The position numbers and the translations under genes were made by a program. Source: Symbiodinium natans (Eukaryota > Sar > Dinophyceae > Suessiales > Symbiodiniaceae). Taken from it: 64,000 bases of DNA. Of this stretch, positions 1-64,000 are shown piece after piece; the stretch's first letter is position 1; every line of letters begins with the position of its first letter. Where the stretch lies: assembly GCA_905221605.1 (NCBI GenBank), contig CAJNDS010000419.1, positions 1 to 64,000 of the forward strand. Direction: 5' to 3'. Under the pieces are notes generated by a model that was given only the letters and a program-made list of their open reading frames with translations, ran no database searches and was not told the DNA's origin.

Positions 1-633
1 CGCAAACGGTTCAAGGCTGGATTCCCGGCATAGACCACGGTGAAGCGCTCCCAAGCCCATCCGGAGGGAAGCGAGGCGGCTGGCATGATTGCGCTCAAGT
101 CCATGCCGAAGTTAGTGCCATCACCGTGCAGCCTCGCCGGTTCGTCCCCGAAGTCCAAAAACCAGGTGTGGTCTTGTTGAATGGGTTTTTAGGGGCTTAG
201 GTTTAGAGGTTTTGGGGGTGCAGAGTTTAGCCCTCCACCACTGGAAGAATGAGGGAATCAGCGGGGGATGCGCTACAGGAGACTCATGCCCCCTCAGTCC
301 TCACGAAGCGATTGTGGATCGTGTTGTGCAGGGCAATCTCCCCATTCCCAGCATCCACCACGGTGAAGCGCTCGTGGGTCCAGCCATCAGGGAGATCAAG
401 GCCTAAACCGATGAGTAACCTAGGAATAAAAAGGGTGCCCTTCTTGGTTTGAAGGGGGTTCTGAGGGAACTTGGACCCCAATAAAAAATAATAGGGGCCT
501 ACTCTGAGTCCTAGAGGCCCATAGGGTCTGAGGCCGCCATGTCAGTGAAGGTCATTTTCACATACTTGTTCCATAGACCGCTGTGCAGGGCGATGGTGGA
601 TCCCGGCTTCATGTCCGGTGGCGGCACCTCCGT
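1..633 (-). CDS. Fascin-like (beta-trefoil-type) repeat protein, three exons, 3' part cut by window edge
   Basis: Three minus-strand exons, about 511-633, 305-402 and 1-178. The middle one reads LPDGWTHERFTVVDAGNG then EIALHNTIHNRF; the last reads LPSGWAWERFTVVYAGN; the first carries STIALHSGLWNKYVKM. These are variants of one repeated unit (GWxxERFTVVxAGNGxIALHNxxxNRFV) that I recall as common in dinoflagellate proteins and similar to fascin-like actin-binding beta-trefoils; the function is inferred from the repeat only. The middle exon is 98 nt, begins right after TTTAG and ends before GTGAGG. The first exon's frame runs to a stop at 511, so its 3' edge is uncertain. Confidence 0.5.
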
Positions 634-670
634 CTATGCCAAGATATGATTCTGAGAAGCATCCAAATTC

Positions 671-778
671 TAGAATAAACCCTAAACCCTAAACCCGAAA
701 CCCGAAACCCGAAACCGGAAACCCGAAACCCTAAACCCAAATCCGGGAACCCTAAACCCTAAACCGTAAACCCTAAAC
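671..778 (-). repeat. Degenerate CCCTAAA tract inside an intron
   Basis: CCCTAAA units with CCCGAAA and CCGTAAA variants on the plus strand. On the minus strand it reads TTTAGGG and starts exactly at the donor of the exon at 779-866. Confidence 0.7.
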
Positions 779-866
779 AGCCCACTCCTTGGAGACGACA
801 GAGCCGACGTCCTTCTTCCCAAAGTCGCGAAGCGCGTCCAGGGCTTTGCGCTTGCTGCCCTCAGAC
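779..866 (-). CDS. Internal exon, basic/charged, unknown protein
   Basis: Open minus frame of 88 nt encoding SEGSKRKALDALRDFGKKDV and a short tail ending SKEWA. It sits between AG (CCAAG) and a donor that is itself the telomere-type repeat (GCT then GTTTAGGG). No family recognised. Confidence 0.55.
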
Positions 867-1034
867 CTTGGGGACCCAACTGAGCCCGAAAAGGGTTAAG
901 GGTTAAGGGTTAAGGGTTAAGGGTTAAGGGTTCCTGGACCCCAATAGGGATTACTAATATACCCAAAATAGGGAATCTTATACCCCAAACAGGGAAGTAG
1001 GTGTGATAGTGGCATAGGGTATGCGATCAACAAA

Positions 1035-1184
1035 TCAAGAGCTCCCTTGGTCTGCAAGGGACACAAACGGCAAAGCCGCAAGGACAATCTGGAACTGCTC
1101 GACGACATTCACCAGCCGGATCCTTTTCGTGGGGGTCCCAAACGGTCCGAACTCGATCTTTACGGCCAGGTCGAGATCGTTGTC
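1035..1184 (-). CDS. Terminal exon, unknown protein
   Basis: After the acceptor ACTAG a frame of 49 codons plus TGA reads DNDLDLAVKIEFGPFGTPTK, then RIRLVNVVEQFQIVLAALPF, ending ADQGSS. The composition is globular-protein-like. A plus-strand frame also overlaps (1047-1298) but lacks clear splice sites, so minus is preferred. Confidence 0.5.
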   Translation of the reverse strand, partial: DNDLDLAVKIEFGPFGTPTKRIRLVNVVEQFQIVLAALPFVSLADQGSS

Positions 1185-1624
1185 CTAGTCGGGCGCTTTT
1201 TTGGCAAGCTGTCAGAGTGCTTTCAGAGGATTCGGGTGGCTTCCCAAAGTCTGGGTGGCACCTTCATGCTTGGGGCTAGGGGGTACCCTAAACCCTAAAC
1301 CCTTGAAACCCTAAACCCTAAACCCCAACGCCTAGAGCTAGTATCGGAGATCCTACTTGCTCGCAAAAAAAGCAAGCCCTGGGCCAGGGCCTCCAAGAGC
1401 CCTTGGACCTCGAAGCTCACCATGCCAGGATTCCTCAGCTTCAGGAAGGGTCTTAGAGGGTGTTAAAGGGTTTATAGGGTTCATAGGGCTGACAGGGTTT
1501 GACAGGTTTGGGGGGTGTTTGAGGGTACAGGTTTTAGGGTTTAAAGTTCAGTGTTTATCCCCCCCCCCCCCCCCCCCCCGGGCAAAAGACCCTGCTGAAG
1601 CCAGATGTGACAAGAGTCTTAAAC

Positions 1625-1766
1625 CTGAAGAGCTGATAATAGTCGTCACCCGCTGTGGTGGCCTCACCCTGGAGGGCACTCATTCCCATACGCCTCAGCA
1701 CCTCCTCCCCTCTGAGCTCGGAAGTTTGGGTGATGCCGCTCTCTCCATACTCCTCGGGTGGAGTTT
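1625..1766 (-). CDS. Internal exon, unknown protein
   Basis: 142-nt exon between AAAG and a donor GTTTAAG. It encodes PPEEYGESGITQTSELRGEE, then VLRRMGMSALQGEATTAGDD, then YYQLF. All three edges (acceptor, donor, frame) agree. No family recognised. Confidence 0.55.
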
Positions 1767-1881
1767 CTTTTTTTGTTTCAGGGGGGGGGGGAGTGGGGGG
1801 GAGTGGTGGCTGTCAACGTTGCATCTCTGTCTGGGTGTTCAAAGGTTGCATAGGGCTATGTAGGGGAGAGGGATCTTTTAT

Positions 1882-2046
1882 TTAGGGCCCAGAGAACTTC
1901 ACATTTTCATCCCCAAGCTCAATGGACGCCAGGTAGAGGTCCGGCTCGGGGGTCCAGTCCATCGAGTCCATGTCTGCCCTTTGGCCACCTTGACCTTGAC
2001 TGCCCCCTTGGCTTCGGTTGGCATCCAGGAGCCTCTGCTTTCTGCA
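1882..2046 (-). CDS. Terminal exon, Gln/Gly-rich then acidic tail
   Basis: Starts after CTAG; encodes RKQRLLDANRSQGGSQGQGG, then QRADMDSMDWTPEPDLYLAS, ending ENVKFSGP and TAA. 165 nt. Function unknown. Confidence 0.5.
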   Translation of the reverse strand, partial: CRKQRLLDANRSQGGSQGQGGQRADMDSMDWTPEPDLYLASIELGDENVKFSGP

Positions 2047-2210
2047 CTAGCTTGGATAGTAATAATAATAAGAATAATGCTTATAATAACAATAATAATA
2101 ATGATAATAATAACAAGAGTAGTAATCGTAGTAACCCTATAATCCTAGACCCTGAGCCCTACAGTACATTGAACCTCCTCCGCTTGAAGAAAGATGCGCA
2201 ATGTTAGCAC

Positions 2211-2338
2211 CTGGGAGCGAGGTCGTCCTGGACATGGGCTCCAAGCCACGCCCGTTCTCCGCAGCATTGCGAGCGACCCCAAACTGGCCACGGTAAGTTT
2301 CGTGGGTGCCATGGATGTTGCCGTTCACGAAATCAGTA
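2211..2338 (-). CDS. Internal exon, unknown protein
   Basis: 128 nt between ACAG and donor CCAG/GTGCTAAC. Encodes TDFVNGNIHGTHETYRGQFG, then VARNAAENGRGLEPMSRTTS. Good splice consensus both sides. Confidence 0.55.
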
Positions 2339-2387
2339 CTGTCGCCTTAGTGACTTAGTGGCGCAGCAGAATTCAGGAGAGGGTGAC

Positions 2388-2611
2388 CTCCCATGCTCTG
2401 CCATGCTTCTCCATGCAATCATCAAGACCAAGAACCAGACGGGTCTCTGATTTCACAGCCGAGCTTCCAAAGCGCTGGGTCAAGCGAAGAGTGCGGCTGA
2501 AGAGCAACATGCCGCCCGAGCGGATCTGTGTCTTCAGGACGCTCAGGTCCACACCATCCGGCTGCTTGTCTGGCCAGCAAACCTGAGCTTCATGGTGCTC
2601 ACCAGCGAGCC
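2388..2611 (-). CDS. Internal exon, unknown globular protein
   Basis: 224 nt after TTTTCCAG, ending GAG/GTCACC. Encodes GEHHEAQVCWPDKQPDGVDL, SVLKTQIRSGGMLLFSRTLR and LTQRFGSSAVKSETRLVLGL. Neighbour of the exon at 2684-2824, about 70 bp upstream on the same strand, probably the same gene, although the phases I chose do not quite match. Confidence 0.55.
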
Positions 2612-2683
2612 CTGGAAAACCAAAACCCAACATCGGCCCGCCCTGGCTGATGCTAATTAGGTCCTTTGAAAGGGTCTGCAAAC

Positions 2684-2824
2684 CTAGAAGGCCTGTCCAT
2701 GAACTGGTCTGGCCGGCAAGCTTGAGAGTCCAGGGCCGCCAGGGGCGAGGGCATCAAGTCGAACTGTAGGCCGCCAACAAAGGCCAAGACCGGCTGCATG
2801 GACAAGGAGTATGTCACCTCAGCT
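2684..2824 (-). CDS. Internal exon, unknown globular protein
   Basis: 141 nt after AGCAG, ending TCTAG/GTTTGC. Encodes EVTYSLSMQPVLAFVGGLQF then DLMPSPLAALDSQACRPDQF. Hydrophobic pattern suggests a folded domain; not recognised. Confidence 0.5.
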
Positions 2825-3015
2825 CTGCTACTTCCGAAAGGCCTCTGCATTCGCCGGGCAGCTTGCTGCCGTCACAACCGTACCAAATCAGCTCCTGCAA
2901 CTCCACTCGATCATGGTTGCTACTACGAAGACGGCACCGGTGCAGACGTCCTGATTCTACATGCCCTAAACCCTAAACCCTAAACTCCCTAAGCCCTAAA
3001 CCCTAAACCCGAAAC

Positions 3016-3113
3016 CCATGGAGCCAGGCCAAGCTGCCGTGACACACTTCTCCAGAGGCATCTCCCAGCTGTAGAAGGTGTAGCCCTGCCACTTGTTCCA
3101 GTTGTCCTTCATC
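3016..3113 (-). CDS. Internal exon, Trp/aromatic-rich, unknown
   Basis: 98 nt after CTCAG; encodes MKDNWNKWQGYTFYSWEMPL then EKCVTAAWPGSM. The donor lies in the repeat: ATGG then GTTTCGGGTTTAGGG. A clear example of an exon running directly into telomere-like sequence. Confidence 0.6.
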
Positions 3114-3194
3114 CTGAGATGAATTGGCCAGTGGTTTAGGGTTTAGGGTTACGTAGGGATTTTGAGTGTTTAGGGTTTCGGGGAGAAAAGACAC

Positions 3195-3368
3195 GGTTTG
3201 ATAGGCAGCACTGTAGGTGCAGAACAGAACGTGGTCCTAATCCACTCGTTCCTGAAGGATCCCACCCAGACCCATGCGGAAGGCCCTCCTCTCTCAGCCA
3301 TGCGTCCACAGATTGCTGCAGGGGACAGCCCACGGCTCCAGCTTGATGAAATCTTCTTGTTTGTCGAC
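3195..3368 (-). CDS. One or two probable exons, unknown
   Basis: After CCCAG a frame reads VDKQEDFIKLEPWAVPCSNL and stops at TGA (3294). A second open stretch near 3195-3275 reads NEWIRTTFCSAPTVLPIK after TTCAG. They may be separate exons; frames do not connect directly. Confidence 0.35.
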
Positions 3369-3424
3369 CTGGGGATGTAGCAAGACGCGCTGCGTGAGCT
3401 GCATGCGGGTCGGGGGGGAAGGGG

Positions 3425-3722
3425 GGGGGGAGAAAGTGGGAAGGTGGGGAAGGTGGGAAAGGTGGGAAAGGTGGGGAAGGTGGGAAAGGTGGGAAAGGTG
3501 GGAAAGGAGGGGAAGGTGGGAAAGGTGGGACAGGTGGGAAAGTTGGGAACGTGGGACAGGTGGGAAGGTGGTGAAGGTGGGGAAGGTGGGGAAGGTGGGG
3601 AAGGTGGGAAGGTGGCAAAGGTGGGGAAGGTGGGGAAGGTGGGAAGGTGGGGAGGTGGGGAAGGTGGGAAGGTGGGAAGGTGGGGAAGGTGGGGAAGGTG
3701 GGGAAGGTGGGGAAGGTGGGGA
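3425..3722 (+). repeat. GGTGGGAAA / GGTGGGGAA minisatellite
   Basis: About 300 bp of 9-10 bp purine-rich units (GGTGGGAAA, GGTGGGGAA, GGAAGGT variants). All six frames stay open here because of composition; the long Pro/Phe/His and Gly/Lys/Val frames are artefacts. Confidence 0.85.
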
Positions 3723-4175
3723 CAGCAAACGCTGGGTGCGCATGCCAGCTGTAGCCTCAAAGTTTGCAACCGCCAAGCGCCCAGGGACAGTGAGGGCTCA
3801 GGGTACAGGATGCGATTTAGACTCTTGTTTTGGGCTGTATGTTCAAATAAACCATACCTGCGCGGTTACCTGGGGCCAGGGGAGGCAGTTTGTGTACCCC
3901 CCCCCCTGGTGCGTGAGTGTGAGCGTTGGGTCATAGGCTCGGGTTTAGGGTTTAGGGTTTTCAGTTAGGGTTTAGGGTGTCGTGAGTTTAGTGTTGCCTT
4001 TTTCTATCATTCATGCATTCTTTGCGTTTTTTCCAATGCTTTCTGGATTTGGGTTCAGGTTTAGTGTTTTGGGATGCACGACCGGCACGCAGGCGCTACA
4101 CAGCCAAGTAAAGCCAACAATATCTCTAGAACCTTAACACCGAAGCCCCCACACCCTAACCCTACTCCCCAACCC

Positions 4176-4310
4176 TTAAATTCGCAGAGCCGCCTGCCAG
4201 TCAGACATGGTGGCCTGGTTGTGACTCCCTGTCTTGTTCTTCGGAGCAAAGGCCAAGCAAGAGGTTGTGTCCACCTGACATAGGACGGCAGCAATGATCA
4301 ATATGGCCAT
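4176..4310 (-). CDS. Possible first exon with ER signal and plastid FAP motif
   Basis: From ATG at 4310 the frame reads MAILIIAAVLCQVDTTSCLA, then FAPKNKTGSHNQATMSDW. A hydrophobic leader followed by CLAFAP resembles the signal-plus-transit leaders of peridinin-plastid proteins, where an F-x-P motif follows the signal peptide. An AG (TTGCAG) lies 11 bp before the ATG and could be a trans-splice acceptor. The frame meets TAA at 4176, so the true donor is probably upstream of that (a GC donor after CAG is possible). Another open frame overlaps, so this is tentative. Confidence 0.35.
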   Translation of the reverse strand: MAILIIAAVLCQVDTTSCLAFAPKNKTGSHNQATMSDWQAALRI

Positions 4311-4662
4311 GTGCGACTACACTGCAATTAAACACGTTCGGGCTAAAGGCTTAGGGTTTTCAGGGCTTGGGGTTTATGGGAAGGTTCACATGTAGGATGC
4401 AGCACTGTAGCGCCCGGATAAATCCAAGATGTCTCTTATCCAGGAGCCAGGCCAACTTTCGCACGTTCTACCAACTAAGTACCTTATATACCCTCTATAC
4501 ATCGCGGATTCGGTAGGGACTCTAATTCCCGAACAAGAATCGTAAGAATCTAGAGTTGACTCTCGGCAGGTCTCAATTCAACCCGACCACCCCCCCCCCC
4601 CCGCCCCCTCGTCCCCAAATCCCGAACCCCTCATCTCCCTAAACTCTAAACCCTAAACCCAC

Positions 4663-4770
4663 CTCCTTGCCGTTGAACTGGGTGATGAGCTTCGTGCGGT
4701 AGTTTGCGTCGATGGCGCTGACCTTGAAGTTAATCACTTCCTTAGGACCATCGCCCCGCTTGCGCTCCGC
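4663..4770 (-). CDS. Internal exon, unknown protein
   Basis: 108 nt, exactly 36 codons, after CCTCAG and ending GAG/GTGGGTTTAGGG. Encodes AERKRGDGPKEVINFKVSAI then DANYRTKLITQFNGKE. The intron begins with telomere-type repeats. Confidence 0.6.
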
Positions 4771-4810
4771 CTGAGGAAGGGATGGAAAAAACAAACAGAG
4801 CGCTTTAAGG

Positions 4811-4860
4811 ACATATATATATATATATATGCTACCCCCCCCCAGCGACCTACCCTTTTT
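4811..4860 (+). repeat. Compound repeat: (AT)n, GCTACC, C-run, AGCGACCTACCCTTTTT
   Basis: (AT)9 followed by GCTACC, a C run and AGCGACCTACCC. The reverse complement of nearly the same order occurs at 6911-6980, and a shorter copy at 63380-63415, so this is a dispersed element rather than a chance microsatellite. Confidence 0.6.
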
Positions 4861-5029
4861 AGGCCTTTTTAGGCCTTTTTAACAAAAAATAACAAAGAAG
4901 GCCCAAACGTCGCGTAGTTAATCACCGGGTAATGAAGGACAGTTACTGGGACACCCACCTCACAGACCCCGATAAGCCAGCATTGGAAGAATCTACATTT
5001 TGAATCTGAAGCGGACAATGCTGTTTTTA

Positions 5030-6500
5030 GATGTTTAGATCAGTGTTTTTCTATGCAAATTGTGCGTTTCAAGGGCAATTAATGTTTTGTTGAGCAACTA
5101 ACTTATTTATACAGTTGTATTTGTACGAGGCAAAGTATTAATCAAATAGTGAAACATTTTTCTTGGTTCTATGCGAATTTAGCTACTAGAGTAATTATTA
5201 AGCAAAGAGCCCAACTTGACTCAAGTGAATACTATTTAAAGGAGCATACTCAACCAAGATACGAAATAAACACCATTCTCAACCAAAAAATGGCAAAGTG
5301 TGCGTTTAAAGTGCAAATACTGTATTTATACAATTGTGTTTGTACTAGGCAAAGTATGCTCTCTGAAAAGTCCACTGAAATACCTTATGTTTACATATTC
5401 ATGAATCGTTTTATTTTTGAAATAATCATTTTATGCGAATTTAGCTACTAGAGTGATTATTAAGTAAATAGTCCAATTTGACTCAAGTGAATACCATTTA
5501 AAGGACCATACTTAACCAAATTACGAAAGAAGCACCATATTCAACCAACATATGGCAAAGTGTGGTTTAAAGGGCAAATAGTGCTTTGTTGAGCAACTAA
5601 TGCATTGAAACAGTTGTGTTTATACCAGGCAAAGTATTATTGAAGTACTATCTGCAAAGTCAAATGAAACACCTTATGTTTACATATTCATGAAACAATT
5701 TTTTTGAAGTATTCATTCTATGCGAATTTAACTACTAGAGGAATTCTTAAGCAAATAGCCCAATTTGACTCAAGTGAATACTATTTAAAGGACCATACTT
5801 AACCAAATACGAAATAAACACTTGCGGAAATGGAAACGGTTCTACCTACATAACAATGAGACAAAGATTGCTGAAGTATTCACTAAAGACCACTTATATA
5901 CTATGTCTGAAAAGCACAATTTGCATGAGCAAGCTTAAAAATGCACAATAATGGAAATAGAAGCGTTTCTACTTACATAACGATGAAACAAAGATGTCTG
6001 AAGTATTCAATAAAGACCACATATATACTATGCCTGAAAAACGTAACTTGCACAATCAGGCTTAAAAAATGCACAAGAATCCTAGAAAAGTACTTAGTGA
6101 AGGCCATACACAAGCAAATTCACAAATACATAAAAACATCCAAAAGCGTAAGCTTTTCAGGAGAATCTCTGGTAAAGTTTGGATTATAGGGTTTTGGGGT
6201 ATTCCTGGACGAGTAGGAGTCACTTTTTAAGCAAACAACTCTGAGCAATAAATGCTTTTTCTCAAGACAAGTATTGCAAATGCTGCTTCTAGATAATTAA
6301 TCGCATTTACCAGGCAAATATTATCCATGCGAAATGAGCTACCAGAGCACCAAGTAATGGCTGAATAAGGTCTACCAACCAAAAGATGCACTAAACACTA
6401 GCGGCTCTACTTACATAATAACGAAACAAATAGTTCTGAAGCACTAGAAAGACCACTTGTATACTATTTCTGAAAAGCACAATTAGCATACGCACACTTA
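5030..6500. repeat. AT-rich island of diverged tandem repeats
   Basis: About 1.5 kb visibly richer in AT than its surroundings. The block beginning TATGCGAATTTAGCTACTAG occurs at about 5170, 5432 and 5719, with a decayed copy near 6326; spacing is 262 and 287 bp. Each unit also carries GACTCAAGTGAATAC and CAGGCAAAGTATTA. A second sub-repeat (TCTACTTACATAAYRAYGA ... CTGAAGTATTCA) recurs near 5845, 5970 and 6410. Short frames here (5149-5451, 5941-6189) look non-coding. It could be a satellite, a decayed transposon or inserted organellar DNA. Confidence 0.75.
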
Positions 6501-6534
6501 AAAATGCGTAGTTGTTGCCTCGTGACCGTGAAGG

Positions 6535-6815
6535 CGAACCAAAAAGCCAAAATACCAAAACCAAAAAACCAAAAACACCAAAACCAAAAAAAACAAAAAA
6601 AACAAAACCAAAAAAACAAAAAATACCAAAAAAACCAATTTTCCGGGACTCTCAGGAAATCCCTATGAGGCTTCTCCAAGAGTCCCGGAAAATTGGTTTT
6701 TTTGGTGTTTTTGGTTTTTTTGGTTTTGGTTTTTTGTTTTTTTTGGTTTTGTTTTTTTTTTGTTTTTTTGGTTTTGGTTTTTTGGTTTTTTTGGTTTTGG
6801 TATTTTTGGTTTTTC
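6535..6815. repeat. Foldback element with perfect 27-bp stem and A/C-rich arms
   Basis: 6626-6652 (ends TTTTCCGGGACTCT) is perfectly complementary to 6679-6705, with a 26-nt loop. Outside the stem the left arm is runs of A with CC and the right arm runs of T with GG, so the complementarity extends imperfectly for about 90-110 nt each side. Confidence 0.75.
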
Positions 6816-6910
6816 TACTGTCCCGTGTATGCGATTTTAATTGTATTTTAGTCTACGCCCTAGGAAATACGCTATATTGCACACCGAGTTTGCTTGCAGT
6901 GCAGCTGGGT

Positions 6911-6980
6911 GACTTGAGACAAGGCGAAAAAGGGTAGGTCACTGGGGGGGGGGGGGTACCATATATATATATATATATAG
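6911..6980 (-). repeat. Compound (AT)n/GGTACC/C-run repeat, reverse copy
   Basis: Minus-strand reading gives (TA)n, GGTACC, a C run, AGTGACCTACCCTTTTT, matching 4811-4860. Confidence 0.55.
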
Positions 6981-7039
6981 ATAGTTTTTAGGGAGGTAGT
7001 TTAGGGTGTACAGGGTTTATGGCATAGCCTACGTTTCGG

Positions 7040-7195
7040 GTTGACCGGTATTTCGTTTGGAGACGATGGAAGGTTGGAGCCTCCTCCTGCAGTGCAGAGC
7101 TCTCCGAGCGGTTCTCCTTGGGCTTCAGCGACGCCGGAGCGCGCTGCGTATGCGTTTGGATCATGAGGCTCCTCAGCTTCGCACAATGAGATGGG
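7040..7195 (-). CDS. Probable exon, frame ambiguous
   Basis: Two minus frames are open: one reads KLRSLMIQTHTQRAPASLKP then KENRSESSALQEEAPTFHRL, the other CEAEEPHDPNAYAARSGVAE. Either could be real; a GT occurs at the CGGTCAAC 3' edge. No family recognised. Confidence 0.3.
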
Positions 7196-7768
7196 GGTCT
7201 CCGAACATGCGGGTAGTAAGGACTATGCTACCTTGTATGGGGTCCCCGAACTATCTGGGAAAATGCATGGAAAATGCCCATATCGACAGATCTACCAAGG
7301 CCCCTAGACACATCCCGGAATCCCAGGCTCTTGCCCGAGTGGTGAAGCGTTGGTGGGGCGCCCGCAGCTGGGAACTCGGAGGTGACTGCCTGGCTCGAAA
7401 CTATGGTTTTAGGGTTTAGGGTTTAGGGTTTGACACTCCAGCCCCCCGGCAGGGATGATGGAAAGACACCAAGAGAAGTTGCCTCCAATTTCGACAGCCC
7501 TGCCTAGCGTCAAAGCGATAACTTGAACTGACTCCGAAGGCTACCATAAGGTGACCGCAAACCCTAAACCCCTAGAAGCCCCAAAGCCCCACAGATCCTA
7601 TAAACCCTGCAAACCGTAAAGCCTTTCAACTACCATCCGAAAGCCTTTGCCTTGAACCCTAAACCCGAACCGAACAAACCTCATAAACCCTAAACTCTCG
7701 ACCCAAGCTTCACAAGGCCTCCTGCACCAGCGACTGGCCATCCGCTAAAACCTCAGGGGAGGAAACGT

Positions 7769-9550
7769 TCAGGGCCTAAGCGTGAGGGCTAGTGCAAAGT
7801 CGTGGAAAGCCCTAATCTCACACACCAGCCCCCCCCCCTGAAATTTGCCAGCGACCGCCTGCTTCACCACTGCGGATGCAACCCTGGCGAAGACAAGAAT
7901 GAACTCCGTGAGAACGTCACTCAAACGATTCAAGAAGTTCAATGGGGGCACATTCTCAATGATCTTGTTGCCGAAGCATTTGAGAACTTCACCGGGTGAG
8001 CCAATGGTGGCGCAATTCACGAGCTCCTTTCCCATGGTGAAGAGCGCCTTGACCGAGGTGATGCCGAACTCTGCGACTGTCTTTATTGGTTCGGGCCAGC
8101 TGAGGTCAGTCGTTCCAAAGTTGAAGTCGAAGAGGTTGCACGTCTGCCCCATGAGCCGGACCCAGCACTTCTGCCGGCCCCAGTTCACGTTAAGGCCACT
8201 TGCATCGATCCTCATGGACGGCCAGCTGCTCTCATCGCAACCAGCATTCCAGTCCGTGAAGCCTCGGATCAGAATGTCAACAGCCATTTCCACAGAGTCG
8301 ATGACGGTCGTTGCAACGAATGAAACCTGGTCTGCGGCAGCCTCGTAGGCATCGCCTTTGCAGACATGTGCGTTCCGTTGGTCATTGCCGCTTTCCCCCA
8401 TGCAATGCTCTTTGTTTAGGCTCAAGTCTTAGGACGGTTTTCTGCCAACCACTACCCCAGCATGAGCAACGTAAACTTGACCGTCCCTTTCGCAGGATGA
8501 AACTACAGACCGCTCATGCTCACACGAAGTGACCATGCGAACATCAGGCAAAGCTCAGTGGAAAACATGTACAAGTACAGCCCCCCGATCCCCCGCCTAA
8601 AGCATCGCCCACCATGCCGGTGCCGTCCGTGATGGCTCCACCGACATCTTCAGCGACTGACACAAAGGGATCCACCCACTTGGAAGCGACCACATCGTCC
8701 AAAGCTGTGTCATTGGAATTTGCCTTCCTGGACTTGGCTTGTTTGGACTGCTTCTGCTGGCGCTGGATAAGTTGCTCCTTGACACCTTCAGGACCTGATT
8801 GCTGGGACGGCTTTGAAGCGGCTCTGTGCTTGGATGATGGCGTCACGAACTCACGATTGTCCCTCTGGTGGTTGTGCTTCTGCAAGACTCTCTTCAAGAC
8901 CTCGTGCGCGTGGGAGGCCTTGGCTTCTTCCTTGGCTTTCATCTCTGCAAGGCTTGCGTTCTTCTTCGCGCAGCCACACGCCTTCAGCTCATTGAGCTCG
9001 ACTTGCTGCAGCTCGACAATGGTTTCCTGAGCAGTTCGGGGCCACGGGCCCCTGTCTTCTACCTAACGCAGCCCAAGATTGCAGCTTATATGCGTAAAGT
9101 TCTGTTACTCTGTTACCCCGATGTTCTTAGCACTTCATTAAAACACGGCCCAGCAACGAGCTGCGCCAACTTGAGCATCATGAACTCAAGGTTCGCACCC
9201 AATTGCCCAAGGCCGTGCCGCCCTTGCGTGTCATTGGTCACGTTATCCAAATCCGGGAATTTGTTGGCCTCTGCGAAGTCGTGCTCCAAGTTCCGCACGA
9301 TGATGTTCTCCAAGCTGGCATTCGTGGAGTTTCCGTGGCTGCTGACGTTGGCCCCTTCCGTCATGTCAATGGGGATCTCCGTCTCCACGGTTGCGGTCTC
9401 CGCCTTCACCGCCAAGAGAGACGGCGCGACGGCTGCAGCGGCTGCAGTGGCTCCAGCTTCACAGCTCTCTACAGGAGCCTGAGCGAAGGCAAGAGCCACC
9501 ATTGAAAGGCCACATAGCCAAGCGGTTTTGGGGTAACCCACGATCATCAT
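7769..9550 (-). CDS. Secreted 507-residue protein of unknown family, three exons
   Basis: Exons 9134-9550 (139 codons from ATG), 8579-9026 and 7769-8427 (to TGA). Introns are 107 and 151 bp, both GT-AG, and the phases agree, giving about 507 residues. The N-terminus is a classical signal peptide (MMIVGYPKTAWLCGLSMVAL then AFAQAP), followed by an Ala/Val/Glu region with three N-glycosylation sequons (NVS, NST, NAS). Exon 2 is Lys/Gln/Glu-rich with coiled-coil character (ETIVELQQVELNELKACGC) and ends in a Gly-rich turn. Exon 3 is a compact, Cys- and Trp-containing region with several hydrophobic helices (e.g. VSFVATTVIDSVEMAVDILI). I do not recognise a family. Extracellular or vacuolar location is inferred from the leader. 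The first donor (GAA/GTGCTA) is weaker than the second, so that junction could shift by a few codons. Confidence 0.6.
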
Positions 9551-10127
9551 CGTGACCGCCAGGTTTAAAGTTGAAACAGTGTCCGGGTTTGAGCCGAGAC
9601 TGGGTCATGCTGATGCTCAACAACATGTACCTACATTTTGGCGGAAACCAGGTTCGTGAGAATTCCCGGAAGTTCATTCAAACTGTTCAAGTGCGACGCT
9701 CGTAGACGAAACACAGTAGGAGCGACATGGAAAATTAATGTATATGAATGATGCTCAGATATTCTTGCATTTCTATCCGTTTATGTACCGGAATTTCCCC
9801 CAATCCCAAACCCTGCCAATTATCCATCGAAACCATGAACACAAGGGGCGTGCAGAAATGCTCCCGCGGCGGCAAGCAAAGCAGACAAAGATCTAAACAT
9901 CTAATCGCGGACTTAGGAAGAGAGAAACAGAGAAAGAGAGAGGCATGAAGAGACAGTGGCAGAGAGGTCTAGAGTCCAAAAATGCAATTTTTGCAGAGAC
10001 ATACCGAGCAAAAGAAAGAGAAAGAAAGACTTAGCGAGACAATGAAAGAGAAAAGGAAAGCCGGATATACCACTTTGACGTAGAGAGATAATCAGAGAGA
10101 AACAGACTCCGAATATACCACTGTCAA

Positions 10128-10180
<53 letters not shown>

Positions 10181-11091
10181 AAAGAGACAGTGAGAGAGCG
10201 AGAAACACTGAACCCTGATGTCTCCTTCACGTCAGAGAGGCAATGAGAGAGAGCGAGAGAGAGAGAGAGAGAGAGAGAGAGTGAGAAAAAAACCTGGATG
10301 CAGGCTTTCACATCAAAGAGACAACGAGAGCGAGGGAAGCAGAACACGGATATATCGATGTCGCATCACGTCAGAAAAACAATGAGAGAGAAACAGAACT
10401 GTGGACCAAATGGTCTGGACAGCTTGTCTTTCCGGGCATTTTCACGCAAATGGTCCAGGCAATGTTTGTGAAACATCCTGAAAGTTTCAAGACTTCGTGA
10501 AATCTCATCGTCAATTCGTGAAATTTCTCGTATTTTCATTCGAACCTGGACTATTTCCGGAAATGTCATGGAATCGGCCACCATTTCCCCTGTGACATCA
10601 AACAGAGTACATGGACCCTCTAAGTCTTAATTCAGCCCCCAAACCTACAGCCAACACGTTCCAGACTGCTGGCACGTCTTTTTTTTCTTCAAGGCTGTGG
10701 GCATGTCGAGGACTGGAGTTCCAGGTTTTGCTGGAGCTGTTCCTGCGCAGAAGGTTTCCGGTTTTGGGCGTTTGGGGCTTCAGCAGTGGGGGGTTGTTCT
10801 GAATTCGGGCTCCCTGCAAGTAAAGATCTCTGTCGTAATCGGACTTCGTACGGAAAAGTACAACCCCTTGTTGGGGATTTAGAGTTAACAAGGTGTGAAA
10901 CCTGCGGAAGACGACCTGCAAACCGCTTCTAACATCACATGGAGGTTTTGTTCAAGTGCTTTTTGGTTTCGGGAACTGGGGTTGAGGGCCCTAAGCGTAA
11001 AGAGAGCCCGAACCTCTTTTTGGTGCTTTTATGACCTTTGTGTTTCTGCACTAAACCCTAAACCCTACACCCGACACCCTAAGCCCTAAAC
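9551..11091. other. Mostly non-coding; GA-rich microsatellites
   Basis: 10130-10290 is largely (GA)n on the plus strand. Around 10440-10580 the short phrase CGTGAAATTTC/CGTGAAATCTC repeats loosely. A minus frame at 10598-10921 (107 codons) and overlapping plus frames lack convincing splice sites, so no gene is called. Confidence 0.5.
10130..10290 (+). repeat. (GA)n microsatellite
   Basis: Two near-pure GA tracts separated by about 60 bp. Confidence 0.9.
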
Positions 11092-11173
11092 CCCACATGA
11101 TGCCAAGTTTTCTCGCCTAAGGCTCGACCGCGCCCATCCCGGTAATTTGGCGGCGAACACGAGGCGCTTGCCG
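11092..11173 (-). CDS. Internal exon bounded by telomere-type splice sites
   Basis: 82 nt. The acceptor is TTTAG and the donor GGG/GTTTAGGG. The frame reads GKRLVFAAKLPGWARSSLRR then ENLASCG. Both edges sit within CCCTAAA-type sequence on the plus strand. Confidence 0.55.
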
Positions 11174-11193
11174 CTAAACCCGGTCCCTTCCTC

Positions 11194-11275
11194 AAGGCTC
11201 CTATGTAGCAGCTATTGGGGTAGTATACTAGAACCCCCTATAACTAACCCCAAAAAGGAACTGCATAGGAGCCTT
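11194..11275. repeat. Short foldback (MITE-like)
   Basis: AAGGCTCCTATG (11194-11205) is inverted as CATAGGAGCCTT (11264-11275), with weaker complementarity continuing inward (GGGGT / ACCCC). Confidence 0.55.
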
Positions 11276-12362
11276 CAGCTCACCCTCAACCCGGATTCCT
11301 GAATCCTGTAAACACAAAATATCAATACAAGTACAAGTACCAGTATCAAACTATACACATGTAAACACACACACACACATGCACATCTGTACAAGTATCT
11401 GTACATGTATATATACCAGTCTACACACATACCGTACATACCCGAACCCCCAGACTCCGTTCTATGCCTGCACGGCGGCCAGGAGCGCTGCTCTTTCCGC
11501 ATCGGGGTCCGGTGCGAGGCGAACCGGACCGCACCTCTGAGGTAACGAGGAGTTGGGGTCACCGTAAGATACATGAGGGGGGTGAGTTTCTAGAATCTCG
11601 CAGGTCTGGCTTCAAGCTGAAGGGTGGGGGGGGGCTTCAGAAGGGTGGGGCTGAGGGTTCTTCATGCGGGAGGTTTGGGCTTTGGCCATGGAAGTTTCGG
11701 GACTTTGGGGATTCCTTTGCTGGCAGAGCTAGGAGCAAGGAGGGTCCGATGCCCTCAACCCCTTACAGCCAGCCCCCCCCCCCCCCCCGGCCCCTCCCGA
11801 CTTCTTGTGCAAGTGAAGTTAAGGGCACCACAAAGTGATGAGCCCTAACTCCCGGAGCCTCAGCCCCAAGCAGCACAAACTTGCTTTAAGTCTGGCTGCT
11901 GTGGAATCGACTCGAGCCCGGTGAGCGCAAGGCGATGGAGCAGCCCTGACAGAGTTTAGGGTTTAGGGGGATTAGGGTTTAGGGGCTTTAGGACTTAGGG
12001 CTTTTGGGTTGGGCTTTCGGAATTTGCTCAGGATTAACGGTTAGGTGGGTCCACACTCACACGCCTGCTTTGTGAGAGTAGCTTGCGTTCAAGCTCGACT
12101 ACGCTCTGCTGCGTCCCATTGATTCATTGGTGCAGGCTGGCCGGCATGAGCCAAGGATCCCACTCAACAAACCCAGCTGGATGCTTTTGAAGCTGTCACG
12201 CGTGGGCCCAAGTCAATGGTTCCCATTGCACATCCAAAGGCATGGGCAGATTCACTCCAGGCGCCTGCTTCTTGCCTTTTTCAATCCATGAGTGAGCCTA
12301 CTCGTTACCTCTTAAGGAAGCTCCCTATGTCCCATACAAGGCCTCCAAACTCCAAAGCCTAC

Positions 12363-12457
12363 GCTTAGCGCGCCTCGCAAAGCGTCGCTGCGCGCCGCCA
12401 CCGACCCCCGCAACGTCCGCTCGCCTTCTTGAGCCTGCCGCAGCTCCTGAGCCAAGG
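12363..12457 (-). CDS. Internal exon, coiled-coil
   Basis: 95 nt after TAAAG, ending AGC/GTAGGC. Encodes ALAQELRQAQEGERTLRGSV then AARSDALRGALS, a charged heptad-like stretch similar in character to many exons downstream. Confidence 0.6.
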
Positions 12458-12567
12458 CTTTAGGTTTCCGGGCTTTAAGCCCAAGGCCGACATGTTGAAT
12501 CTTGAAATGAACCGCAAACTCTAAACTCTAAACGTCCTGACCTGAAGCTCGAAACCAGGCCCGTAAC

Positions 12568-12702
12568 CTCCGGAGCACAAACGACATTCGCGCACGCCTT
12601 TCGCAAAACGGGCTCAAGACTTAGTATATCGGACACTCGGGAACTTTGAACTACGGACTGTGGGATTCCTGCGGCAGTCCTTACGGACCCATCATTCTGA
12701 GC
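12568..12702 (-). CDS. Internal exon, unknown
   Basis: 135 nt, exactly 45 codons, between TTGCAG and GAG/GTTACG. Encodes AQNDGSVRTAAGIPQSVVQS then SRVSDILSLEPVLRKACANV. Phase 0 at both ends. Confidence 0.5.
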
Positions 12703-12869
12703 CTGCAACCCTGCAGCCCTCATGTTGAAAGCCTAGTTCGGGTTTCACAGCTGAAGGCTTCAAGCTTCCAGGGTTTGGGGCATTCAATACTCCTTGCCCT
12801 CACGAAGGTCCATGCACGTGGACATAAGCCGGGTATGCTTGGGCTTTGAAGAAACTTGAATAGAGACCT

Positions 12870-13095
12870 TGGGCTCATATATGTCTACTATAGATGTACA
12901 TGGACCCGAAAAGTTGAGTGGCCATAAACCCTTAAATTCCCACCCGCCCTCTTCCAGGGTGCCTGGCAGAGCTACACCGCTGCCGTTCACACCATTGCTT
13001 GGAAGTACTGTGAAAGCCTCAAGAGTATGGCTCTTAGAGCGTGGGCCCCAGCGGTCTGAGATCTTCTGGAAGCAAACGACAGGCAGCCAGTTCAG
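12870..13095 (-). CDS. Probable exon, edges uncertain
   Basis: Open minus frame reading KISDRWGPRSKSHTLEAFTV then LPSNGVNGSGVALPGTLEEG after TTCCAG. A GC donor (CCAG/GCACCC) or a later GTTTATGG could end it. A second open stretch upstream (13290-13400) reads IARKFVDEGIGASRQHSARD. Confidence 0.35.
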
Positions 13096-13483
13096 CCCAG
13101 GATTTTTGGAGACCCTTGAAGAGCGCCCCGTGCACATCCCCCGCAGGCCCCGCCTGGGCATAAGCCCGAAACCCGAGAAGGAATCATGTTGGGTGGGCTC
13201 ATGCCAGAGTAAGAGCCAACACGCCGCAGTGGCTGTTGGTAGCTTGGTCAACAACATGTCGTCGCGAAATATGCCACCCACCCCAACGCACACCCTTGGT
13301 GTGTGCTTGGGGGCATTTCCACATGGTCCCTGGCACTGTGTTGGCGAGACGCCCCTATACCTTCGTCCACGAACTTACGGGCTATACAAAAGCATTCAGA
13401 GATGTTGAGCTTCAGAGGACTGAGCCCTAAACCCCAACCCCTAAACCCTATAAGCCCGAAACCCTGAACCCTAAACCCTAAAC

Positions 13484-13581
13484 CCGCTGAAGAAGGCCGG
13501 GGCGCCCTCCGAAGCGCTCGGGCGTGCTGCGTGAGGTCACGGAGTCGGTGGCGGAAGAGGCCCTGGCCAGGGGCAGCTTCC
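13484..13581 (-). CDS. Internal exon ending in telomere-type donor
   Basis: 98 nt after TTGAG; encodes KLPLARASSATDSVTSRSTP then ERFGGRPGLLQR; donor is CGG/GTTTAGGG. Confidence 0.55.
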
Positions 13582-13966
13582 CTCAATTCGGGCCTCTTGG
13601 GGTTCGGGGTTTCAGTTTAGGGCTTAAGGCTTATAAGGTTTAGGGTTTAGGGTTTAAGGCTTATAAGGTTGGGGATTGGGGGGAGCGAACATAGTCCGGT
13701 GTAGTCTAGAGAACTGAGCCCTGTTGGGAGGTCAGTGGCATTCGAAAACAACCCTAAATTCTGAAACCGAAACCTTAAACCTGGCTCTGTCCGCACGTCT
13801 GGCCGTTTATTTCGTTATTCTTTACGAGGTTTTCTAAACGGGTTCATGATGGCGACGAAGTGGTTGTGTGGGTGCGCGTGCTATAAATTTCGCGGAACTC
13901 ACTGTCATGGTTTCGGTAGCGAGAGCTACACGGATGTCAGAGGCAGAGGCATCCTATTGAACATAC

Positions 13967-14249
13967 CTTTGCGCTTCTGCTCTGAGCGCTCGCTGTGTAA
14001 CGTCCTCATCCTCGTTGCGCCGGCGTGCGCTGGTAACATGGAACGTCGTCATCGTGCAAACATGGGTGCTCTGGCCATTTCGCTCTCAGGCACTCCCACA
14101 GCGAAGCCAATTTTCGAGCCTGAAAAAGCCCGGGAAACCTCAGTCTGCATGGGCTTTCAGGGCAGCGAAACGCGTGGCCGGAGGGCACAAACCCTAGCCA
14201 GAGTGGCCTCTGAGGCTTCCAGGACCTCGCTGTTGCAGGGCGGCTCCAC
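13967..14249 (-). CDS. Three consecutive exons of one unknown gene
   Basis: 14193-14249 (19 codons, VEPPCNSEVLEASEATLAR, ACAG to AGG/GTTTGT), 14045-14119 (25 codons, ARKLASLWECLRAKWPEHPC, TTTTTCAG to GAC/GTTCCATG) and 13967-14029 (ARRRNEDEDVTQRALRAEAQ, ACCAG to GTATGT). The first two join in phase 0 across a 73-bp intron with a pyrimidine-rich acceptor; the third has an excellent donor but its best frame needs a different phase. An overlapping plus frame (13846-14304) is longer but lacks splice sites. Confidence 0.5.
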
Positions 14250-14526
14250 CTGTGTCGGAAAAAAGGGGAAGATAGGCGTTCGGGTTCAGGGCTACAGGGC
14301 TTGAGTTTGTTTGCTTTCTTTGGGCTTGAAGCTCAACTTGGGGCTTAGGATGCTCCCACTTATGATAGCCGCCGTTGATAGGGATTCGACTCGCGGGGGT
14401 AGTCGCAATTGCCCTAGTGTGGCAAATTCATTGTTTGTGGGGCTTATGAGGCTCAGAGCTTCCGAGTTTGTAGCGTTGTGGACTGCGGGCTCGGGCTTGT
14501 ACAGTTCAGGGTTTGTAGGGGTAGGG

Positions 14527-14879
14527 GATCAAAAAAAAAATTATTTGGGATCAAAAAATAATTTAAGTCTAGGCGGATCAAAAAAACTTATTTGGGATCA
14601 AAAAATAATTTAAAGCAAGCATGCCTTTCCTTTCATTTCACTTCATTTCCTTTCCTTCCTTCCTTGCTTCCTGGCTTCCTTGCTTTCTTGCTTCCTTGCT
14701 TCCTTGCTTGCTTGCTTCCTTCCTTCCTTCCTGCCTGCCTTCCTTCCTCCTTTTCTCCCACTCTCCCTCCCCTTCCCTCTCTCCGTCAGAAGAACAGAAA
14801 TATTTATTTCTTGATCCTAAATAAATTTTTTTGATCCTAAATAAATTTTTCTTGATCCTAAATAATTTTTTTTTGATCC
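14527..14879. mobile_element. Non-autonomous foldback element with subrepeated terminal inverted repeats
   Basis: The left end (GGATCAAAAAAAAAATTATT, repeated as GGATCAAAAAATAATTT) and the right end (tandem TTGATCCTAAATAAATTTTT units ending TTTTGATCC) are inverted copies, about 70-90 bp each, around a pyrimidine-rich centre (TTCCTTGCTTCC runs). No target duplication is evident. No coding capacity. Confidence 0.65.
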
Positions 14880-15002
14880 GCATCCCGGTTTGTAGGGTTT
14901 ATTGGGCTTATAAGGTTTAGAGGGTGTATAGGGTTTAGGGCTGCAGGAAGCAATGTGGACATTTGCAAGCAACGAGCGCACATCCCACCTCAACAAATCC
15001 CG

Positions 15003-15272
15003 TCAGCACGAAACCAGAATCTCCTCGAGCCCCCAACAGAAACCTCCCTGACCACCCCTAAACCCTAAACCCTAAACCCTAAACCCTAAACCCTAAACCC
15101 TAAACCCTAAACCCTAAACCCAAAACCCTAAACCCTAAACTGAGTGAGCCCGGAGCCGTCGAGCAGGGCGAACGCACCGAAGCCGGCAGGCGAGGTAGCT
15201 CCGGAGCCAGAAGCCCTCCGGCGGGCGACGTCCCGCAGGCAGCTGCGGGCTGCGCGGTGGACCGACAGGTCG
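15003..15272 (-). CDS. Two exons flanking an all-telomeric intron
   Basis: Exon 15141-15272 after TTCTCAG encodes DLSVHRAARSCLRDVARRRA, then SGSGATSPAGFGAFALLDGS, and ends ACTCA/GTTTAGGG. The intron 15058-15140 (83 bp) consists of TTTAGGG units with one TTTTGGG and ends TTTAG. In the matching phase the next exon reads GGQGGFCWGLEEILVSC and stops at TGA (15003). An alternative phase-0 reading of the second exon (GWSGRFLLGARGDSGF..., to 14989, donor GAG/GTGGGA) is also open. Confidence 0.55.
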
Positions 15273-15456
15273 CTGAGAAACCCGTCAGGTCGCCCCTAGA
15301 CCGGTTCAGGCAGAAGGCGCTGTCTGGGAGGCCCCTGCCTCCCGAGAGGCCCTGCCTGGGAGGCCCCCCCCTGGGAGGCCCCTGCCTGGGACCCCCTGTT
15401 TGGGAGGCCTTTGAGAGGTTTCTAGAACGCCCTGCCTGCTGCCTGGGCCCTCTGAA

Positions 15457-15990
15457 GCTTTCAAGCAAGGGATCCAGATCCCCAACCGGGACGCAGCATC
15501 ACCAAGAACGAATGCGGCAGCCAGCCCCAAGCCCAAACCTTCGAATTTTTGAGAAAGACTCACTGGGAGGCCCCCTGCCTGGGAGGCCCCCTGCCTAGCA
15601 CTGTTAGTCCTGCTTGCCGGAAACCTTTTGCCTGAACCTGAAAAGCAGGCTTTCAAGCAAGGGACCCAGATCCCCAACCAGGACGCAGTATCACCAAGGG
15701 CGAATGCGGCAGTCAGCCCCAAGCCCAAAATTTTGGGTTTTTGAGAAAGACTCACTGGGAGGCTGTCAGGCCCCTTGTCTGGGAGGCCCCCCCCTGCCTG
15801 GGACTGGGAAGATCTCCTGCTTGCCGACCTTTTGCATGAACCTGAAGGATCCCCAACCAGGACGCAGCATCACCAAGAGCGAATGCGGCAGCCACAGCCC
15901 AAACCTTCGGGTTTTTGAGAAAGGCTCACTGGGAGGCCCCCTGCCTGGGACTGGGAGGATCTCCTCAACAACCATTAGAAAAGACAAAAA
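15457..15990. repeat. Three tandem units of about 180-190 bp
   Basis: The phrase CCCAACCRGGACGCAG, then ATCACCAAG, GCGAATGCGGCAG and GAGAAAGRCTCACTGGGAGG recurs at about 15481, 15673 and 15851, with a decayed fourth copy near 16075. Units end in GGAGGCCCC/CCTGCCTGGGA sub-repeats that continue upstream (15325-15430). Long frames here reflect the repeat period. Confidence 0.75.
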
Positions 15991-16292
15991 CAACAAAAGT
16001 TGCAACATCAGCATGGCGAAAGCCCAAACCTCTAATTTCACTCCCTTCCAAGCAAGTTTTCCGAATCGCCGCCCAGCACGCAGCATCGCCGAGGGCGAAG
16101 GCGCCAGCCAACCCCAAGCCCAAACCTCTGACTTTTGGCTCTCCCAGCAGCCCTCGACTGATAGACATCTCCCTTGCAATGCCTAGCGGCTACGAACTTC
16201 AGGGTAGTTGATCTGCATCGATGCCGAGCTTCAACCCAATAGACAAGAGAAAAACAACAAAAGCACGATCAGAGTTCAAAAGAACCCTAAAC

Positions 16293-16399
16293 CCGTAGAG
16301 GTTAAGGCGAGGGTGGAGCGCCAGCGCGGGTGGGCTTATGCAAATCGGGGCGCGCGCCTGGGTGCTCTCAGCACCAGCGCGCCCACTCATTGAGACACC
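16293..16399 (-). CDS. Probable exon between telomere-type splice sites; strand ambiguous
   Basis: On the minus strand the frame GVSMSGRAGAESTQARAPIC then ISPPALALHPRLNLYG runs from TTTAG to GTTTAGGG. On the plus strand VKARVERQRGWAYANRGARL is also open after GTAG and ends in TGA. The minus reading has both splice sites. Confidence 0.4.
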
Positions 16400-16531
16400 C
16401 TAAACCCTAAACCCTAAACCCTAAACCCTAAACCCTAAACCCTAAACCCTAAACCCTAAACCCTAAACCCTAAACCCTAAACCCTAAACCCTAAACCCTA
16501 AACCCTAAACCCTAAACCCTAAACCCTAACC
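16400..16531. repeat. Longest pure CCCTAAA array
   Basis: About 18-19 uninterrupted CCCTAAA units. It is followed within about 20 bp by GGGTTTAGGG in the opposite orientation. Confidence 0.95.
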
Positions 16532-16569
16532 ACAAGCCCGGGGTTTAGGGTTTAAGGTTTTCAGCCCAC

Positions 16570-16616
16570 CTTCGTTGCACCTCGCAACGCCGATCGCAGG
16601 CGCTGCCTATGCGCAG
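16570..16616 (-). CDS. 47-nt micro-exon
   Basis: Between TTCAG and AAG/GTGGGC; encodes AHRQRLRSALRGATK. Basic helix. Small, so moderate confidence. Confidence 0.4.
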
Positions 16617-16949
16617 CTGAAGGCTGATCCTAAACTCTAAGAAGACACAGGGTATGAAGACAGATTTTACAAAACAAAAACCCTAGCGATAGTAAACCTG
16701 GGAGAACTAGGGCGCCAGGCTCTAGGGGTTTCAAGGCAAATGTAGGTTCATAGGGTGTGTGTGTGTGTAGATTTATGGGGTTGAGTATAAGGCCCCTGAA
16801 CCTTGCAGAGGTTTTGGTTTTAGGCTGCGAACACCCTCAGCACATAAGCCCATCAAGCCTCGACCTCTGTACATGGGACTCTGTTTTCCTGCAACTTGAT
16901 GAGATATGCTAAGCCCTAAACCCTAAACCCTAAACCCTAAACCCTAGAC

Positions 16950-17012
16950 CCTGAACTCTAGGAGCCTTAGCTGGCCGAAGTCGGCAGGCTCGGCGCGCTT
17001 CCGCTGCTGCTC
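16950..17012 (-). CDS. 21-codon exon, charged helix
   Basis: 63 nt, phase 0 both ends, between CCAG and AGG/GTCTAGGGTTTAGGG. Encodes EQQRKRAEPADFGQLRLLEF. Confidence 0.5.
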
Positions 17013-17159
17013 CTGGTGGGGCAGTTCGAGGGGGCATCGACTGCACATACTGGAATCATACGAATCATATGCTCCATCTAGGAGCTACCGATATACCATG
17101 ATATATCATATAGGCTACTTGATTCAGTATATTGACAAAGAGTTTAGGGAGTCTTGGGG

Positions 17160-17260
17160 TTAGGGATGTAGATCTATAGGACTTGGGGTTTCCAAGAATC
17201 TGCCCGAAGCCTGTTCGAGCTCCGCCACCTCCCTTTGCAGCGAGGTCAGCCGCTGAAGTC
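17160..17260 (-). CDS. Terminal exon, coiled-coil
   Basis: After ATGAAG; encodes LQRLTSLQREVAELEQASGR then FLETPSPIDLHP and TAA. Leucine heptads are visible. Confidence 0.5.
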
Positions 17261-17765
17261 CTTCATCCGCATGGACAAAAGCCCACAGACAAACAATAAC
17301 CGAAACGTCCCCAAAACCTGTCACCACTACTATACCAACCCAGGCAGGCTCAGCTGTCTTGGGGTGACGAAGGGGAAGCTTCAACCCAAGCGCGAACCTC
17401 CGAATCGGAGGCCATGGGGTCACAGCTTGGGCGCTGCGAATCGTGGACTCCAGTTTTAGGAAGTTGCAGAGGGTAAGAGATGTGAATCTTCGGCGTTGGG
17501 GGTTCGGACTTCAGGGCTTCGAGGCTTTAGGGTTTGGGGGTTTTAGGGGCTGAGGGTTTGGGAAGTGGAAAGCTGGCCAATCATAAACGAGCAAGGGCTA
17601 GTATGTTGGCTTCCGATCCGCGTCAAAAAAAGTAGACAAGTGCGGGCAGGCTGCCACACCTAGTCAGAATCATGATACGGCCCAAACCCTAAACCCTAAA
17701 CCCTAAACCCTAAACCCTAAACAATAAACCCTAAACCCTAAACCCCCCACTTTAAACCCCAGAAC

Positions 17766-17853
17766 CCCTGAAGCTCAGTGGTCCGGCGGAGAGCGCCGCC
17801 GCCGTGGTCTCCCTCTCGGAGCTCAACCGCTCCCAGTCGATCGCCTCAGCGTT
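17766..17853 (-). CDS. Internal exon, paralogous to the exon at 33891-34010
   Basis: 88 nt between CCCCAG and AGGG/GTTCTGG. Encodes NAEAIDWERLSSERETTAAA then LSAGPLSF. The AEAIDWE core recurs as AEEAIDWE at 33891-34010, and DNA similarity is visible (CCCAGTCGAT on the plus strand of both). Confidence 0.5.
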
Positions 17854-17958
17854 CTGGGGTTTGCGTGGTTTTGGGCGCCAGGGTTTAGGGTTTAGGGTTT
17901 AAGGTTTAAGGGTTAAGGGTTTAGGGTTTAGGGTTTAGGAGGGTTTGGTGTTTGCGGT

Positions 17959-18085
17959 TTAGGGTTTAGGGAGAGGTCGTAGGGTTAAAAGGGCCTGGGG
18001 ATTCTTAGCCAGGAGAAACACTTCCACTTCTCCCCTGATGAGGGTACTTGGGAGTCTTGATGACCTGCCCATGGCCAAAGCTACT
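17959..18085 (-). CDS. Possible terminal exon using a TAA from the repeat
   Basis: After ACTGAG the frame reads VALAMGRSSRLPSTLIRGEV then EVFLLAKNPQALLTLRP and stops at TAA inside CCCTAAACCC. The stop is therefore supplied by telomere-type sequence. Confidence 0.4.
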
Positions 18086-18352
18086 CTCAGTTTATGCAAA
18101 TACCCCGAGTGCCAGGGCAAAACCCAAGTCTCACCCTAAGAGGCTCAAATCTGCAAAACGCACTTCAAAGATCCGCAAATAGTAGGATTCCCATATAACC
18201 AGACCCCCAATAAGGTACGCCTCATTTAGGACACCCCCACATGGGACAACGAGAGGATAGCCGGGGTGCTGAGGCACCAATGGGCGACTCGGCCAGGAGA
18301 GTGGGAGGTGGTTCCTACACGGCATCTGAACACTCAAATGCCCAAATGGGGG

Positions 18353-18436
18353 TTTCGGAAAGTAGGGGGTACTTTATAGGGGTCCTTATTATCCTACCAT
18401 TTTGGGGGTATTTTAGAGGTCCCCTATTTTCGAAAA
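18353..18436. mobile_element. MITE copy 1 of a family also at 47122
   Basis: Ends TTTCGGAAAGTAGGGG and CCCCTATTTTCGAAAA are imperfect inverted repeats; the core has GGGGTCCTTATTAT and CTACCATTTTGGGGG. The same order occurs at 47122-47208. Confidence 0.6.
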
Positions 18437-18454
18437 GTCCCAAATCTGTTTCAG

Positions 18455-18594
18455 AGCACTGAAGGACGAGAACTTCAGCGGAGTGTATGGTAGAGCCCGA
18501 TAGGGCTGATAGAGCCTCCTGGCCCAAGCATGGCAAGGAGGATTGGAGCCCACTCGTACATTGATGCCCTTCAGTTCACGAAGCTTGCAAAGGC
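18455..18594 (-). CDS. Probable exon next to a MITE
   Basis: After GTTCAG: LCKLRELKGINVRVGSNPPC then HAWARRLYQPYRALPYTPLK. The 3' edge runs into the MITE at 18353-18436 and is not defined. Confidence 0.4.
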
Positions 18595-18749
18595 CTGAAC
18601 AGGATAGCTGCAGGCTGCAGCATCGATCCGATGCCAAAACAAATGCATGCCGAGAAACGATCTAACAACAAGAAACCTACGGCACACACGCGCAAAATCA
18701 GAGAGAGAGAGAGAGAGAGATAGAGAGCAAAAAAAACAAAAACACGAAC

Positions 18750-18788
18750 GCTCTTGGCTGCGGGGTCCTCCTCGTGCTCTTCTGCCTC
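18750..18788 (-). CDS. 13-codon acidic micro-exon
   Basis: 39 nt between CCAAG and AGC/GTTCGT; encodes EAEEHEEDPAAKS. Confidence 0.4.
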
Positions 18789-18886
18789 CTTGGAGTTTCA
18801 GGAAACCCTAAACATGTCCCAGACACCTAGACGTGAAGAATCATGGGATCACTGGGCTTCGTTCGGGCTGTTTCGGGACCACTCAC

Positions 18887-18954
18887 ATCTCCCGATTCGC
18901 TGACGCATCGTTGTGCTGTGTTTGACTTGCTTGACTTACTTGTTCGCTTTCGGG
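18887..18954 (-). CDS. Internal exon, Gln/Ser-rich
   Basis: 68 nt between ACAAG and GAGAT/GTGAGT (strong donor). Encodes PESEQVSQASQTQHNDASAN. Overlapping longer frames are considered shadows. Confidence 0.45.
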
Positions 18955-19215
18955 CTTGTAGGGCTTGGGGCAAGAGTTGGGGAGGCAGCAGCATCCAACA
19001 GCCTGCAAGCCGCAAAGAAAACACCGCTTTACATGGGCACCGCCCTGAAACCTCAACCCCAAGCTGTCCCAACTGTGGGCAAACACATCTCAAAGCGCAG
19101 GTCCGAACCCCCATGAAGCTTTGGAACACAGGCTCAGCCCCCAGGCACCCCAAGCTTAAGCCCATTTTTGGTGGTGACTGCATCGAGGAGCCCAAAAAAC
19201 GAAGACACCGCCTTG

Positions 19216-19308
19216 CTAGTTAAAAAGGCCGGCCTCCTCCTCTTCCTCTCCCTCTTCCTCGGCGACAGCCAGGCGGGCCTCATTGGCCCGAAAGGCTTCC
19301 TGGAGTGC
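19216..19308 (-). CDS. Terminal exon, acidic coiled-coil tail
   Basis: After GCAAG: ALQEAFRANEARLAVAEEEG, then EEEEEAGLFN and TAG. Confidence 0.5.
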   Translation of the reverse strand, partial: ALQEAFRANEARLAVAEEEGEEEEEAGLFN

Positions 19309-19443
19309 CTTGCGCGTGGGAGAAGCACAGGAGTTGCTACGGTTGAGTTTGCGGACTCGTGCTGAGGGATCGTTCGGCTTGGGGGGAGTTTAGGGAAACT
19401 TGCGAGGGCCGGCCAGGATTATTGTGCTCGCGCTGCACGCCAC

Positions 19444-19489
19444 CCCTTGCAGGCCTCGACCTCGGCGCGCGCCTGGCGACGGCGTTGTG
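19444..19489 (-). CDS. 46-nt micro-exon, basic helix
   Basis: Between GGCAG and AAGGG/GTGGCG; encodes QRRRQARAEVEACK. Probably upstream of 19216-19308 in one coiled-coil gene, though phases were not reconciled. Confidence 0.4.
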
Positions 19490-19717
19490 CTGCCTTGCCA
19501 AGGCGGTGGGGCGTAGGTTTGGGAATCGGGTTTAGGGGAGCCAAGACATGTATGTTGAAGAGATTTGGGCCATGGGGTTACGATGTTTTCGAAGGGACAG
19601 TCGCGAAGCATCCGCTGGGAGGCAAGACTACAGCCTGACTACAGCTACCAACCTTAATATGGCCGTCACCGATGCTGTCTGCGGATTCGACGTGATAATG
19701 CACACACCTGCCGCCAC

Positions 19718-19864
19718 TTAGCTGGCTTCATGCATGTCCTCAGCGGCCACATCTCGCTGGATCTTCTGTACCACGTCTGCCGCACAAGGCAGCTTGGGGT
19801 CGAAAGGCGCTCCTAGGCTCTGGAGTTCGCCACGGGCAACTGCAGCCTTGAAACACAGCACGCG
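19718..19864 (-). CDS. Terminal exon, globular protein
   Basis: After CACACAG: RVLCFKAAVARGELQSLGAP, then FDPKLPCAADVVQKIQRDVA, ending EDMHEAS and TAA. 147 nt in phase 0. Confidence 0.55.
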   Translation of the reverse strand, partial: RVLCFKAAVARGELQSLGAPFDPKLPCAADVVQKIQRDVAAEDMHEAS

Positions 19865-20338
19865 CTGTGTGCACAAAAGATTGAAGTCGGCAGGCCAAAG
19901 CCATGTGCAAGATCAGCTCAGAAACCTTTATAACACTCCTTCCCCAGCGTACACGTAACGAGAGAATGGCATCCTTGTCTCGTAGAGCCAGCAGTTCTCA
20001 ACATCCACATCCCTGAGCTCCGAGTTTCAATGTTTCGGGTCTATTTTGATGTTGGCAGGAGTATTGCAATTAGGGCGGTAGGTTTTCCGTGCACGTGGAA
20101 AGCAAGGTGGACAGTCACAAGTCACCTCGGTCAAGTACACAGACTAAAACGCCCTCAAACCTTCCACCCGAACCCCCCTAAACCCTAAACCCCCCTAAAC
20201 CCTACAGTAAACCCTGAAACCCAGACCCTAAACCCTAAACCCTAAACCCCAAAACACCCTAAACCCTAAACCCTAAACCCTAAAACACCCTAAACCCTAA
20301 ACCCTAAACCCCAAACGCCCAAACGCCATGAGCCCCAC

Positions 20339-20411
20339 TTAAGTTGGCCTCTTCGCTGGCCATGGCCGCAGTTTCCCGAGCCGAGGAGCACCGCTCGCGC
20401 TCCTGCCCCGC
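20339..20411 (-). CDS. Internal exon, charged helix
   Basis: 73 nt between ACGAG and TTAA/GTGGGG; encodes AGQERERCSSARETAAMASE then EANL. Its upstream intron is the 10-bp-based tandem repeat at 20417-20690. Confidence 0.5.
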
Positions 20412-20416
20412 CTCGT

Positions 20417-20690
20417 AGCTTATTATAGTTTATTAGAGTTCATTACAGTTCATTATAGCGAATTAGAGTTCATTATAGTTCATTATAGCTGATTAGAGTT
20501 CATTATAGTTCATTATAGCGAATTGGAGTTCATTATAGTTCATTATAGATAATTAGAGTTCATTAAAGTTCATTATAGCGAATTAGAGTTCATTATAGTT
20601 CATTACAGCGAGTTGGAGTTCATTATAGTTCATTGTGGCTAAGTAGAGTTCATTATCGCTCATTATAGCTTGCTATAGTGTATTGTGGTC
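20417..20690. repeat. Higher-order tandem repeat based on GTTCATTATA
   Basis: 10-bp units (GTTCATTATA, with AGCGAATTAG / AGCTGATTAG spacers) arranged in roughly 30-bp blocks: AGTTCATTATAGTTCATTAT then AGCGAATTAG. Confidence 0.85.
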
Positions 20691-20992
20691 TATTTCGCGT
20701 ATCTAGGGGTTGTCGGGCTTGGGGATGCTTAGGGCTTAGGATGGTGTAGGGCGCGTTAAGCGCATGTTAAGCGCCTAGGAGTTTACGGTTGCATCCTTTG
20801 GCGCTGTAGTGCTTTTGGTTTGCCAATGCTGCAGTGAAAGTATCGGGGATGTGGGGCTTCGGGCTTCTGACTTAAAGCTCAGCTTAGTGCGCACTTGGGC
20901 ACACCTACGTTGAAAAGTTGAGGCCCTCTTCTCAATCGCGAGACCCTAGGCCCTAGACAATATATATTCCACCAATACCTCGCTAAACGCAC

Positions 20993-21066
20993 CAGACCCC
21001 AAGCAATGGAAAGCCAAGAGGCTATCTTCTGCAGCTGAGCCAGCACGGACCTTTCTGAGGGTTTGT
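20993..21066 (-). CDS. Probable exon
   Basis: 74 nt between GCCAG and TCTG/GTGCGT. Best frame QTLRKVRAGSAAEDSLLAFH; another frame (PDKPSERSVLAQLQKIASWL) is open too. Confidence 0.4.
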
Positions 21067-21293
21067 CTGGCCCGCTCATCGCAAACGGTTTGTTAAACAA
21101 ACGACCAGCACAGGGCACAAGACATAATCCTACTAGCTCTCAGCAGGGACCTATGTAGGGAGCTGGGTATTTACCAGAGAAAGGGATTACTGGACCTACT
21201 TCCGATGGACCTGATTCCCCCCCTTCCCCAGCCGAAAATCTTTCATCAGACCTCGACCCCTGCAGCAACTCCTCAAACCCAAACCCGAAACAC

Positions 21294-21373
21294 GCATTGC
21301 CCGGCGACTGCATCTCGAATGACTGGAGCAGGTAGGCGCCGATGTGGCTCAGCTGCGCAGACAGCTCCTCCAT
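21294..21373 (-). CDS. Probable exon, possibly a first exon with ATG
   Basis: Reads MEELSAQLSHIGAYLLQSFE then MQSPGNA and meets a donor GTGTTTCGGG. The ATG is at 21373; alternatively an AG just inside gives an internal exon. Confidence 0.45.
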
Positions 21374-21565
21374 GTGAGGAAATAGTAGGATTCACGTATA
21401 AGAAGGACAGCAATACAAGTAAGGCACCCCCCCCCCCCCCACCCCACACCATGTGAGGGATTCTGTGCAAGAGTGTTGGGTCGGCTTGCGTCAGCTCTGT
21501 CGGAACGTTGGCATGATCAGGGCTTCCAACATGCAACCGAGCAACTTTAATGTAGGGGTCGGATT

Positions 21566-21650
21566 AGTTGCTATTGGTAGCTGCCTTTGGTCCCTATACA
21601 ATCATAGTTGCTACTAGCAACTACTTATGGTCCCTATACAGTCATACCAG
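21566..21650 (+). repeat. Two direct copies of about 40 bp
   Basis: TTGCTAYTRGYARCTRC followed by WTGGTCCCTATACARTCATA occurs twice in tandem. Confidence 0.7.
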
Positions 21651-21748
21651 AATAACCCCCCAGAGCCTTATGTTCTAATTATTCTGGCCCCCAGATAGTA
21701 TCCAACCCTAAACCCTGAACCCCAAATCCTAAACCCTAAACCCTAAAC

Positions 21749-21806
21749 CTCTCTCCTGGAGTTGCTGGGCGGAGCTCGCATTGGCTTCATTCAAGCACTC
21801 CCACTC
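21749..21806 (-). CDS. Internal exon with telomere-type donor
   Basis: 58 nt between CTGACAG and AGAG/GTTTAGGG. Encodes EWECLNEANASSAQQLQER, a helical segment. Confidence 0.55.
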
Positions 21807-22013
21807 CTGTCAGAGCACATGGGGGGGGGGCTTCATAAAAAAGGAGTCGCCCCACATGGCTGCTCTTAAGCTGCGCCTCGTTGGTTTTAAGGCTGGGGTG
21901 GGAATGGGTCCTTTGTTGAAGCCTGCACCCCTGGCGCTTCAAGTACTGGTCCATGCTTGCAGCTTTCGGTCTTCTCGGTCTTTGCCAGGGCTTTAGTAGG
22001 GACCTTATAGGGC

Positions 22014-22140
22014 CTAGGCCCTTTTGTCCCAAGCTGTCGGCGCCTGCTGCGACAATGTGACGCTGCCTGCATCCTTCGGTGACTCGGCCGCTGCCGCTGC
22101 CTGCACCGCCTCGCAGGAGAACCCACGAACTGTATCGGGA
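22014..22140 (-). CDS. Terminal exon, Ala-rich
   Basis: Reads EAVQAAAAAESPKDAGSVTL then SQQAPTAWDKRA and TAG. The frame stays open further upstream; an acceptor was not fixed. Confidence 0.4.
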
Positions 22141-22199
22141 GATTCGGGGGTCCGTGGCAACCAGGGCTTGACTTCATAGTGCCCCGACAGTCTCAATCT

Positions 22200-23640
22200 T
22201 CCAGCAACTCCCAAGCCTCCGAAAAGGAAGCATGGGGGAACAGGGGGCGAATGAGTGGTCTCCCAACGTCTAACCAACTGGTAGCAGTTCTTTGCCGCCA
22301 CGGGCCTCAACTGGTGCCTCCTCAGCCACAGCCCGGATCAGAAGGCGACCGTCCTTCAGGGCCGATGGCTGTAGAGCTTTGGCATAGGGGTACGCAGAGC
22401 ATGGGGTTTGGTTTCGGAGCTCCGGGGTGCGCATTTAGTGTTCCTCTTTTAAGGCGTCAGATGGGTTCAGACTTGAGGTCAAGAGGTTTGGAGGAATGGG
22501 TGTGCTGCGGCCTCAGTGGATGCAGGGAAGCCGCTTCTCAACACCATGTTAGGGTGTTGAAATGACTCATGAAGTTTTGGGAACGATTCTTCATAGACCT
22601 GCTCCCACACACTACAGTGGTTTTCGAGCCTTGCCCTGGACTTTGACGCCCTTAAACCCAAAACCTCTGCAGATACTGCAATAACAATCATCATCATAGT
22701 AATGGCAAGAATAGCGATAATACTCATGGCAAGAATAAGAACAATCGTAATAATGATAAGAATACGAATTCTGCCGAGTCCTTGGAGGACGCACTGATCC
22801 ATCCGACGAGTCCCCGCGCCTTTCTGTGCTTCGAGCTCTTGATCGAAGACAAAGCCCGGGATGCGACTACACTTTCGAAACTTCTTGAACCCTAAACCGC
22901 CTAAGCCCCAAACCCTCAACCCAAACCTTTTCTAGGTATTGAACCCTACTTGGGACCCTAGCCCTACGAAGTTTAGGCTTCGGACCTTGACAGTTTAGCT
23001 TCAGGACCAGGGCTTCCGGGCAGGCAATGCTGCGGTCGGGGGGGCTTCCGGGGGAACACTGAGAGAGGGGGGGGGGGGGGGGGTTGGACCCAAACGGGGG
23101 GGGGGGGGGGGTGTTGGACCCAAACCCAAACCAAAGAGGCCTCCCAAGTAAAAAGTGCTAACTAACAAAGCTACAGTTGCAGGGACACTCCGACAGAAGA
23201 GTCTCTCTGTTTCAGTGTGCCGCGCCTCGCTTACAGCAAAAAGTGTATCCCTTTCTCAAAGAGCAGAGCATATGAAGGGTGCTGCTACCCGAGAAACATG
23301 GATCTCAGCCAGCCTTGGGCGCGTCCTCGGCAGAACCCGGGGCTTCTGCAGGCGCGTGGACGATCCTCGGCTTTTTGGGTCTTAGGATGTCTTAGGGCGT
23401 TCAGGATTTCGGGTTCCGGGTGTATATAATGCATAGGGCGTAGGCGTGAGCCTCAAGATTTCAGGGTTCAGGGTCTGGTGTTTGTGGGCTCCCAGGCTCC
23501 AAGGTCCATCAAACAGCTTCAGGGTTTGAGGGCTCCGGGGTCCAAGGCTCCCCTGCTTCTCGTGTGACGGCTCAGCTATAAGATCAGAGCCGCGTAGACA
23601 GAACCCATGAGCCCATACAGCGCGAGATTCAAGCCTCTGA
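22200..23640. other. No convincing gene
   Basis: Overlapping frames on both strands at 22179-22919 and 23155-23430 lack clear splice sites. Contains trinucleotide-like AAT/ATC repeats (22680-22770), two poly-G tracts each followed by TTGGACCCAAAC (23060-23130) and scattered TTTAGGG relatives. Confidence 0.4.
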
Positions 23641-23651
23641 AATGCCAGCCT

Positions 23652-23858
23652 TTAGAGGATGCATTCAATGGCATCTGGAACCGTACCCTGTGCTGAAGAA
23701 AGTGCTTCTGTAACATTGGCAGCTTGAACAGACAAGGCACTCCACCCTCCGTGGATACTTGCGCGAGGTCGCGACGACCTGGCAGTGACAGGGGCCCGGG
23801 GGGGTTGGTTTACAGAGACTCTGCGTCTAAGTCCTGAGTGGGAAGACCTAGCTGAACC
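23652..23858 (-). CDS. Probable terminal exon, basic then hydrophobic
   Basis: After CCAAG: GSARSSHSGLRRRVSVNQPP, APVTARSSRPRASIHGGWSA, ending PDAIECIL and TAA. 69 codons. Confidence 0.45.
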   Translation of the reverse strand, partial: GSARSSHSGLRRRVSVNQPPRAPVTARSSRPRASIHGGWSALSVQAANVTEALSSAQGTVPDAIECIL

Positions 23859-24003
23859 CTTGGAGAGCACAAAGGCGCTGTAAAGTGTTCCCGCGCTTGG
23901 AGGGTGCAGCTAAGCTCGATGTTGTCCCCATTGTTGTTGCGCGATCATGGCGGGTGGCCCAGTCCCTTGGCCCCAAGATGGCACAACACTCTTACCGGGG
24001 GTT

Positions 24004-24796
24004 CTAGATGCTGGTTCGCATAGCAAAGGAGCTGCCTTCTGGGGCGGGGATGGTTTCACGTGCAAGCGGAAAGCACAAGACCTTGGAGCCTGCTTGCTTG
24101 TTCAACAGGCAAGGCTTAGCAAAGCTCTCTGCAAAGTTTGTAGCCTGGAGACAGGGCTCCTCACACAGAAGCGTATTGATGGACCATGCTTGCTCGCGGT
24201 GTTGTCTAGGGTCCCTAAACCCTAAACCCTAAACCCTAAGCCCTTTCTAGGGATAGGGGGCTTACCTTTGGGCTCAGAGAATCTTGAGGAATCTTGAAAC
24301 ATCCCACGCCCCGCTCTGCCCGCCTTGACGCGGCTGCCTGGGGCCAGTTCCCCCACGACCTCCGCACAGAATACCCTAAACCCTAAACCCTAAACCCTAA
24401 ACCCTAAACCCTAAACCCTAAACCCGAATGCAGATTTGGGGAGTGCACTGGAGGTCTTCCGAAAAGGCTGTGGTCCGGTTCCTCAAAGGCAGAAACCGAA
24501 ACGCAACTTGTGAGGCTGCTTCCTGGCCGAACAGCGTCACGCAGCCTGCGGTTCGTGACTTTAGGGGACCCCCTAAACCCTAAACCCTAAACCCTAAACC
24601 CTACACCCTACACCCTAAACCCTAAACCCTAAACCCTAAACCCTAAACCCTAAACCCTAAACCCTAAACCCTAAACCCTAAACCCCATTCAGAGTCTACT
24701 CGGCCGCCCCCAGAGGCCTCACTGCGCAGGGACTCACCGCTGCGGACGATGGCGCCACGCCCGCTGATGACCTCAAACTCACCTCCGATGTGCGGG
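24004..24796 (-). CDS. Multi-exon gene with an intron made only of telomere repeats
   Basis: Exons: A 24684-24796 (EFEVISGRGAIVRSGESLRS), B 24424-24572 (TAGCVTLFGQEAASQVAFRF, LPLRNRTTAFSEDLQCTPQI), C 24266-24359 (VVGELAPGSRVKAGRAGRGM, FQDSSRFSEPK), D 24004-24205. Intron A-B (24573-24683, 111 bp) is GTTTAGG repeats from donor to TTTAG and the phases agree (1 nt + 2 nt). Intron B-C (24360-24423) starts GTTTAGGG and ends GCGGAG. Exon C ends AAAG/GTAAGC. Exon D is open in two frames: 67 codons (QHREQAWSINTLLCEEPCLQ..., stop TAG at 24004) or a phase-matching shorter one after TTTAG (TLDNTASKHGPSIRFCVRSP...). Exon A resembles a GGIxVRxGxxLxS repeat that I recall from dinoflagellate proteins; that assignment is weak. 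Confidence 0.6.
24573..24683 (-). repeat. Telomere-repeat intron, 111 bp
   Basis: Minus-strand GTTTAGG units with two GTGTAGG variants, bounded by exons A and B above. GT donor and AG acceptor are both parts of the repeat unit. Confidence 0.7.
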
Positions 24797-25055
24797 CTCG
24801 GGGTTTATAGGGTTTAGGGTTTAGGGTTTAGGGGACAGTTAGGGTTTAGGGTTTTAGAGGGTTTATCGGGTTTGGAGGGTTTATGGGGGTTTAGAGGGTT
24901 TACAAGGGCTTTGAGGGTTTATAAGGGTTTACAGGGATTAGGGTTTGTAGGGTTTGTAGGGCTTAGAGGGTTTAGGGTTTAAAGGGGTTACAGGGTTTAC
25001 AGTGTTTATAGGGTTTTATAGGGTCTATAGGGTTTATAGGGTTTAGGGCTTCTAG
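24797..25055 (+). repeat. Degenerate TTTAGGG tract, plus orientation
   Basis: TTTAGGG mixed with TTTATAGGG, TTTACAGGG and TTTAGAGGG variants over about 260 bp. This is opposite in orientation to most arrays in the window. Confidence 0.8.
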
Positions 25056-25131
25056 GCATTCGTACAAAACTTGAAAGTAGGGGTTGGATCCCTGAAGGTC
25101 CTAAACCCTAGGAAGCCCCTTAATCCGAAAC

Positions 25132-25444
25132 CCACTCGGATCCTGTACCAGCCTCCCACAGGCGATGACTCAGGGCGGCCAGTTTTGGGTGCCAGCACAG
25201 CCGAAAGGCCCGCTGACAAGGCACCGCCTGTCATCAAGGGGGTTGAAGGGGTTTTGGTGATTATGATTACGATGATGGGTTTGGAGTTTTCTGGGTTGTG
25301 AGATTTTGATGTTACCTCCACAAAGGCCCTGAGCTCTGAAAAACTCGCCCCTTCACGTGCCATTGGCCTGCATCGCTCAGACCCCGGGCGACGTGCTTCG
25401 ACAGCACGTCTCTCAGAAGGTGATCTGGCGGCCTCCAGGACAGT
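25132..25444 (-). CDS. Two exons of an unknown gene
   Basis: 25316-25444 (TCTAG to GTAACATC; LSWRPPDHLLRDVLSKHVAR, GLSDAGQWHVKGRVFQSSGP) and 25132-25227 (GACAG to GTTTCGG). In the frame that continues from exon 1 the second exon reads RCLVSGPFGCAGTQNWPP and stops; in the alternative phase-0 frame it reads AVPCQRAFRLCWHPKLAALS. The intron is 88 bp. Confidence 0.5.
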
Positions 25445-25702
25445 CTAGAGGGTTTCGGGTTTAGGGTTTAGGATGTAGGTTTCGGGAATTCTGAGACGTC
25501 GAGGGGGCTGGGATTTGTTCTGGGAAGTTTGACCTCCAACTCCTGGATGGAAGAGGCTGCGGGGTGCCGTGGGAGGAGGAAGCGTTTTGGTGCTATATGG
25601 GAAGGGGGGATTCTCCCTTGAGAGATGCTACGCAATGTGTCAATAGCTCAAGCAACCCCCTCCAGCACGCCAGCTAAGCCAGAAAATTGAGCAAGCGCCG
25701 CA

Positions 25703-26585
25703 CTATGCATCTCCTTGTTTGGTGTGCACTGAACCTTCGAACACCGACGCCCGCTTCCGAAACGTGAAACGTGAAACAGCAGCACCAAGTGTGCATCCCA
25801 CATCCTCCTCAACCAAGTCCACAGCAGTATGTGCACAGCGTTTAGGTGTTTGGGGCTTCAGCATTTGGGCTAGGGGCGGGGTCTCCGAGGGCCCCACATC
25901 ACATCCAGTTGTCGAAGCTCGTCCTCAAGCATCTCGATGCGCTCCTGAAGGAAGAATGGCTGGCCTACTCCAGACCCTCAATTCAGGCTAGGATGGGGTC
26001 GCAAAGATCGAGGCAAAGCCTGGAGGAACAACTCAAGCGGTTGCATCGGGGGCTTGGGCCCTTCGGGTTGGTGTTCGATGTTCCGGTTCAGAGGCTCTCG
26101 TCACACACACCGCCCCTCCCTCCAGGGTCCTGCTGTCTCTCCACCTGGCGACTTGGCGGGGGCTTGGCTTCAGGTTCGAGCTCAGGACTTCTGGTTGTAA
26201 GCGGGGTTTCGAGCTTCTGTCAGCGGGGTTTCGAGCTTCTGTCAATCCCCAAAGTGCTTGGCTTGTGGTAATTACCTGCTTGAAGGCCGCCGCTTCAAAA
26301 TCAAAGCGCCCGAGGCTCTGCCAGGGAGAGCTTGGCGTATATGCATTCATATAAATACACATAACTATCAACAAGAGAGTATGTCTGTATATAAATATAT
26401 ACATATATACACACACAAACTCTTAAAGTGATAGTCAGTTAGGGGTGCGGCTGCAGGCCGCAAGCCTACAGCCCCGAAGTCCGATGCCGAATTACCTGAA
26501 CTCCAGGCGCTGACTGGGCCTGCTCTCTCAGCGCCATCTTTTCGGCGACTAAGACAGCAACCTGGAGAGCCGCGCCCAGGGTTCT
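25703..26585 (-). CDS. 3' end of a coiled-coil gene, four exons all in phase 0
   Basis: Exons 26496-26585 (30 codons, RTLGAALQVAVLVAEKMALR), 26276-26317 (14 codons, SLGRFDFEAAAFKQ), 25903-25944 (14 codons, ERIEMLEDELRQLD) and 25703-25855 (50 codons plus TAG; PQTPKRCAHTAVDLVEEDVG, CTLGAAVSRFTFRKRASVFE). Every junction is GT-AG and phase 0, so the frame holds through three introns (178, 331 and 47 bp) with no adjustment. The middle exons are amphipathic helices typical of coiled coils. No family recognised. The gene continues upstream of 26585, perhaps to the exon at 26836-26919. Confidence 0.65.
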
Positions 26586-26835
26586 CTAGAGTGCATCGAT
26601 TGAGGTGGCATGCGAGGATATGTGCTTACTGTGTCCTACAGAATTCGAGGCAGCCAATGTAGGGGACCCCGGGAATCAGAGTCGAGGTAACTAAGGTTCC
26701 GAGCTTAGGTTCAGGGCTCGGGCATCGGGAACTCCTGCAGAACACTACAAAGCGGCAAACCCAAAACCTCACAGACCCTAAACCCCCAAACCCCCAAACA
26801 CCCTAAAACACACTACGCCCTCGAAGCCCAAAAAC

Positions 26836-26919
26836 CCCACGACTCCTCCTCGGCCATGGTCGCCGCGCTGGGCGCAGCGGAAGCGCCCTCCGCCTCGCGC
26901 ACGGCCTTTCCGGGAGGGG
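26836..26919 (-). CDS. Internal exon, Ala/Glu-rich
   Basis: 84 nt between CTGCAG and TGGG/GTTTTTGGG. Encodes PPGKAVREAEGASAAPSAAT then MAEEESW. Confidence 0.5.
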
Positions 26920-27524
26920 CTGCAGGTTTAGGGGGGTGGAGGGTTTCGGCCCGAAAGGGCTTAGAGGTTTGAAGGGCTTCGGGCTTAAAGGGCCCTTTGG
27001 GTTTAGAGTCAGGGCTTGGAGAGGGTACTTGGAGGGTACTTGGAGGGCTAGAGGGCGCTGAGGGTTCAGGGCGTCGGGTTTGGGGTTTGGGGGTTTGGGG
27101 GAGCGCTGACTATAAGTTCAAAGGGGAAGTACCCCAAACAGGTTTTTACTGGCTGTAGGCTTAAGCAGCTATCTCACGAATAAGCCCACCTAGGACTATT
27201 CAATAAGCTCCCAGTTGGGCGCAGAACCTGAAACCCCGAAAGCCTAAATAAACACAGCTTTGCAACCGGAAGCCAGAATTCCCCCCCCCCCCAACCCTCG
27301 AATCTCCCCCCCCCCCTCCCAACCCTCAAAAAAAAACACCTAGCACTTCCGGAGAACCCCAATCCCCCAAATCCCCCATAGGCTTACAAGTTCTGTGAGC
27401 AGACAAAGGCAAATATATTGGATATTTAATTACAGTGTTCCGGAAAGTGTTCCGGGAGTATTCCGAAAAAGAGGGGGGGGGAGCATTCCAGATTAAAAGA
27501 GCGTTCCGAAAGCACGGACCACAC

Positions 27525-27660
27525 GGCAGCTGCATAGGCCTGCTCTACTCGACTCAGAAGCTCCGACCAGTCTGGATCGCCCGTCGACTCAGCCGGCTCT
27601 TCGGTCGTCGGCCTCAGAGGGGAGGGGGAGGTAGCTGTCACAGTGGAGAATTGCTTGGAG
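27525..27660 (-). CDS. Internal exon, Pro/Glu-rich then helical
   Basis: 136 nt after ACGAAG. Encodes SKQFSTVTATSPSPLRPTTE, EPAESTGDPDWSELLSRVEQ, AYAAA; donor GCC/GTGTGG. Phase ends at 0. Confidence 0.55.
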
Positions 27661-27811
27661 CTTCGTGAGAAGTTCTATTCTATGTAGGGGTTTAGAGTCT
27701 AGGCTTAGCGGCTGAATCTAACAGTCTAACCCTGACCCTAAACCCTAAACCCTCCCAACCTATCCCCAACCCTAAACCCTAAGGCCCTAAATGCTGCAAA
27801 GCGCAGGAAAC

Positions 27812-27847
27812 CTTTGCCCCCAAAGCTGGGTGGGTTGAGTCTCATCC
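27812..27847 (-). CDS. 36-nt micro-exon
   Basis: Between CTCAG and AAAG/GTTTCC; encodes MRLNPPSFGGK. Very short, low weight. Confidence 0.3.
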
Positions 27848-27870
27848 CTGAGCTGCCCAGAGCTGCAAAT

Positions 27871-28059
27871 CTACGGCTTCAAGGTTTCGAGCTTAGGGAT
27901 AAGCCCTCCAGCAAAAGCTACGACACAGTACTGTAGAAATCCGTGAAATCGAGGCGAGTAAGAAGGTCTGAAGCGGAAGCCAGGCTGTTGGCTGCCCAAT
28001 ATCAAGGGTTCAGGAAGGGAAGGGCCCAGGGTTGAACCACACGTGACTACAACAAACAC
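27871..28059 (-). CDS. Possible exon, hydrophobic
   Basis: Open minus frame (QQPGFRFRPSYSPRFHGFLQ, YCVVAFAGGLIPKLETLKP). No clear splice sites at both ends. Confidence 0.25.
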   Translation of the reverse strand: MFVVVTCGSTLGPSLPEPLILGSQQPGFRFRPSYSPRFHGFLQYCVVAFAGGLIPKLETLKP

Positions 28060-28220
28060 TCATCAAGCCATTACCACCTGCCTCTTGGTGTGTCCTATTA
28101 GCCTCTCGCCTGGGTCCTCTCAGCTACTACCCAAAGACGTCCTAAGTCTCCTGCCCTAAAGAATCAAATAACCCTCCTAAACCCTAAACCCTAAACCCTA
28201 AACCGTAAACCCTAAGCCCT

Positions 28221-28303
28221 TCAGGAAGTGCGCACTCCCTTTTTGGCCCGCACGGGGCGGTGTGACTGTCTGCGCTCCAGCTCGCACTTCGTAGGGGCCA
28301 TGC
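28221..28303 (-). CDS. Terminal exon, basic
   Basis: After ATCCAG: MAPTKCELERRQSHRPVRAK then KGVRTS and TGA. Confidence 0.5.
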
Positions 28304-28431
28304 CTGGATGAGACTGACCTGGGCGGCTCTTGAGGTACCCTTTCTACTGACATAGTTTCATCCCCATCCTCATCATCGATGATACGACTTTTGTAATTCT
28401 TGTTTTATTCTTACTATGATGATGATTATTT

Positions 28432-30138
28432 TCATCGCGAATGCACAGCCATCGAAAAAGGAACTCCCAAGGACAGCCAAAAAAACAGGGTGCTGGGATC
28501 GAGGACGAACACCTCGTAGGTCTGGATCGCGCGCTCGCCGCGCTTGGGATACACCCGGACAACCACGTGACCCCCGGAGGATCGGAGGTTTCCTAAGAGA
28601 CCCTGTGCCTGGAGATCGGCCGACCTCTCTGAAAACAGGTCGGTGGCGAAGATCTCCCGCCCGATGCCCGTGCCTTCTGCGCCCAGGATCCTCATGCTTT
28701 GGCTTGGTGGCTGGTCAGAACACCAAACCTGCAGAATCGCCACCTTTGGGTCCACCAGCTGGGCGAAAAGCTCGGTCACCCCATGTCCGTGGTGATTCAG
28801 GGTGGCTACATCCACTGGCCCCGTGGCTTGTGCCGTGGGGTTTACCGAGTCCATCGCTTGGTCGCTTGTGTCCCCGCCCTCATAGTAGCGGAAGCTGTCA
28901 TACTCGATGACGATTGCTGTGCTCAGCGCATTCTCATCCCAATCTCCCTCGCCCTTCAAGACTGTGCCGGGTATGGTTCTTTTGCCTTTCAGGTTGCCTG
29001 TCCTGTCGACCTCGGCAACCTCGTTATTCGCCTTGATGTTCTTGATCGCGAATCCTGCAGTCGAGCCTTTCTTCACCATGCGCAGCTGGTCAGAGCTGGC
29101 AACCTCAAAGCGTTCGACGCTGGTGCCCCTCACCTGCAGCGACTCCATGAAGCCCATGTAAAAGGCACCGTCGGGCGTGTTGAAGAGACTGACGGGAAAG
29201 CTGTAGTCTGGATACGCCTGGGTCTGCTACGGACCCTTGCAAGAGAAGATCCCCCTCATTTGTTGTTTGTGATCTTATAGCTGTATAGAGCTAACTCGAA
29301 CCCAACACTTGGGAACAGAGAGTCCAGCCTTTGAACTGCTAGCAGTACTGAGTTCACGAGTTCTGAAACATAAGAGTCGCAAAGTGTCCTTGCGTACCCC
29401 GAAGACAACCCTGAGATCTGAACCGGCGATCAGGACGCTCTGTCAATCAGCTTGGAGAAATGGAAAGCTTCCGCGACCTCTGAGAGACCCGTGAGTGGAA
29501 GTGCATCGTGCCCATGTAGGCTCATGGTGCCCCTCTTGACAGCCGCCTTCGGGTTTTCAAGTGAGGGCTCGCTCTTGGGAGTTATAGGGCTTTATACAGG
29601 CTACTCCGGGTTTGGAGTTTATGTAGGGCTTTAGGTCCTTCTTCGGTTTTGGGAATCAAGGTTCAGGCAAAAAGGCCTCAATGTCACCAATGTGGTCCTT
29701 GCGGAAATGCGTCACCAGCACAAAATCCAAGGTAGGTCTGGCTTCCAAGTCGCGCGGCCAAAACTTCTTCAGATACTCGACGATCCATCCAGCCGTGGTT
29801 CTGGTGGAGTTGGGGAAGGGGCGCCTCGGTTCCTTCTCCTTGTGTCTTGCTCTCCAAGCCTCCGTCTCCACGTCGCCGGCGTCGATGAGCAAGGTGGAGC
29901 CATCCGGCATCACGACAAAGGTGCTCTGGCATGCCCCCACCTGCAGATGATGGATGTCAAGAAGTCCATGGCTCCAGGGAGGAAGGTTATCATCTCGATA
30001 CTGGTTCCCTCTGATCTCCATCATCGCCGCGGAGATTCGTGAAAAGGATGCCCACAAGGCAGCGGCTGAAAGCAGCGCAGCGGCTACCAGTGTGAGAGCC
30101 CTCTTCTGTGAAGAGGACACTTTGGTGTTTTCTTTCAT
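28432..30138 (-). CDS. Membrane-anchored metallo-beta-lactamase-fold hydrolase (ComEC/Rec2-type domain)
   Basis: Exon 1 29677-30138 starts at ATG with a cytosolic stub and a transmembrane segment (ALTLVAAALLSAAALWASF), then the strand pattern LDIHHLQVGACQSTFVVMPD and GSTLLIDAGD, and the loop VLVTHFRKDHIGD. Exon 2 28432-29226 (after CCGTAG or TAGCAG) carries ALSTAIVIEYDSFRYYEGGD and VDVATLNHHGHGVTELFAQL, matching the second half of ComEC-like MBL domains (NxxS..., GD, HHG). The metal motif H-x-H-x-D-H is H-F-R-K-D-H here, so one expected ligand is Arg. The intron between the exons appears to be GC-AG (GAG/GCC) and keeps phase 0; no GT is available nearby. About 418 residues. Lumenal or external location is inferred from the N-terminal anchor. 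A TTAG lies 13 bp before the ATG (possible trans-splice acceptor). The last 15-20 residues may be read-through past a donor. Confidence 0.7.
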
Positions 30139-30422
30139 GCAGTTAGTGCTCTAATTCCCGGGTCCCTTCTTTCCGGCTTCGGCTTAAGAGTCTGCAGGAG
30201 GACTGAGAGAGGCCGTAGGCTGTGCATGGCCGGTCTCGCGTCAATCGTCCCAGCAGGTTGGCGCACAGGCAGACAGCGCTCCATGGACATTGGCCAAGAC
30301 TTGGGAGTTAAACCCTATAAACCCTATAAACCCTATAAAAAAAAACAAACCCTACAAACCCTACTATAAAGTCTATAAACCCTATAAACCCTCTAAACCC
30401 TATACCCTCTAAAACTGCTGCT

Positions 30423-30528
30423 TTAAGCCTTTGCTAGGCCATAACCGTCAATGGGCTCTGGGAGCTGTGGGTTCAGGGAGCCCGGGTTGGGATATGCAAC
30501 TGCGTCTACCGCAGGTGCGCCATGTGGC
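30423..30528 (-). CDS. Terminal exon, Pro-rich
   Basis: After CTCAAG: PHGAPAVDAVAYPNPGSLNP then QLPEPIDGYGLAKA and TAA. Confidence 0.45.
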
Positions 30529-30772
30529 CTTGAGCTCTCTAAAGCGTAAGCCCCGTAAGCCTCCGGGCGAGGGTTGAAGCCGTGCAAAAAAGGTAAAAAA
30601 AAAACGACGGAAGCGCTTCCTGAAGCAAGAACTCCTTGACCCCTAGCCAGCGAACGAAGACGTAGCTCATACCACAAGACTGCATGTTAACCTCTCTTCA
30701 ACTATTGCACTCCCAAAAGCGCCCTCAAGCCCTCAACCCCTCTGAACCCCCCCCTTCCCCCCGCCCACAAAC

Positions 30773-30852
30773 GCATCCGAGGCGCCGGGAGAACCTGGAC
30801 AAAGAGCTCTGAATTTGATCTCGGAGCTGATCGATGATCTCGTCAAGGAAGC
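30773..30852 (-). CDS. Internal exon, helical
   Basis: 80 nt between CCCAG and TGC/GTTTGTGG. Encodes FLDEIIDQLRDQIQSSLSRF then SRRLGC. Confidence 0.55.
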
Positions 30853-31588
30853 CTGGGTCCCCGCTATGCATCCTTATCCTACGTGTTTTGGGACTCCTTT
30901 GGGGCCGTCTCTGTGCGTGTTTGCCGGTGTGGGGCTGCTAGGTTGTGAGTTCTTAAAACTCAGCAATTCTTCGCCAGGTCACCTGGCCCGGTCTCCTACT
31001 ACCACAGCCACAAGGAATCCGGCAATGCCCAACCCCAGAGAATCCCACCAAGATCGCAGCCCGCGCCTAGATAATCCTACACGCCATCCCGCAAAACAAC
31101 TATGCCTCGGAGTCCCACTCCCCAAAGTTTGCTGGAGAGCCTAGCCAAAGAGACTCCTCCAGAGCAGGTATCCCCGCAGCATACCCCTCCCTGGAGTTTG
31201 TCAATTCCGAAGAGTAGCCGGAGGGCACACAAAATTCCCCTGCAGCGCCCACCCGAGAGAATCCTGCAGGAAATCCCGCAGAGTACTTTTCGGAGTCTTG
31301 CAGAGAATCCCACAAACATCCCAAGGCCCAACATCGTATCCCTGGCGTGCCAATTAGTGCCGGGTATGGATGCTCGAAGCAAGTATGCTTGCAGGGCACT
31401 ACTACATTCCCTTAAAACGCTCCCCCAAAAACCCCAAACTGAACCCGACAGGCACTCCCATTATCCCCTACACCAAAACGCACTCCCAAAACCCTGAGAC
31501 CATACCAAAAGAGGCAGCGCATCCCTAAACCCTAAACACCAAGAGGTTCAGACCCCGAAAACCCTAAACCCCTAGACCCTAAACCTCA

Positions 31589-31705
31589 TCAAGTCGAGCT
31601 TGGCTGACTTCGGGACCCTGCAAGCAAGGGACTCTCCGTGTCATCCGCTGCTGTCTTAGCAGCATCCAGTTCTTCCTCCTCAAAGTAGGTGGATTGGGTT
31701 CTTGT
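31589..31705 (-). CDS. Terminal exon, acidic C-terminus
   Basis: After CCCGAG: TRTQSTYFEEEELDAAKTAA, then DDTESPLLAGSRSQPSST and TGA. 38 codons, phase 0. Confidence 0.55.
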   Translation of the reverse strand, partial: TRTQSTYFEEEELDAAKTAADDTESPLLAGSRSQPSST

Positions 31706-31789
31706 CTCGGGTTTACGTGTTAAGGTTTAGGTTTTAGGTTTCACGGTTTAGGGTTTGGGTGCTTCAGGGCTTTGGATTCAGGTTCGGGA

Positions 31790-31863
31790 GTTGAGGATTT
31801 GAGGCTTTCTTGGGGGGGTCAGAGCCGACCTCCTGAAAGCCCACGACCACCGGCTCAAATGGC
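31790..31863 (-). CDS. Probable exon
   Basis: After ACTAG: PFEPVVVGFQEVGSDPPKKA; 3' edge not defined. Another frame is open too. Confidence 0.35.
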
Positions 31864-31998
31864 CTAGTCGCCCGCCCCAAACCCTAAAGTGCCTGAACCC
31901 ATCACTAAACCCTGCATGGGCCCTATAAACCCTAAACCCTGAACCCTGAACCCTGAACCCTAAACCCTACCCTAAACCCTGAACCCTAGACCCGGAAC

Positions 31999-32088
31999 CC
32001 TGCTCGCCAATGGCTCCGTGGCCTTGGGCTGGGCGGCCTCCGCAGCCTCTTCGGCTTCGACCTCGGCCTGGATCTTCTTCCTGGGCTT
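31999..32088 (-). CDS. 30-codon exon, Lys/Glu/Ala coiled coil
   Basis: Between CCCAAG and AGG/GTTCCGGGTCTAGGG. Encodes KPRKKIQAEVEAEEAAEAAQ then PKATEPLASR. Phase 0 both ends. Confidence 0.55.
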
Positions 32089-32154
32089 CTTGGGGTTTAG
32101 GGCTAAGGGGTTTGGGGGTTAGGGTTTAGGGCTCTTAGGGTTTGGGGTTTTAGG

Positions 32155-32300
32155 GTTCAGGCCTCTTGGGGTTTAGGGTTTAGGGTTTAGGGTTTAGGGT
32201 TTAGGGTTTAGGGTTTAGGGTTTAGGGTTTAGGGTTTAGGGATCTCTTAGGGTTTGGGGTTTAAGGTTTAGGGCTCTGTGGGTTTAGGGTTTAGGGCGGT
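32155..32300 (+). repeat. TTTAGGG array, plus orientation
   Basis: About ten uninterrupted TTTAGGG units at 32170-32240 within a longer degenerate tract. Confidence 0.9.
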
Positions 32301-32997
32301 TTGGAGGGCTTTGGGGGCTCAGGGGCTCAGGGGCTTAGGGGCTTAGAGGCTTGGGGGCTTTGGGGCTCAGGGATTCTAGGGTTTAGATTTCAAGGGTTCA
32401 GGGACGAGGTCCCAGAGGCACTACGCAATAGCAAGGGGAGCGCCTGGGGTCCGAGGGGGTTGGGAGTCGAGGGTGTTAGGTTTTGACTAGGGTTTGAGGT
32501 TTGGGAGTAGTAGAAAGGGCGAAAGGTTGATGGTTCAGGGAGTGAGGGTTTAGGTTTAGGGTAAAGTTTAGGGGCCATTGGTTTAGTAGGACGAAACGCG
32601 CGGGGGATTACGGGAGGCTTTTGGTTTTGGTCCGGGACTAGGGCTCTTCAGCAAGTATCTTCTCCTCATATGGATGGTTCTCTAAATTATGATCCCTCAT
32701 TTCCTTCGAACAGAAGCCACAAGTGGAACCCCTGTGCATGACAGATACCTCGCACCACAAAGACGTCGAAGTCAGACCACTATGAGGATGCCTAGCTTAT
32801 CGGAATTGGTATTTATTGGTACTGTAGTTTACTAGGATGGCCCTTAAACCCTTCTGAAAAATATTCCTGAATATGACCCTCTTAAACCCAAAAAGGGAAG
32901 ATACAAAATGTCCCGGGTCCCAAGGGCCTACCTAGTTATTGACCTTTCCGAATGCCGGATTCAAGGCTCAGCTCCACTTGAAGCTGGCTATTCTCAC

Positions 32998-33226
32998 CTC
33001 GGCCGCGCCGGAGAGCAGCATTTTAGACACAAGGGTACCTACTTTGATGAGGAGCACATTCAACTTGTCCCCACGAAGGCCCTCCCCAGTATAGCCTAAG
33101 AGTCGAAGCTGAAACATCTTCACTTCGGATGGTCGTGGCTCGGGGGTGGAGGCAGCTGCCCCCCCGGCAGCTTGCGAGCCTGAGCCTTCATACTGGTATC
33201 GCCTCAATTTGCCAAACTTCGCAACC
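32998..33226 (-). CDS. 76-codon internal exon, unknown globular protein
   Basis: Acceptor TCTTAG, donor GAG/GTGAGA. Encodes VAKFGKLRRYQYEGSGSQAA, an Ala/Pro linker, then SEVKMFQLRLLGYTGEGLRG, DKLNVLLIKVGTLVSKMLLS. An internal GTAGGTACC after LLIK is an alternative donor. No family recognised. Confidence 0.6.
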
Positions 33227-33358
33227 CTAAGAACCATGCTCAAATCATCCCACTCTGAACCCGAACTCCTACCCGTTAACGCCCTAAGAACCCTAAGCCC
33301 TCAACCCTAAATCTACACCCTAAACCCGAAACCCTAAATTCTATAGAGTTCTCCTGAC

Positions 33359-33432
33359 CTTCAACTTCCAGGGTGCCCCAACTCTCCTTGCGCGCCAAGC
33401 TGCTGCAAAGCTCGTCGTTGGCGGCATTTTGC
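33359..33432 (-). CDS. Internal exon
   Basis: 74 nt between GGTCAG and GAAG/GTCAGG. Encodes QNAANDELCSSLARKESWGT then LEVE. Confidence 0.5.
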
Positions 33433-33510
33433 CTGACCCGCAAAATTCCCGCAAAGAAGCGCAAACTTCCCTTCCGCCCCCTCCCTCCCCCTAAACCCTA
33501 AACCCTAAAC

Positions 33511-33676
33511 CCTTGCTGCCGACCTCTCTCTGACTCATTGGTTTCTCTTCCATGCGTTTACCTCTCAAACTACTTCGGCATGCGGGGTGAACAGCCTTGA
33601 AAGCCATTGCCGGTGACTCTTCGGATGTTTGTTCGCTGCCTCTTCTGGGAAGTTCCTCCGAGTGTTTTATCACACT
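33511..33676 (-). CDS. Internal exon with telomere-type donor
   Basis: 166 nt after AAGAG. Encodes IKHSEELPRRGSEQTSEESP, AMAFKAVHPACRSSLRGKRM, EEKPMSQREVGSK; donor AAGG/GTTTAGGG. An internal GTAAACGC is an alternative donor. Confidence 0.5.
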
Positions 33677-33890
33677 CTCTTTTTACAGCTCTCGTAATCT
33701 GTAAACCTTTTGAACTGAAATCCCTTCACACAACCCTATAACCCCAAAGGAACCCTGAGCCACTGCCAGAACCCTAACCGGGATTCAAGTGTTGTTGCGG
33801 TCTGCAAATCCCTAGACCCTAGACCCTGAACCCCCAACCCTAAACCCCAAACCCTAAGCCCTAAACCCTGCACCCTAACCCCAAACAAAC

Positions 33891-34010
33891 TTGCTGCCTC
33901 TTGAGAGCTCCTTCCCAGTCGATGGCTTCTTCGGCGCTCTCGGGGAGCCGAACAGACAGCAAGCTCTGCTGGAGCGTTGCGAAGCCTGTCGTCGGGTTGA
34001 ACCGGTTGAA
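33891..34010 (-). CDS. 40-codon exon, paralogous to 17766-17853
   Basis: After CCAGAG: FNRFNPTTGFATLQQSLLSV, RLPESAEEAIDWEGALKRQQ; donor CAA/GTTTGTTTGGGG. Phase 0. Confidence 0.6.
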
Positions 34011-34248
34011 CTCTGGGGTGGGTTTTCGGGTTTAGGTTTAGGGTTTAGTCTTATTTTTCTTTTGGGGGGGGGGCAGGGAGGCTGGGCTTTCTGGGGTTGA
34101 GGGATTACAGGGTCGATAGGTGCTTTAGGGTTTACGGGGTCTATAGGGTCTATCAGGTTTATCTCAATTTTTTGGGGGGTGGGGGGGGGGGGGGTCGGTT
34201 TCGGGATAGGGCTTAGGGTTTTGGGCCTCCAAAAAAACAAAAAAGCGC

Positions 34249-34316
34249 CTTGGCTGCCGGCCAAGCCATCTTGGATATTCTGGAGGAATGCTGCGCCGCC
34301 GGTCCTTCAGAAAGTC
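34249..34316 (-). CDS. Internal exon with a GC donor
   Basis: After GTGTAG: DFLKDRRRSIPPEYPRWLGR then QP; likely donor CCAAG/GCGC. No GT is close by. Confidence 0.45.
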
Positions 34317-34518
34317 CTACACTGCCCTACACACACCTTGAACGCTGAAAGCCCTAAACATGAAAACCTTCACCTATAACCCTGCAACCTAAGTAGCCCT
34401 GAACACCCTAAACCCGCGGACGATCCGCGAATAACAGCTCTAAAGAGAGAGTGGTCGAGCGGCTTCAGTTGGGGGGCAGAGGGTTAGGGCGGTTAGGGGG
34501 CATATACTCAAATAGCTG

Positions 34519-34611
34519 CTAACTCTGCACCGACAGCAGCGAGAGCCTGGTCTTTTTGGTACTGACTGGAACTTCATCCATGTCAAGAGCCCAAGCTTTG
34601 GCACTTGCAAC
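34519..34611 (-). CDS. Terminal exon
   Basis: After GGCAG: VASAKAWALDMDEVPVSTKK then TRLSLLSVQS and TAG. 31 codons. Confidence 0.5.
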   Translation of the reverse strand, partial: VASAKAWALDMDEVPVSTKKTRLSLLSVQS

Positions 34612-34665
34612 CTGCCACCTGCCACGTGAAGTAGTCTTTAATTCGTCACTCAGCTGCAACGAGGC

Positions 34666-34893
34666 TTATACCACTGTGGATTGGCTTGAGCCCGGCTTCA
34701 GGATAGCCGGGCGTGGAGTGCTTGCAACGGCCTTGCTGGCACAAACTTGCTCAAGCTTGCCTAAAATCGTACAGTACGGTGTTCCCGAATTTTGGAAAGA
34801 CTTAGGCACACTGCTTGCCGTCCAAGCGGCCCACCGGCATTCGCCCAAGCCTCTGAGTGCGTCCAGGTAGGAGTAGAGGCGAACAACATTCCA
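34666..34893 (-). CDS. Probable terminal exon
   Basis: Open frame to TAA: VPEKWNVVRLYSYLDALRGL, GECRWAAWTASSVPKSFQNS, ILGKLEQVCASKAVASTPRP. Acceptor probably TTCAAAG near 34893. Confidence 0.4.
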   Translation of the reverse strand, partial: WNVVRLYSYLDALRGLGECRWAAWTASSVPKSFQNSGTPYCTILGKLEQVCASKAVASTPRPAILKPGSSQSTVV

Positions 34894-35071
34894 TTTTTCG
34901 GGCACTTTGAACAAATTTGGTCTTATTCCATTAGGATAGCACGATTTCTTGTAGTTCGGGCGCACCAGAGAGCGGTCATAATTTGGAGAACTGCTGCTCA
35001 TGTGCCCCATGGCTGTATTGCACCGAGTGGCTTACACCAGCACAGTGAGCCTTGCAACCTGAACCGTTCAC

Positions 35072-35222
35072 TCCCAAACATCCAGTACTTTTCTTGCATC
35101 TCTGAACCGGGCGACTGTCCTCGGGGCATCCCCCACTACACCCAAACGCTCCTAAACATGGGCCGAGTGGCAACCCAGCTGTTCAAGGTTGCTTCCAGCT
35201 GCGTGGACTCTCTGCCGGGAGG
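35072..35222 (-). CDS. Two 16-codon exons
   Basis: 35175-35222 (PPGRESTQLEATLNSW; GTGCAG to TGG/GTTGCC) and 35072-35119 (DSRPVQRCKKSTGCLG; CCGAG to GGA/GTGAAC). Phase 0 at each edge; 55-bp intron. Confidence 0.45.
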
Positions 35223-35479
35223 CTGCACCATAGCAAAAAGACATCGCCGTGAGCATCTTGCCCCGTATTGGGGTGGAGGGGATTTATGGGTTTAGGGGCT
35301 AACTTCTAGGAGTTACGTTTAGGGCTGAGGTTGTTCAAGCGCCGATCTTGGTGTTTGCAGAGTTCCAGGGGTGATGCTTAGCTCCGGGGCTTCGAGTTCG
35401 GGAGCCGGACGGTTTGGGGCCTCAGGCGTGTGGGGTTAGGAGTTATAGACCCTATCAGCCTTTTAGCCAAATTAAACAC

Positions 35480-35682
35480 CTGGGAGGTTTTGGGCTGGCT
35501 TCTTCTTCGTCTGCAGCGTGGAGGCTGGGAGGCTCGGTTGAGAAAGCAGGGATTCTGACACCAGTGCTTGGCATTTCGACGGCGGGCGCTTCCACCGTTT
35601 GAACCAGACGCTTCCTGGCAGATTCCTGAAACCGGCTTGCAAAGTGGGTTGCTTCGGGGTGAAGCATCGTGCAACCCGAGTC
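35480..35682 (-). CDS. 67-codon exon with strong donor; possibly contains a start codon
   Basis: After GCATAG; contains MLHPEATHFASRFQESARKR, LVQTVEAPAVEMPSTGVRIP, AFSTEPPSLHAADEEEASPK and ends CCCAG/GTGTTTAATT. Could be internal or a first exon (ATG at 35667). Confidence 0.55.
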
Positions 35683-35905
35683 CTATGCTTGCAAGTTAGG
35701 GATAAGACGACTTCGGAGACAACCCCCCCGCTCTCCCCTCAAAAGCTGTAGCGTATGTCGAAAGGCGCACCTAACCTCGATTTCTCTGTAAGGCCGCCGC
35801 TATCTAATCGAAACAATCCTTCCAAGATTCGGCTGAGGCTTTTCAATCTGATCTCAACCAACTCCATGGCCTGACCCAAAAGTTTCTGGTGGAGTGAGCT
35901 CCTGC

Positions 35906-36060
35906 CTATGGAGCAGTTGTCAGGCCCCCAGCCTCAAGGCTAGACCCTAGAGACGTAGACCCCACGCCGACGCGGTTTGCGGCCTGGCCTGCACAAGCTC
36001 CGAGCGCCTTTTCCCACTGACAGGCTGCAAGTTCTTGGCGGGAGGCGCCCGGGGCACGCA
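35906..36060 (-). CDS. Probable terminal exon
   Basis: Reads SRQELAACQWEKALGACAGQ, AANRVGVGSTSLGSSLEAGG, ending LTTAP and TAG. The acceptor is not fixed. Confidence 0.35.
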
Positions 36061-36207
36061 CCCAAACCCCAGAGACCCTGAACCCTGACACTTGCAAATA
36101 TGGCGAAGAGCCTGTAGTGATTATGTGATTATGCATACACTAGCACCCTAAGGAGAAACATATACACCCCCCGTTTCATGTTGGGAATATGGGGCTTCAG
36201 GATTCAG

Positions 36208-36268
36208 GGTTCGGAGGAGGGCGCCGCAAGGATGAGAAGACGCTCAGGGCTCGTCGGGGAGCGAGGAG
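36208..36268 (+). CDS. Plus-strand exon, basic
   Basis: 61 nt between ATTCAG and GAGGAG/GTAACC. Encodes FGGGRRKDEKTLRARRGAR. One of a small set of plus-strand exons between 36.2 and 40.2 kb. Confidence 0.4.
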
Positions 36269-36422
36269 GTAACCTGTCCACGCGCGTTTTGTGTTTCGAA
36301 GGCTTTGGGCTTCTGAGAGTTTTTAAGGCACTTTGCTGCAACCACTGCAGGACCCCAGGATGGAAGCCTACACTGAGCCAGTTCAGGAGTTTAAGGGAAG
36401 CTTCAGGCTACCAGACTCCTAG

Positions 36423-36577
36423 AGCGGATGACCCTGGGCACATGCAAGCAGGAGAGGGAGCCTGCGGCCTCAGAAGCAACCCCACATCCTGCAAAAAATG
36501 CTGCCAAACATAGGCAGCATGCCCAAACACCTTCCGAATCCCAAAGGCCCATGTGCAGGGCTGAGGAAAATACCCTG
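36423..36577 (+). CDS. Plus-strand exon, charged
   Basis: After CCTAG: RMTLGTCKQEREPAASEATP, HPAKNAAKHRQHAQTPSESQ, CRAEENTL; donor GTAAGCC. A second plus frame (36340-36511) and a minus frame are also open, so moderate confidence. Confidence 0.4.
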
Positions 36578-37019
36578 GTAAGCCAAGCAGACCACACCAG
36601 AACCCGAAGGAATCCGGAGAAGCCAATTTCTTAGGACATGGCCCGAGAGTCTGCTTCAAGATAGATCCTCCTTGGTGCAAGCCTTCGAGAAAAACTCAGC
36701 CCCTCTGCCCCTTATGGTGCCTCGTTGGCACCTTAAACTATGAGGGGTTTACTATCCTGACTGATGACTGCAAATAAAGAGAGACCAACACAGAGATCAT
36801 AATTTAGAACATCGCCACAAGAAGCATGCTTGTAGTACTAGTATCCCCCAAAAGGACACCCCATATTATAGCACCCTTCAACAGTCTTTTTGAGGAACCA
36901 CATTACACACTCAGCAAGATCCGTAACATCAGGCCTCAAGCGGTGGCTCCAGACCAGCATGCAGCATCTGCGATCGTAGGAATCCCTCCTGCAGCAGCTC
37001 TTAGGGCTTTTTCTGTTTT

Positions 37020-37050
<31 letters not shown>

Positions 37051-37267
37051 TGGTGGTTATGGTTGACGAGCGTGCCACGGGCTAAGTTGAAAAAGACGAT
37101 GAGCAGTTTAAAGACTGCATAAGGGGTTGGTCTGAAGAAGCCCTGCGCAGTGGAGTCCAGGCAAGTACCGGCGCCAAGAAGAACCCTAAAATCCCATAGC
37201 CAACCCGAACCCCTAGACACCTAGGACTCTAAACCCTAAACCCAATTCCCAAAACCCAAACACCCAC

Positions 37268-37294
37268 CTCCATGCGGAGCGACTCATGGTCGAC
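37268..37294 (-). CDS. 27-nt micro-exon
   Basis: Nine codons VDHESLRME between GCCAG and GAG/GTGGGT. Supported only by splice sites and phase. Confidence 0.3.
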
Positions 37295-37579
37295 CTGGCA
37301 TGGGGCTCAGGGTCGGGGTTGTTGGACATGATACATTGGCATCCAATTTGGCCAATTATCTTAACACGCCAGTGACTGCAATCACAGCAACCGGGCGCCC
37401 TGTGGGGTGTGTCAAGGATGTGAACTGACTGAGGATGAACATCGCATTCTCATGTTCAGCAACTCGGGACGACGACAGTAATCTTACACAATATCTTGGA
37501 ATCACGCCGGAATAGCGCATAAGGAATGCAAAGGCATGATGAGAACATCGTGTGAAACCAGAGCACCGAATCTACAACG

Positions 37580-37760
37580 TCAAAACACAAGTTGCCATGT
37601 CAACCAAGCGCTGCAATGATTTTGGTGCGGCACATCCACCATCTCCTTGACAAATAGAAGTGGAAAGCTGCATGGTTCGAGAACCAAGGCTGCGGGCTTT
37701 TCGCCAAGTGTGGGGCACGTATACCCCAAACTCCTCAGGCACAGGTCTGACCTAAGCGAC
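37580..37760 (-). CDS. Probable terminal exon
   Basis: Open frame ending TAA: CLRSLGYTCPTLGEKPAALV, LEPCSFPLLFVKEMVDVPHQ, NHCSAWLTWQLVF. No acceptor fixed. Confidence 0.35.
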
Positions 37761-37885
37761 GTTCGTGCGGCTATTCGCCACCCCTCCCCCCCTAGGTAAA
37801 TAGAGACAGGCACCGTCATACACGATCTGAGCAATCGTACCAGCGACGGCCAAACACCCCTACATTACGTTGCCATAAAGCCCTC

Positions 37886-38011
37886 TCAGCCCTCTCGAAC
37901 AGCCTGCAAACACGTGTCACATTGCCGTCGCCCAATCCCTGTCACCACGAGGGGTCTGGCCTTCAGGTTCACCAACTCCGCTCTCAGCTGCTTGTTCTGC
38001 TCACGGAGCTC
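37886..38011 (-). CDS. Terminal exon with leucine-zipper-like start and CxxC
   Basis: After TTAACAG: ELREQNKQLRAELVNLKARP, LVVTGIGRRQCDTCLQAVRE and TGA. Leu at regular spacing in the first 20 residues; CDTC near the end. Confidence 0.6.
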   Translation of the reverse strand, partial: ELREQNKQLRAELVNLKARPLVVTGIGRRQCDTCLQAVREG

Positions 38012-38147
38012 CTGTTAAGGCGGACCTCTAAAGAGGGGGCATCCTCAACACGGGACCTTGAGCCTCCCCTATAGCAACCCCCGCCTTGCGCCTGGGGTTT
38101 AGGGTTTAGGGTTTAGGGTTTAGGATTTAGGGTTTAGGGTAAATCAC

Positions 38148-38218
38148 CAGCCCGCAGTCTCTCGAAGCTATCAGCTTCCTCGCTGGGTCCTTGTTCAGGG
38201 CCATGATGCCGACCTTGG
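38148..38218 (-). CDS. Internal exon
   Basis: 71 nt; encodes AKVGIMALNKDPARKLIASR then DCGL; CGAG to CTG/GTGATT. Confidence 0.5.
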
Positions 38219-38331
38219 CTCGATGAAAATCCCCTATGATGCCCCGGGGCCCCAAACTCGCTTCCCAACGCTTTTGGGGGTTCGTGGAGCTTGGGCTTCC
38301 GAGTGATTCTTGTTCCCTGGGTTTTTAGCTA

Positions 38332-38501
38332 TCAACATGTTAAACTTTGTATAAGGGAGCTGTAGACTTGGGGGTGCCAAAAACCGCTTTCCCAAAGCAC
38401 TTTTCTTCCCTCGGCTGCAGCGGCCGCTCGGGGGCGCCCTGTGGCCAAAATCTCCATGCGAGGCCGCGAATCAACGCAGATCGACCCATTCGGATTTCGG
38501 G
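38332..38501 (-). CDS. 56-codon terminal exon
   Basis: After CCTAAG: NPNGSICVDSRPRMEILATG, RPRAAAAEGRKVLWESGFWH, PQVYSSLIQSLTC and TGA. No shadow frame is as long. Confidence 0.5.
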
Positions 38502-38831
38502 CTTAGGGGTTTAATAGGGTAGCCTCTATGACTTATCAAGTCCATAGATTATGAGCCTGTTGTGAAGCTTTCGGATCCTTTCCGATACTGAGAGTTCACT
38601 TGGAGTTGCTGTGCAGGGCTAGGCACTTGGAGGTTATCAGGGCCCATGGCTGCTAGGATACAGAAGCCTCATCGCTTGTGAAGAGAGCTTCGGCCAAGAA
38701 CATGCAGGCTTGTGGATTGTTGGGGATTCGGCGCGTTTGGTTTTAGGGCTCCGGGTATGACAATTTCTAATGGCCAGGGCCTCTCTGTACCCCCAAAAGG
38801 GCAGCGGGACTCGCCAACCTCGTGGAGCCAG

Positions 38832-38933
38832 TCATTCCGGCTTGTGTCTGCAACAGCGGCCTCTGTACAGCTGCTCCGGGGGAAGCTTCCTCTGCCTCTG
38901 GCTAGGCAACGCTGCAGTCCCCGTGACTCCGGC
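38832..38933 (-). CDS. Probable terminal exon
   Basis: After CTCCAG: AGVTGTAALPSQRQRKLPPE then QLYRGRCCRHKPE and TGA. A plus frame overlaps (38712-39020). Confidence 0.4.
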   Translation of the reverse strand, partial: AGVTGTAALPSQRQRKLPPEQLYRGRCCRHKPE

Positions 38934-39046
38934 CTGGAGTCAGCGTGTCCCTGCGGCCTAGACCTTCATGCTAGCTTCCTCACGCCCTCAGCCCTAAATA
39001 AACCAAAAGTCCCCTCCTGAAACGCCCTGCCGGAGTCTTGTAAAAC

Positions 39047-39121
39047 CTGGGGCGGTGTCTCTGACTCTGCGTGGGCTCGGCTGCAAGCTGCAGGTTCCAA
39101 ACAACACGTTTGCGGGTCCCC
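39047..39121 (-). CDS. Probable exon, frame uncertain
   Basis: Between CTAAG and CCCAG/GTTTTAC. All three minus frames are open (e.g. TRKRVVWNLQLAAEPTQSQR). Confidence 0.35.
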
Positions 39122-39448
39122 CTTAGCCTCCCCTGCCTCCCACCCCTAAACCCTAAAACTACCAAAAAGCCCTTCAAAATGGAGGCTAAAGGGCGAAAGG
39201 TGGGGCTCAGGCGATAGCCCAGCTATCGCCATGGCGCATGCTATTCAGGGTGTCGGGGGTTTGGAGTTTTAAAACTTTGGGCTTTCAGGGTTTCGGCGCC
39301 TGAGCCTGCACAGCTTCAGCTGGCAGCGAGGCCGGACCCCTGCCAAAGAAGCGTCCATCGCATGGGCGATGCCTGTGGATCCCAGGTCCTGCACAGGCTT
39401 AGGGTTGGAGGCTTATTCTGGGAAGTTTGCGGCTCAGGGCAACCCGAG

Positions 39449-39496
39449 GCTAGCCTAGCACTCGTATCCAAGCGCAAGCACCGGCGATCCAGCGAG
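39449..39496 (+). CDS. Plus-strand 16-codon exon
   Basis: CCCGAG to GAG/GTATGG; encodes ASLALVSKRKHRRSSE. Confidence 0.4.
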
Positions 39497-39605
39497 GTAT
39501 GGCCGGTATGTCTTCGCGGTTTAAAGAAAGCCCAGGAGGTTCGAACATATCCGTACGCTGGGAGGGGATGTCTGTCGCAAGCCAAAAGCCTATGGGCCTA
39601 TAGTT

Positions 39606-39769
39606 AGGTGTGGAATGTGGGGCAAAAAGCCCACAGCATCAATCCAGAATCAGCAGAGTCCTGGTTTGAGGAGGCAGTGCTGCAGAGCCCGATGCGTCCT
39701 GCGTCGCCCGGCCCTTCCTTCAGGTTGCATGTCGAGTGGGGTATCAGCACACTGCGAATGAATCCCGAG
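39606..39769 (+). CDS. Plus-strand exon
   Basis: After TTAG: VGQKAHSINPESAESWFEEA, VLQSPMRPASPGPSFRLHVE, WGISTLRMNPE; donor GAG/GTGCGA. Confidence 0.4.
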
Positions 39770-39871
39770 GTGCGAAACTCCACCACAAGAAGCACCCCTT
39801 CACAGGGGCCTAGGCTCCTCATCCCTTCATGCTAAACCCTACAACCCCCCCCCCCCCTTAACCCCCAATCC

Positions 39872-39941
39872 CTAAGCCGCCCAAGTTGCAGGATCTTGAT
39901 CGACGTCGCCTTCCAACTCGACATGAAACTGCTCCGATCTC
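39872..39941 (-). CDS. Terminal exon, acidic
   Basis: After CCAAG: RSEQFHVELEGDVDQDPATW then AA and TAG. Confidence 0.45.
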
Positions 39942-40033
39942 CTTGGATCTCCTTGGATGGAAAGCCCCAGGAATTTGTTTAAGCGCTGAAGCAAGATTCT
40001 GGGTTTAGGAACCCGTCTTTGTAAGGGATTTGG

Positions 40034-40163
40034 GTGCCACTCTCCTCCAAAGAACTCATGGAATCACATGGCGAGCAAGAAAAAGAAGCACACCTTCGAG
40101 AACAAACCCCACAACTACTAGAAAGACAATCGCCATCCGAAACCCGATACAACCCTAACCCTA
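40034..40163 (+). CDS. Plus-strand frame, Glu/Gln-rich
   Basis: SSKELMESHGEQEKEAHLRE then QTPQLLERQSPSETRYN, running into CCCTAAC repeats and a G run. Edges uncertain. Confidence 0.35.
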
Positions 40164-40194
40164 ACATGGGGGGGGGGGGGGGGTTGCTGCGGAT

Positions 40195-40313
40195 TCGAGG
40201 TCAAAAGAGGCCTTCATATCAGGGCCAGCCGCTATGCGCCAGCCCTCCCCCTCGCTGCGCGTCTCTGCCTCAAGGCGGCAGCGGTTCGTCTCGTAGTTGC
40301 GGAGCGACGACGC
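40195..40313 (-). CDS. Probable exon
   Basis: After ATCGCAG: ASSLRNYETNRCRLEAETRS, EGEGWRIAAGPDMKASFDLE. 3' end approaches a C run at 40166-40182; donor not fixed. Confidence 0.45.
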
Positions 40314-40558
40314 CTGCGATCCAGGGCATCTGGGGACTCTCTGGCGCTGGGCCTCCAGGGGTTGAAAAAAAGGCTGGGAAAGGCTCCTTCGTTCACTATG
40401 GGAAGCCCCACCTTAAACCCTAAACCCCCAAACATCCCAGAATTGACTGGGCTAACAAGGTGCGAAGGCCATTGTTTGGAAGAACGGGGCGTAGGGCGGC
40501 TTGCAAGTGCCCACATATTAAACTCTAAACCCTAAACCCCCCAAACCCAAACCCAAAC

Positions 40559-40652
40559 CCTCCTGCAAGGCCTCCACTGCCTTCACCAGGGCTTGGGGCA
40601 GCTCGGGCTGCTCTTCGGCAAGCTGCGCCACAACGCCCTGCGGAACGGACTC
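40559..40652 (-). CDS. 31-codon exon with repeat-type donor
   Basis: Between CTATAG and GAGG/GTTTGGGTTTGGG. Encodes ESVPQGVVAQLAEEQPELPQ then ALVKAVEALQE. Amphipathic helices. Confidence 0.6.
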
Positions 40653-40780
40653 CTATAGGATCCCTTTTTGGGCTTAGGGTTTAGGGCTTACGTAGGGTTG
40701 AGGGTTTAGGGTTTAGAGGGTAGAGGCTTTAGGGTTTAGGGTTTATAGGGGTAAGGGTTTAGGGTCTAGGGGTTAGGCGC

Positions 40781-40826
40781 CTGTGTCCCGCAACGGCGAT
40801 GGGCCTTCTTGAGCTCTTCCTCGAAC
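40781..40826 (-). CDS. Micro-exon with GC donor
   Basis: Between CGCCAG and ACACAG/GCGCC; encodes FEEELKKAHRRCGTQ. Confidence 0.4.
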
Positions 40827-41126
40827 CTGGCGCAGGAAAATGCACAACTGTCTTCGGGTTGAGGGTTGAGGTGTTAGGGGGCTGGTTTAAGTTAAAAAAA
40901 AACTTTGGGATTTGGCGTGAAGAGGGGTCAAGGACTTTGTACAGGGCGTGTCTAAGCTGGCGACAAACTCCAAACGATCAGCCAAAAACAGGTCTTGGAG
41001 CATCAAATACTCAGAAACAACGCAGCAGTGAAGGGGGCTGATAATCTTGGGGTCCACACTTGCTCTCCTACCCCCCCCCCCAACAAAAAAAAAAAAAAAA
41101 ACAACTCAGACAAACCGCAAACCCAC

Positions 41127-41250
41127 AAAGAAAGCTTGCCCTTTGGAGCCCCCCCAAATCGGGCCTGGTCTCGCTCATCGCGGAAGCCCACCAGCCAAGC
41201 CCAACGGTGCCTGGCACAGCGGCCACCAGGCGCCAGCCCCCGATCCTCGG
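41127..41250 (-). CDS. Internal exon, Arg-rich
   Basis: After TCGCAG: EDRGLAPGGRCARHRWAWLV, GFRDERDQARFGGAPKGKLS; donor CTTTCTTT/GTGGGT. A plus frame also overlaps. Confidence 0.45.
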
Positions 41251-41344
41251 CTGCGATAAGCGAGTCTAGGGTTTACAGGTTTTAGGGTGGGGATTCTTCC
41301 CTGTTATTTTTTTTTTCTTGGGGGAGGGGGGGGGGGGGGGTGGG

Positions 41345-41489
41345 TCCCGTTTGGAGCATTCTATGAAGCAAGGACTGGACATAAGTTTGTCTTGCCAAGC
41401 TTGCTGAATGTCTCCGAGCAGCTCGTAGACAGAAACCACGGCGCCGACCTGATGGCGCAAAGCCACAGCGGCAACGACACCACACCACC
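41345..41489 (-). CDS. Internal or terminal exon
   Basis: After GCTTAG: WCGVVAAVALRHQVGAVVSV, YELLGDIQQAWQDKLMSSPC, FIECSKRD; 3' edge enters a poly-C run. Confidence 0.5.
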
Positions 41490-41589
41490 CTAAGCGCACC
41501 TCTTCACGGCCTTATGAACCACAAGGCCCCCGCACCAGCCACTGCAGCAACCGGAAGTCTCTGTAGCCTGTGGCCTAATTCCGAACACC

Positions 41590-41739
41590 CTAAAAAGGAA
41601 GCCAAAGCCTCAACACCCCCCCAAAATATCCTGAATGCTTGAGGCTGCTAAGCCTGCTAAGCCAACTCGGCCCAGCTGCAGCCATGGCCCCGGGCCCCGC
41701 CAGTCGCAGGGCAGGCGCTGCTGCCGCCAGGCGAGGCGC
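41590..41739 (-). CDS. 49-codon terminal exon
   Basis: After CTCAG: APRLAAAAPALRLAGPGAMA, AAGPSWLSRLSSLKHSGYFG, GVLRLWLPF and TAG. Confidence 0.5.
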   Translation of the reverse strand, partial: APRLAAAAPALRLAGPGAMAAAGPSWLSRLSSLKHSGYFGGVLRLWLPF

Positions 41740-41899
41740 CTGAGCCAACCCGAAAACTGAAACCTTATTCGCCCTACTACATGAAAAGCCTACTAGACCT
41801 AGAGCCCCCCCAAAGCTCCTGAAGTCCCTAAACCTTAAACCCCAAAAGCTTGAACCCTATACCTTACCCAAAAGAACACTCATTCTATCCCCCCCCCAT

Positions 41900-42047
41900 C
41901 GAAATCAAAGTCATGCCGAAACCCCAGTCGCCAAAGCCGGGGCGAAGCCCTAAAGCCAAAGCCTACACTGCTTGGGCGGGGCGCCAGCGCAGCGCCCCTG
42001 AGCGCCATGCCAAATCCGACCAAATACTCCCCCCACGTGCCGGGCGC
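41900..42047 (-). CDS. Probable exon
   Basis: After TTCAG: APGTWGEYLVGFGMALRGAA, LAPRPSSVGFGFRASPRLWR, LGFRHDFDFDG. A plus frame (41850-42092) overlaps and is Lys/Pro-rich. Confidence 0.4.
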
Positions 42048-42380
42048 CTGAACAAAATCTGCTGGGGGCTCCAGGGCTCCCAGGCAGGATGAAGGCCATA
42101 GGGCTTATAGGGTTGTTGGGCTTATAGGGCTTATGGGGCTTACAGGGTTTGTACGGCTTTTGGGGGGCCTTCGGGCTTGGGTCTTGTAGGGCTTAGGGCC
42201 TAGGCTTGCTTGTTTGAGGAGGTGGGCGTAGGAGAGTGGTCCTGTAAATGTTGAGGGGGGTGAGGCTCAGGCATTCCCAACCTAAAAGCCCCAAAGAGCC
42301 ACCCAAAACCAAGCTGGCAACCTAAATGCGACAACATAGATCTACATTAGAACATAATTTTGCAAAATATAGTCCAAAAT

Positions 42381-42860
42381 CTAAGACAATAGAAAAAAAC
42401 ACATTAAAAAAGGCACCCGACCGAGGCCCCCAAGGGTCTCCCGTCCAGCCTCCTTGGGCGGTTCTTCCTTAGGTGCTTGCTTCCCTTGCTCCTCCTGCAA
42501 ACTTGTGGGGGCGAAGGCAGGTGAACCATGGGTTTTAAAGGGAGGGGCCAGAAGCACCTTCATGTTGTTGCGCTCTTTTTGGTGCCACGACGAGGAGGGG
42601 GGGATTATTAGAGTTCGGGTCTCAATTTTTAGTCGCAGGATGAGATGGCGGATGTCAAGCTGCGATAGGTGGTCTCGTCTGGGAAGTCTCGAGGGTGTAA
42701 GGTCGTTGATGTAGGCCACACCAATGAAGCTATGGTGAAAACGTGACAAAGGGATAGGTTTCCGTGTGTCTGCATGGTGTGCCAACTGTCTGCTCAAGCA
42801 CTCTATTTCACCATCAGAACTACATGTACCCGGTGGGTATTGGAATGATGCTAGATTCAA
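42381..42860 (-). CDS. Hypothetical 159-residue frame
   Basis: Unbroken minus frame; middle reads SRFHHSFIGVAYINDLTPSR and LSQLDIRHLILRLKIETRTL, C-terminus LQEEQGKQAPKEEPPKEAGR. The composition is ordinary protein and less GC-rich than neighbours. No family recognised; could be part of a transposon. Confidence 0.4.
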   Translation of the reverse strand: MNLASFQYPPGTCSSDGEIECLSRQLAHHADTRKPIPLSRFHHSFIGVAYINDLTPSRLPRRDHLSQLDIRHLILRLKIETRTLIIPPSSSWHQKERNNMKVLLAPPFKTHGSPAFAPTSLQEEQGKQAPKEEPPKEAGRETLGGLGRVPFLMCFFLLS

Positions 42861-42878
42861 TACGGGGCTGTCTCTGTG

Positions 42879-43250
42879 TTAGTATCCAGTCGTGAGGGCA
42901 AGGAAACCAAGAGGGGTAGCTGTGGTCATGCAACTCGGTTCCCTAGTAAATGATGACAAGGGAAATGCCAAAATGCCCCCTCCCCCGTAGTGCTCATCGT
43001 GCTCGTTCATTTCCGAAACGCTACCCGCTGTGCTCCGAAACCATGAAGATGCCATTAGCCCGAAATCGAAGTTGCCACAGCAACACCCTGCCTCCTTTTC
43101 TGTGGAGTCCGCTTTTGCCTCCTTCGCTGTTGGCCTCACAGAAAGTCCCAAGTGTCGGAAGCGGCTCCGGTTCCCCGAGCGTCGACGCCATCTACAGTCC
43201 GAGTCCAAACCTTCCCCCCCATCCTCCGCGCCGGAAGTGACAGGGAAGAC
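42879..43250 (-). CDS. Hypothetical terminal exon of about 120 codons
   Basis: The frame from about 43250 to TAA at 42879 reads SDCRWRRRSGNRSRFRHLGL, SVRPTAKEAKADSTEKEAGC, STAGSVSEMNEHDEHYGGGG, ending TATPLGFLALTTGY. Upstream of 43270 the same frame runs into (AT)n microsatellite and is not coding. Confidence 0.45.
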   Translation of the reverse strand, partial: VFPVTSGAEDGGEGLDSDCRWRRRSGNRSRFRHLGLSVRPTAKEAKADSTEKEAGCCCGNFDFGLMASSWFRSTAGSVSEMNEHDEHYGGGGILAFPLSSFTREPSCMTTATPLGFLALTTGY

Positions 43251-45162
43251 AAGCCTTAAACCCCATCTGGGAAAACTGACATGCGTATTAGACTTACACA
43301 CATGCATTGATATAGATAGAGATTTATGTATATATAAATATAATGCGTATATAGAATCTATATATATATATATAATGAAACTAAATATAACATAATAAGT
43401 AATAACCACATAAATAAATAAATATATATATATACACAGATATATACATACGAGTGCATTTGTATTATTATCGAATACACTGCTTTTTGTTCGCACTCAT
43501 GGGGATCCAAGATGCTATGGATATTCTTTGGATCTTGGGATAGAAGTTCCATCGCTTCAGTCGGGCTTCAATCGCACGATCGAATCTTACATCTTCTCAC
43601 ACTGTGCCATTCCCTCAACAATGTAGTGGTGTCCAGTTTTTTGACTTGATTTTGGATCGCAACTGAAAAAGCTGAATTCAGTACTTCAGTATTTTCCCTT
43701 TAATGTAGACATCCAACAGTCGCTAGGAAGCTAAGAGTAGAATACAAGTTCGGCAAAGCACCCGGCAATCAACCAAAAACCGATGTTGAATAACACAGCC
43801 GGCCGTCTTTGCATGTCCAAGTTCACGCGTGTGGAAAAGTTTTAGCTACGCAGCAATGACTTTCTCATGGTCATGTTTCTTAGTCCCGGGCCCATTCTAA
43901 TTCAAGAGGTTCGTTTAGCTTCAAAAGGACCCGGGTTGTGGAACCACGGTTCGCAAAAGTGTTTCTCCGAATTCCGGATCTTGGTTCCTGGCAACCCCAA
44001 CAGTTGTCTCAGTTTGTCTGAAAACGCCTTCCGCATCAACTGAGAATATAAGGCCTGCTTTGCGATGTACATGTACTTTGTGGGTTCACTCAGGCCCTAC
44101 AAGCCCCTTCCTCAACTTCTTTAAGACGGAAATCCAAGGGCAACTTCGAAGCTACGGGTACAGAGCCCGCAGACCTTCGCAAAAACAAGCCGCCGATGAT
44201 TTAAGCTTCAATGACCCGTGGGCATGAAAGCTTGGGCTCTCATCAGTCTTATCCGAGCCATGGAAATTCAGGCTTTGCGTCGAGTGACAAATACCTCTGC
44301 CTCAGAGGTGTCATTTCCAATGTAGGATGGCTTGAAGTTTCCGTTGCGAAAAATCAAGAACCAGAACTTGCAACATGGAATGAACCTGGGAGAGCATGAC
44401 AATTGGGGCCACAGCCATACTTTCTGCAAGCTTAAGCCCAAGTACTTTCTGCAAGCTCCAATATCTGCAAAAGCACAAGGCTTAACCAGTCACATTAGAG
44501 ACGTGAAAGAGCTTTATCTGCCCATAAACTGCTCCTACATTCGATAGATCGGAGCCTTGTACAAGCTTCATTGCAGCACAAATAACTTCCTCAAAAAGTT
44601 CTGGCTTCATGTAGTCCTCGAATCGGAAGTGTGCTCACTAAAGTTAGAAGAAGGGCTTCGGCTTTCTCAATACTCAGCTCTTCTGCAAACAGGGTTCAGC
44701 GAACCCCAAGGCTGGCGGGGGTCTGCCCTGATTCATTCATCATTGCGTAGGGGGCTTAGAAACTGCTCTGCCAGAACAAAAAACCCGACCCCCCACCGCA
44801 ACTCGGAAAGTCGGAAAAGCAGATGTTTGCTCTTCGGAATCTTCCAACTCACTCACAGATTCTCATAATCTGCATAACCTCTCGAAACCATCGGAATTTG
44901 AGGGCTCTGAAGTCGGACCGAAGGCACTTGAAATGCAAGGCGGACATACTGTATAACTTACATGTACCTAGTTCCATACCCATGAGAATCACATGCGCCA
45001 TAAGGGTCCCAGCTAGGAACCTCGGAAGCTATTCCCTACTTTGGAGTAGACCGTGGAAACTAAGTATATACTTTTTAGTCAGAAGTAGCCATAGTAGCAA
45101 CCCAGAACCCAAAAAGGGATGAAGGTATAGTACCCCGAAAAGCCCAATGTTGGGGGGCGCCT
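43251..45162. other. Gene-poor stretch with (TA)n microsatellites
   Basis: 43300-43470 is TA-rich. The remainder has short plus frames (44211-44547, 44557-44868) without splice support. I see no repeat or gene I can defend. Confidence 0.4.
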
Positions 45163-45273
45163 GCGTGAGGCGAAGCTCCTCAGCGCCGGAGCCCGGGCCA
45201 GGCGTCGCAGCGCTGCCGCGGCGGCGGCGGCCGGGCGCCCGGAGGCGCCGGTGGGTGCCAAGGGGGCCAACAT
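45163..45273 (-). CDS. First exon with mitochondrial-type presequence
   Basis: From ATG at 45273: MLAPLAPTGASGRPAAAAAA then ALRRLARAPALRSFASRRR. Arg-rich, no acidic residues, amphipathic: a typical mitochondrial targeting leader. A likely GC donor (CACGCAG/GCGCC) ends it. TTGAG lies 16 bp before the ATG. Confidence 0.45.
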
Positions 45274-45814
45274 GGCAAAGTGCAATTGACTCAAGGAAGC
45301 TCTAATTTGGGTTTCTTTCTTTTGGGTGGGGTTCGTAGGGTTTATAGTGGGGTTTAGAGTTTAGAGTTCTTCTTACTGTGGCAGTTGTTGCTGTGTTTTT
45401 GGGCTTAGCGCCACGCGGTTCCCTTCTGGGGTATTGGATTCAGCTGCTCGTGATGCACGAAGAAAAGTCACATGCAGTCATGCTAGTGTTGCAGGTGCAG
45501 GTTGTTCCGTGATTGGCCTTGTTTGCGGGCTCTCTAGGATTTGCAGGAAGCTTGAGGCGTCAAGTGCACGCCGTGGCCCAACCAAGTAGTGTGCCTTGCC
45601 CGCTTGGTACTAAGCCCTGAACATGGGTGTATCGTGAGACATGAACTTGGCTCAGAACATCTCTGAGCTCTAGACCCCGAAATCCTAAACGCGATATCCC
45701 ACAAAATCCCCCCGTAAAGAGAGAGAGAGAGAGAGAGAAAGAGAATTGGGCTGGGGTTTCAGAAACTCGCACAGCAGCCGAACGGGAAGCCTAGCCTTCT
45801 CTGGCATCCGATGC

Positions 45815-45871
45815 TCAGCCGCGCGCATACTCGGTGCTGGGGATGTAGCCCTGCATCAGCATGTCCTCAGC
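45815..45871 (-). CDS. Short terminal exon
   Basis: After CCCTTAG: AEDMLMQGYIPSTEYARG and TGA. Confidence 0.45.
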   Translation of the reverse strand, partial: AEDMLMQGYIPSTEYARG

Positions 45872-46499
45872 CTAAGGGGGAGCCAGGCTTTGGCCAAGAG
45901 AGGTCTGAAGAGCTGTCTAACGCTACGGGAGCAAGTCCCATCCTGAAAGCCCACATAGCCGGCAATCCTTCAAAAAGTCTCTAGCAAAAAGCCGGGCATG
46001 TGCGGCAGTTGGCACACCAGCTGGAGTAGCACAGACCATCCTCCCCATGGGGTTCAGGGTTTTGGGGGCAGGGCTCAGGGTGTAGGGTCCAAAGTTCTCC
46101 AAGCCCTAAACTTCTCTGAATCCTAGTCCCTAAACCTTTGGGCCCCTAGAGTCGGACGTGCCTTGCGCTCTCATCCTTACTTCTCCATCTTTTTGGGGGA
46201 GTGAGCTTGAATATTCTCGTAGATGCATATACATGCAGATATTCCTCACTTACTCAGCATGTAAGGATACATAGGGATGATGCAGCCCTAAGAGGCGAAA
46301 TGGCGACCTACTGGACGTCATGCTGCAGCTGAACTTCATGTTCGCAGTGCCTTCTGAGAGCCCAGGCAGACACCGAAGCAGCTGCCGAGCTAGGCCTCTC
46401 ACTTTCCACCCTAAAGTTCCCAAAAACTGCAGCTACGTACGAGTAGCTGAGAGCTTGGGATGGTAAGGTTTAGGAGCCAAATCAACGTGGGTTCGAATT

Positions 46500-46701
46500 C
46501 TATTCAAGAGAGGCTCCTCCCGTTTCCCTGGAAGTCAGAATCAGGAGCAGGAGACTGACTTCCATCGAGAACCACAACATAGCAAGCTTGAGATCAGAAA
46601 CCATATCCCACAAGACCCTCCGAAGGATGGCAACCACACTTCGAACTTCAAACTTCTCAAACTGTCTGCAAGAGCGGCCTGGTTGATGCAGGCGTGCGAC
46701 C
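46500..46701 (-). CDS. 67-codon terminal exon with hydrophobic segment
   Basis: After AGCCAG: VARLHQPGRSCRQFEKFEVR, SVVAILRRVLWDMVSDLKLA, MLWFSMEVSLLLLILTS, ending ETGGASLE and TAG. The Leu-rich stretch may be membrane-embedded. Confidence 0.55.
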
Positions 46702-46867
46702 CTGGCTGGCACCCGTGCCTGCCAGGCATGGCAGGCGTTTTAGGGGAGGCAGGGGTTCAGAAACCCCTAAACCCTAAAGCCCTAAACCTTCAAAACCCTA
46801 AACCCTAAACCCTAAACCTTAAACCCTAAACCCTGAACCCTAAACCCCTGAAATGCCCCATGCCCCT

Positions 46868-46956
46868 TCAACCCTCTTGATCCTGAATGCCCGGATCCCT
46901 GGTTGTGGCCTGAGCTCCGGGCTGAAGAGGCCTCTTGCGGAGAAGGCTCAGGATGG
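46868..46956 (-). CDS. Terminal exon
   Basis: After CCTAAG: ILSLLRKRPLQPGAQATTRD then PGIQDQEG and TGA. Confidence 0.45.
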
Positions 46957-46971
46957 CTTAGGATGGCTTAG

Positions 46972-47120
46972 GGTTTAGGGTTTAGGGTTTAGGGTTTAGG
47001 GTTTGGGGTTTGGGGTTTGGGGTTTGGGGTCTGGGGTTTGGGGTTTGGGGTTTGGGGTTTGGGGTTTGGGGTTTGGGGTTTGGGGTTTGGGGCTTGGGGT
47101 TTGGGGTTTGGGGTTTGGGA
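46972..47120 (+). repeat. TTTAGGG array drifting into TTTGGGG
   Basis: Starts as TTTAGGG (46972-47000) and continues as about 17 TTTGGGG units, showing homogenised variant spread. Confidence 0.9.
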
Positions 47121-47121
47121 G

Positions 47122-47208
47122 TTTCCGAAAATAGGGGTTCCGCATTGGGGTCCTTATTATAAGGGAGTTCTACCATTTGGTGGGTCGTTTGGGGTCCCCT
47201 ATTTTCGT
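47122..47208. mobile_element. MITE copy 2
   Basis: Ends TTTCCGAAAATAGGGG and GTCCCCTATTTTCG, core GGGGTCCTTATTAT and CTACCATTTGGTGGG, matching 18353-18436. It sits at the edge of the TTTGGGG array. Confidence 0.6.
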
Positions 47209-47214
47209 TACCCC

Positions 47215-48000
47215 CGAAATGTGTACCCAGGGTTGTTGATTTTGTTTCCGTTCTTGTCTTCCCACTCCCTTCTTGCCCGCTTTCCAAGAGGCCGAGTCAC
47301 TCTCTCCCATCTCCTTCTTGACCCCCTTTCCCCCGAAATTCTCCAAAGCACTCAACAAGAACCTTACACACAAGAAGCGCAAAGATCAAAACAAGCTCTC
47401 CAAGCTGTCTATAAACCATCACTACCAAAGAGCAAGACACAAAAAGAAACACAGCAAACAAGATGTCCAAAGATCCTCAAACTTCAGCGGGTTCGCCTCA
47501 GGGGTTCCCGGGCTCGGGCGTAGCCTCCAAGCGACTGCTTGGTTTGGGTTTACGGTCTAGGCTGTACTTACTTCAAGGATGGCATGCTCAGGATTGCTCA
47601 GGGGTTGGGGATCGTCTTCGCCAACCTCGTGTGCCCTTAAGTTTTAAAAGCGCGATTCAGGGTTTGAGGAAACTTTGATCCAGGCTTCCGGGGACAGAGG
47701 TTTCGGGCCTCTCAACCGAAAATTAAACAATCGCCTCCTTATGCCAGGCGATCATCAACTACACTGGCCTGGCGCACCCTGATGCACCTCGAATGGCACC
47801 TCGAAGACCCCAAAGCTCTGAACCCCCTGAGCTTTCACGCCCCGAAACCGCAAACCCCTACAATCCCCAAATGCCGAAAAACAGCGAAAAGCCCCGCAGA
47901 AAAAAAACAAAAACTAAAGCCAAACCCACCCAAACAGGCACCCCAAGCCCTCCTAAACCCAAAAAGCTCTGATGAAACCTTCCAAAGCCCCTGAAGCACC
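47215..48000. other. Uncertain; possible coding fragments on both strands
   Basis: Minus ENFGGKGVKKEMGESDSASW (near 47340-47250) and plus MSKDPQTSAGSPQGFPGSGV (from 47463) are both open without firm splice sites. 47780-47995 is a Lys/Pro-rich plus frame of low complexity. Confidence 0.3.
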
Positions 48001-48002
48001 TA

Positions 48003-48066
48003 AAGACCCTAAACCCGAACCCTAAACCCTAAACCCTAAACCCTAAACCCTAAACCCTAAACCCTA
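48003..48066 (+). repeat. CCCTAAA array at the 5' edge of the LINE
   Basis: About eight CCCTAAA units ending immediately before the element. Confidence 0.95.
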
Positions 48067-48098
48067 GGCGTATCGGCTTTCAGCCTTCGCTGCAAGAC

Positions 48099-49772
48099 AT
48101 GGTGGGTTTCGCTTTCAGTTTGCACAGTCAATTTTCTGCCAGGCAGGGACCACTTCGCATGATGGTTTCAGCCGCGGCCTTTTTTTCGGGGTTTTGCCTT
48201 GTAGCCTCAAGGGCTACTACGCCACCCCAGTTTCGAGCCATGACGGATGGCACAGGGGCCGCAGAGAGCCTCATGGAGGCCAGGCGCGTTTACAGCGAGC
48301 AGGCCACCTTGGTACAGGGCCCAGCGTACGCCGCCTCACAGCAGTTGTTCTTCGAGCAGCGCAGGGTTGCCAAGCGCGGCCCCCCGACACCGGCCTTTTC
48401 CTCAACGGGGCTGGCCACCCCAACCGGAGACACCTTTGGCCCAACGGCTCCAACCGCCTCAGGGAGTACTCCGCCGGCAAAGCAAGACACTGGTCTTTTC
48501 CAGCCCATGCACTACCAGCAGGAGACGGCCTTTGTAGCCACAGCCCACTCCGCCGGTGTCAACGCAAACAACCCGACAGATATGGCCCTATGGATGAAGG
48601 AAACGATTTCCACCAGGGCGCAAGTCCTGGACACCATCCGGCATTACCACACCGCCGTGATCCGTCCTGAACTCTACAATTTGATCAACCAAGTTGAGGC
48701 AGCATTGGTCTCGCTGGACGATAGACTACTACGCCAATCCAAGGAGTTAGCTTGGATGGCTTCAGAGAACAGAGCCCTCCAAAAGCAAAGTGCTGCACTC
48801 ATGGTCATTTTGACCGGCTGGGATACGAGCATGTCGCCCTCCGAACGGCTCTTCATGGTCAATTGGATGCTCGAGCAGATCACCCACGTCCAGGCCTTCT
48901 TGCAGCAGAGGGGGTGGGCCAACTTCGACGGCGAGTACAAGTACCTCAATGTCCTCTCTGCAGACCCGTCTACTCCGCCGGCAGGGGCACAGAAGTGGAG
49001 CTCGGTAACGCTACTCAGCTTCAAATCCTGGGACCTGAGAAAGGCGTTCATGGAGGCATATGGTGGCACTCAGGGTACCCCACTGTACAAGGATGCGCGC
49101 ACTCCAGTACCCCGCCACCATATCAGGGCTACACCTTCGAGCCCCCAATTCCAACGAAAGTTGGAAATTCCAATCCGAGTACTCCTCCAGGCCCTCAACC
49201 TCAAGGAGGAGACCGAGCCCCGCCAGGTGGTGATCTTGTGGAAGACGCTCACGGTGATGTCGCCCCAAATGGCGCGCGGCTTTGATGAGCAAGCCACCGC
49301 CTGCGCTCGCCTCCACTACTACGCCGAGGGGGAGCAGTTCAAAGGCATCCTCGAGATCACAAAGGTCATCTCCGACTGGCTTGCAACCACTCCGCCCGAT
49401 GAGTTGATGACAGAGGAGGACACGATTTGGTCCTACAGCTGGAACAAGATCGTCTTCGGGGTCCAGCAGGAGATGGATGCAGCAGAGCGCGACCACTTCG
49501 CCAACGCCAAGGCTGCAGCAAAGGGCACGGGCAAGGGGATGCTTGCTGGAAAGGGGTCCCGTCACTGGACGGCCCCGATGATCTACTCCGCCAGCTCGAT
49601 GCCGTACCCGATCGACCTCGAGATCAGACTGGTGTCCCAAGTGGCCTACGTTTGGGATGAGTATTGTGATAAGTTTGGCGAAAACAGCCGCAAATGCGGC
49701 GACTACCGCCAGGCTACTTTTTCCGGAGCCCCGGTTGCGGCTACTCCGCTTCTCACGGCCCCCACGGCCTGA
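48099..49772 (+). CDS. LINE ORF1, gag-like
   Basis: 557 codons. No RNA-recognition motif or CCHC knuckle is obvious. The N-terminal 50 residues are hydrophobic and start choice is open (ATG at 48099 or at 48241, MTDGTGAAESLMEARRVYSE). The middle is helical with a coiled-coil feel (LINQVEAALVSLDDRLLRQS). Near the end YCDKFGENSRKCGDYRQ resembles the F(Y/H)xxFGxxAxxC tail seen in some retrotransposon gag proteins. Identified as ORF1 by position upstream of the enzymatic frames. Confidence 0.55.
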   Translation: MVGFAFSLHSQFSARQGPLRMMVSAAAFFSGFCLVASRATTPPQFRAMTDGTGAAESLMEARRVYSEQATLVQGPAYAASQQLFFEQRRVAKRGPPTPAFSSTGLATPTGDTFGPTAPTASGSTPPAKQDTGLFQPMHYQQETAFVATAHSAGVNANNPTDMALWMKETISTRAQVLDTIRHYHTAVIRPELYNLINQVEAALVSLDDRLLRQSKELAWMASENRALQKQSAALMVILTGWDTSMSPSERLFMVNWMLEQITHVQAFLQQRGWANFDGEYKYLNVLSADPSTPPAGAQKWSSVTLLSFKSWDLRKAFMEAYGGTQGTPLYKDARTPVPRHHIRATPSSPQFQRKLEIPIRVLLQALNLKEETEPRQVVILWKTLTVMSPQMARGFDEQATACARLHYYAEGEQFKGILEITKVISDWLATTPPDELMTEEDTIWSYSWNKIVFGVQQEMDAAERDHFANAKAAAKGTGKGMLAGKGSRHWTAPMIYSASSMPYPIDLEIRLVSQVAYVWDEYCDKFGENSRKCGDYRQATFSGAPVAATPLLTAPTA

Positions 49773-49907
49773 AGGGTTCCGGCTCGAATTCGCGATCTAG
49801 CCAGGGAGGTACGTACCTCTTTTTATCTCCAGGCTACTGCGCCGCTCCCCCACAATTTCAAGGTACTCCTCGAAGGCAACTTCACATTTGAAACTTTCTT
49901 AAAGGAA

Positions 49908-50792
49908 TTGCTTCGAGATGTTTTAAGTCAGGGGTTGAGCAGGCCTTCCACCCACAACCACCCCGCCCCCCATATGATAAGACTTTACCCTTTCAGAGTT
50001 TCCAGGTTTTTGGGTGCCCCGGGTGTTGCACGATCGCGGTCGCACGCTGAGTTTGTAGAGGTCGCCAAACAAACCCTCACAGCTAAAGACCTGCAGTGGG
50101 ATATGAGGGTTGTTCGTAGAAGCCGAAAGAGACCCAATAAACTCCCAACTAATCCTCACCTTCAGGCTTCATGCACCTACATTATCTTCGCCTTCTTATG
50201 CGTCTTTTACTACACCTCAACCACTAGATCCTCTTTCCCCATTGTCCTTATGGATTCTCTGGTAGTTCATTCTACAATATGTTCACTTATCAAGTATGGG
50301 ATAAGCCAGTGGGAGCTTCTGCAACAGCTACTCCGCAACAAATTACAACACATCAAAAACGGGAACACAACAACATTACAGCTAGATCTTCTAATTCCCC
50401 ACAAGTACACTGAGTACCCTCAACCCACTATGGAGTACAGCTTCATTCATCAAGCCAAACTTAGCCGTGATTTTCTCCTTTCCCAACGACCCATTAGCCC
50501 CCCAAAGCTTCCCGAAAATTCCCCTTTCCCTCAACTCACTCCCAGACCCAAAACAAGAACGGGTAGGCGAGTCTCTTTTCGTTTCACAGATGGTCGTAAG
50601 GTAAACTACACCCGAAGACCACTCCGCCATTTTTCGGCCAGCCGGCCCTTCCGCCCACCAACGAATTCACAGAAGGATAGGCCAACACCCTCCACGAGGC
50701 ACGCCGGGACCCGGGCAACCGGGAGACGAAGAGTGTATCACCCCTCCCCCCCCTTCTTCAGTCCACCCTCTAGGTTTGGGTGCCCGCTCTAG
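49908..50792 (+). CDS. LINE second frame, basic, unknown function
   Basis: 294 codons in the same frame register as ORF1 and the RT frame, overlapping the endonuclease frame by 17 nt. The C-terminal half is Pro/Arg-rich (RRVSFRFTDGRKVNYTRRPL). May be part of ORF1 or an N-terminal extension of ORF2 joined by a frameshift. Confidence 0.4.
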   Translation: MLRDVLSQGLSRPSTHNHPAPHMIRLYPFRVSRFLGAPGVARSRSHAEFVEVAKQTLTAKDLQWDMRVVRRSRKRPNKLPTNPHLQASCTYIIFAFLCVFYYTSTTRSSFPIVLMDSLVVHSTICSLIKYGISQWELLQQLLRNKLQHIKNGNTTTLQLDLLIPHKYTEYPQPTMEYSFIHQAKLSRDFLLSQRPISPPKLPENSPFPQLTPRPKTRTGRRVSFRFTDGRKVNYTRRPLRHFSASRPFRPPTNSQKDRPTPSTRHAGTRATGRRRVYHPSPPFFSPPSRFGCPL

Positions 50793-51660
50793 ACGCCTTC
50801 GACGGCAGCTTTTCCGCCGTTGGCGCAGGAGCGTGGGTGGGCCTATATTACCAGCAGCGTCGGGCAGCGCACTGGTAAAAGGGGGGGTGCCCTTGAAAGC
50901 AGTCAAAAGTAGGCGCCAAACCGGGGTACGAAATTCGTACCTTTTCAAAACCCTCATACTAAGGCCTGAACAAATCGGCAAGCAAAAAAAGGCTACTCCG
51001 CCAGCAGTAGCCCCACCACCCTTGCCGTATGGACAACCTTTTAAAATAGGTACACAAAACGTACAGGGAATGGCCGAAATACTAAAACACCAGTCAGTCC
51101 TCACTTTACTCCGTAGTAGAAAGCTTGACGTCCTTTTCCTCACCGAAACACGCAACACAACATACCACCAATTCACCTCAGAGGGGCACAGGTTCATTAG
51201 CAATGGCAGTAACAAGGACAAGTTCGCAGGAGTGACAGCAATCATTCCCCCCCAAACTCTACCACACCTCAAAGATGTAGTTCAGCATAGTGCGAGGATC
51301 CTTCAAATCACACTAGCAGCATCGGCCGGAGATGTTCACCTCATAGGAGTCTACTCCCCACACAATAAACGAGATGTTGAAACTAGCAAGCTCCCCTTCT
51401 GGGATAAGCTAGACTCGGTATTGCACAAAATTCCTCAACCAGAGCCGGTTTATATCATAGGGGACTTCAATGTGAGACTACAAGGTAGAAAACCAGATGA
51501 ACATCACATGTTGGGCCCCAATGTATATGGTAAGGGAAGACTCAGTATACCAACCACAGAAGGTAACAACAGAGAGCTCTATCTGAGATTCCTGAGTACC
51601 TCTGAAGCTAAGGATGTTCTAACCTACAAGCAGAGTACCTCACTTGCTACTCCGCCTTAG
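50776..51660 (+). CDS. LINE ORF2 N-terminal part: APE-type endonuclease
   Basis: 294 codons. Motifs in order: IGTQNVQG (residues 91-98, the N motif), LDVLFLTETR (catalytic Glu about 124), GVYSPHN (191-197), YIIGDFNVRL (Asp/Asn 230-232). It ends at TAG (51658-51660) before the final SDH motif, which is found at the start of the next frame (FVSDHYLL, residues 41-48). The endonuclease is therefore split over two frames. The stop directly follows an ACTCCGCC octamer. Confidence 0.8.
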   Translation: MGARSRRLRRQLFRRWRRSVGGPILPAASGSALVKGGVPLKAVKSRRQTGVRNSYLFKTLILRPEQIGKQKKATPPAVAPPPLPYGQPFKIGTQNVQGMAEILKHQSVLTLLRSRKLDVLFLTETRNTTYHQFTSEGHRFISNGSNKDKFAGVTAIIPPQTLPHLKDVVQHSARILQITLAASAGDVHLIGVYSPHNKRDVETSKLPFWDKLDSVLHKIPQPEPVYIIGDFNVRLQGRKPDEHHMLGPNVYGKGRLSIPTTEGNNRELYLRFLSTSEAKDVLTYKQSTSLATPP

Positions 51661-54626
51661 TGCACGAACAACAACGACCAACCATCGACCCGCACAGCTT
51701 CCAGGCACTGGACCGTTTGGTCACCAGATCCAAATGGTTACCTACGGTTCAACAATGCCAAGCAGTTCATAGCACAGGATTTGTTAGTGACCATTATCTT
51801 CTAGAATCAGTCATTCGGGTTAAACTCAAAGCCCAACCACCCTCCACAATCAAACCTCCTGCAAGAGATTACTCCGCCATAGACTACTCCGCTAAAACCC
51901 TGTTCAATCACACGTTTAAAAAATGTACCAAACACAAATCCATACCCAATCTCAACACAACTGACGCCAATTGGGCAGTATACACGGATGGGTCGGGAAG
52001 CAAAGGCCGTTGCTCGGCCACTACTCCCGCAGGCTGGGGCTACACAATCATAACAACCAATCAAGATTCAATTGCCTCAAAAGGTCCAGTCAGCACTGAT
52101 CCACATGCAGCAGTTCACCTAGGAGCGACAGTAGGCAGTAATAATACAGGAGAGCTGAGCGCCTGGATGGAAGCGGCATTGTACATACTAACATTGACCA
52201 CTCCGCCTAAACAAATTTCCTTCTACTACGACAGTCGTTGGATGTCAGACGCTGTAAGGGGTAGATCTAAGGCTAAAAGACACAAAACCATGATTAAATA
52301 TGCACGTATCTTATTGGCAGAGTTGCAAAACCGCACCACAGTAGATTGGTTTTGGGTCAAAGGCCATTCAGGAGACCACTTTAATGAAATAGCGGACAGG
52401 TTAGCAGAAGAAGGAAAACAAATACCTGACCCAGTGGGAGGTAGGCACGACATCACCCCTCTTCTCACCCCCTCGGAGTTCATTGAACCAGTACAATCTA
52501 CTGACCACTCCGCGTTGGAACGCCTCAATTCCACATTAGTACGAGCTCTGCACAAAGCTGAGTCGCAACACATACCACTACTGAAACGCAAGCCCAAGCA
52601 GCCCTGGATGACGCAGGAACTACTACAACAGTTCCATGAAGTTAGGCACCTAAAATCCATTGACCACTCCGCCCATATCAAAAAACACAAACTCCTTAAA
52701 AAACAGGCCCGTAAAATAAAAAGGGAATGGACACGCGAGCAGTTGCTTTCTGACCCCAACCCGTCACACACCAAAATCTGGAAACAAGTCCAGAGCTTCA
52801 AAAAAGGTTTTAGAGCTAGGAGAACCAGACTAAAAGTTTCAGGCACACCAGTCCCATGGACGAACACGCACAAAATCTTTAGAGATCACCTCCAAAACAA
52901 CCAGTGGTCCCCACCGGACGTCACCGAGGAGGAAATCGAACTACTCCGCTCTTCCCCCCCGCTTTACAAGACCGACGAACTTGACCCCCTTCCCTTTCAA
53001 CATGAAGAACTCTACGCTGCCATCCAGGGTATAAGAAAAGGCAGGGCCCCAGGACTAGACGGCGTAAAGGGAGAAATAATATTACTCCTCGACCACTACG
53101 GTGAAACCCAGCTACTCCGCCTTATGAACGCTTGCCTCAGAGCCAGGAAGGTCCCCTCTTCATGGAAAGAAGCGCTCGTGGTAAGCATCTACAAGGGCAA
53201 GGGATCAGACTCAGACCCCTCCAATTACAGGCCGATCTCCCTTCTAAACACGTTTTACAAAATCTACTCCGCCATGCTGCAAAAAAGACTAGCCACTAAA
53301 CACGACGCACAACTACGCTCCACCCAGTACGGCTTCCGTGCAAAAAGAAGTACAAAACAGCCATTGTTTATCCTGCGCAGGCTCCAAGATTACTCCGCCA
53401 AAACAGGTCAGCCTTTCCAGCTTCTCTTCTTAGATTGGAAGCAAGCGTTCGACAAAGTTAGCCACCCCGCCATGATGGTCGCCCTTAACAGATTAGGAGT
53501 GCACCCCACTTACATTGAAATCATAACAGACCTCTACACCGACCCCCAATTTTGCACTCAAGGATTCTCTCAAGAAAAAAGTTGGGGCACGCCTAAAAGT
53601 GGCATACGACAGGGCTGTCCACTCAGCCCTTACTTGTTCATCATGATCATGACAGTATTGTTCCACGACATCGACGCTCGGCTTAGGAGCGAGGGTACAC
53701 CGCAAAACACTTGGTCAATAGGCAAGCCCATTTATGATCTAGAATACGCAGATGATACTCTTCTAATGGCAGTCACGGCACCACAGCTCGAATCATTTTT
53801 GGCATGCGTACAGGTAGAAGCATCTTTATATGGATTACAACTCAATTACACGAAAACCGAACTACTCCGCCACCCCAGCGCACAGGCAGACATCAGCTTT
53901 GCCGATGGCACTCCAGTGCCTGTAAGCGATCAGGTTAAATATTTGGGCTCTAGGATCAGCTGGACTACTCCGCCAAAAATCGCCATTCAGCATAGAATGG
54001 AACTAGCTCACTCCTCATTCATGAAGCTCCAACACATATGGCAAAGTAAACTACCCATTAAAGTAAAAACCCACATCTTCCATAGCTGCATTGTTCCTGT
54101 CCTGCTATACTCCCTGGATGTCCTCACACTAGAAACCCACTCCTTCAAAAAAATCGACGCCTGGTACCATAGGTATCTTAGACGCTCCATTAAAATCAAA
54201 TCCTCGTACTACTCACACATATCCAACCAGAAGGTTTGGAAAATTGCAGGCAAGCCATACTTGCCCTCCCAAACACTGCTGGCGCAACAATTTGGATTAC
54301 TCCAGAGCTCTATATTAGCAAGCCCCCAGGACCCCATTCACCATGTAGTGTTCTCTCCCGGATACAAGGACCGAATCAGATTTACTAAGGCCCGCACAAG
54401 AGGACACCCCTGTAGATATTGGTTTGAACTAGTTTCCACGGAAGCAGTAAGGTTTTATAACCACCACTCCGCCACAGACCCAGAAGCCCGAAGGGACTTC
54501 CTGGGCCTAAAACATTTAATATCCAAAGACACACGGTTTGGCGACCTCTTACGCACTGCGCCAACGCGCGCGCCGAGTATTTTCCCTATGTACAGCAAGC
54601 ATGTTGGAAGCGCATGGCAGCCCTAA
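51660..54626 (+). CDS. LINE ORF2: endonuclease end, RNase H, reverse transcriptase
   Basis: 988 codons from a GTG-register start (no ATG, consistent with a -1 shift from the preceding frame). Domains: endonuclease tail with SDH (43-45); type I RNase H about 104-252 with YTDGSGS (Asp110), GELSAWMEA (Glu165), YYDSRWMSD (Asp191), WVKGHSGDHFNEIADRLAEE (His236, Asp246), so all catalytic residues are present; reverse transcriptase about 450-760 with GRAPGLDGVKGEI, NYRPISLL, LFLDWKQAFDKV, GIRQGCPLSPYLF and YADD (696-699); a C-terminal region with HRYLRRS and ARTRGHPCRYW, as in other LINE proteins. RNase H lies before RT, unlike the usual C-terminal position. The stop TAA lies in CCCTAAA at the junction with telomere repeats. 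Confidence 0.85.
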   Translation: MHEQQRPTIDPHSFQALDRLVTRSKWLPTVQQCQAVHSTGFVSDHYLLESVIRVKLKAQPPSTIKPPARDYSAIDYSAKTLFNHTFKKCTKHKSIPNLNTTDANWAVYTDGSGSKGRCSATTPAGWGYTIITTNQDSIASKGPVSTDPHAAVHLGATVGSNNTGELSAWMEAALYILTLTTPPKQISFYYDSRWMSDAVRGRSKAKRHKTMIKYARILLAELQNRTTVDWFWVKGHSGDHFNEIADRLAEEGKQIPDPVGGRHDITPLLTPSEFIEPVQSTDHSALERLNSTLVRALHKAESQHIPLLKRKPKQPWMTQELLQQFHEVRHLKSIDHSAHIKKHKLLKKQARKIKREWTREQLLSDPNPSHTKIWKQVQSFKKGFRARRTRLKVSGTPVPWTNTHKIFRDHLQNNQWSPPDVTEEEIELLRSSPPLYKTDELDPLPFQHEELYAAIQGIRKGRAPGLDGVKGEIILLLDHYGETQLLRLMNACLRARKVPSSWKEALVVSIYKGKGSDSDPSNYRPISLLNTFYKIYSAMLQKRLATKHDAQLRSTQYGFRAKRSTKQPLFILRRLQDYSAKTGQPFQLLFLDWKQAFDKVSHPAMMVALNRLGVHPTYIEIITDLYTDPQFCTQGFSQEKSWGTPKSGIRQGCPLSPYLFIMIMTVLFHDIDARLRSEGTPQNTWSIGKPIYDLEYADDTLLMAVTAPQLESFLACVQVEASLYGLQLNYTKTELLRHPSAQADISFADGTPVPVSDQVKYLGSRISWTTPPKIAIQHRMELAHSSFMKLQHIWQSKLPIKVKTHIFHSCIVPVLLYSLDVLTLETHSFKKIDAWYHRYLRRSIKIKSSYYSHISNQKVWKIAGKPYLPSQTLLAQQFGLLQSSILASPQDPIHHVVFSPGYKDRIRFTKARTRGHPCRYWFELVSTEAVRFYNHHSATDPEARRDFLGLKHLISKDTRFGDLLRTAPTRAPSIFPMYSKHVGSAWQP

Positions 54627-54660
54627 AAAAAAAACCCTAAACCCTAAACCCTAAAGCCCC
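54627..54660 (+). repeat. A run then CCCTAAA units at the 3' edge of the LINE
   Basis: After the stop: eight further A, then CCCTAAACCCTAAACCC. Confidence 0.85.
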
Positions 54661-54663
54661 AAC

Positions 54664-54998
54664 CCCGGAAGTGGCCTCCGCTGAAGTGGCGAGGGCGAAG
54701 TCGCCCGAGCGGACGTCGGTGCTGGCGGGATTTGGGGCGTTTTTTTGGGGGTTGACGTCGGGTTTTAAGGGAGCCATGGTTTCAAACTCAGCCAACAGGT
54801 GTTTGTGGTAATCCAGAACCTCATCTCCCGATGGGTGCAGATCAATGTGCAACGCGCTGCGCACGCACTGGGTCCGGAACTGGACATCTGCGTTTTCGGC
54901 TATGTGCTGGGCAGTCACAGTAGTCAACCCACGGGCCAAAATCGAAGGATCCGGGGCAACCATACCACACTCCAAACAACGGCGATGCCAACGACCCC
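54664..54998 (-). CDS. 111-codon internal exon, unknown
   Basis: After ATTCGCAG: GRWHRRCLECGMVAPDPSIL, ARGLTTVTAQHIAENADVQF, RTQCVRSALHIDLHPSGDEV, LDYHKHLLAEFETMAPLKPD, ending SAEATSG; donor GGG/GTTGGGGCTTTAGGG. The longest internal exon in this part. CLEC and RTQC could be a Cys pair. No family recognised. Confidence 0.65.
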
Positions 54999-55079
54999 CT
55001 GCGAATTTCAGGCCCATGCAATTTCGCCTTTTGTCGGGACCCTAAGCCCAAAACCCTAGGAGGCTGCAAAGGCCAGGTC

Positions 55080-55285
55080 GTCCTCCCTTCTCCCTGGACC
55101 CCAAACATCCTTACGCCTCGGAGCCCTAAAAGCGAGAGCCATGCCCTGTACCAACGACACATTAGGGACCAGGGTATCAAGGCCTTGTAGAGGACCAACT
55201 TCAGTGTTGGAAGGGGGTTCGCTGCCCCACAAACCCTGCCCAGCAACTCGCCCTGGCTCGAGAACCCAATTGCTTCCATTGACAC
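55080..55285 (-). CDS. Probable exon upstream of 54664-54998
   Basis: MEAIGFSSQGELLGRVCGAA, NPLPTLKLVLYKALIPWSLM, CRWYRAWLSLLGLRG. Could be the 5' exon of the same gene; splice junctions not fixed. Confidence 0.45.
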
Positions 55286-55299
55286 TAGGACATCAGCAT

Positions 55300-55700
55300 T
55301 GTTTCGGGTTTAGGGTTTAGGGTTTCGGGTTTGGGGTTTAGGGTTCATTGTGTTATTTTGAGAACAAATACTAGCAAGCATTCTAATATTCTTCGTCTTG
55401 CTACAATTCGTAAAAGTAGACATGTAATGATGCCACGGTTACTGCTGGTAGTATTGTCATCAGTACTATCACTCTTAAGCAATATGCTTTGGTTATGGCA
55501 CACTATTTGCATTTTAATATACCCCCTAATACTATTCCGATCTTTCTCATTGCGGCCACACGCTAAGCTGCCCGGCCTTTGCTACACAAAAGGCACTCTT
55601 AAATCTTCACCCAACTCCTGTGCTTTGAGACGGTCCTCGTGGTGGTGGTTCCGGCGAGCTCCGAACATTACCTGAAGTTGACAAGTCTAATTATCATAAC
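55300..55700. other. No gene called
   Basis: Plus frame 55331-55675 starts in TTTAGGG repeats and has a hydrophobic run (LLLVVLSSVLSLLSNMLWLW) but no splice support. Confidence 0.3.
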
Positions 55701-55710
55701 AAGGTGGCTT

Positions 55711-56010
55711 CTATTTATCCTTGCTTGCACGAGAAGAACCAAAACTGTAGAACTGTAGGTTCCCATCGCAAGTAAACCCGTACGATCCAACAAAAAACTC
55801 GAGATTCAACTCCGCAGCCTTTGACCACACGCGACTGCGACTTCCGCTTCCAGGCGCCCCTGCTTTCAGTGAGCCCCTCCTCACCGGGTGGCCTGGGAAG
55901 GGTGGGGCAACCCTGGGGGTGTAAACACTTCCATGCAAGCCTTTCCGGGGCATCCTGCTTCCTGCTGGAGCGACACTTGCGACCACTTTTGCAAGAAGGA
56001 TGCGGCAGCG
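55711..56010 (-). CDS. Terminal exon, about 100 codons at most
   Basis: C-terminal part SKAAELNLEFFVGSYGFTCD, GNLQFYSFGSSRASKDK and TAA is convincingly protein-like; upstream PPFPGHPVRRGSLKAGAPGS may be coding too. Acceptor not fixed. Confidence 0.45.
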   Translation of the reverse strand, partial: RCRILLAKVVASVAPAGSRMPRKGLHGSVYTPRVAPPFPGHPVRRGSLKAGAPGSGSRSRVWSKAAELNLEFFVGSYGFTCDGNLQFYSFGSSRASKDK

Positions 56011-56264
56011 GCATTCCCCAATCATTTAGCGCCTACCAATCAGTCACATAGTAGGGAGCACCCGTGCTTCAACGACACCCCTCATAAGCGCTTCAACCTC
56101 CACCCTTAACCCCGAAAAAAACCCTAAAGCGCCTTAAGCCCTAAACCCCGCCCAAAGTCCCCAAAGCTCCTCCTAAACCCTTACCCCTAACCCCTAAAAC
56201 CCTAAAACCCTAAAACCCTAAACCCCAAACCCTAAACCCTAAACCCTGGAAGCCAAACTTCAAG

Positions 56265-56348
56265 GACCGTAGGCGGCCGAAACGCCTGGGTGGGCGTCCT
56301 GCCGAGACGGGCGAGGAGGCCTTCAGCCGGTCTCGCGGAGGGTCAAGG
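56265..56348 (+). CDS. Plus-strand 28-codon exon with repeat-type donor
   Basis: TTCAAG to AGG/GTTTGGGGTTTAGGG; encodes DRRRPKRLGGRPAETGEEAF then SRSRGGSR. Here the gene strand and the downstream TTTAGGG orientation are both plus, fitting the general pattern. Confidence 0.55.
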
Positions 56349-56560
56349 GTTTGGGGTTTAGGGTCTGGGGTTTGGGGCTTAGGGTTTCGAGTTTAGTGTT
56401 TGGGGTTTAGGGTTTGGGGTTTAGGGTCTGGGGTTTGGGGCTTCGGGTTTCGAGTTTAGGGTTTGGGGTTTAGGGTTTCGGGTTCAGGGTTTGGAGTTTA
56501 GGGTTTGATTGTTTAGGGTTTAAGGTCGTGGTTTAAGATTTGGGGTTTAGATAGGTTTAG
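56349..56560 (+). repeat. Mixed TTTGGGG/TTTAGGG tract
   Basis: Alternating TTTGGGG and TTTAGGG with TTTCGGG variants over about 200 bp. Confidence 0.85.
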
Positions 56561-56689
56561 GGTTACGCTTATCTGAGGCATTTAGGGTTTGGAGGGTTTA
56601 GGACTCCAAGGCTTTCAATTAGGATTCATATGGGTTTAACGGGCTCAGCGTTTATGTTGGGACTTTCTGTTCTGAGGTTTGTGGTCGGT

Positions 56690-56874
56690 CATTGAGTTTC
56701 AGGGTTTGGGCGGCTGCGACAAAGCTCAGATGCTACAGCACCCAACACGCTGAAGATCATGTGTCTACTTGGCGAACCCTTCATGTACACCCTGGGGCCC
56801 CCTACCAAGTCGTAGGCGGGAACTAGAAAGCCGGGCTTCGCTTCTCCCTGCAGAGGCCCCAGAAGCAACGGCAT
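56690..56874 (-). CDS. Probable exon, possibly with start codon
   Basis: MPLLLGPLQGEAKPGFLVPA, YDLVGGPRVYMKGSPSRHMI, FSVLGAVASELCRSRPN. A donor GTGTACATG inside (after GGPR) would shorten it. Confidence 0.45.
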
Positions 56875-57090
56875 TGGAGTGTAGGGTTCGGATGGGTTCA
56901 GATGGGTTCAGGGTCCACAGGGTCTGAAACAGAAGGCGTCTGTGCCTTGCTCAAAAGCATTTTAGGTGGCACCCACCCCCCCCCCCCCCCAGCCACCGGT
57001 CCCACGTGCCTTAGAAGCCATTGCGCATCCTGACTGTAGGCCAGCGGAAAGCTTCACCCAGTTGTGGCTGCAGCCTATGGCTTAGGGCTT

Positions 57091-57291
57091 CAGAACCGTC
57101 TGTGCAGCATGGGGCCGGTGCAACGGCCCATGTCTTGGCACGACGAGGAAGACCAGTGTGCGAAACGCCGCCTGTGTTTACCTATCCCTGCTTCTTCTGC
57201 CAATTGCCGCGCAGCTGGTTACAAAACGGTTTCGGGGCAAGAAGACAAGCCCCGAGAAACCGGAATGGCCTGCTTAAGTGAAAAAACCTAA
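57091..57291 (+). CDS. Plus-strand terminal exon
   Basis: After CTTCAG: NRLCSMGPVQRPMSWHDEED, QCAKRRLCLPIPASSANCRA, AGYKTVSGQEDKPRETGMAC, ending SEKT and TAA. Confidence 0.5.
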   Translation, partial: QNRLCSMGPVQRPMSWHDEEDQCAKRRLCLPIPASSANCRAAGYKTVSGQEDKPRETGMACLSEKT

Positions 57292-57397
57292 ACCCTGACC
57301 CCGATACCCTGATACCCTGATACCCTGTACTACCCGAACACCCTACTACCCTAGAATAACCTGAGACCCTAACACCCTAATTCGTCGGTGCACGAAG

Positions 57398-57486
57398 CCG
57401 GATGCTGGCCAGTCCTCAGCGCACTGAGCGTGCCGGCAGCCCTGTGAGCCAAGTTCAAAGGGCCGAGATTACAAGATGTGCGAGAG
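57398..57486 (+). CDS. Plus-strand internal exon
   Basis: 89 nt between ACGAAG and AGAG/GTAGCT. Encodes RMLASPQRTERAGSPVSQVQ then RAEITRCAR. Confidence 0.45.
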
Positions 57487-57544
57487 GTAGCTTACTTAGG
57501 GGTTTGGGGTTTGGGGTTTGGGGTTTGGGGTTTAGGGTCTAGGG

Positions 57545-57778
57545 TTACAGGCTGAGGGCTGCAGAGGAGTTCCAGACTTTTCGGCTGCCAGTGTTTGTTG
57601 TAAGGCTTCGGCGTTGATGGCTACGTAGTGGGTGCGAGGGCGTGAGGGCCTGCTTCTTGGAGTTTGAAACATGCTTGTTCGTACACGCACGTTGTAACAT
57701 GATTGATGGAACCGGAGAAGCTGAGCAAAGTTGGCGTGTGCAAGCCCAGAAAGCAATGAGGCTTGATTTTGCACTCAT
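57545..57778 (-). CDS. Hypothetical frame, two alternatives
   Basis: Minus frames MSAKSSLIAFWACTRQLCSA (ATG at 57778) and a shifted frame with RTHYVAINAEALQQTLAAEK are both open for about 77-80 codons. Confidence 0.35.
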   Translation of the reverse strand: MSAKSSLIAFWACTRQLCSASPVPSIMLQRACTNKHVSNSKKQALTPSHPLRSHQRRSLTTNTGSRKVWNSSAALSL

Positions 57779-57941
57779 TGGAATAACTCTACCGTAGATG
57801 TACTTGAAAATGCCATATCATCTTCAGAGGCACCGATACTGATTTTGGGATGCAGCCTTCGAACTGATCCCCAAGCCACCCAGAATAATGACTCGCACCG
57901 ACGACCCAGAAAGGACTTTCGACCCCTGGCCAAGAAAGCAA

Positions 57942-57997
57942 CCCCTAAACCCTAAACCCTAAACCCTAAACCCTAAACCCTAAACCCTAAACCCTAT
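57942..57997 (+). repeat. CCCTAAA array
   Basis: Eight units, sense-strand intron for the minus exon at 58007-58091. Confidence 0.95.
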
Positions 57998-58006
57998 TCT
58001 CCGAAC

Positions 58007-58091
58007 CTGGCGGCGGCTTGACCGATGGCAGCCATGGCGAAAGCGACGTCGCGTCAGAAGGGCTTGGAGCTTTGGGTGCTGGCTGCTCCGG
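58007..58091 (-). CDS. 28-codon exon, Pro/Ser/Ala-rich
   Basis: GAAAG to CCAG/GTTCGGAGAATAGGGTTTAGG; encodes PEQPAPKAPSPSDATSLSPW then LPSVKPPP. A plus frame is open too. Confidence 0.45.
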
Positions 58092-58107
58092 CTTTCCAAG
58101 GTTCCTG

Positions 58108-58270
58108 GGGTGTAGGGTTTAGGGTTTAGGGTTTTAGGGTTTTAGGGTTTTAGGGTTTTAGGGTTTTAGGGTTTAGGGTTTTAGGGTTTTAGGGTCTTAG
58201 GGTTTTAGGGCTTTTGGGTTTTTGGGTTTTTGGGTTTTTGGGTTTTTGGGTTTAGGGTTTTAGGGTAGGG
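58108..58270 (+). repeat. TTTTAGGG/TTTTTGGG variant array
   Basis: TTTAGGG, then about eight TTTTAGGG, then five TTTTTGGG units: local spread of length variants. Confidence 0.9.
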
Positions 58271-58377
58271 TTTAACGCTGGATGACTTGGGTACAAGCGC
58301 GGGGTGGACACTTTGGTGGTCCGGGGGTGCTGAGAAGGGTTGAAAGTATCCAGAACTTCCTGCCCTACTCCCTCCAC

Positions 58378-58426
58378 CCTGTCCTAAAGCCTCAAATGCA
58401 AAGAAGTGAGGAGCCACGTCAAGATC
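58378..58426 (-). CDS. Short exon
   Basis: TGAAG to CAGG/GTGGAGG; encodes DLDVAPHFFAFEALGQ. Confidence 0.4.
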
Positions 58427-58826
58427 CTTCAATCCATGAAAGGTTTTGGGATTTGCGTGTTCTTAGGGCCTGAAAAACCGAGGGTCATACTAGGAAGTGC
58501 GGGAGCGATCTGCTTTCTGTTCAGTCATACACGCAAACTGTAAGAAAAACTGTGAGCCAGGCACTCAATTTTCCCAAAATTCGGTTGCTGCAGCTTTGGC
58601 GAAGGGACCGGGTGCGAACACCGTGACGTGCAATGCGCATGTTGCGCTAAGTGCCCCACGAAACTCATACTGTGGGGGGGGGGGGGGGGGGGGGTTGCAC
58701 CTTAACAGTGGTGTAGGGATTCAAGGTGCCTTGAGGAGAGATCGACTTTTTCCTTCAATGGAGCTGAAGTGGGAGATTCGGGCAAAAAAAAACCCAAACC
58801 CTAAACCCTAAACCCTTAAACCGTGG

Positions 58827-59086
58827 ATGTTGGAGCTCGGGCTTCTAGCTCGGCAAAGTGCTCGCAGCAGGCCCCCGGCAGTGCGTTATTCCAAGACCGT
58901 CGCAGTCCCACACGTGCAACGCCCACAACAATTGATGAAGGCTTTGGGGATTCCAGGGAAGAAAGTGGTTTAGGGTTTAGGGTTTTGGGTTTAGGGTTTT
59001 GGGTTTAGGGTTTAGGGCTGAAGTACACCAGTGCCACAACATCCAAGGCGGCCATGACTTTCTTGGAGCCTTGGGTTCTGGGATGA
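58827..59086 (+). CDS. Two-exon plus-strand gene with telomere-repeat intron (strand debated)
   Basis: Exon 1 58827-58967 is open from an ATG (MLELGLLARQSARSRPPAVR, YSKTVAVPHVQRPQQLMKAL) and in a second frame (APGSALFQDRRSPTRATPTT). The intron 58968-59015 is 48 bp of TTTAGGG/TTTTGGG only. Exon 2 reads KYTSATTSKAAMTFLEPWVL and stops at TGA; the second frame joins it in phase across the TTTAG acceptor, while the ATG frame would need the AG nine bp further on (CTGAAG). On the minus strand 58822-58941 is also open (PSSIVVGVARVGLRRSWNNA) with AG and GTTTAAGGG edges, so the strand is not settled. Confidence 0.45.
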
Positions 59087-59175
59087 ACTTGTCATAAGAA
59101 CTCGTTGAAGCCCTGAAGCTCTGCAGCACCTAAAGCCCTAAACCCTGCACCCTAAACCCTAATTAAACCCTAAAC

Positions 59176-59265
59176 CCTTGGATGCACTATGAACTCTGGG
59201 ACAGCGGAGTCGAAACTGTCTCTCGGAGCTCAGGCAAAGAGCGGACTCCAAAGGAGAACGCTGGG
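59176..59265 (-). CDS. Internal exon with repeat-type donor
   Basis: CTTAAG to AAGG/GTTTAGGG; encodes QRSPLESALCLSSERQFRLR then CPRVHSASK. Confidence 0.5.
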
Positions 59266-59332
59266 CTTAAGTCTGTGCCCTAAACCCTAAACCCTAAACC
59301 CTAAACCCCAAACTCTGTGCCCTTGGGATGTT

Positions 59333-59415
59333 CCCCCATATACTAGCAGTCCTTTATAGGGATTCTAACAGGGGGTACTATAATCCCTATTCAAGGACTG
59401 TTAGTATAAGGGGGA
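59333..59415. repeat. Short foldback (MITE-like)
   Basis: CCCCATATACTAGCAGTCC ... TAGGGATT is inverted as AATCCCTA ... GGACTGTTAGTATAAGGGG; about 33-bp imperfect arms, 17-nt loop. Confidence 0.65.
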
Positions 59416-60345
59416 CCATCCCAACTTTGCACCCTCAACCCTTCTGACTAAAAGGCTTACTGGCTCATTCTTAGTAGGGAATGAGGGAAAGAGGTACCCT
59501 GTATAATCCCTTAAGTTAGAGGGTATAGGATTCCCTCCTTCCCTGCTCAGAATCAGGGGTTTTCGGGGTTCAGGGATGAGGGTGTGCAGCCCCCCCCCCC
59601 CCCCCCCCCCATGAAAACCTACCAAAGCCTGTGCCACCTAATGGTTTCGAGCCACAATTAGAGCAAACCCCCTGTGAGCCTGAAGGCATGAAGCATCCTC
59701 AGGTGCCCCCACAGCACCCAACATCGGCCTCTCTGGCAACTTAGAATTTCGGGAAGCTCAGGTGTAATCTCAGTGCAAGTACGTCTGAACATACGCATGA
59801 AACAATAGAATATAGGACGGAATTCAGCGCAACAAGATGCAATCGAGTATTATGCTACAATATAAGGCCATGTCCCATAGCCTTGGTACTTATTTGCGTT
59901 TCCTGTATTTACCGCCCCCGGCAGGCCCTTTTCTCTTTACGTTTCGTGTCTTCGCGAGAGTGGAGGGGCAGGGATTTGGGCCTTGAGTGTAGGGTGTAGG
60001 GCTTCTATAGGGTTAGGGGGACAGATGCCGCACCAAAAACCCAAGATTCTAAGACCTACAATCCCGCTGTGTCTCCTTTCTCCATCCAAAGCGAATTTCC
60101 TACTAAGCATATGTCAAAGTGCCAGCTGATTCGAAGCAGCATGCCAAAACCGTTTTCGGGATGGTTTTGGGTCCCCAGAATACAGCCTCAAAAAGTCCTC
60201 CGGATCTGCAACTTCAAAGAATTGCACCTTGAATCGACCTACTGATGTCTCAAAAGCCGAAAGGCCTAGGTACATCCACTACGCCTCGCTGGCTCGAGTT
60301 TGGGACTTTATGGTGGGGGGTTTGGGCCGGCGCGCGCCAAAAGAA
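59416..60345. other. No gene called
   Basis: Contains a C run (about 59590-59610), scattered TTTAGGG relatives and a plus frame at 60229-60441 that overlaps the better-supported minus exon at 60346-60417. Confidence 0.4.
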
Positions 60346-60629
60346 TCAAAGCTGGCTCCGGCATGCTTGCTGGTGAAGCTCGCTGCTGGCCCTGAAGTAC
60401 GATTTGCCCAGGTTTGCCTGGTTTTGCAGGAAGCAGGTTGAAGGTTTAGGGCTTAAGTCCTCGAAGTCGGGGTGCTTTGAGCCTTGGCTTGAGGTTTCAG
60501 AAGTCACGCACAGTAGGATAGTGAGCTTGTGGCCAATCTGACGGTACAGCCACACAACCGTACCGACAAGGGGCTTCAACATCTTCAACAACAAGAGGAC
60601 GCCACTTTGAACTGATGAACCTAGATGTC
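60346..60629 (-). CDS. 3' end of a gene, two exons in phase
   Basis: 60512-60629 starts after TTTAG and encodes TSRFISSKWRPLVVEDVEAP, CRYGCVAVPSDWPQAHYPT; donor ACT/GTGCGT. The intron is 94 bp. 60346-60417 after AACCAG reads ANLGKSYFRASSELHQQACR then SQL and TGA. Phase 0 junction. Confidence 0.55.
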
Positions 60630-60725
60630 CTAAACCCCATAACCCTAAAACCGTTAAAGCTTTCAAATCCAAAAGTCCTCAAGCTCCAAAGCCATCAAAC
60701 CCTAAAGCATTAAAACCCTTACAAC

Positions 60726-60821
60726 CATGGAGCAGTGTAGTCCTAACACATTGGCTTGCAGGACCCTCAGCGGCACGATGCACACTGGTCTACTATAGTT
60801 CAAGCTGGTAGGTGCCCAGTT
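60726..60821 (-). CDS. 32-codon internal exon
   Basis: CTCCAG to ATG/GTTGTAAGGG; encodes NWAPTSLNYSRPVCIVPLRV then LQANVLGLHCSM. Phase 0; probably the same gene as 60346-60629, with the TTTAG acceptor between them. Confidence 0.5.
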
Positions 60822-60929
60822 CTGGAGGGGGGGGAGGGGGGGTTTGGAAGTTTTTTGGGGTGCTTTGGCTGTTAGGGTTGATCCCCAACCTGCCATGGCT
60901 CATGGGTTAGGGTTGCGCTTGAAGGAATT

Positions 60930-61030
60930 TAGGCACCTACGCAAGAGCTGTCTCTGGGGCTCCTTTGGCCGTTCGAATTGCGCCCTCCGGCAGCTATGGT
61001 GCAAGATGGGGGTTTGTGTGTTGCAAGGAA
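60930..61030 (-). CDS. Probable exon, frame uncertain
   Basis: Frames TIAAGGRNSNGQRSPRDSSC and GAIRTAKGAPETAL both reach a good donor GTAGGTGCC near 60935. Confidence 0.35.
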
Positions 61031-61115
61031 GCTCGCAAGTTCTCAAGTCCCACTCTCTACATTTGCCCAGGTGACAGGGCCAAGCTGTGTCAAGTAATAG
61101 ACTCAAGCCCAGACC

Positions 61116-61437
61116 TAGGAGGAGACAAACTCAAAGCTACAACGAACACGATTCAGATATGAAGGTGAGTAGGGCGTGTCGGTTTCAGGGTCTAATCTCG
61201 GGAGTTGAGGTTTTTTGTGGTCTGCTTCCAGCGTCCTATCAGCCAAGAGGACGTAATGGCATAAACAGTTGGGTGGAAACGTCTCTCACAAGCAAGTTGC
61301 ACTTCGACAAACCTGACGGAGCACGACTGGTGGGGTTGTTGCGGCTTGCTTCACCTGTTTGGCCAACTCACCTCCAACCTCAAAGTTCACCCCGATGTCA
61401 TACACCCCTAAGCCCCAAACGTGAACAACCCTTCTAA
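61116..61437 (+). CDS. Plus-strand exon(s)
   Basis: 61116-61160 (CCTAG to ATGAAG/GTGAGTAGG, strong donor; e.g. EETNSKLQRTRFRYE). Downstream a frame of about 80 codons is open (SWVETSLTSKLHFDKPDGAR, LVGLLRLASPVWPTHLQPQS), or a short terminal exon RPISQEDVMA after TTCCAG. The combination is unresolved. Confidence 0.35.
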
Positions 61438-61539
61438 GGAATTCTGAAGCGCCAGCCATGGCCCACGCTCAACTCTCACATTTTTAGCCACTAGTCCATG
61501 CTTGAGGTTCAGGGTTTAGGGTTTCTGCTTTATTAGGGT

Positions 61540-61869
61540 TTAGGGTTGCAAGCCTCCCCCCTCGCCGGAACACAAACAGGAACGTCGGAAACGACGAACG
61601 ACGTAGAAGCTCGAACTGAGCATCATTGGAATCGGCCATGATTCTGGATAACACATGCCTAGGTTGACGCAGGATGGGGTCTTGGGTTGAAGCCGCATTG
61701 GCCGAGGCTTAAGGAGGCATTGGCGAGGCTTAAGGAGGTTAGGGTTCATACGCTTGAGGGTGTAGGGCAACGTAAGGGTTGAAGGTTCCGTGAAGTGTGC
61801 TCTGAAGTTGAAGGGCTGGAAACAAAGGAAGCCCAACGACACAACGAACAACTTCCTGGCACGCTCCAT
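61540..61869 (-). CDS. Possible first exon starting right after TTTAG
   Basis: ATG at 61869 directly follows CAGTTTAG. MERARKLFVVSLGFLCFQPF then NFRAHFTEPSTL looks like a signal peptide. Further in, a second frame (MADSNDAQFELLRRSSFPTF) is also open, so the structure beyond about 30 codons is unclear. Confidence 0.35.
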   Translation of the reverse strand: MERARKLFVVSLGFLCFQPFNFRAHFTEPSTLTLPYTLKRMNPNLLKPRQCLLKPRPMRLQPKTPSCVNLGMCYPESWPIPMMLSSSFYVVRRFRRSCLCSGEGGGLQP

Positions 61870-62138
61870 CTAAACTGCTTAACCTGCAGAATCCTACGCC
61901 AGGCCTGCATCACTTCTTGACCAGGACGCGCATGACCTCATCAGAAGCATGAAAAGCACGGGTCCGGTTGCATCAGTCCCCGACCCGGTCTAGCTTCGCA
62001 CAGGGATCTGATTGCTCAATGTGCCACTCAAAGCATGCTTGATTGCAGACCTGTTTTGTTGGAAGCGAAGACTTTGTACATGTAGTCGTGGACAGAAAAC
62101 TAATAGTGGCTGACAAGATGGGTCAGAACCCGGTCAGT

Positions 62139-63095
62139 TCAGAGGGACGCATCAGAGGGTACTGACCCTTGTGCCCCCGATGCAGGTCCCCGCCACTTTT
62201 GCTGCAGCTGGAGGCACCCCTGATGAAAGGCCCGGTTCTCTGAGAGCATGAAATAGGAGAAGGCTCCACGAGGGAAGTCTGTGTCGCGACATGAACGAAG
62301 TGGGTTCAACATCCCAGCCCCAAGATGCAGCAGTCCAGCGAACACGGTTGGAAAAAACAGCACACATAAGACCTCCACCACTGCCGTCACGTAAGTCTGA
62401 AGGCGAAGCGCCCGAGCAATTACCACAGCTGATGTAATCGCTTGTAGGATATTGTGCATCCCAACAACGATGCCCAAGCCATGCATGTAGCGCAGCGGAA
62501 CCTGAGTATCGACATACGCCAGCGTTGCCCCAATGGCTCCACGAGCCTGACAACACAGACGTTGTAGATTTGGCATGGTCGTGACTGGGAACGGCAAGCG
62601 GCTCCCCCCTAACTCTGCTGGACCATACGCCAAATGCGCGAGATAGGACGTGGCCCATGCCCACACCACCTGGCCCTTGGAGGGCAAAGGTGCCAAAACT
62701 TCGCACTCGTCGTCTTCCAGAAGCCCGCTCTGTTTCAGATCGTTCAAATCTGTCTCACCCAGGGCTTGCTTGTACATCAGCTCATGTGACAAGACCGCCC
62801 ATCGAAGCAATCGCTCGCGCACCTCGGTGTCCTCCGGTGACTCACTTGGGAAGTAGCTAGTTAGAAGTAGTGTGAGGTCATTGATCGCACCCCAAAGGCT
62901 CCCAATACAGTCGTTGCGCATGGCCCACCATCGGGTCACACAGGTCGCCATGAAAAAGCCCAGGAGGAACACCTGGCTCACAGCTTGCTCCTTGAAAAAT
63001 GCTGCAACTGCCCTAGTGAACATGCTGAAATTCACATGTCCGTAAGAAAGACAGGGCAACATCCAAGAAATGCCAGCCGAACGGCCGGTGGCCGA
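62139..63095 (-). CDS. Bestrophin-like anion channel, main exon
   Basis: Long exon (319 codons to TGA) after TTCTCAG; the frame is open to 63134. FLLGFFMATCVTRWWAMRND matches the bestrophin second helix motif (LGFxxxxxxxRWW); PLRYMHGLGIVVGMHNILQA, ALRLQTYVTAVVEVLCVLFF and TDFPRGAFSYFMLSENRAF follow the later helices and the post-helix NP...D-x-D segment. About 330 residues versus 350-450 in small protist bestrophins; the very N-terminus is probably on an upstream exon (perhaps 63190-63360, LRTWWYAVLSCAAALLFHHL). Likely a Cl-/HCO3- channel in an internal membrane. Unlike its neighbours it is one long uninterrupted exon. Confidence 0.75.
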   Translation of the reverse strand, partial: SATGRSAGISWMLPCLSYGHVNFSMFTRAVAAFFKEQAVSQVFLLGFFMATCVTRWWAMRNDCIGSLWGAINDLTLLLTSYFPSESPEDTEVRERLLRWAVLSHELMYKQALGETDLNDLKQSGLLEDDECEVLAPLPSKGQVVWAWATSYLAHLAYGPAELGGSRLPFPVTTMPNLQRLCCQARGAIGATLAYVDTQVPLRYMHGLGIVVGMHNILQAITSAVVIARALRLQTYVTAVVEVLCVLFFPTVFAGLLHLGAGMLNPLRSCRDTDFPRGAFSYFMLSENRAFHQGCLQLQQKWRGPASGAQGSVPSDASL

Positions 63096-63379
63096 CTGAG
63101 AATCAATCTTACTTCTACGTTCTGCCACCGGCACCCTTTCGGTTTAGTTAGTGTCAATTCAAGAGATTCTAAGCCGAAGAAAGGTAAGAGGGGCACTGCT
63201 GGGCATCCTAGAACTTGCTGTCCGGGAGCCGTCACCGTGCGCACCGAGTGCGTCATGTTGATCAGCAGGGTTGTGGTCGCCTCTGGCTGCGGCGTTCCGA
63301 GGTGATGAAAAAGCAGCGCAGCCGCACAACTGAGTACGGCGTACCACCATGTCCTCAGCTGTTGCGCAAGGTCGCATGA

Positions 63380-63416
63380 TACATATATATATATATATAT
63401 GCTACCCCCCCCCCCC
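63380..63416 (+). repeat. Compound (AT)n, GCTACC, C-run repeat, third copy
   Basis: (AT)10 then GCTACC and a 14-nt C run. Confidence 0.6.
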
Positions 63417-63479
63417 AAAGATCTAGGTGTTTTCACGATTTAGCGATATCAAGTTGAAGACCTGCATGGGCCCGGAAGG

Positions 63480-64000
63480 GGCCTAAACGCTTCACCTTTA
63501 AACCCTATAGGCTCTAGGGTTAAGGTTTGAGGGTTTAGGCTTAAAAAGTAAGCCCATAGAGTTCAGACCCCAAAGAAACGCTTAACCTTTAAACCCTATA
63601 GGCTATGGGGTTAAGGTTTAAAGCTTTAAGATTCAAGATTTAGCCATCTAAACCCAAGCCCACCTTAAGGGTTTCAGGTTTTAAACCCTCATGGCTTAAG
63701 AAATACCTAAGCCGTTAGACCCTATAGGGCTGAAAGGTAAAGAGAGCGTAATGTCTGGGCATTTATACTTTCAACGCCTATAGGGTTAAACCCTTTTAAC
63801 GTTTTAGAGCCCTACAGGGCTTCAGGGTTCTGACCCTAAAGGGCTTAGGCTTAAACCTTAAACCCTTAAGGTTGAAGCTCTATGGGCTTATGTTTTAATG
63901 CCAAAATCTTAAACCCTAAGCCCTTCAACCTTAACCCTATGGCCTATAGGGTTTAAAGGTTAAGCGCTTCGGGCCCTTAAGGTTTAAACTCTATGGGCTT
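63480..64000. repeat. Degenerate, palindromic telomere-like DNA
   Basis: Both orientations alternate every 10-20 bp: AACCCTATAGG, CTATAGGGTT, CCTTTAAACCCTATAGG, GGTTAAGGTTT. Many local inverted repeats such as TTTAAACCCTATAGG with GGTTAAGGTTTAAA. No coding potential. Confidence 0.75.

Follow-up and report, generated by a model that had tools for sequence, protein, structure and literature searches.

Arrays of telomere units at internal sites are familiar from mammals and plants, where these short interstitial sequences are often intronic. In man, 31% of them lie in introns, a share described as compatible with random insertion, and at 2q13 a head-to-head fusion of telomeres has left a G-rich array followed by a C-rich array (both from the excerpted text of PMC7215372). 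The introners of dinoflagellates and other eukaryotes are repetitive introns whose inverted-repeat ends are able to form a stem (excerpts of PMC9860276 and PMC7789003), and dinoflagellate introns have been described with GC, GA or GT donors and AG acceptors (excerpts of PMC11453091 and PMC8045281). TTTAGGG is the telomere repeat reported for dinoflagellates (excerpts of PMC11453091, PMC11508785 and PMC7023079). What the available excerpts of PMC7789003, PMC11453091, PMC9860276, PMC9087856, PMC8045281, PMC12730881, PMC11508785 and PMC7023079 say of TTTAGGG is confined to its role as chromosome-end repeat, or they do not mention it, and the excerpted accounts of dinoflagellate introns in PMC11453091 and PMC8045281 contain nothing on telomeric intron content. 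In a search of the literature we recognised no work on telomere-repeat introns in dinoflagellates; Roy et al. 2023, on dinoflagellate introners, may hold an earlier notice.

In the genome considered here, tandem telomere units likewise stand at internal positions, between exons within contigs, and many of them appear to be intronic. They differ from the short interstitial sequences of mammals and plants in their number, about 2.4 million matches to (TTTAGGG)3 in 759 Mb, and in that they point outward from exons and flank consecutive exons of one gene. The order of a G-rich array followed by a C-rich array is that of the 2q13 fusion, but here it is repeated intron by intron, and in most cases other sequence separates the two arrays. 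With introners these introns have in common that they are repetitive, with inverted-repeat ends that could form a stem, but the repeat is the telomere unit rather than a family sequence, and at the three sites tested the intron positions are common to array-free paralogs, which argues against gain by insertion. The probable donors, mostly GC with some GT or GA, and the AG acceptors are of the kind described for dinoflagellate introns.

The window, i.e., the whole stretch of 64,000 nucleotides that was analysed, is part of contig C419 in an assembly of 759,417,921 bases and 2,543 contigs, and has a GC content of 52.4%. The dinoflagellate spliced leader, with the query sequence taken from the excerpt of PMC8045281, has 104 + 101 = 205 exact copies in the genome (control 0), which mark the source as a dinoflagellate; six copies, mostly about 3.8 kb apart, lie together at C479:102078-129887. 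The (TTTAGGG)3 matches number 1,185,204 + 1,184,385, to be compared with 41 + 33 (74) for the reversed control, and the window alone contains 129 array runs (61 G-rich and 68 C-rich), when three shuffles of it gave 2, 1 and 0 G-rich runs. Telomere-type arrays are far commoner than by chance, in the window and in the genome. Scanning the window with Rfam models and for tRNA genes gave no match.

A first-pass annotation of the window had proposed that arrays of the repeat in sense orientation are themselves introns, with the donor at GTTTAGGG and the acceptor at TTTAG, and had drawn such an intron at 24573-24683. The array is indeed there: 24683..24573 on the minus strand consists of 111 bp of TTTAGGG-type units with TGGG before and GGGG after, within an array occupying 24568..24688, and read from 24700 this strand runs ...GAATGGG GTTTAGGG...TTTAG GGGGTCCCC.... 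Similar arrays are also present at the two places named as comparable, 15058-15140 on the minus strand (array 15053..15142) and 58968-59015 on the plus strand (array 58965..59021). The words were reported accurately as well, since GTTTAGGG stands at eight of the nine listed exon ends that were checked, the variant GTTTCGGG at the ninth, at 3016, and TTTAG directly before all six listed exon starts. Such words, however, mark array edges, and these lack a splice register: GTTTAGG is found at 13 of 133 array starts in the window and a stop after TTTAG at 6 of 134 ends, with edges blurred by degenerate units. On these counts a splice register at the array edges was rejected. The start phase in excess is GGGTTTA (41 of 133), and degenerate units could produce that excess. 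Furthermore, the TTTAGGG repeat has a stop in every frame of both strands, one per 21-bp cycle, and because each repeat frame contains stops it is partly forced that open reading frames end at arrays; 424 of the 2,835 stops that bound reading frames (15.0%) fall inside arrays, which cover 7.7% of the window. Array edges are therefore weak evidence for splicing.

The proposed restoration of the frame by one plus two nucleotides is trivial, because 111 is a multiple of 3. Coding potential was scored as codon usage against kinase exons. On this scale the flank on the exon A side of the array, a weakly coding-like core on the minus strand at 24689..24804 (PHIGGEFEVISGRGAIVRSGESLRSEA), reaches 7.1 (p ~0.12) and has no homologue, and proposed exon B at 24430..24567 (minus), which lies between two arrays of the same orientation, has a score of 4.5 (p ~0.42), i.e., background. 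The three-exon product finds only itself when searched against its own genome and no family in Pfam, and a Pfam scan of nine peptides from the window gave a single match, at E 0.22. What is confirmed at 24573-24683 is hence the array and not the intron as drawn, whose exon B is without coding signal and whose spliced product is without homologue. For the second proposed intron the upstream flank scores 7.1 and the downstream flank 3.5, both being only putative exons; for the third the flanks score 4.4 and 4.2, which is background, and its array forms an outward pair with the C-rich array at 58789-58822.

Now consider exons of conserved genes. A search with PF12774 for exons of the dynein AAA1 domain gave 37 matches, 18 of which, chosen as short scattered exons before their flanks were seen, were read together with the flanks. 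Nine of the 18 are flanked by arrays (L068-L073 and L078-L080, on contigs C1812, C1971, C204 and C96), and around the other nine (on C1852, C2477, C1986, C1899 and C1757) no telomere unit occurs as far as the flanks were read, 79-239 nt to either side. Array distances were tabulated for 17 of the 18 matches, the second match of L084 being likewise without an array. Distances were counted from exon edges set by eye. Going upstream, the nearest array is C-rich for eight of the nine flanked exons, at 6-74 nt, and going downstream it is G-rich for all nine, at 2-48 nt; the exception is L069, which has a G-rich array upstream. Since there are exons without arrays, splicing in general can do without them, and the dynein family perhaps holds two gene classes, with and without arrays. 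As to other members of the family, the first twelve dynein loci (L056-L067), a majority of which have long open exons, contain no perfect two-unit array; the six exons L068-L073, from the intron-rich dynein genes of C1812 and C1971, are all array-flanked.

Kinases were sampled as twenty partial-hit loci with 58 exon matches of at least 6 bits, of which 57 were counted after one duplicate had been dropped. Within 120 nt downstream, 51 of these exons are without telomere sequence, one has a G-rich stretch and five have a C-rich one (three in L041 and one in L037, short and in introner-like sequence; that of L050 is a real array). The outward arrangement is therefore not a general rule. Array-flanked exons are a feature of some genes only, and among conserved exons they were found in one family, dynein, and in one kinase gene, L035, selected after its arrays had been noticed. 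Three exons of this gene, CDSWSAGVVM, FIILSGQYPFHGKTK and EELLHKIRGEI, lie between arrays: those upstream are C-rich and stand 31, 24 and 64 nt away, those downstream are G-rich and stand 44, 34 and 23 nt away. When joined with the preceding exon they give an uninterrupted kinase segment. Short kinase introns of another kind, with inverted-repeat ends, occur at L041:2499-2891, L043:3459-3583 and L035:2963-3049 (e.g., CCTTGGGGACCAAATGAACCC...GGGTTCATTTTGTCCCCAAGG) and look like several introner families. A tandem group of kinase genes, six of them with identical domain score, is found at C1019:16657-35637. A search of the genome for kinesins gave 98 matches, without readable exons.

When the nine dynein and the three kinase exons are taken together, the upstream array is C-rich in 11 of 12 cases and the downstream array G-rich in 12 of 12, so that 23 of 24 flanks face outward (one-sided binomial 1.5e-6; for dynein alone 17 of 18, 7e-5; flanks within one gene are not independent). 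From the edges of these exons it is 2-48 nt to the start of the array downstream and 6-74 nt back to the end of the array upstream, and the candidate splice sites are of the form GC/GT/GA...AG in the short non-repeat flanks; the donors are mostly GC and sometimes GT or GA, and are unsettled for L068, L069, L080 and the last L035 exon. The junctions of these genes would thus lie outside the arrays rather than at GTTTAGGG and TTTAG. Their introns would have the form GC/GT...(TTTAGGG)n...(CCCTAAA)n...AG, in which about 2-74 nt separate each splice site from its array. A site in the window that would fit this pattern is a candidate GC donor after base 24718, some 30 nt ahead of the array at 24568..24688; the core that contains it has as its outward partner the array at 24805..24857 (G-rich on plus, C-rich on minus), upstream of exon A.

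One such intron could be followed from end to end. C1971:273736-274931, of 1,196 bp, separates the dynein segments ATQ and ALHL, and the exons join in frame. It is 70% telomere-like (at most 2 mismatches per 14-mer), with sense repeats in the first quarter only (0.67) and antisense repeats in fractions 0.07, 0.64, 0.45 and 0.96 of successive quarters. Its junctions would be GCGACGCAG/GCGGGG and GCTCAG/GCCCTT. This intron and those of L035 have, on their sequence, the features of dinoflagellate-type spliceosomal introns: a GT, GC or GA donor, an AG acceptor and a restored frame. That telomere repeats serve as intron material is, in this sense, borne out by the genes themselves, since they make up much of what appear to be real introns in conserved genes; the anatomy is another than the one first proposed, inverted instead of same-sense, TTTAGGG at the 5' side and CCCTAAA at the 3' side of the sense strand, and with probable splice sites outside the arrays.

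In the reading that we prefer, telomere-repeat arrays would have colonised the introns of one class of genes, and would have done so in an inverted arrangement. The sense strand would carry (TTTAGGG)n a short way in from the 5' end of the intron and (CCCTAAA)n a short way in from its 3' end, such that exons of about 30-100 bp remain as islands between outward-facing arrays. The spliceosome would act at GC/GT/GA...AG sites of the ordinary dinoflagellate kind, located in the short unique flanks, and would remove the arrays as the body of the intron. The architecture itself we hold to be probable. The further step, in which the complementary arrays pair in the pre-mRNA, form a long stem, draw the splice sites close to one another and thereby maintain their own orientation, we regard, taken alone, as possible but rather doubtful. 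The predicted RNA fold of the C1971 intron has -439.6 kcal/mol, to be compared with -126.0 when its 5' part is reversed and with -227 to -249 for three base shuffles, and 202 of its 293 pairs link the G-rich 5' part to the rest. These are predicted values, and any inverted repeat would fold.

How old are the positions of these introns? At the ATQ/ALHL position, where C1971 has its telomeric intron, C1757 has a complete intron of 53 nt without repeats. At the LK/ position there are arrays in C1812 and C204, a complete 76-nt intron without them in C1852, and none in the 96 nt read in C1757. At the position after VA.Q there is an array in C96 and none in the 92 nt read in C1852. The three positions are common to array-free paralogs, and the arrays therefore entered pre-existing introns there. 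Insertion did not make a new intron position at any of these three dynein sites, as would be expected of an introner, and the idea that the arrays are portable introns finds no support in the same comparison.

The strongest of the other explanations gains from this result. It says that introns passively tolerate spreading arrays and that outward orientation is a by-product of avoiding false TTTAG/G acceptors near the 3' splice site, with no function in pairing. AG/G is the usual acceptor context of dinoflagellates, and the G-rich unit contains AG/G; arrays are also found in all four orientation pairs. Avoidance could explain why 3' ends are C-rich, but it leaves unexplained that 5' ends are G-rich in 12 of 12 cases, because C-rich units, being without GT, GC and GA, should be harmless there. 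We give this explanation a serious chance, somewhat smaller than the chance that it fails.

The arrangement of arrays can also be followed without reference to exons. Let an outward pair be a C-rich array, a non-repeat core and then a G-rich array. For arrays of at least 20 bp in the window, outward pairs are mostly separated by about 85-140 bp of non-repeat sequence, and 16 of them occur within 200 bp, when 7.9 are expected (none of 2,000 label shuffles reached this number); the excess vanishes if the threshold is lowered to 14 bp and the full 129 runs are taken in (18 against 16.1 expected, reached in 594 of 2,000 shuffles). At loci outside the window, pairs at 20-200 bp number 21 outward, 8 inward, and 11 and 13 same-way, some loci having been left out as duplicates, among them L027, which is not truly one. 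In 289 kb made up of the window and the gene loci, again with some loci left out as duplicates, there are 32 outward pairs at 60-160 bp, with 16.9 expected and none of 5,000 label shuffles as high. A profile of coding score in the flanks of 152 arrays, with some loci, L027 among them, likewise left out as duplicates, is higher to the left of the G-rich array in 102 of them, a result confounded by decayed repeats.

For the whole genome, pairs were matched by exact two-unit words, a procedure that counts one site several times and is blind to exons. At gaps of 0-30 bp there are 2,282 outward and 6,284 inward matches, at 40-70 bp 7,169 outward and 11,973 inward, and at 90-120 bp 134,342 outward and 47,188 inward. 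The outward bias sets in where the gap is as large as one exon plus the flanks that hold its splice sites. Among the first 100 matches listed, all on contig C1, there are 55 distinct outward and 40 distinct inward sites, with densities of 13.3 and 6.4 per 100 kb among the matches listed there. Scaled by the fractions listed, the totals would be, very roughly, 74,000 outward and 19,000 inward sites.

These counts bear on where the arrays came from. If a break within an intron gains TTTAGGG on both of its 3' ends and the ends are rejoined, the product has TTTAGGG at the left and CCCTAAA at the right, which is exactly the orientation observed. Telomerase has been argued to assist the repair of breaks in the case of mammalian interstitial telomeres (excerpt of PMC7215372) and has been invoked in a model for plant telo boxes (excerpt of PMC3022908), and the excess of inward over outward matches at 0-30 bp points in the same direction. 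Near-contact head-to-head matches are, however, rare beside the outward matches at 90-120 bp, the excess of GGGTTTA starts could stem from degenerate units, and telomerase healing as the whole explanation is possible but on balance unlikely. Direct head-to-head fusion as the main geometry was rejected on the pair counts at 0-30 bp. By analogy with the mammalian and plant cases in the excerpts of PMC7215372 and PMC3022908, telomerase-assisted repair inside introns is nonetheless a plausible source of arrays, and in the inverted architecture that we favour they would probably have arrived through such repair or through spread of the repeat within existing introns.

The sequence between outward arrays in the window is often coding-like. 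The highest scores belong to the pair at 674..933 (C-rich 674-780, core 781-890, G-rich 891-933; 9.5 on minus) and to those at 40518..40777 (core 40542-40665; 9.5 on minus), 31923..32298 (core 31994-32088; 8.8 on minus), 13420..13663 (core 13488-13614; 8.5 on plus), 2961..3183 (core 3019-3130; 8.0 on minus) and 33807..34052 (core 33886-34020; 7.9 on minus). Scores of 7.1, 6.9 and 5.5 are found for the pairs at 17680..17973 (core 17748-17877), 31555..31760 (core 31587-31719) and 57939..58193 (core 58000-58105), and there is no coding signal in those at 56172..56567 (core 56251-56338; 4.4) and 46761..47119 (core 46850-46962; 3.4). The mean over 13 of the 17 outward cores (1330-1527, 16641-16809, 57303-57498 and 61421-61504 having been left out of the scoring) is 7.0, to be compared with 4.6 for random 118-mers without telomere words, 7.8 for likely genes and 4.2 for seven cores between pairs of other orientation. 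When the 17 outward cores are compared with one another, as cores and not as intron interiors, no common sequence appears beyond degenerate repeat.

Could each intron instead be a mobile element, a transposon or introner with telomere-like terminal inverted repeats? Symbiodinium microadriaticum is described as having introners that carry terminal inverted repeats and 4-bp duplications (excerpt of PMC9860276), and in the present genome, too, elements with inverted repeats can be seen in the introns of kinase genes. Introners share a homologous sequence; here, in a comparison of the outward cores of the window, the telomere unit alone is seen in common, and the intron positions are old at the three dynein sites. 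We find the mobile element improbable. A variant, in which telomeric ends enclose a mobile core, was rejected: the cores of the window are unrelated, and those of L035 hold kinase exons.

Still less probable, to the point of being hard to sustain, is the model in which an array in sense orientation is by itself a whole, portable intron, with splicing at GTTTAGGG and TTTAG. The array edges in the window permit it, and L069 has a G-rich array upstream, but the edges are without a splice register, sites beyond the arrays suffice to join conserved exons, and exon B scores as background. That the arrays are an assembly artefact, or true chromosome ends misplaced within contigs, may be set aside as a negligible prospect, since they sit between consecutive exons of one protein domain and no point in its favour was found.

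If RNA confirms the inverted architecture, DNA of chromosome ends is intron building material in a large protist genome, oriented strongly outward at each exon, and the genome would allow a direct test of the ways in which splicing and the growth of introns are shaped by inverted repeats and by the spread of repeats. Annotation would then be affected, in that repeat masking would conceal intron ends. A bolder and rather unlikely extension is that the telomere repeat is a genome-wide intron device, in which paired TTTAGGG and CCCTAAA arrays define tens of thousands of mini-exons as unpaired islands; if true, it ties intron evolution to the spread of telomere repeats.

The window contains other features beside the arrays. 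A bestrophin-family gene lies at 62142-63143 on the minus strand (Pfam PF01062, E 2.8e-16), and two reading frames at 28435-30150 (minus) probably belong to a gene of the metallo-beta-lactamase fold, the second with a weak match to PF12706 below the cut-off and the first with none. Long reading frames at 48054-54626 (plus), which probably belong to a LINE-type retroelement, include a YADD motif in the frame at 51612-54626; a Pfam scan of the first frame alone gave no match. At 6537-6814 an A-rich AACCAAA repeat is followed by its complement TTGGTTT, the two forming a large imperfect inverted repeat, and at 46971-47124 there is an array of the variant unit TTTGGGG, which unlike TTTAGGG is open as a reading frame and encodes repeats of GFGVWGL.
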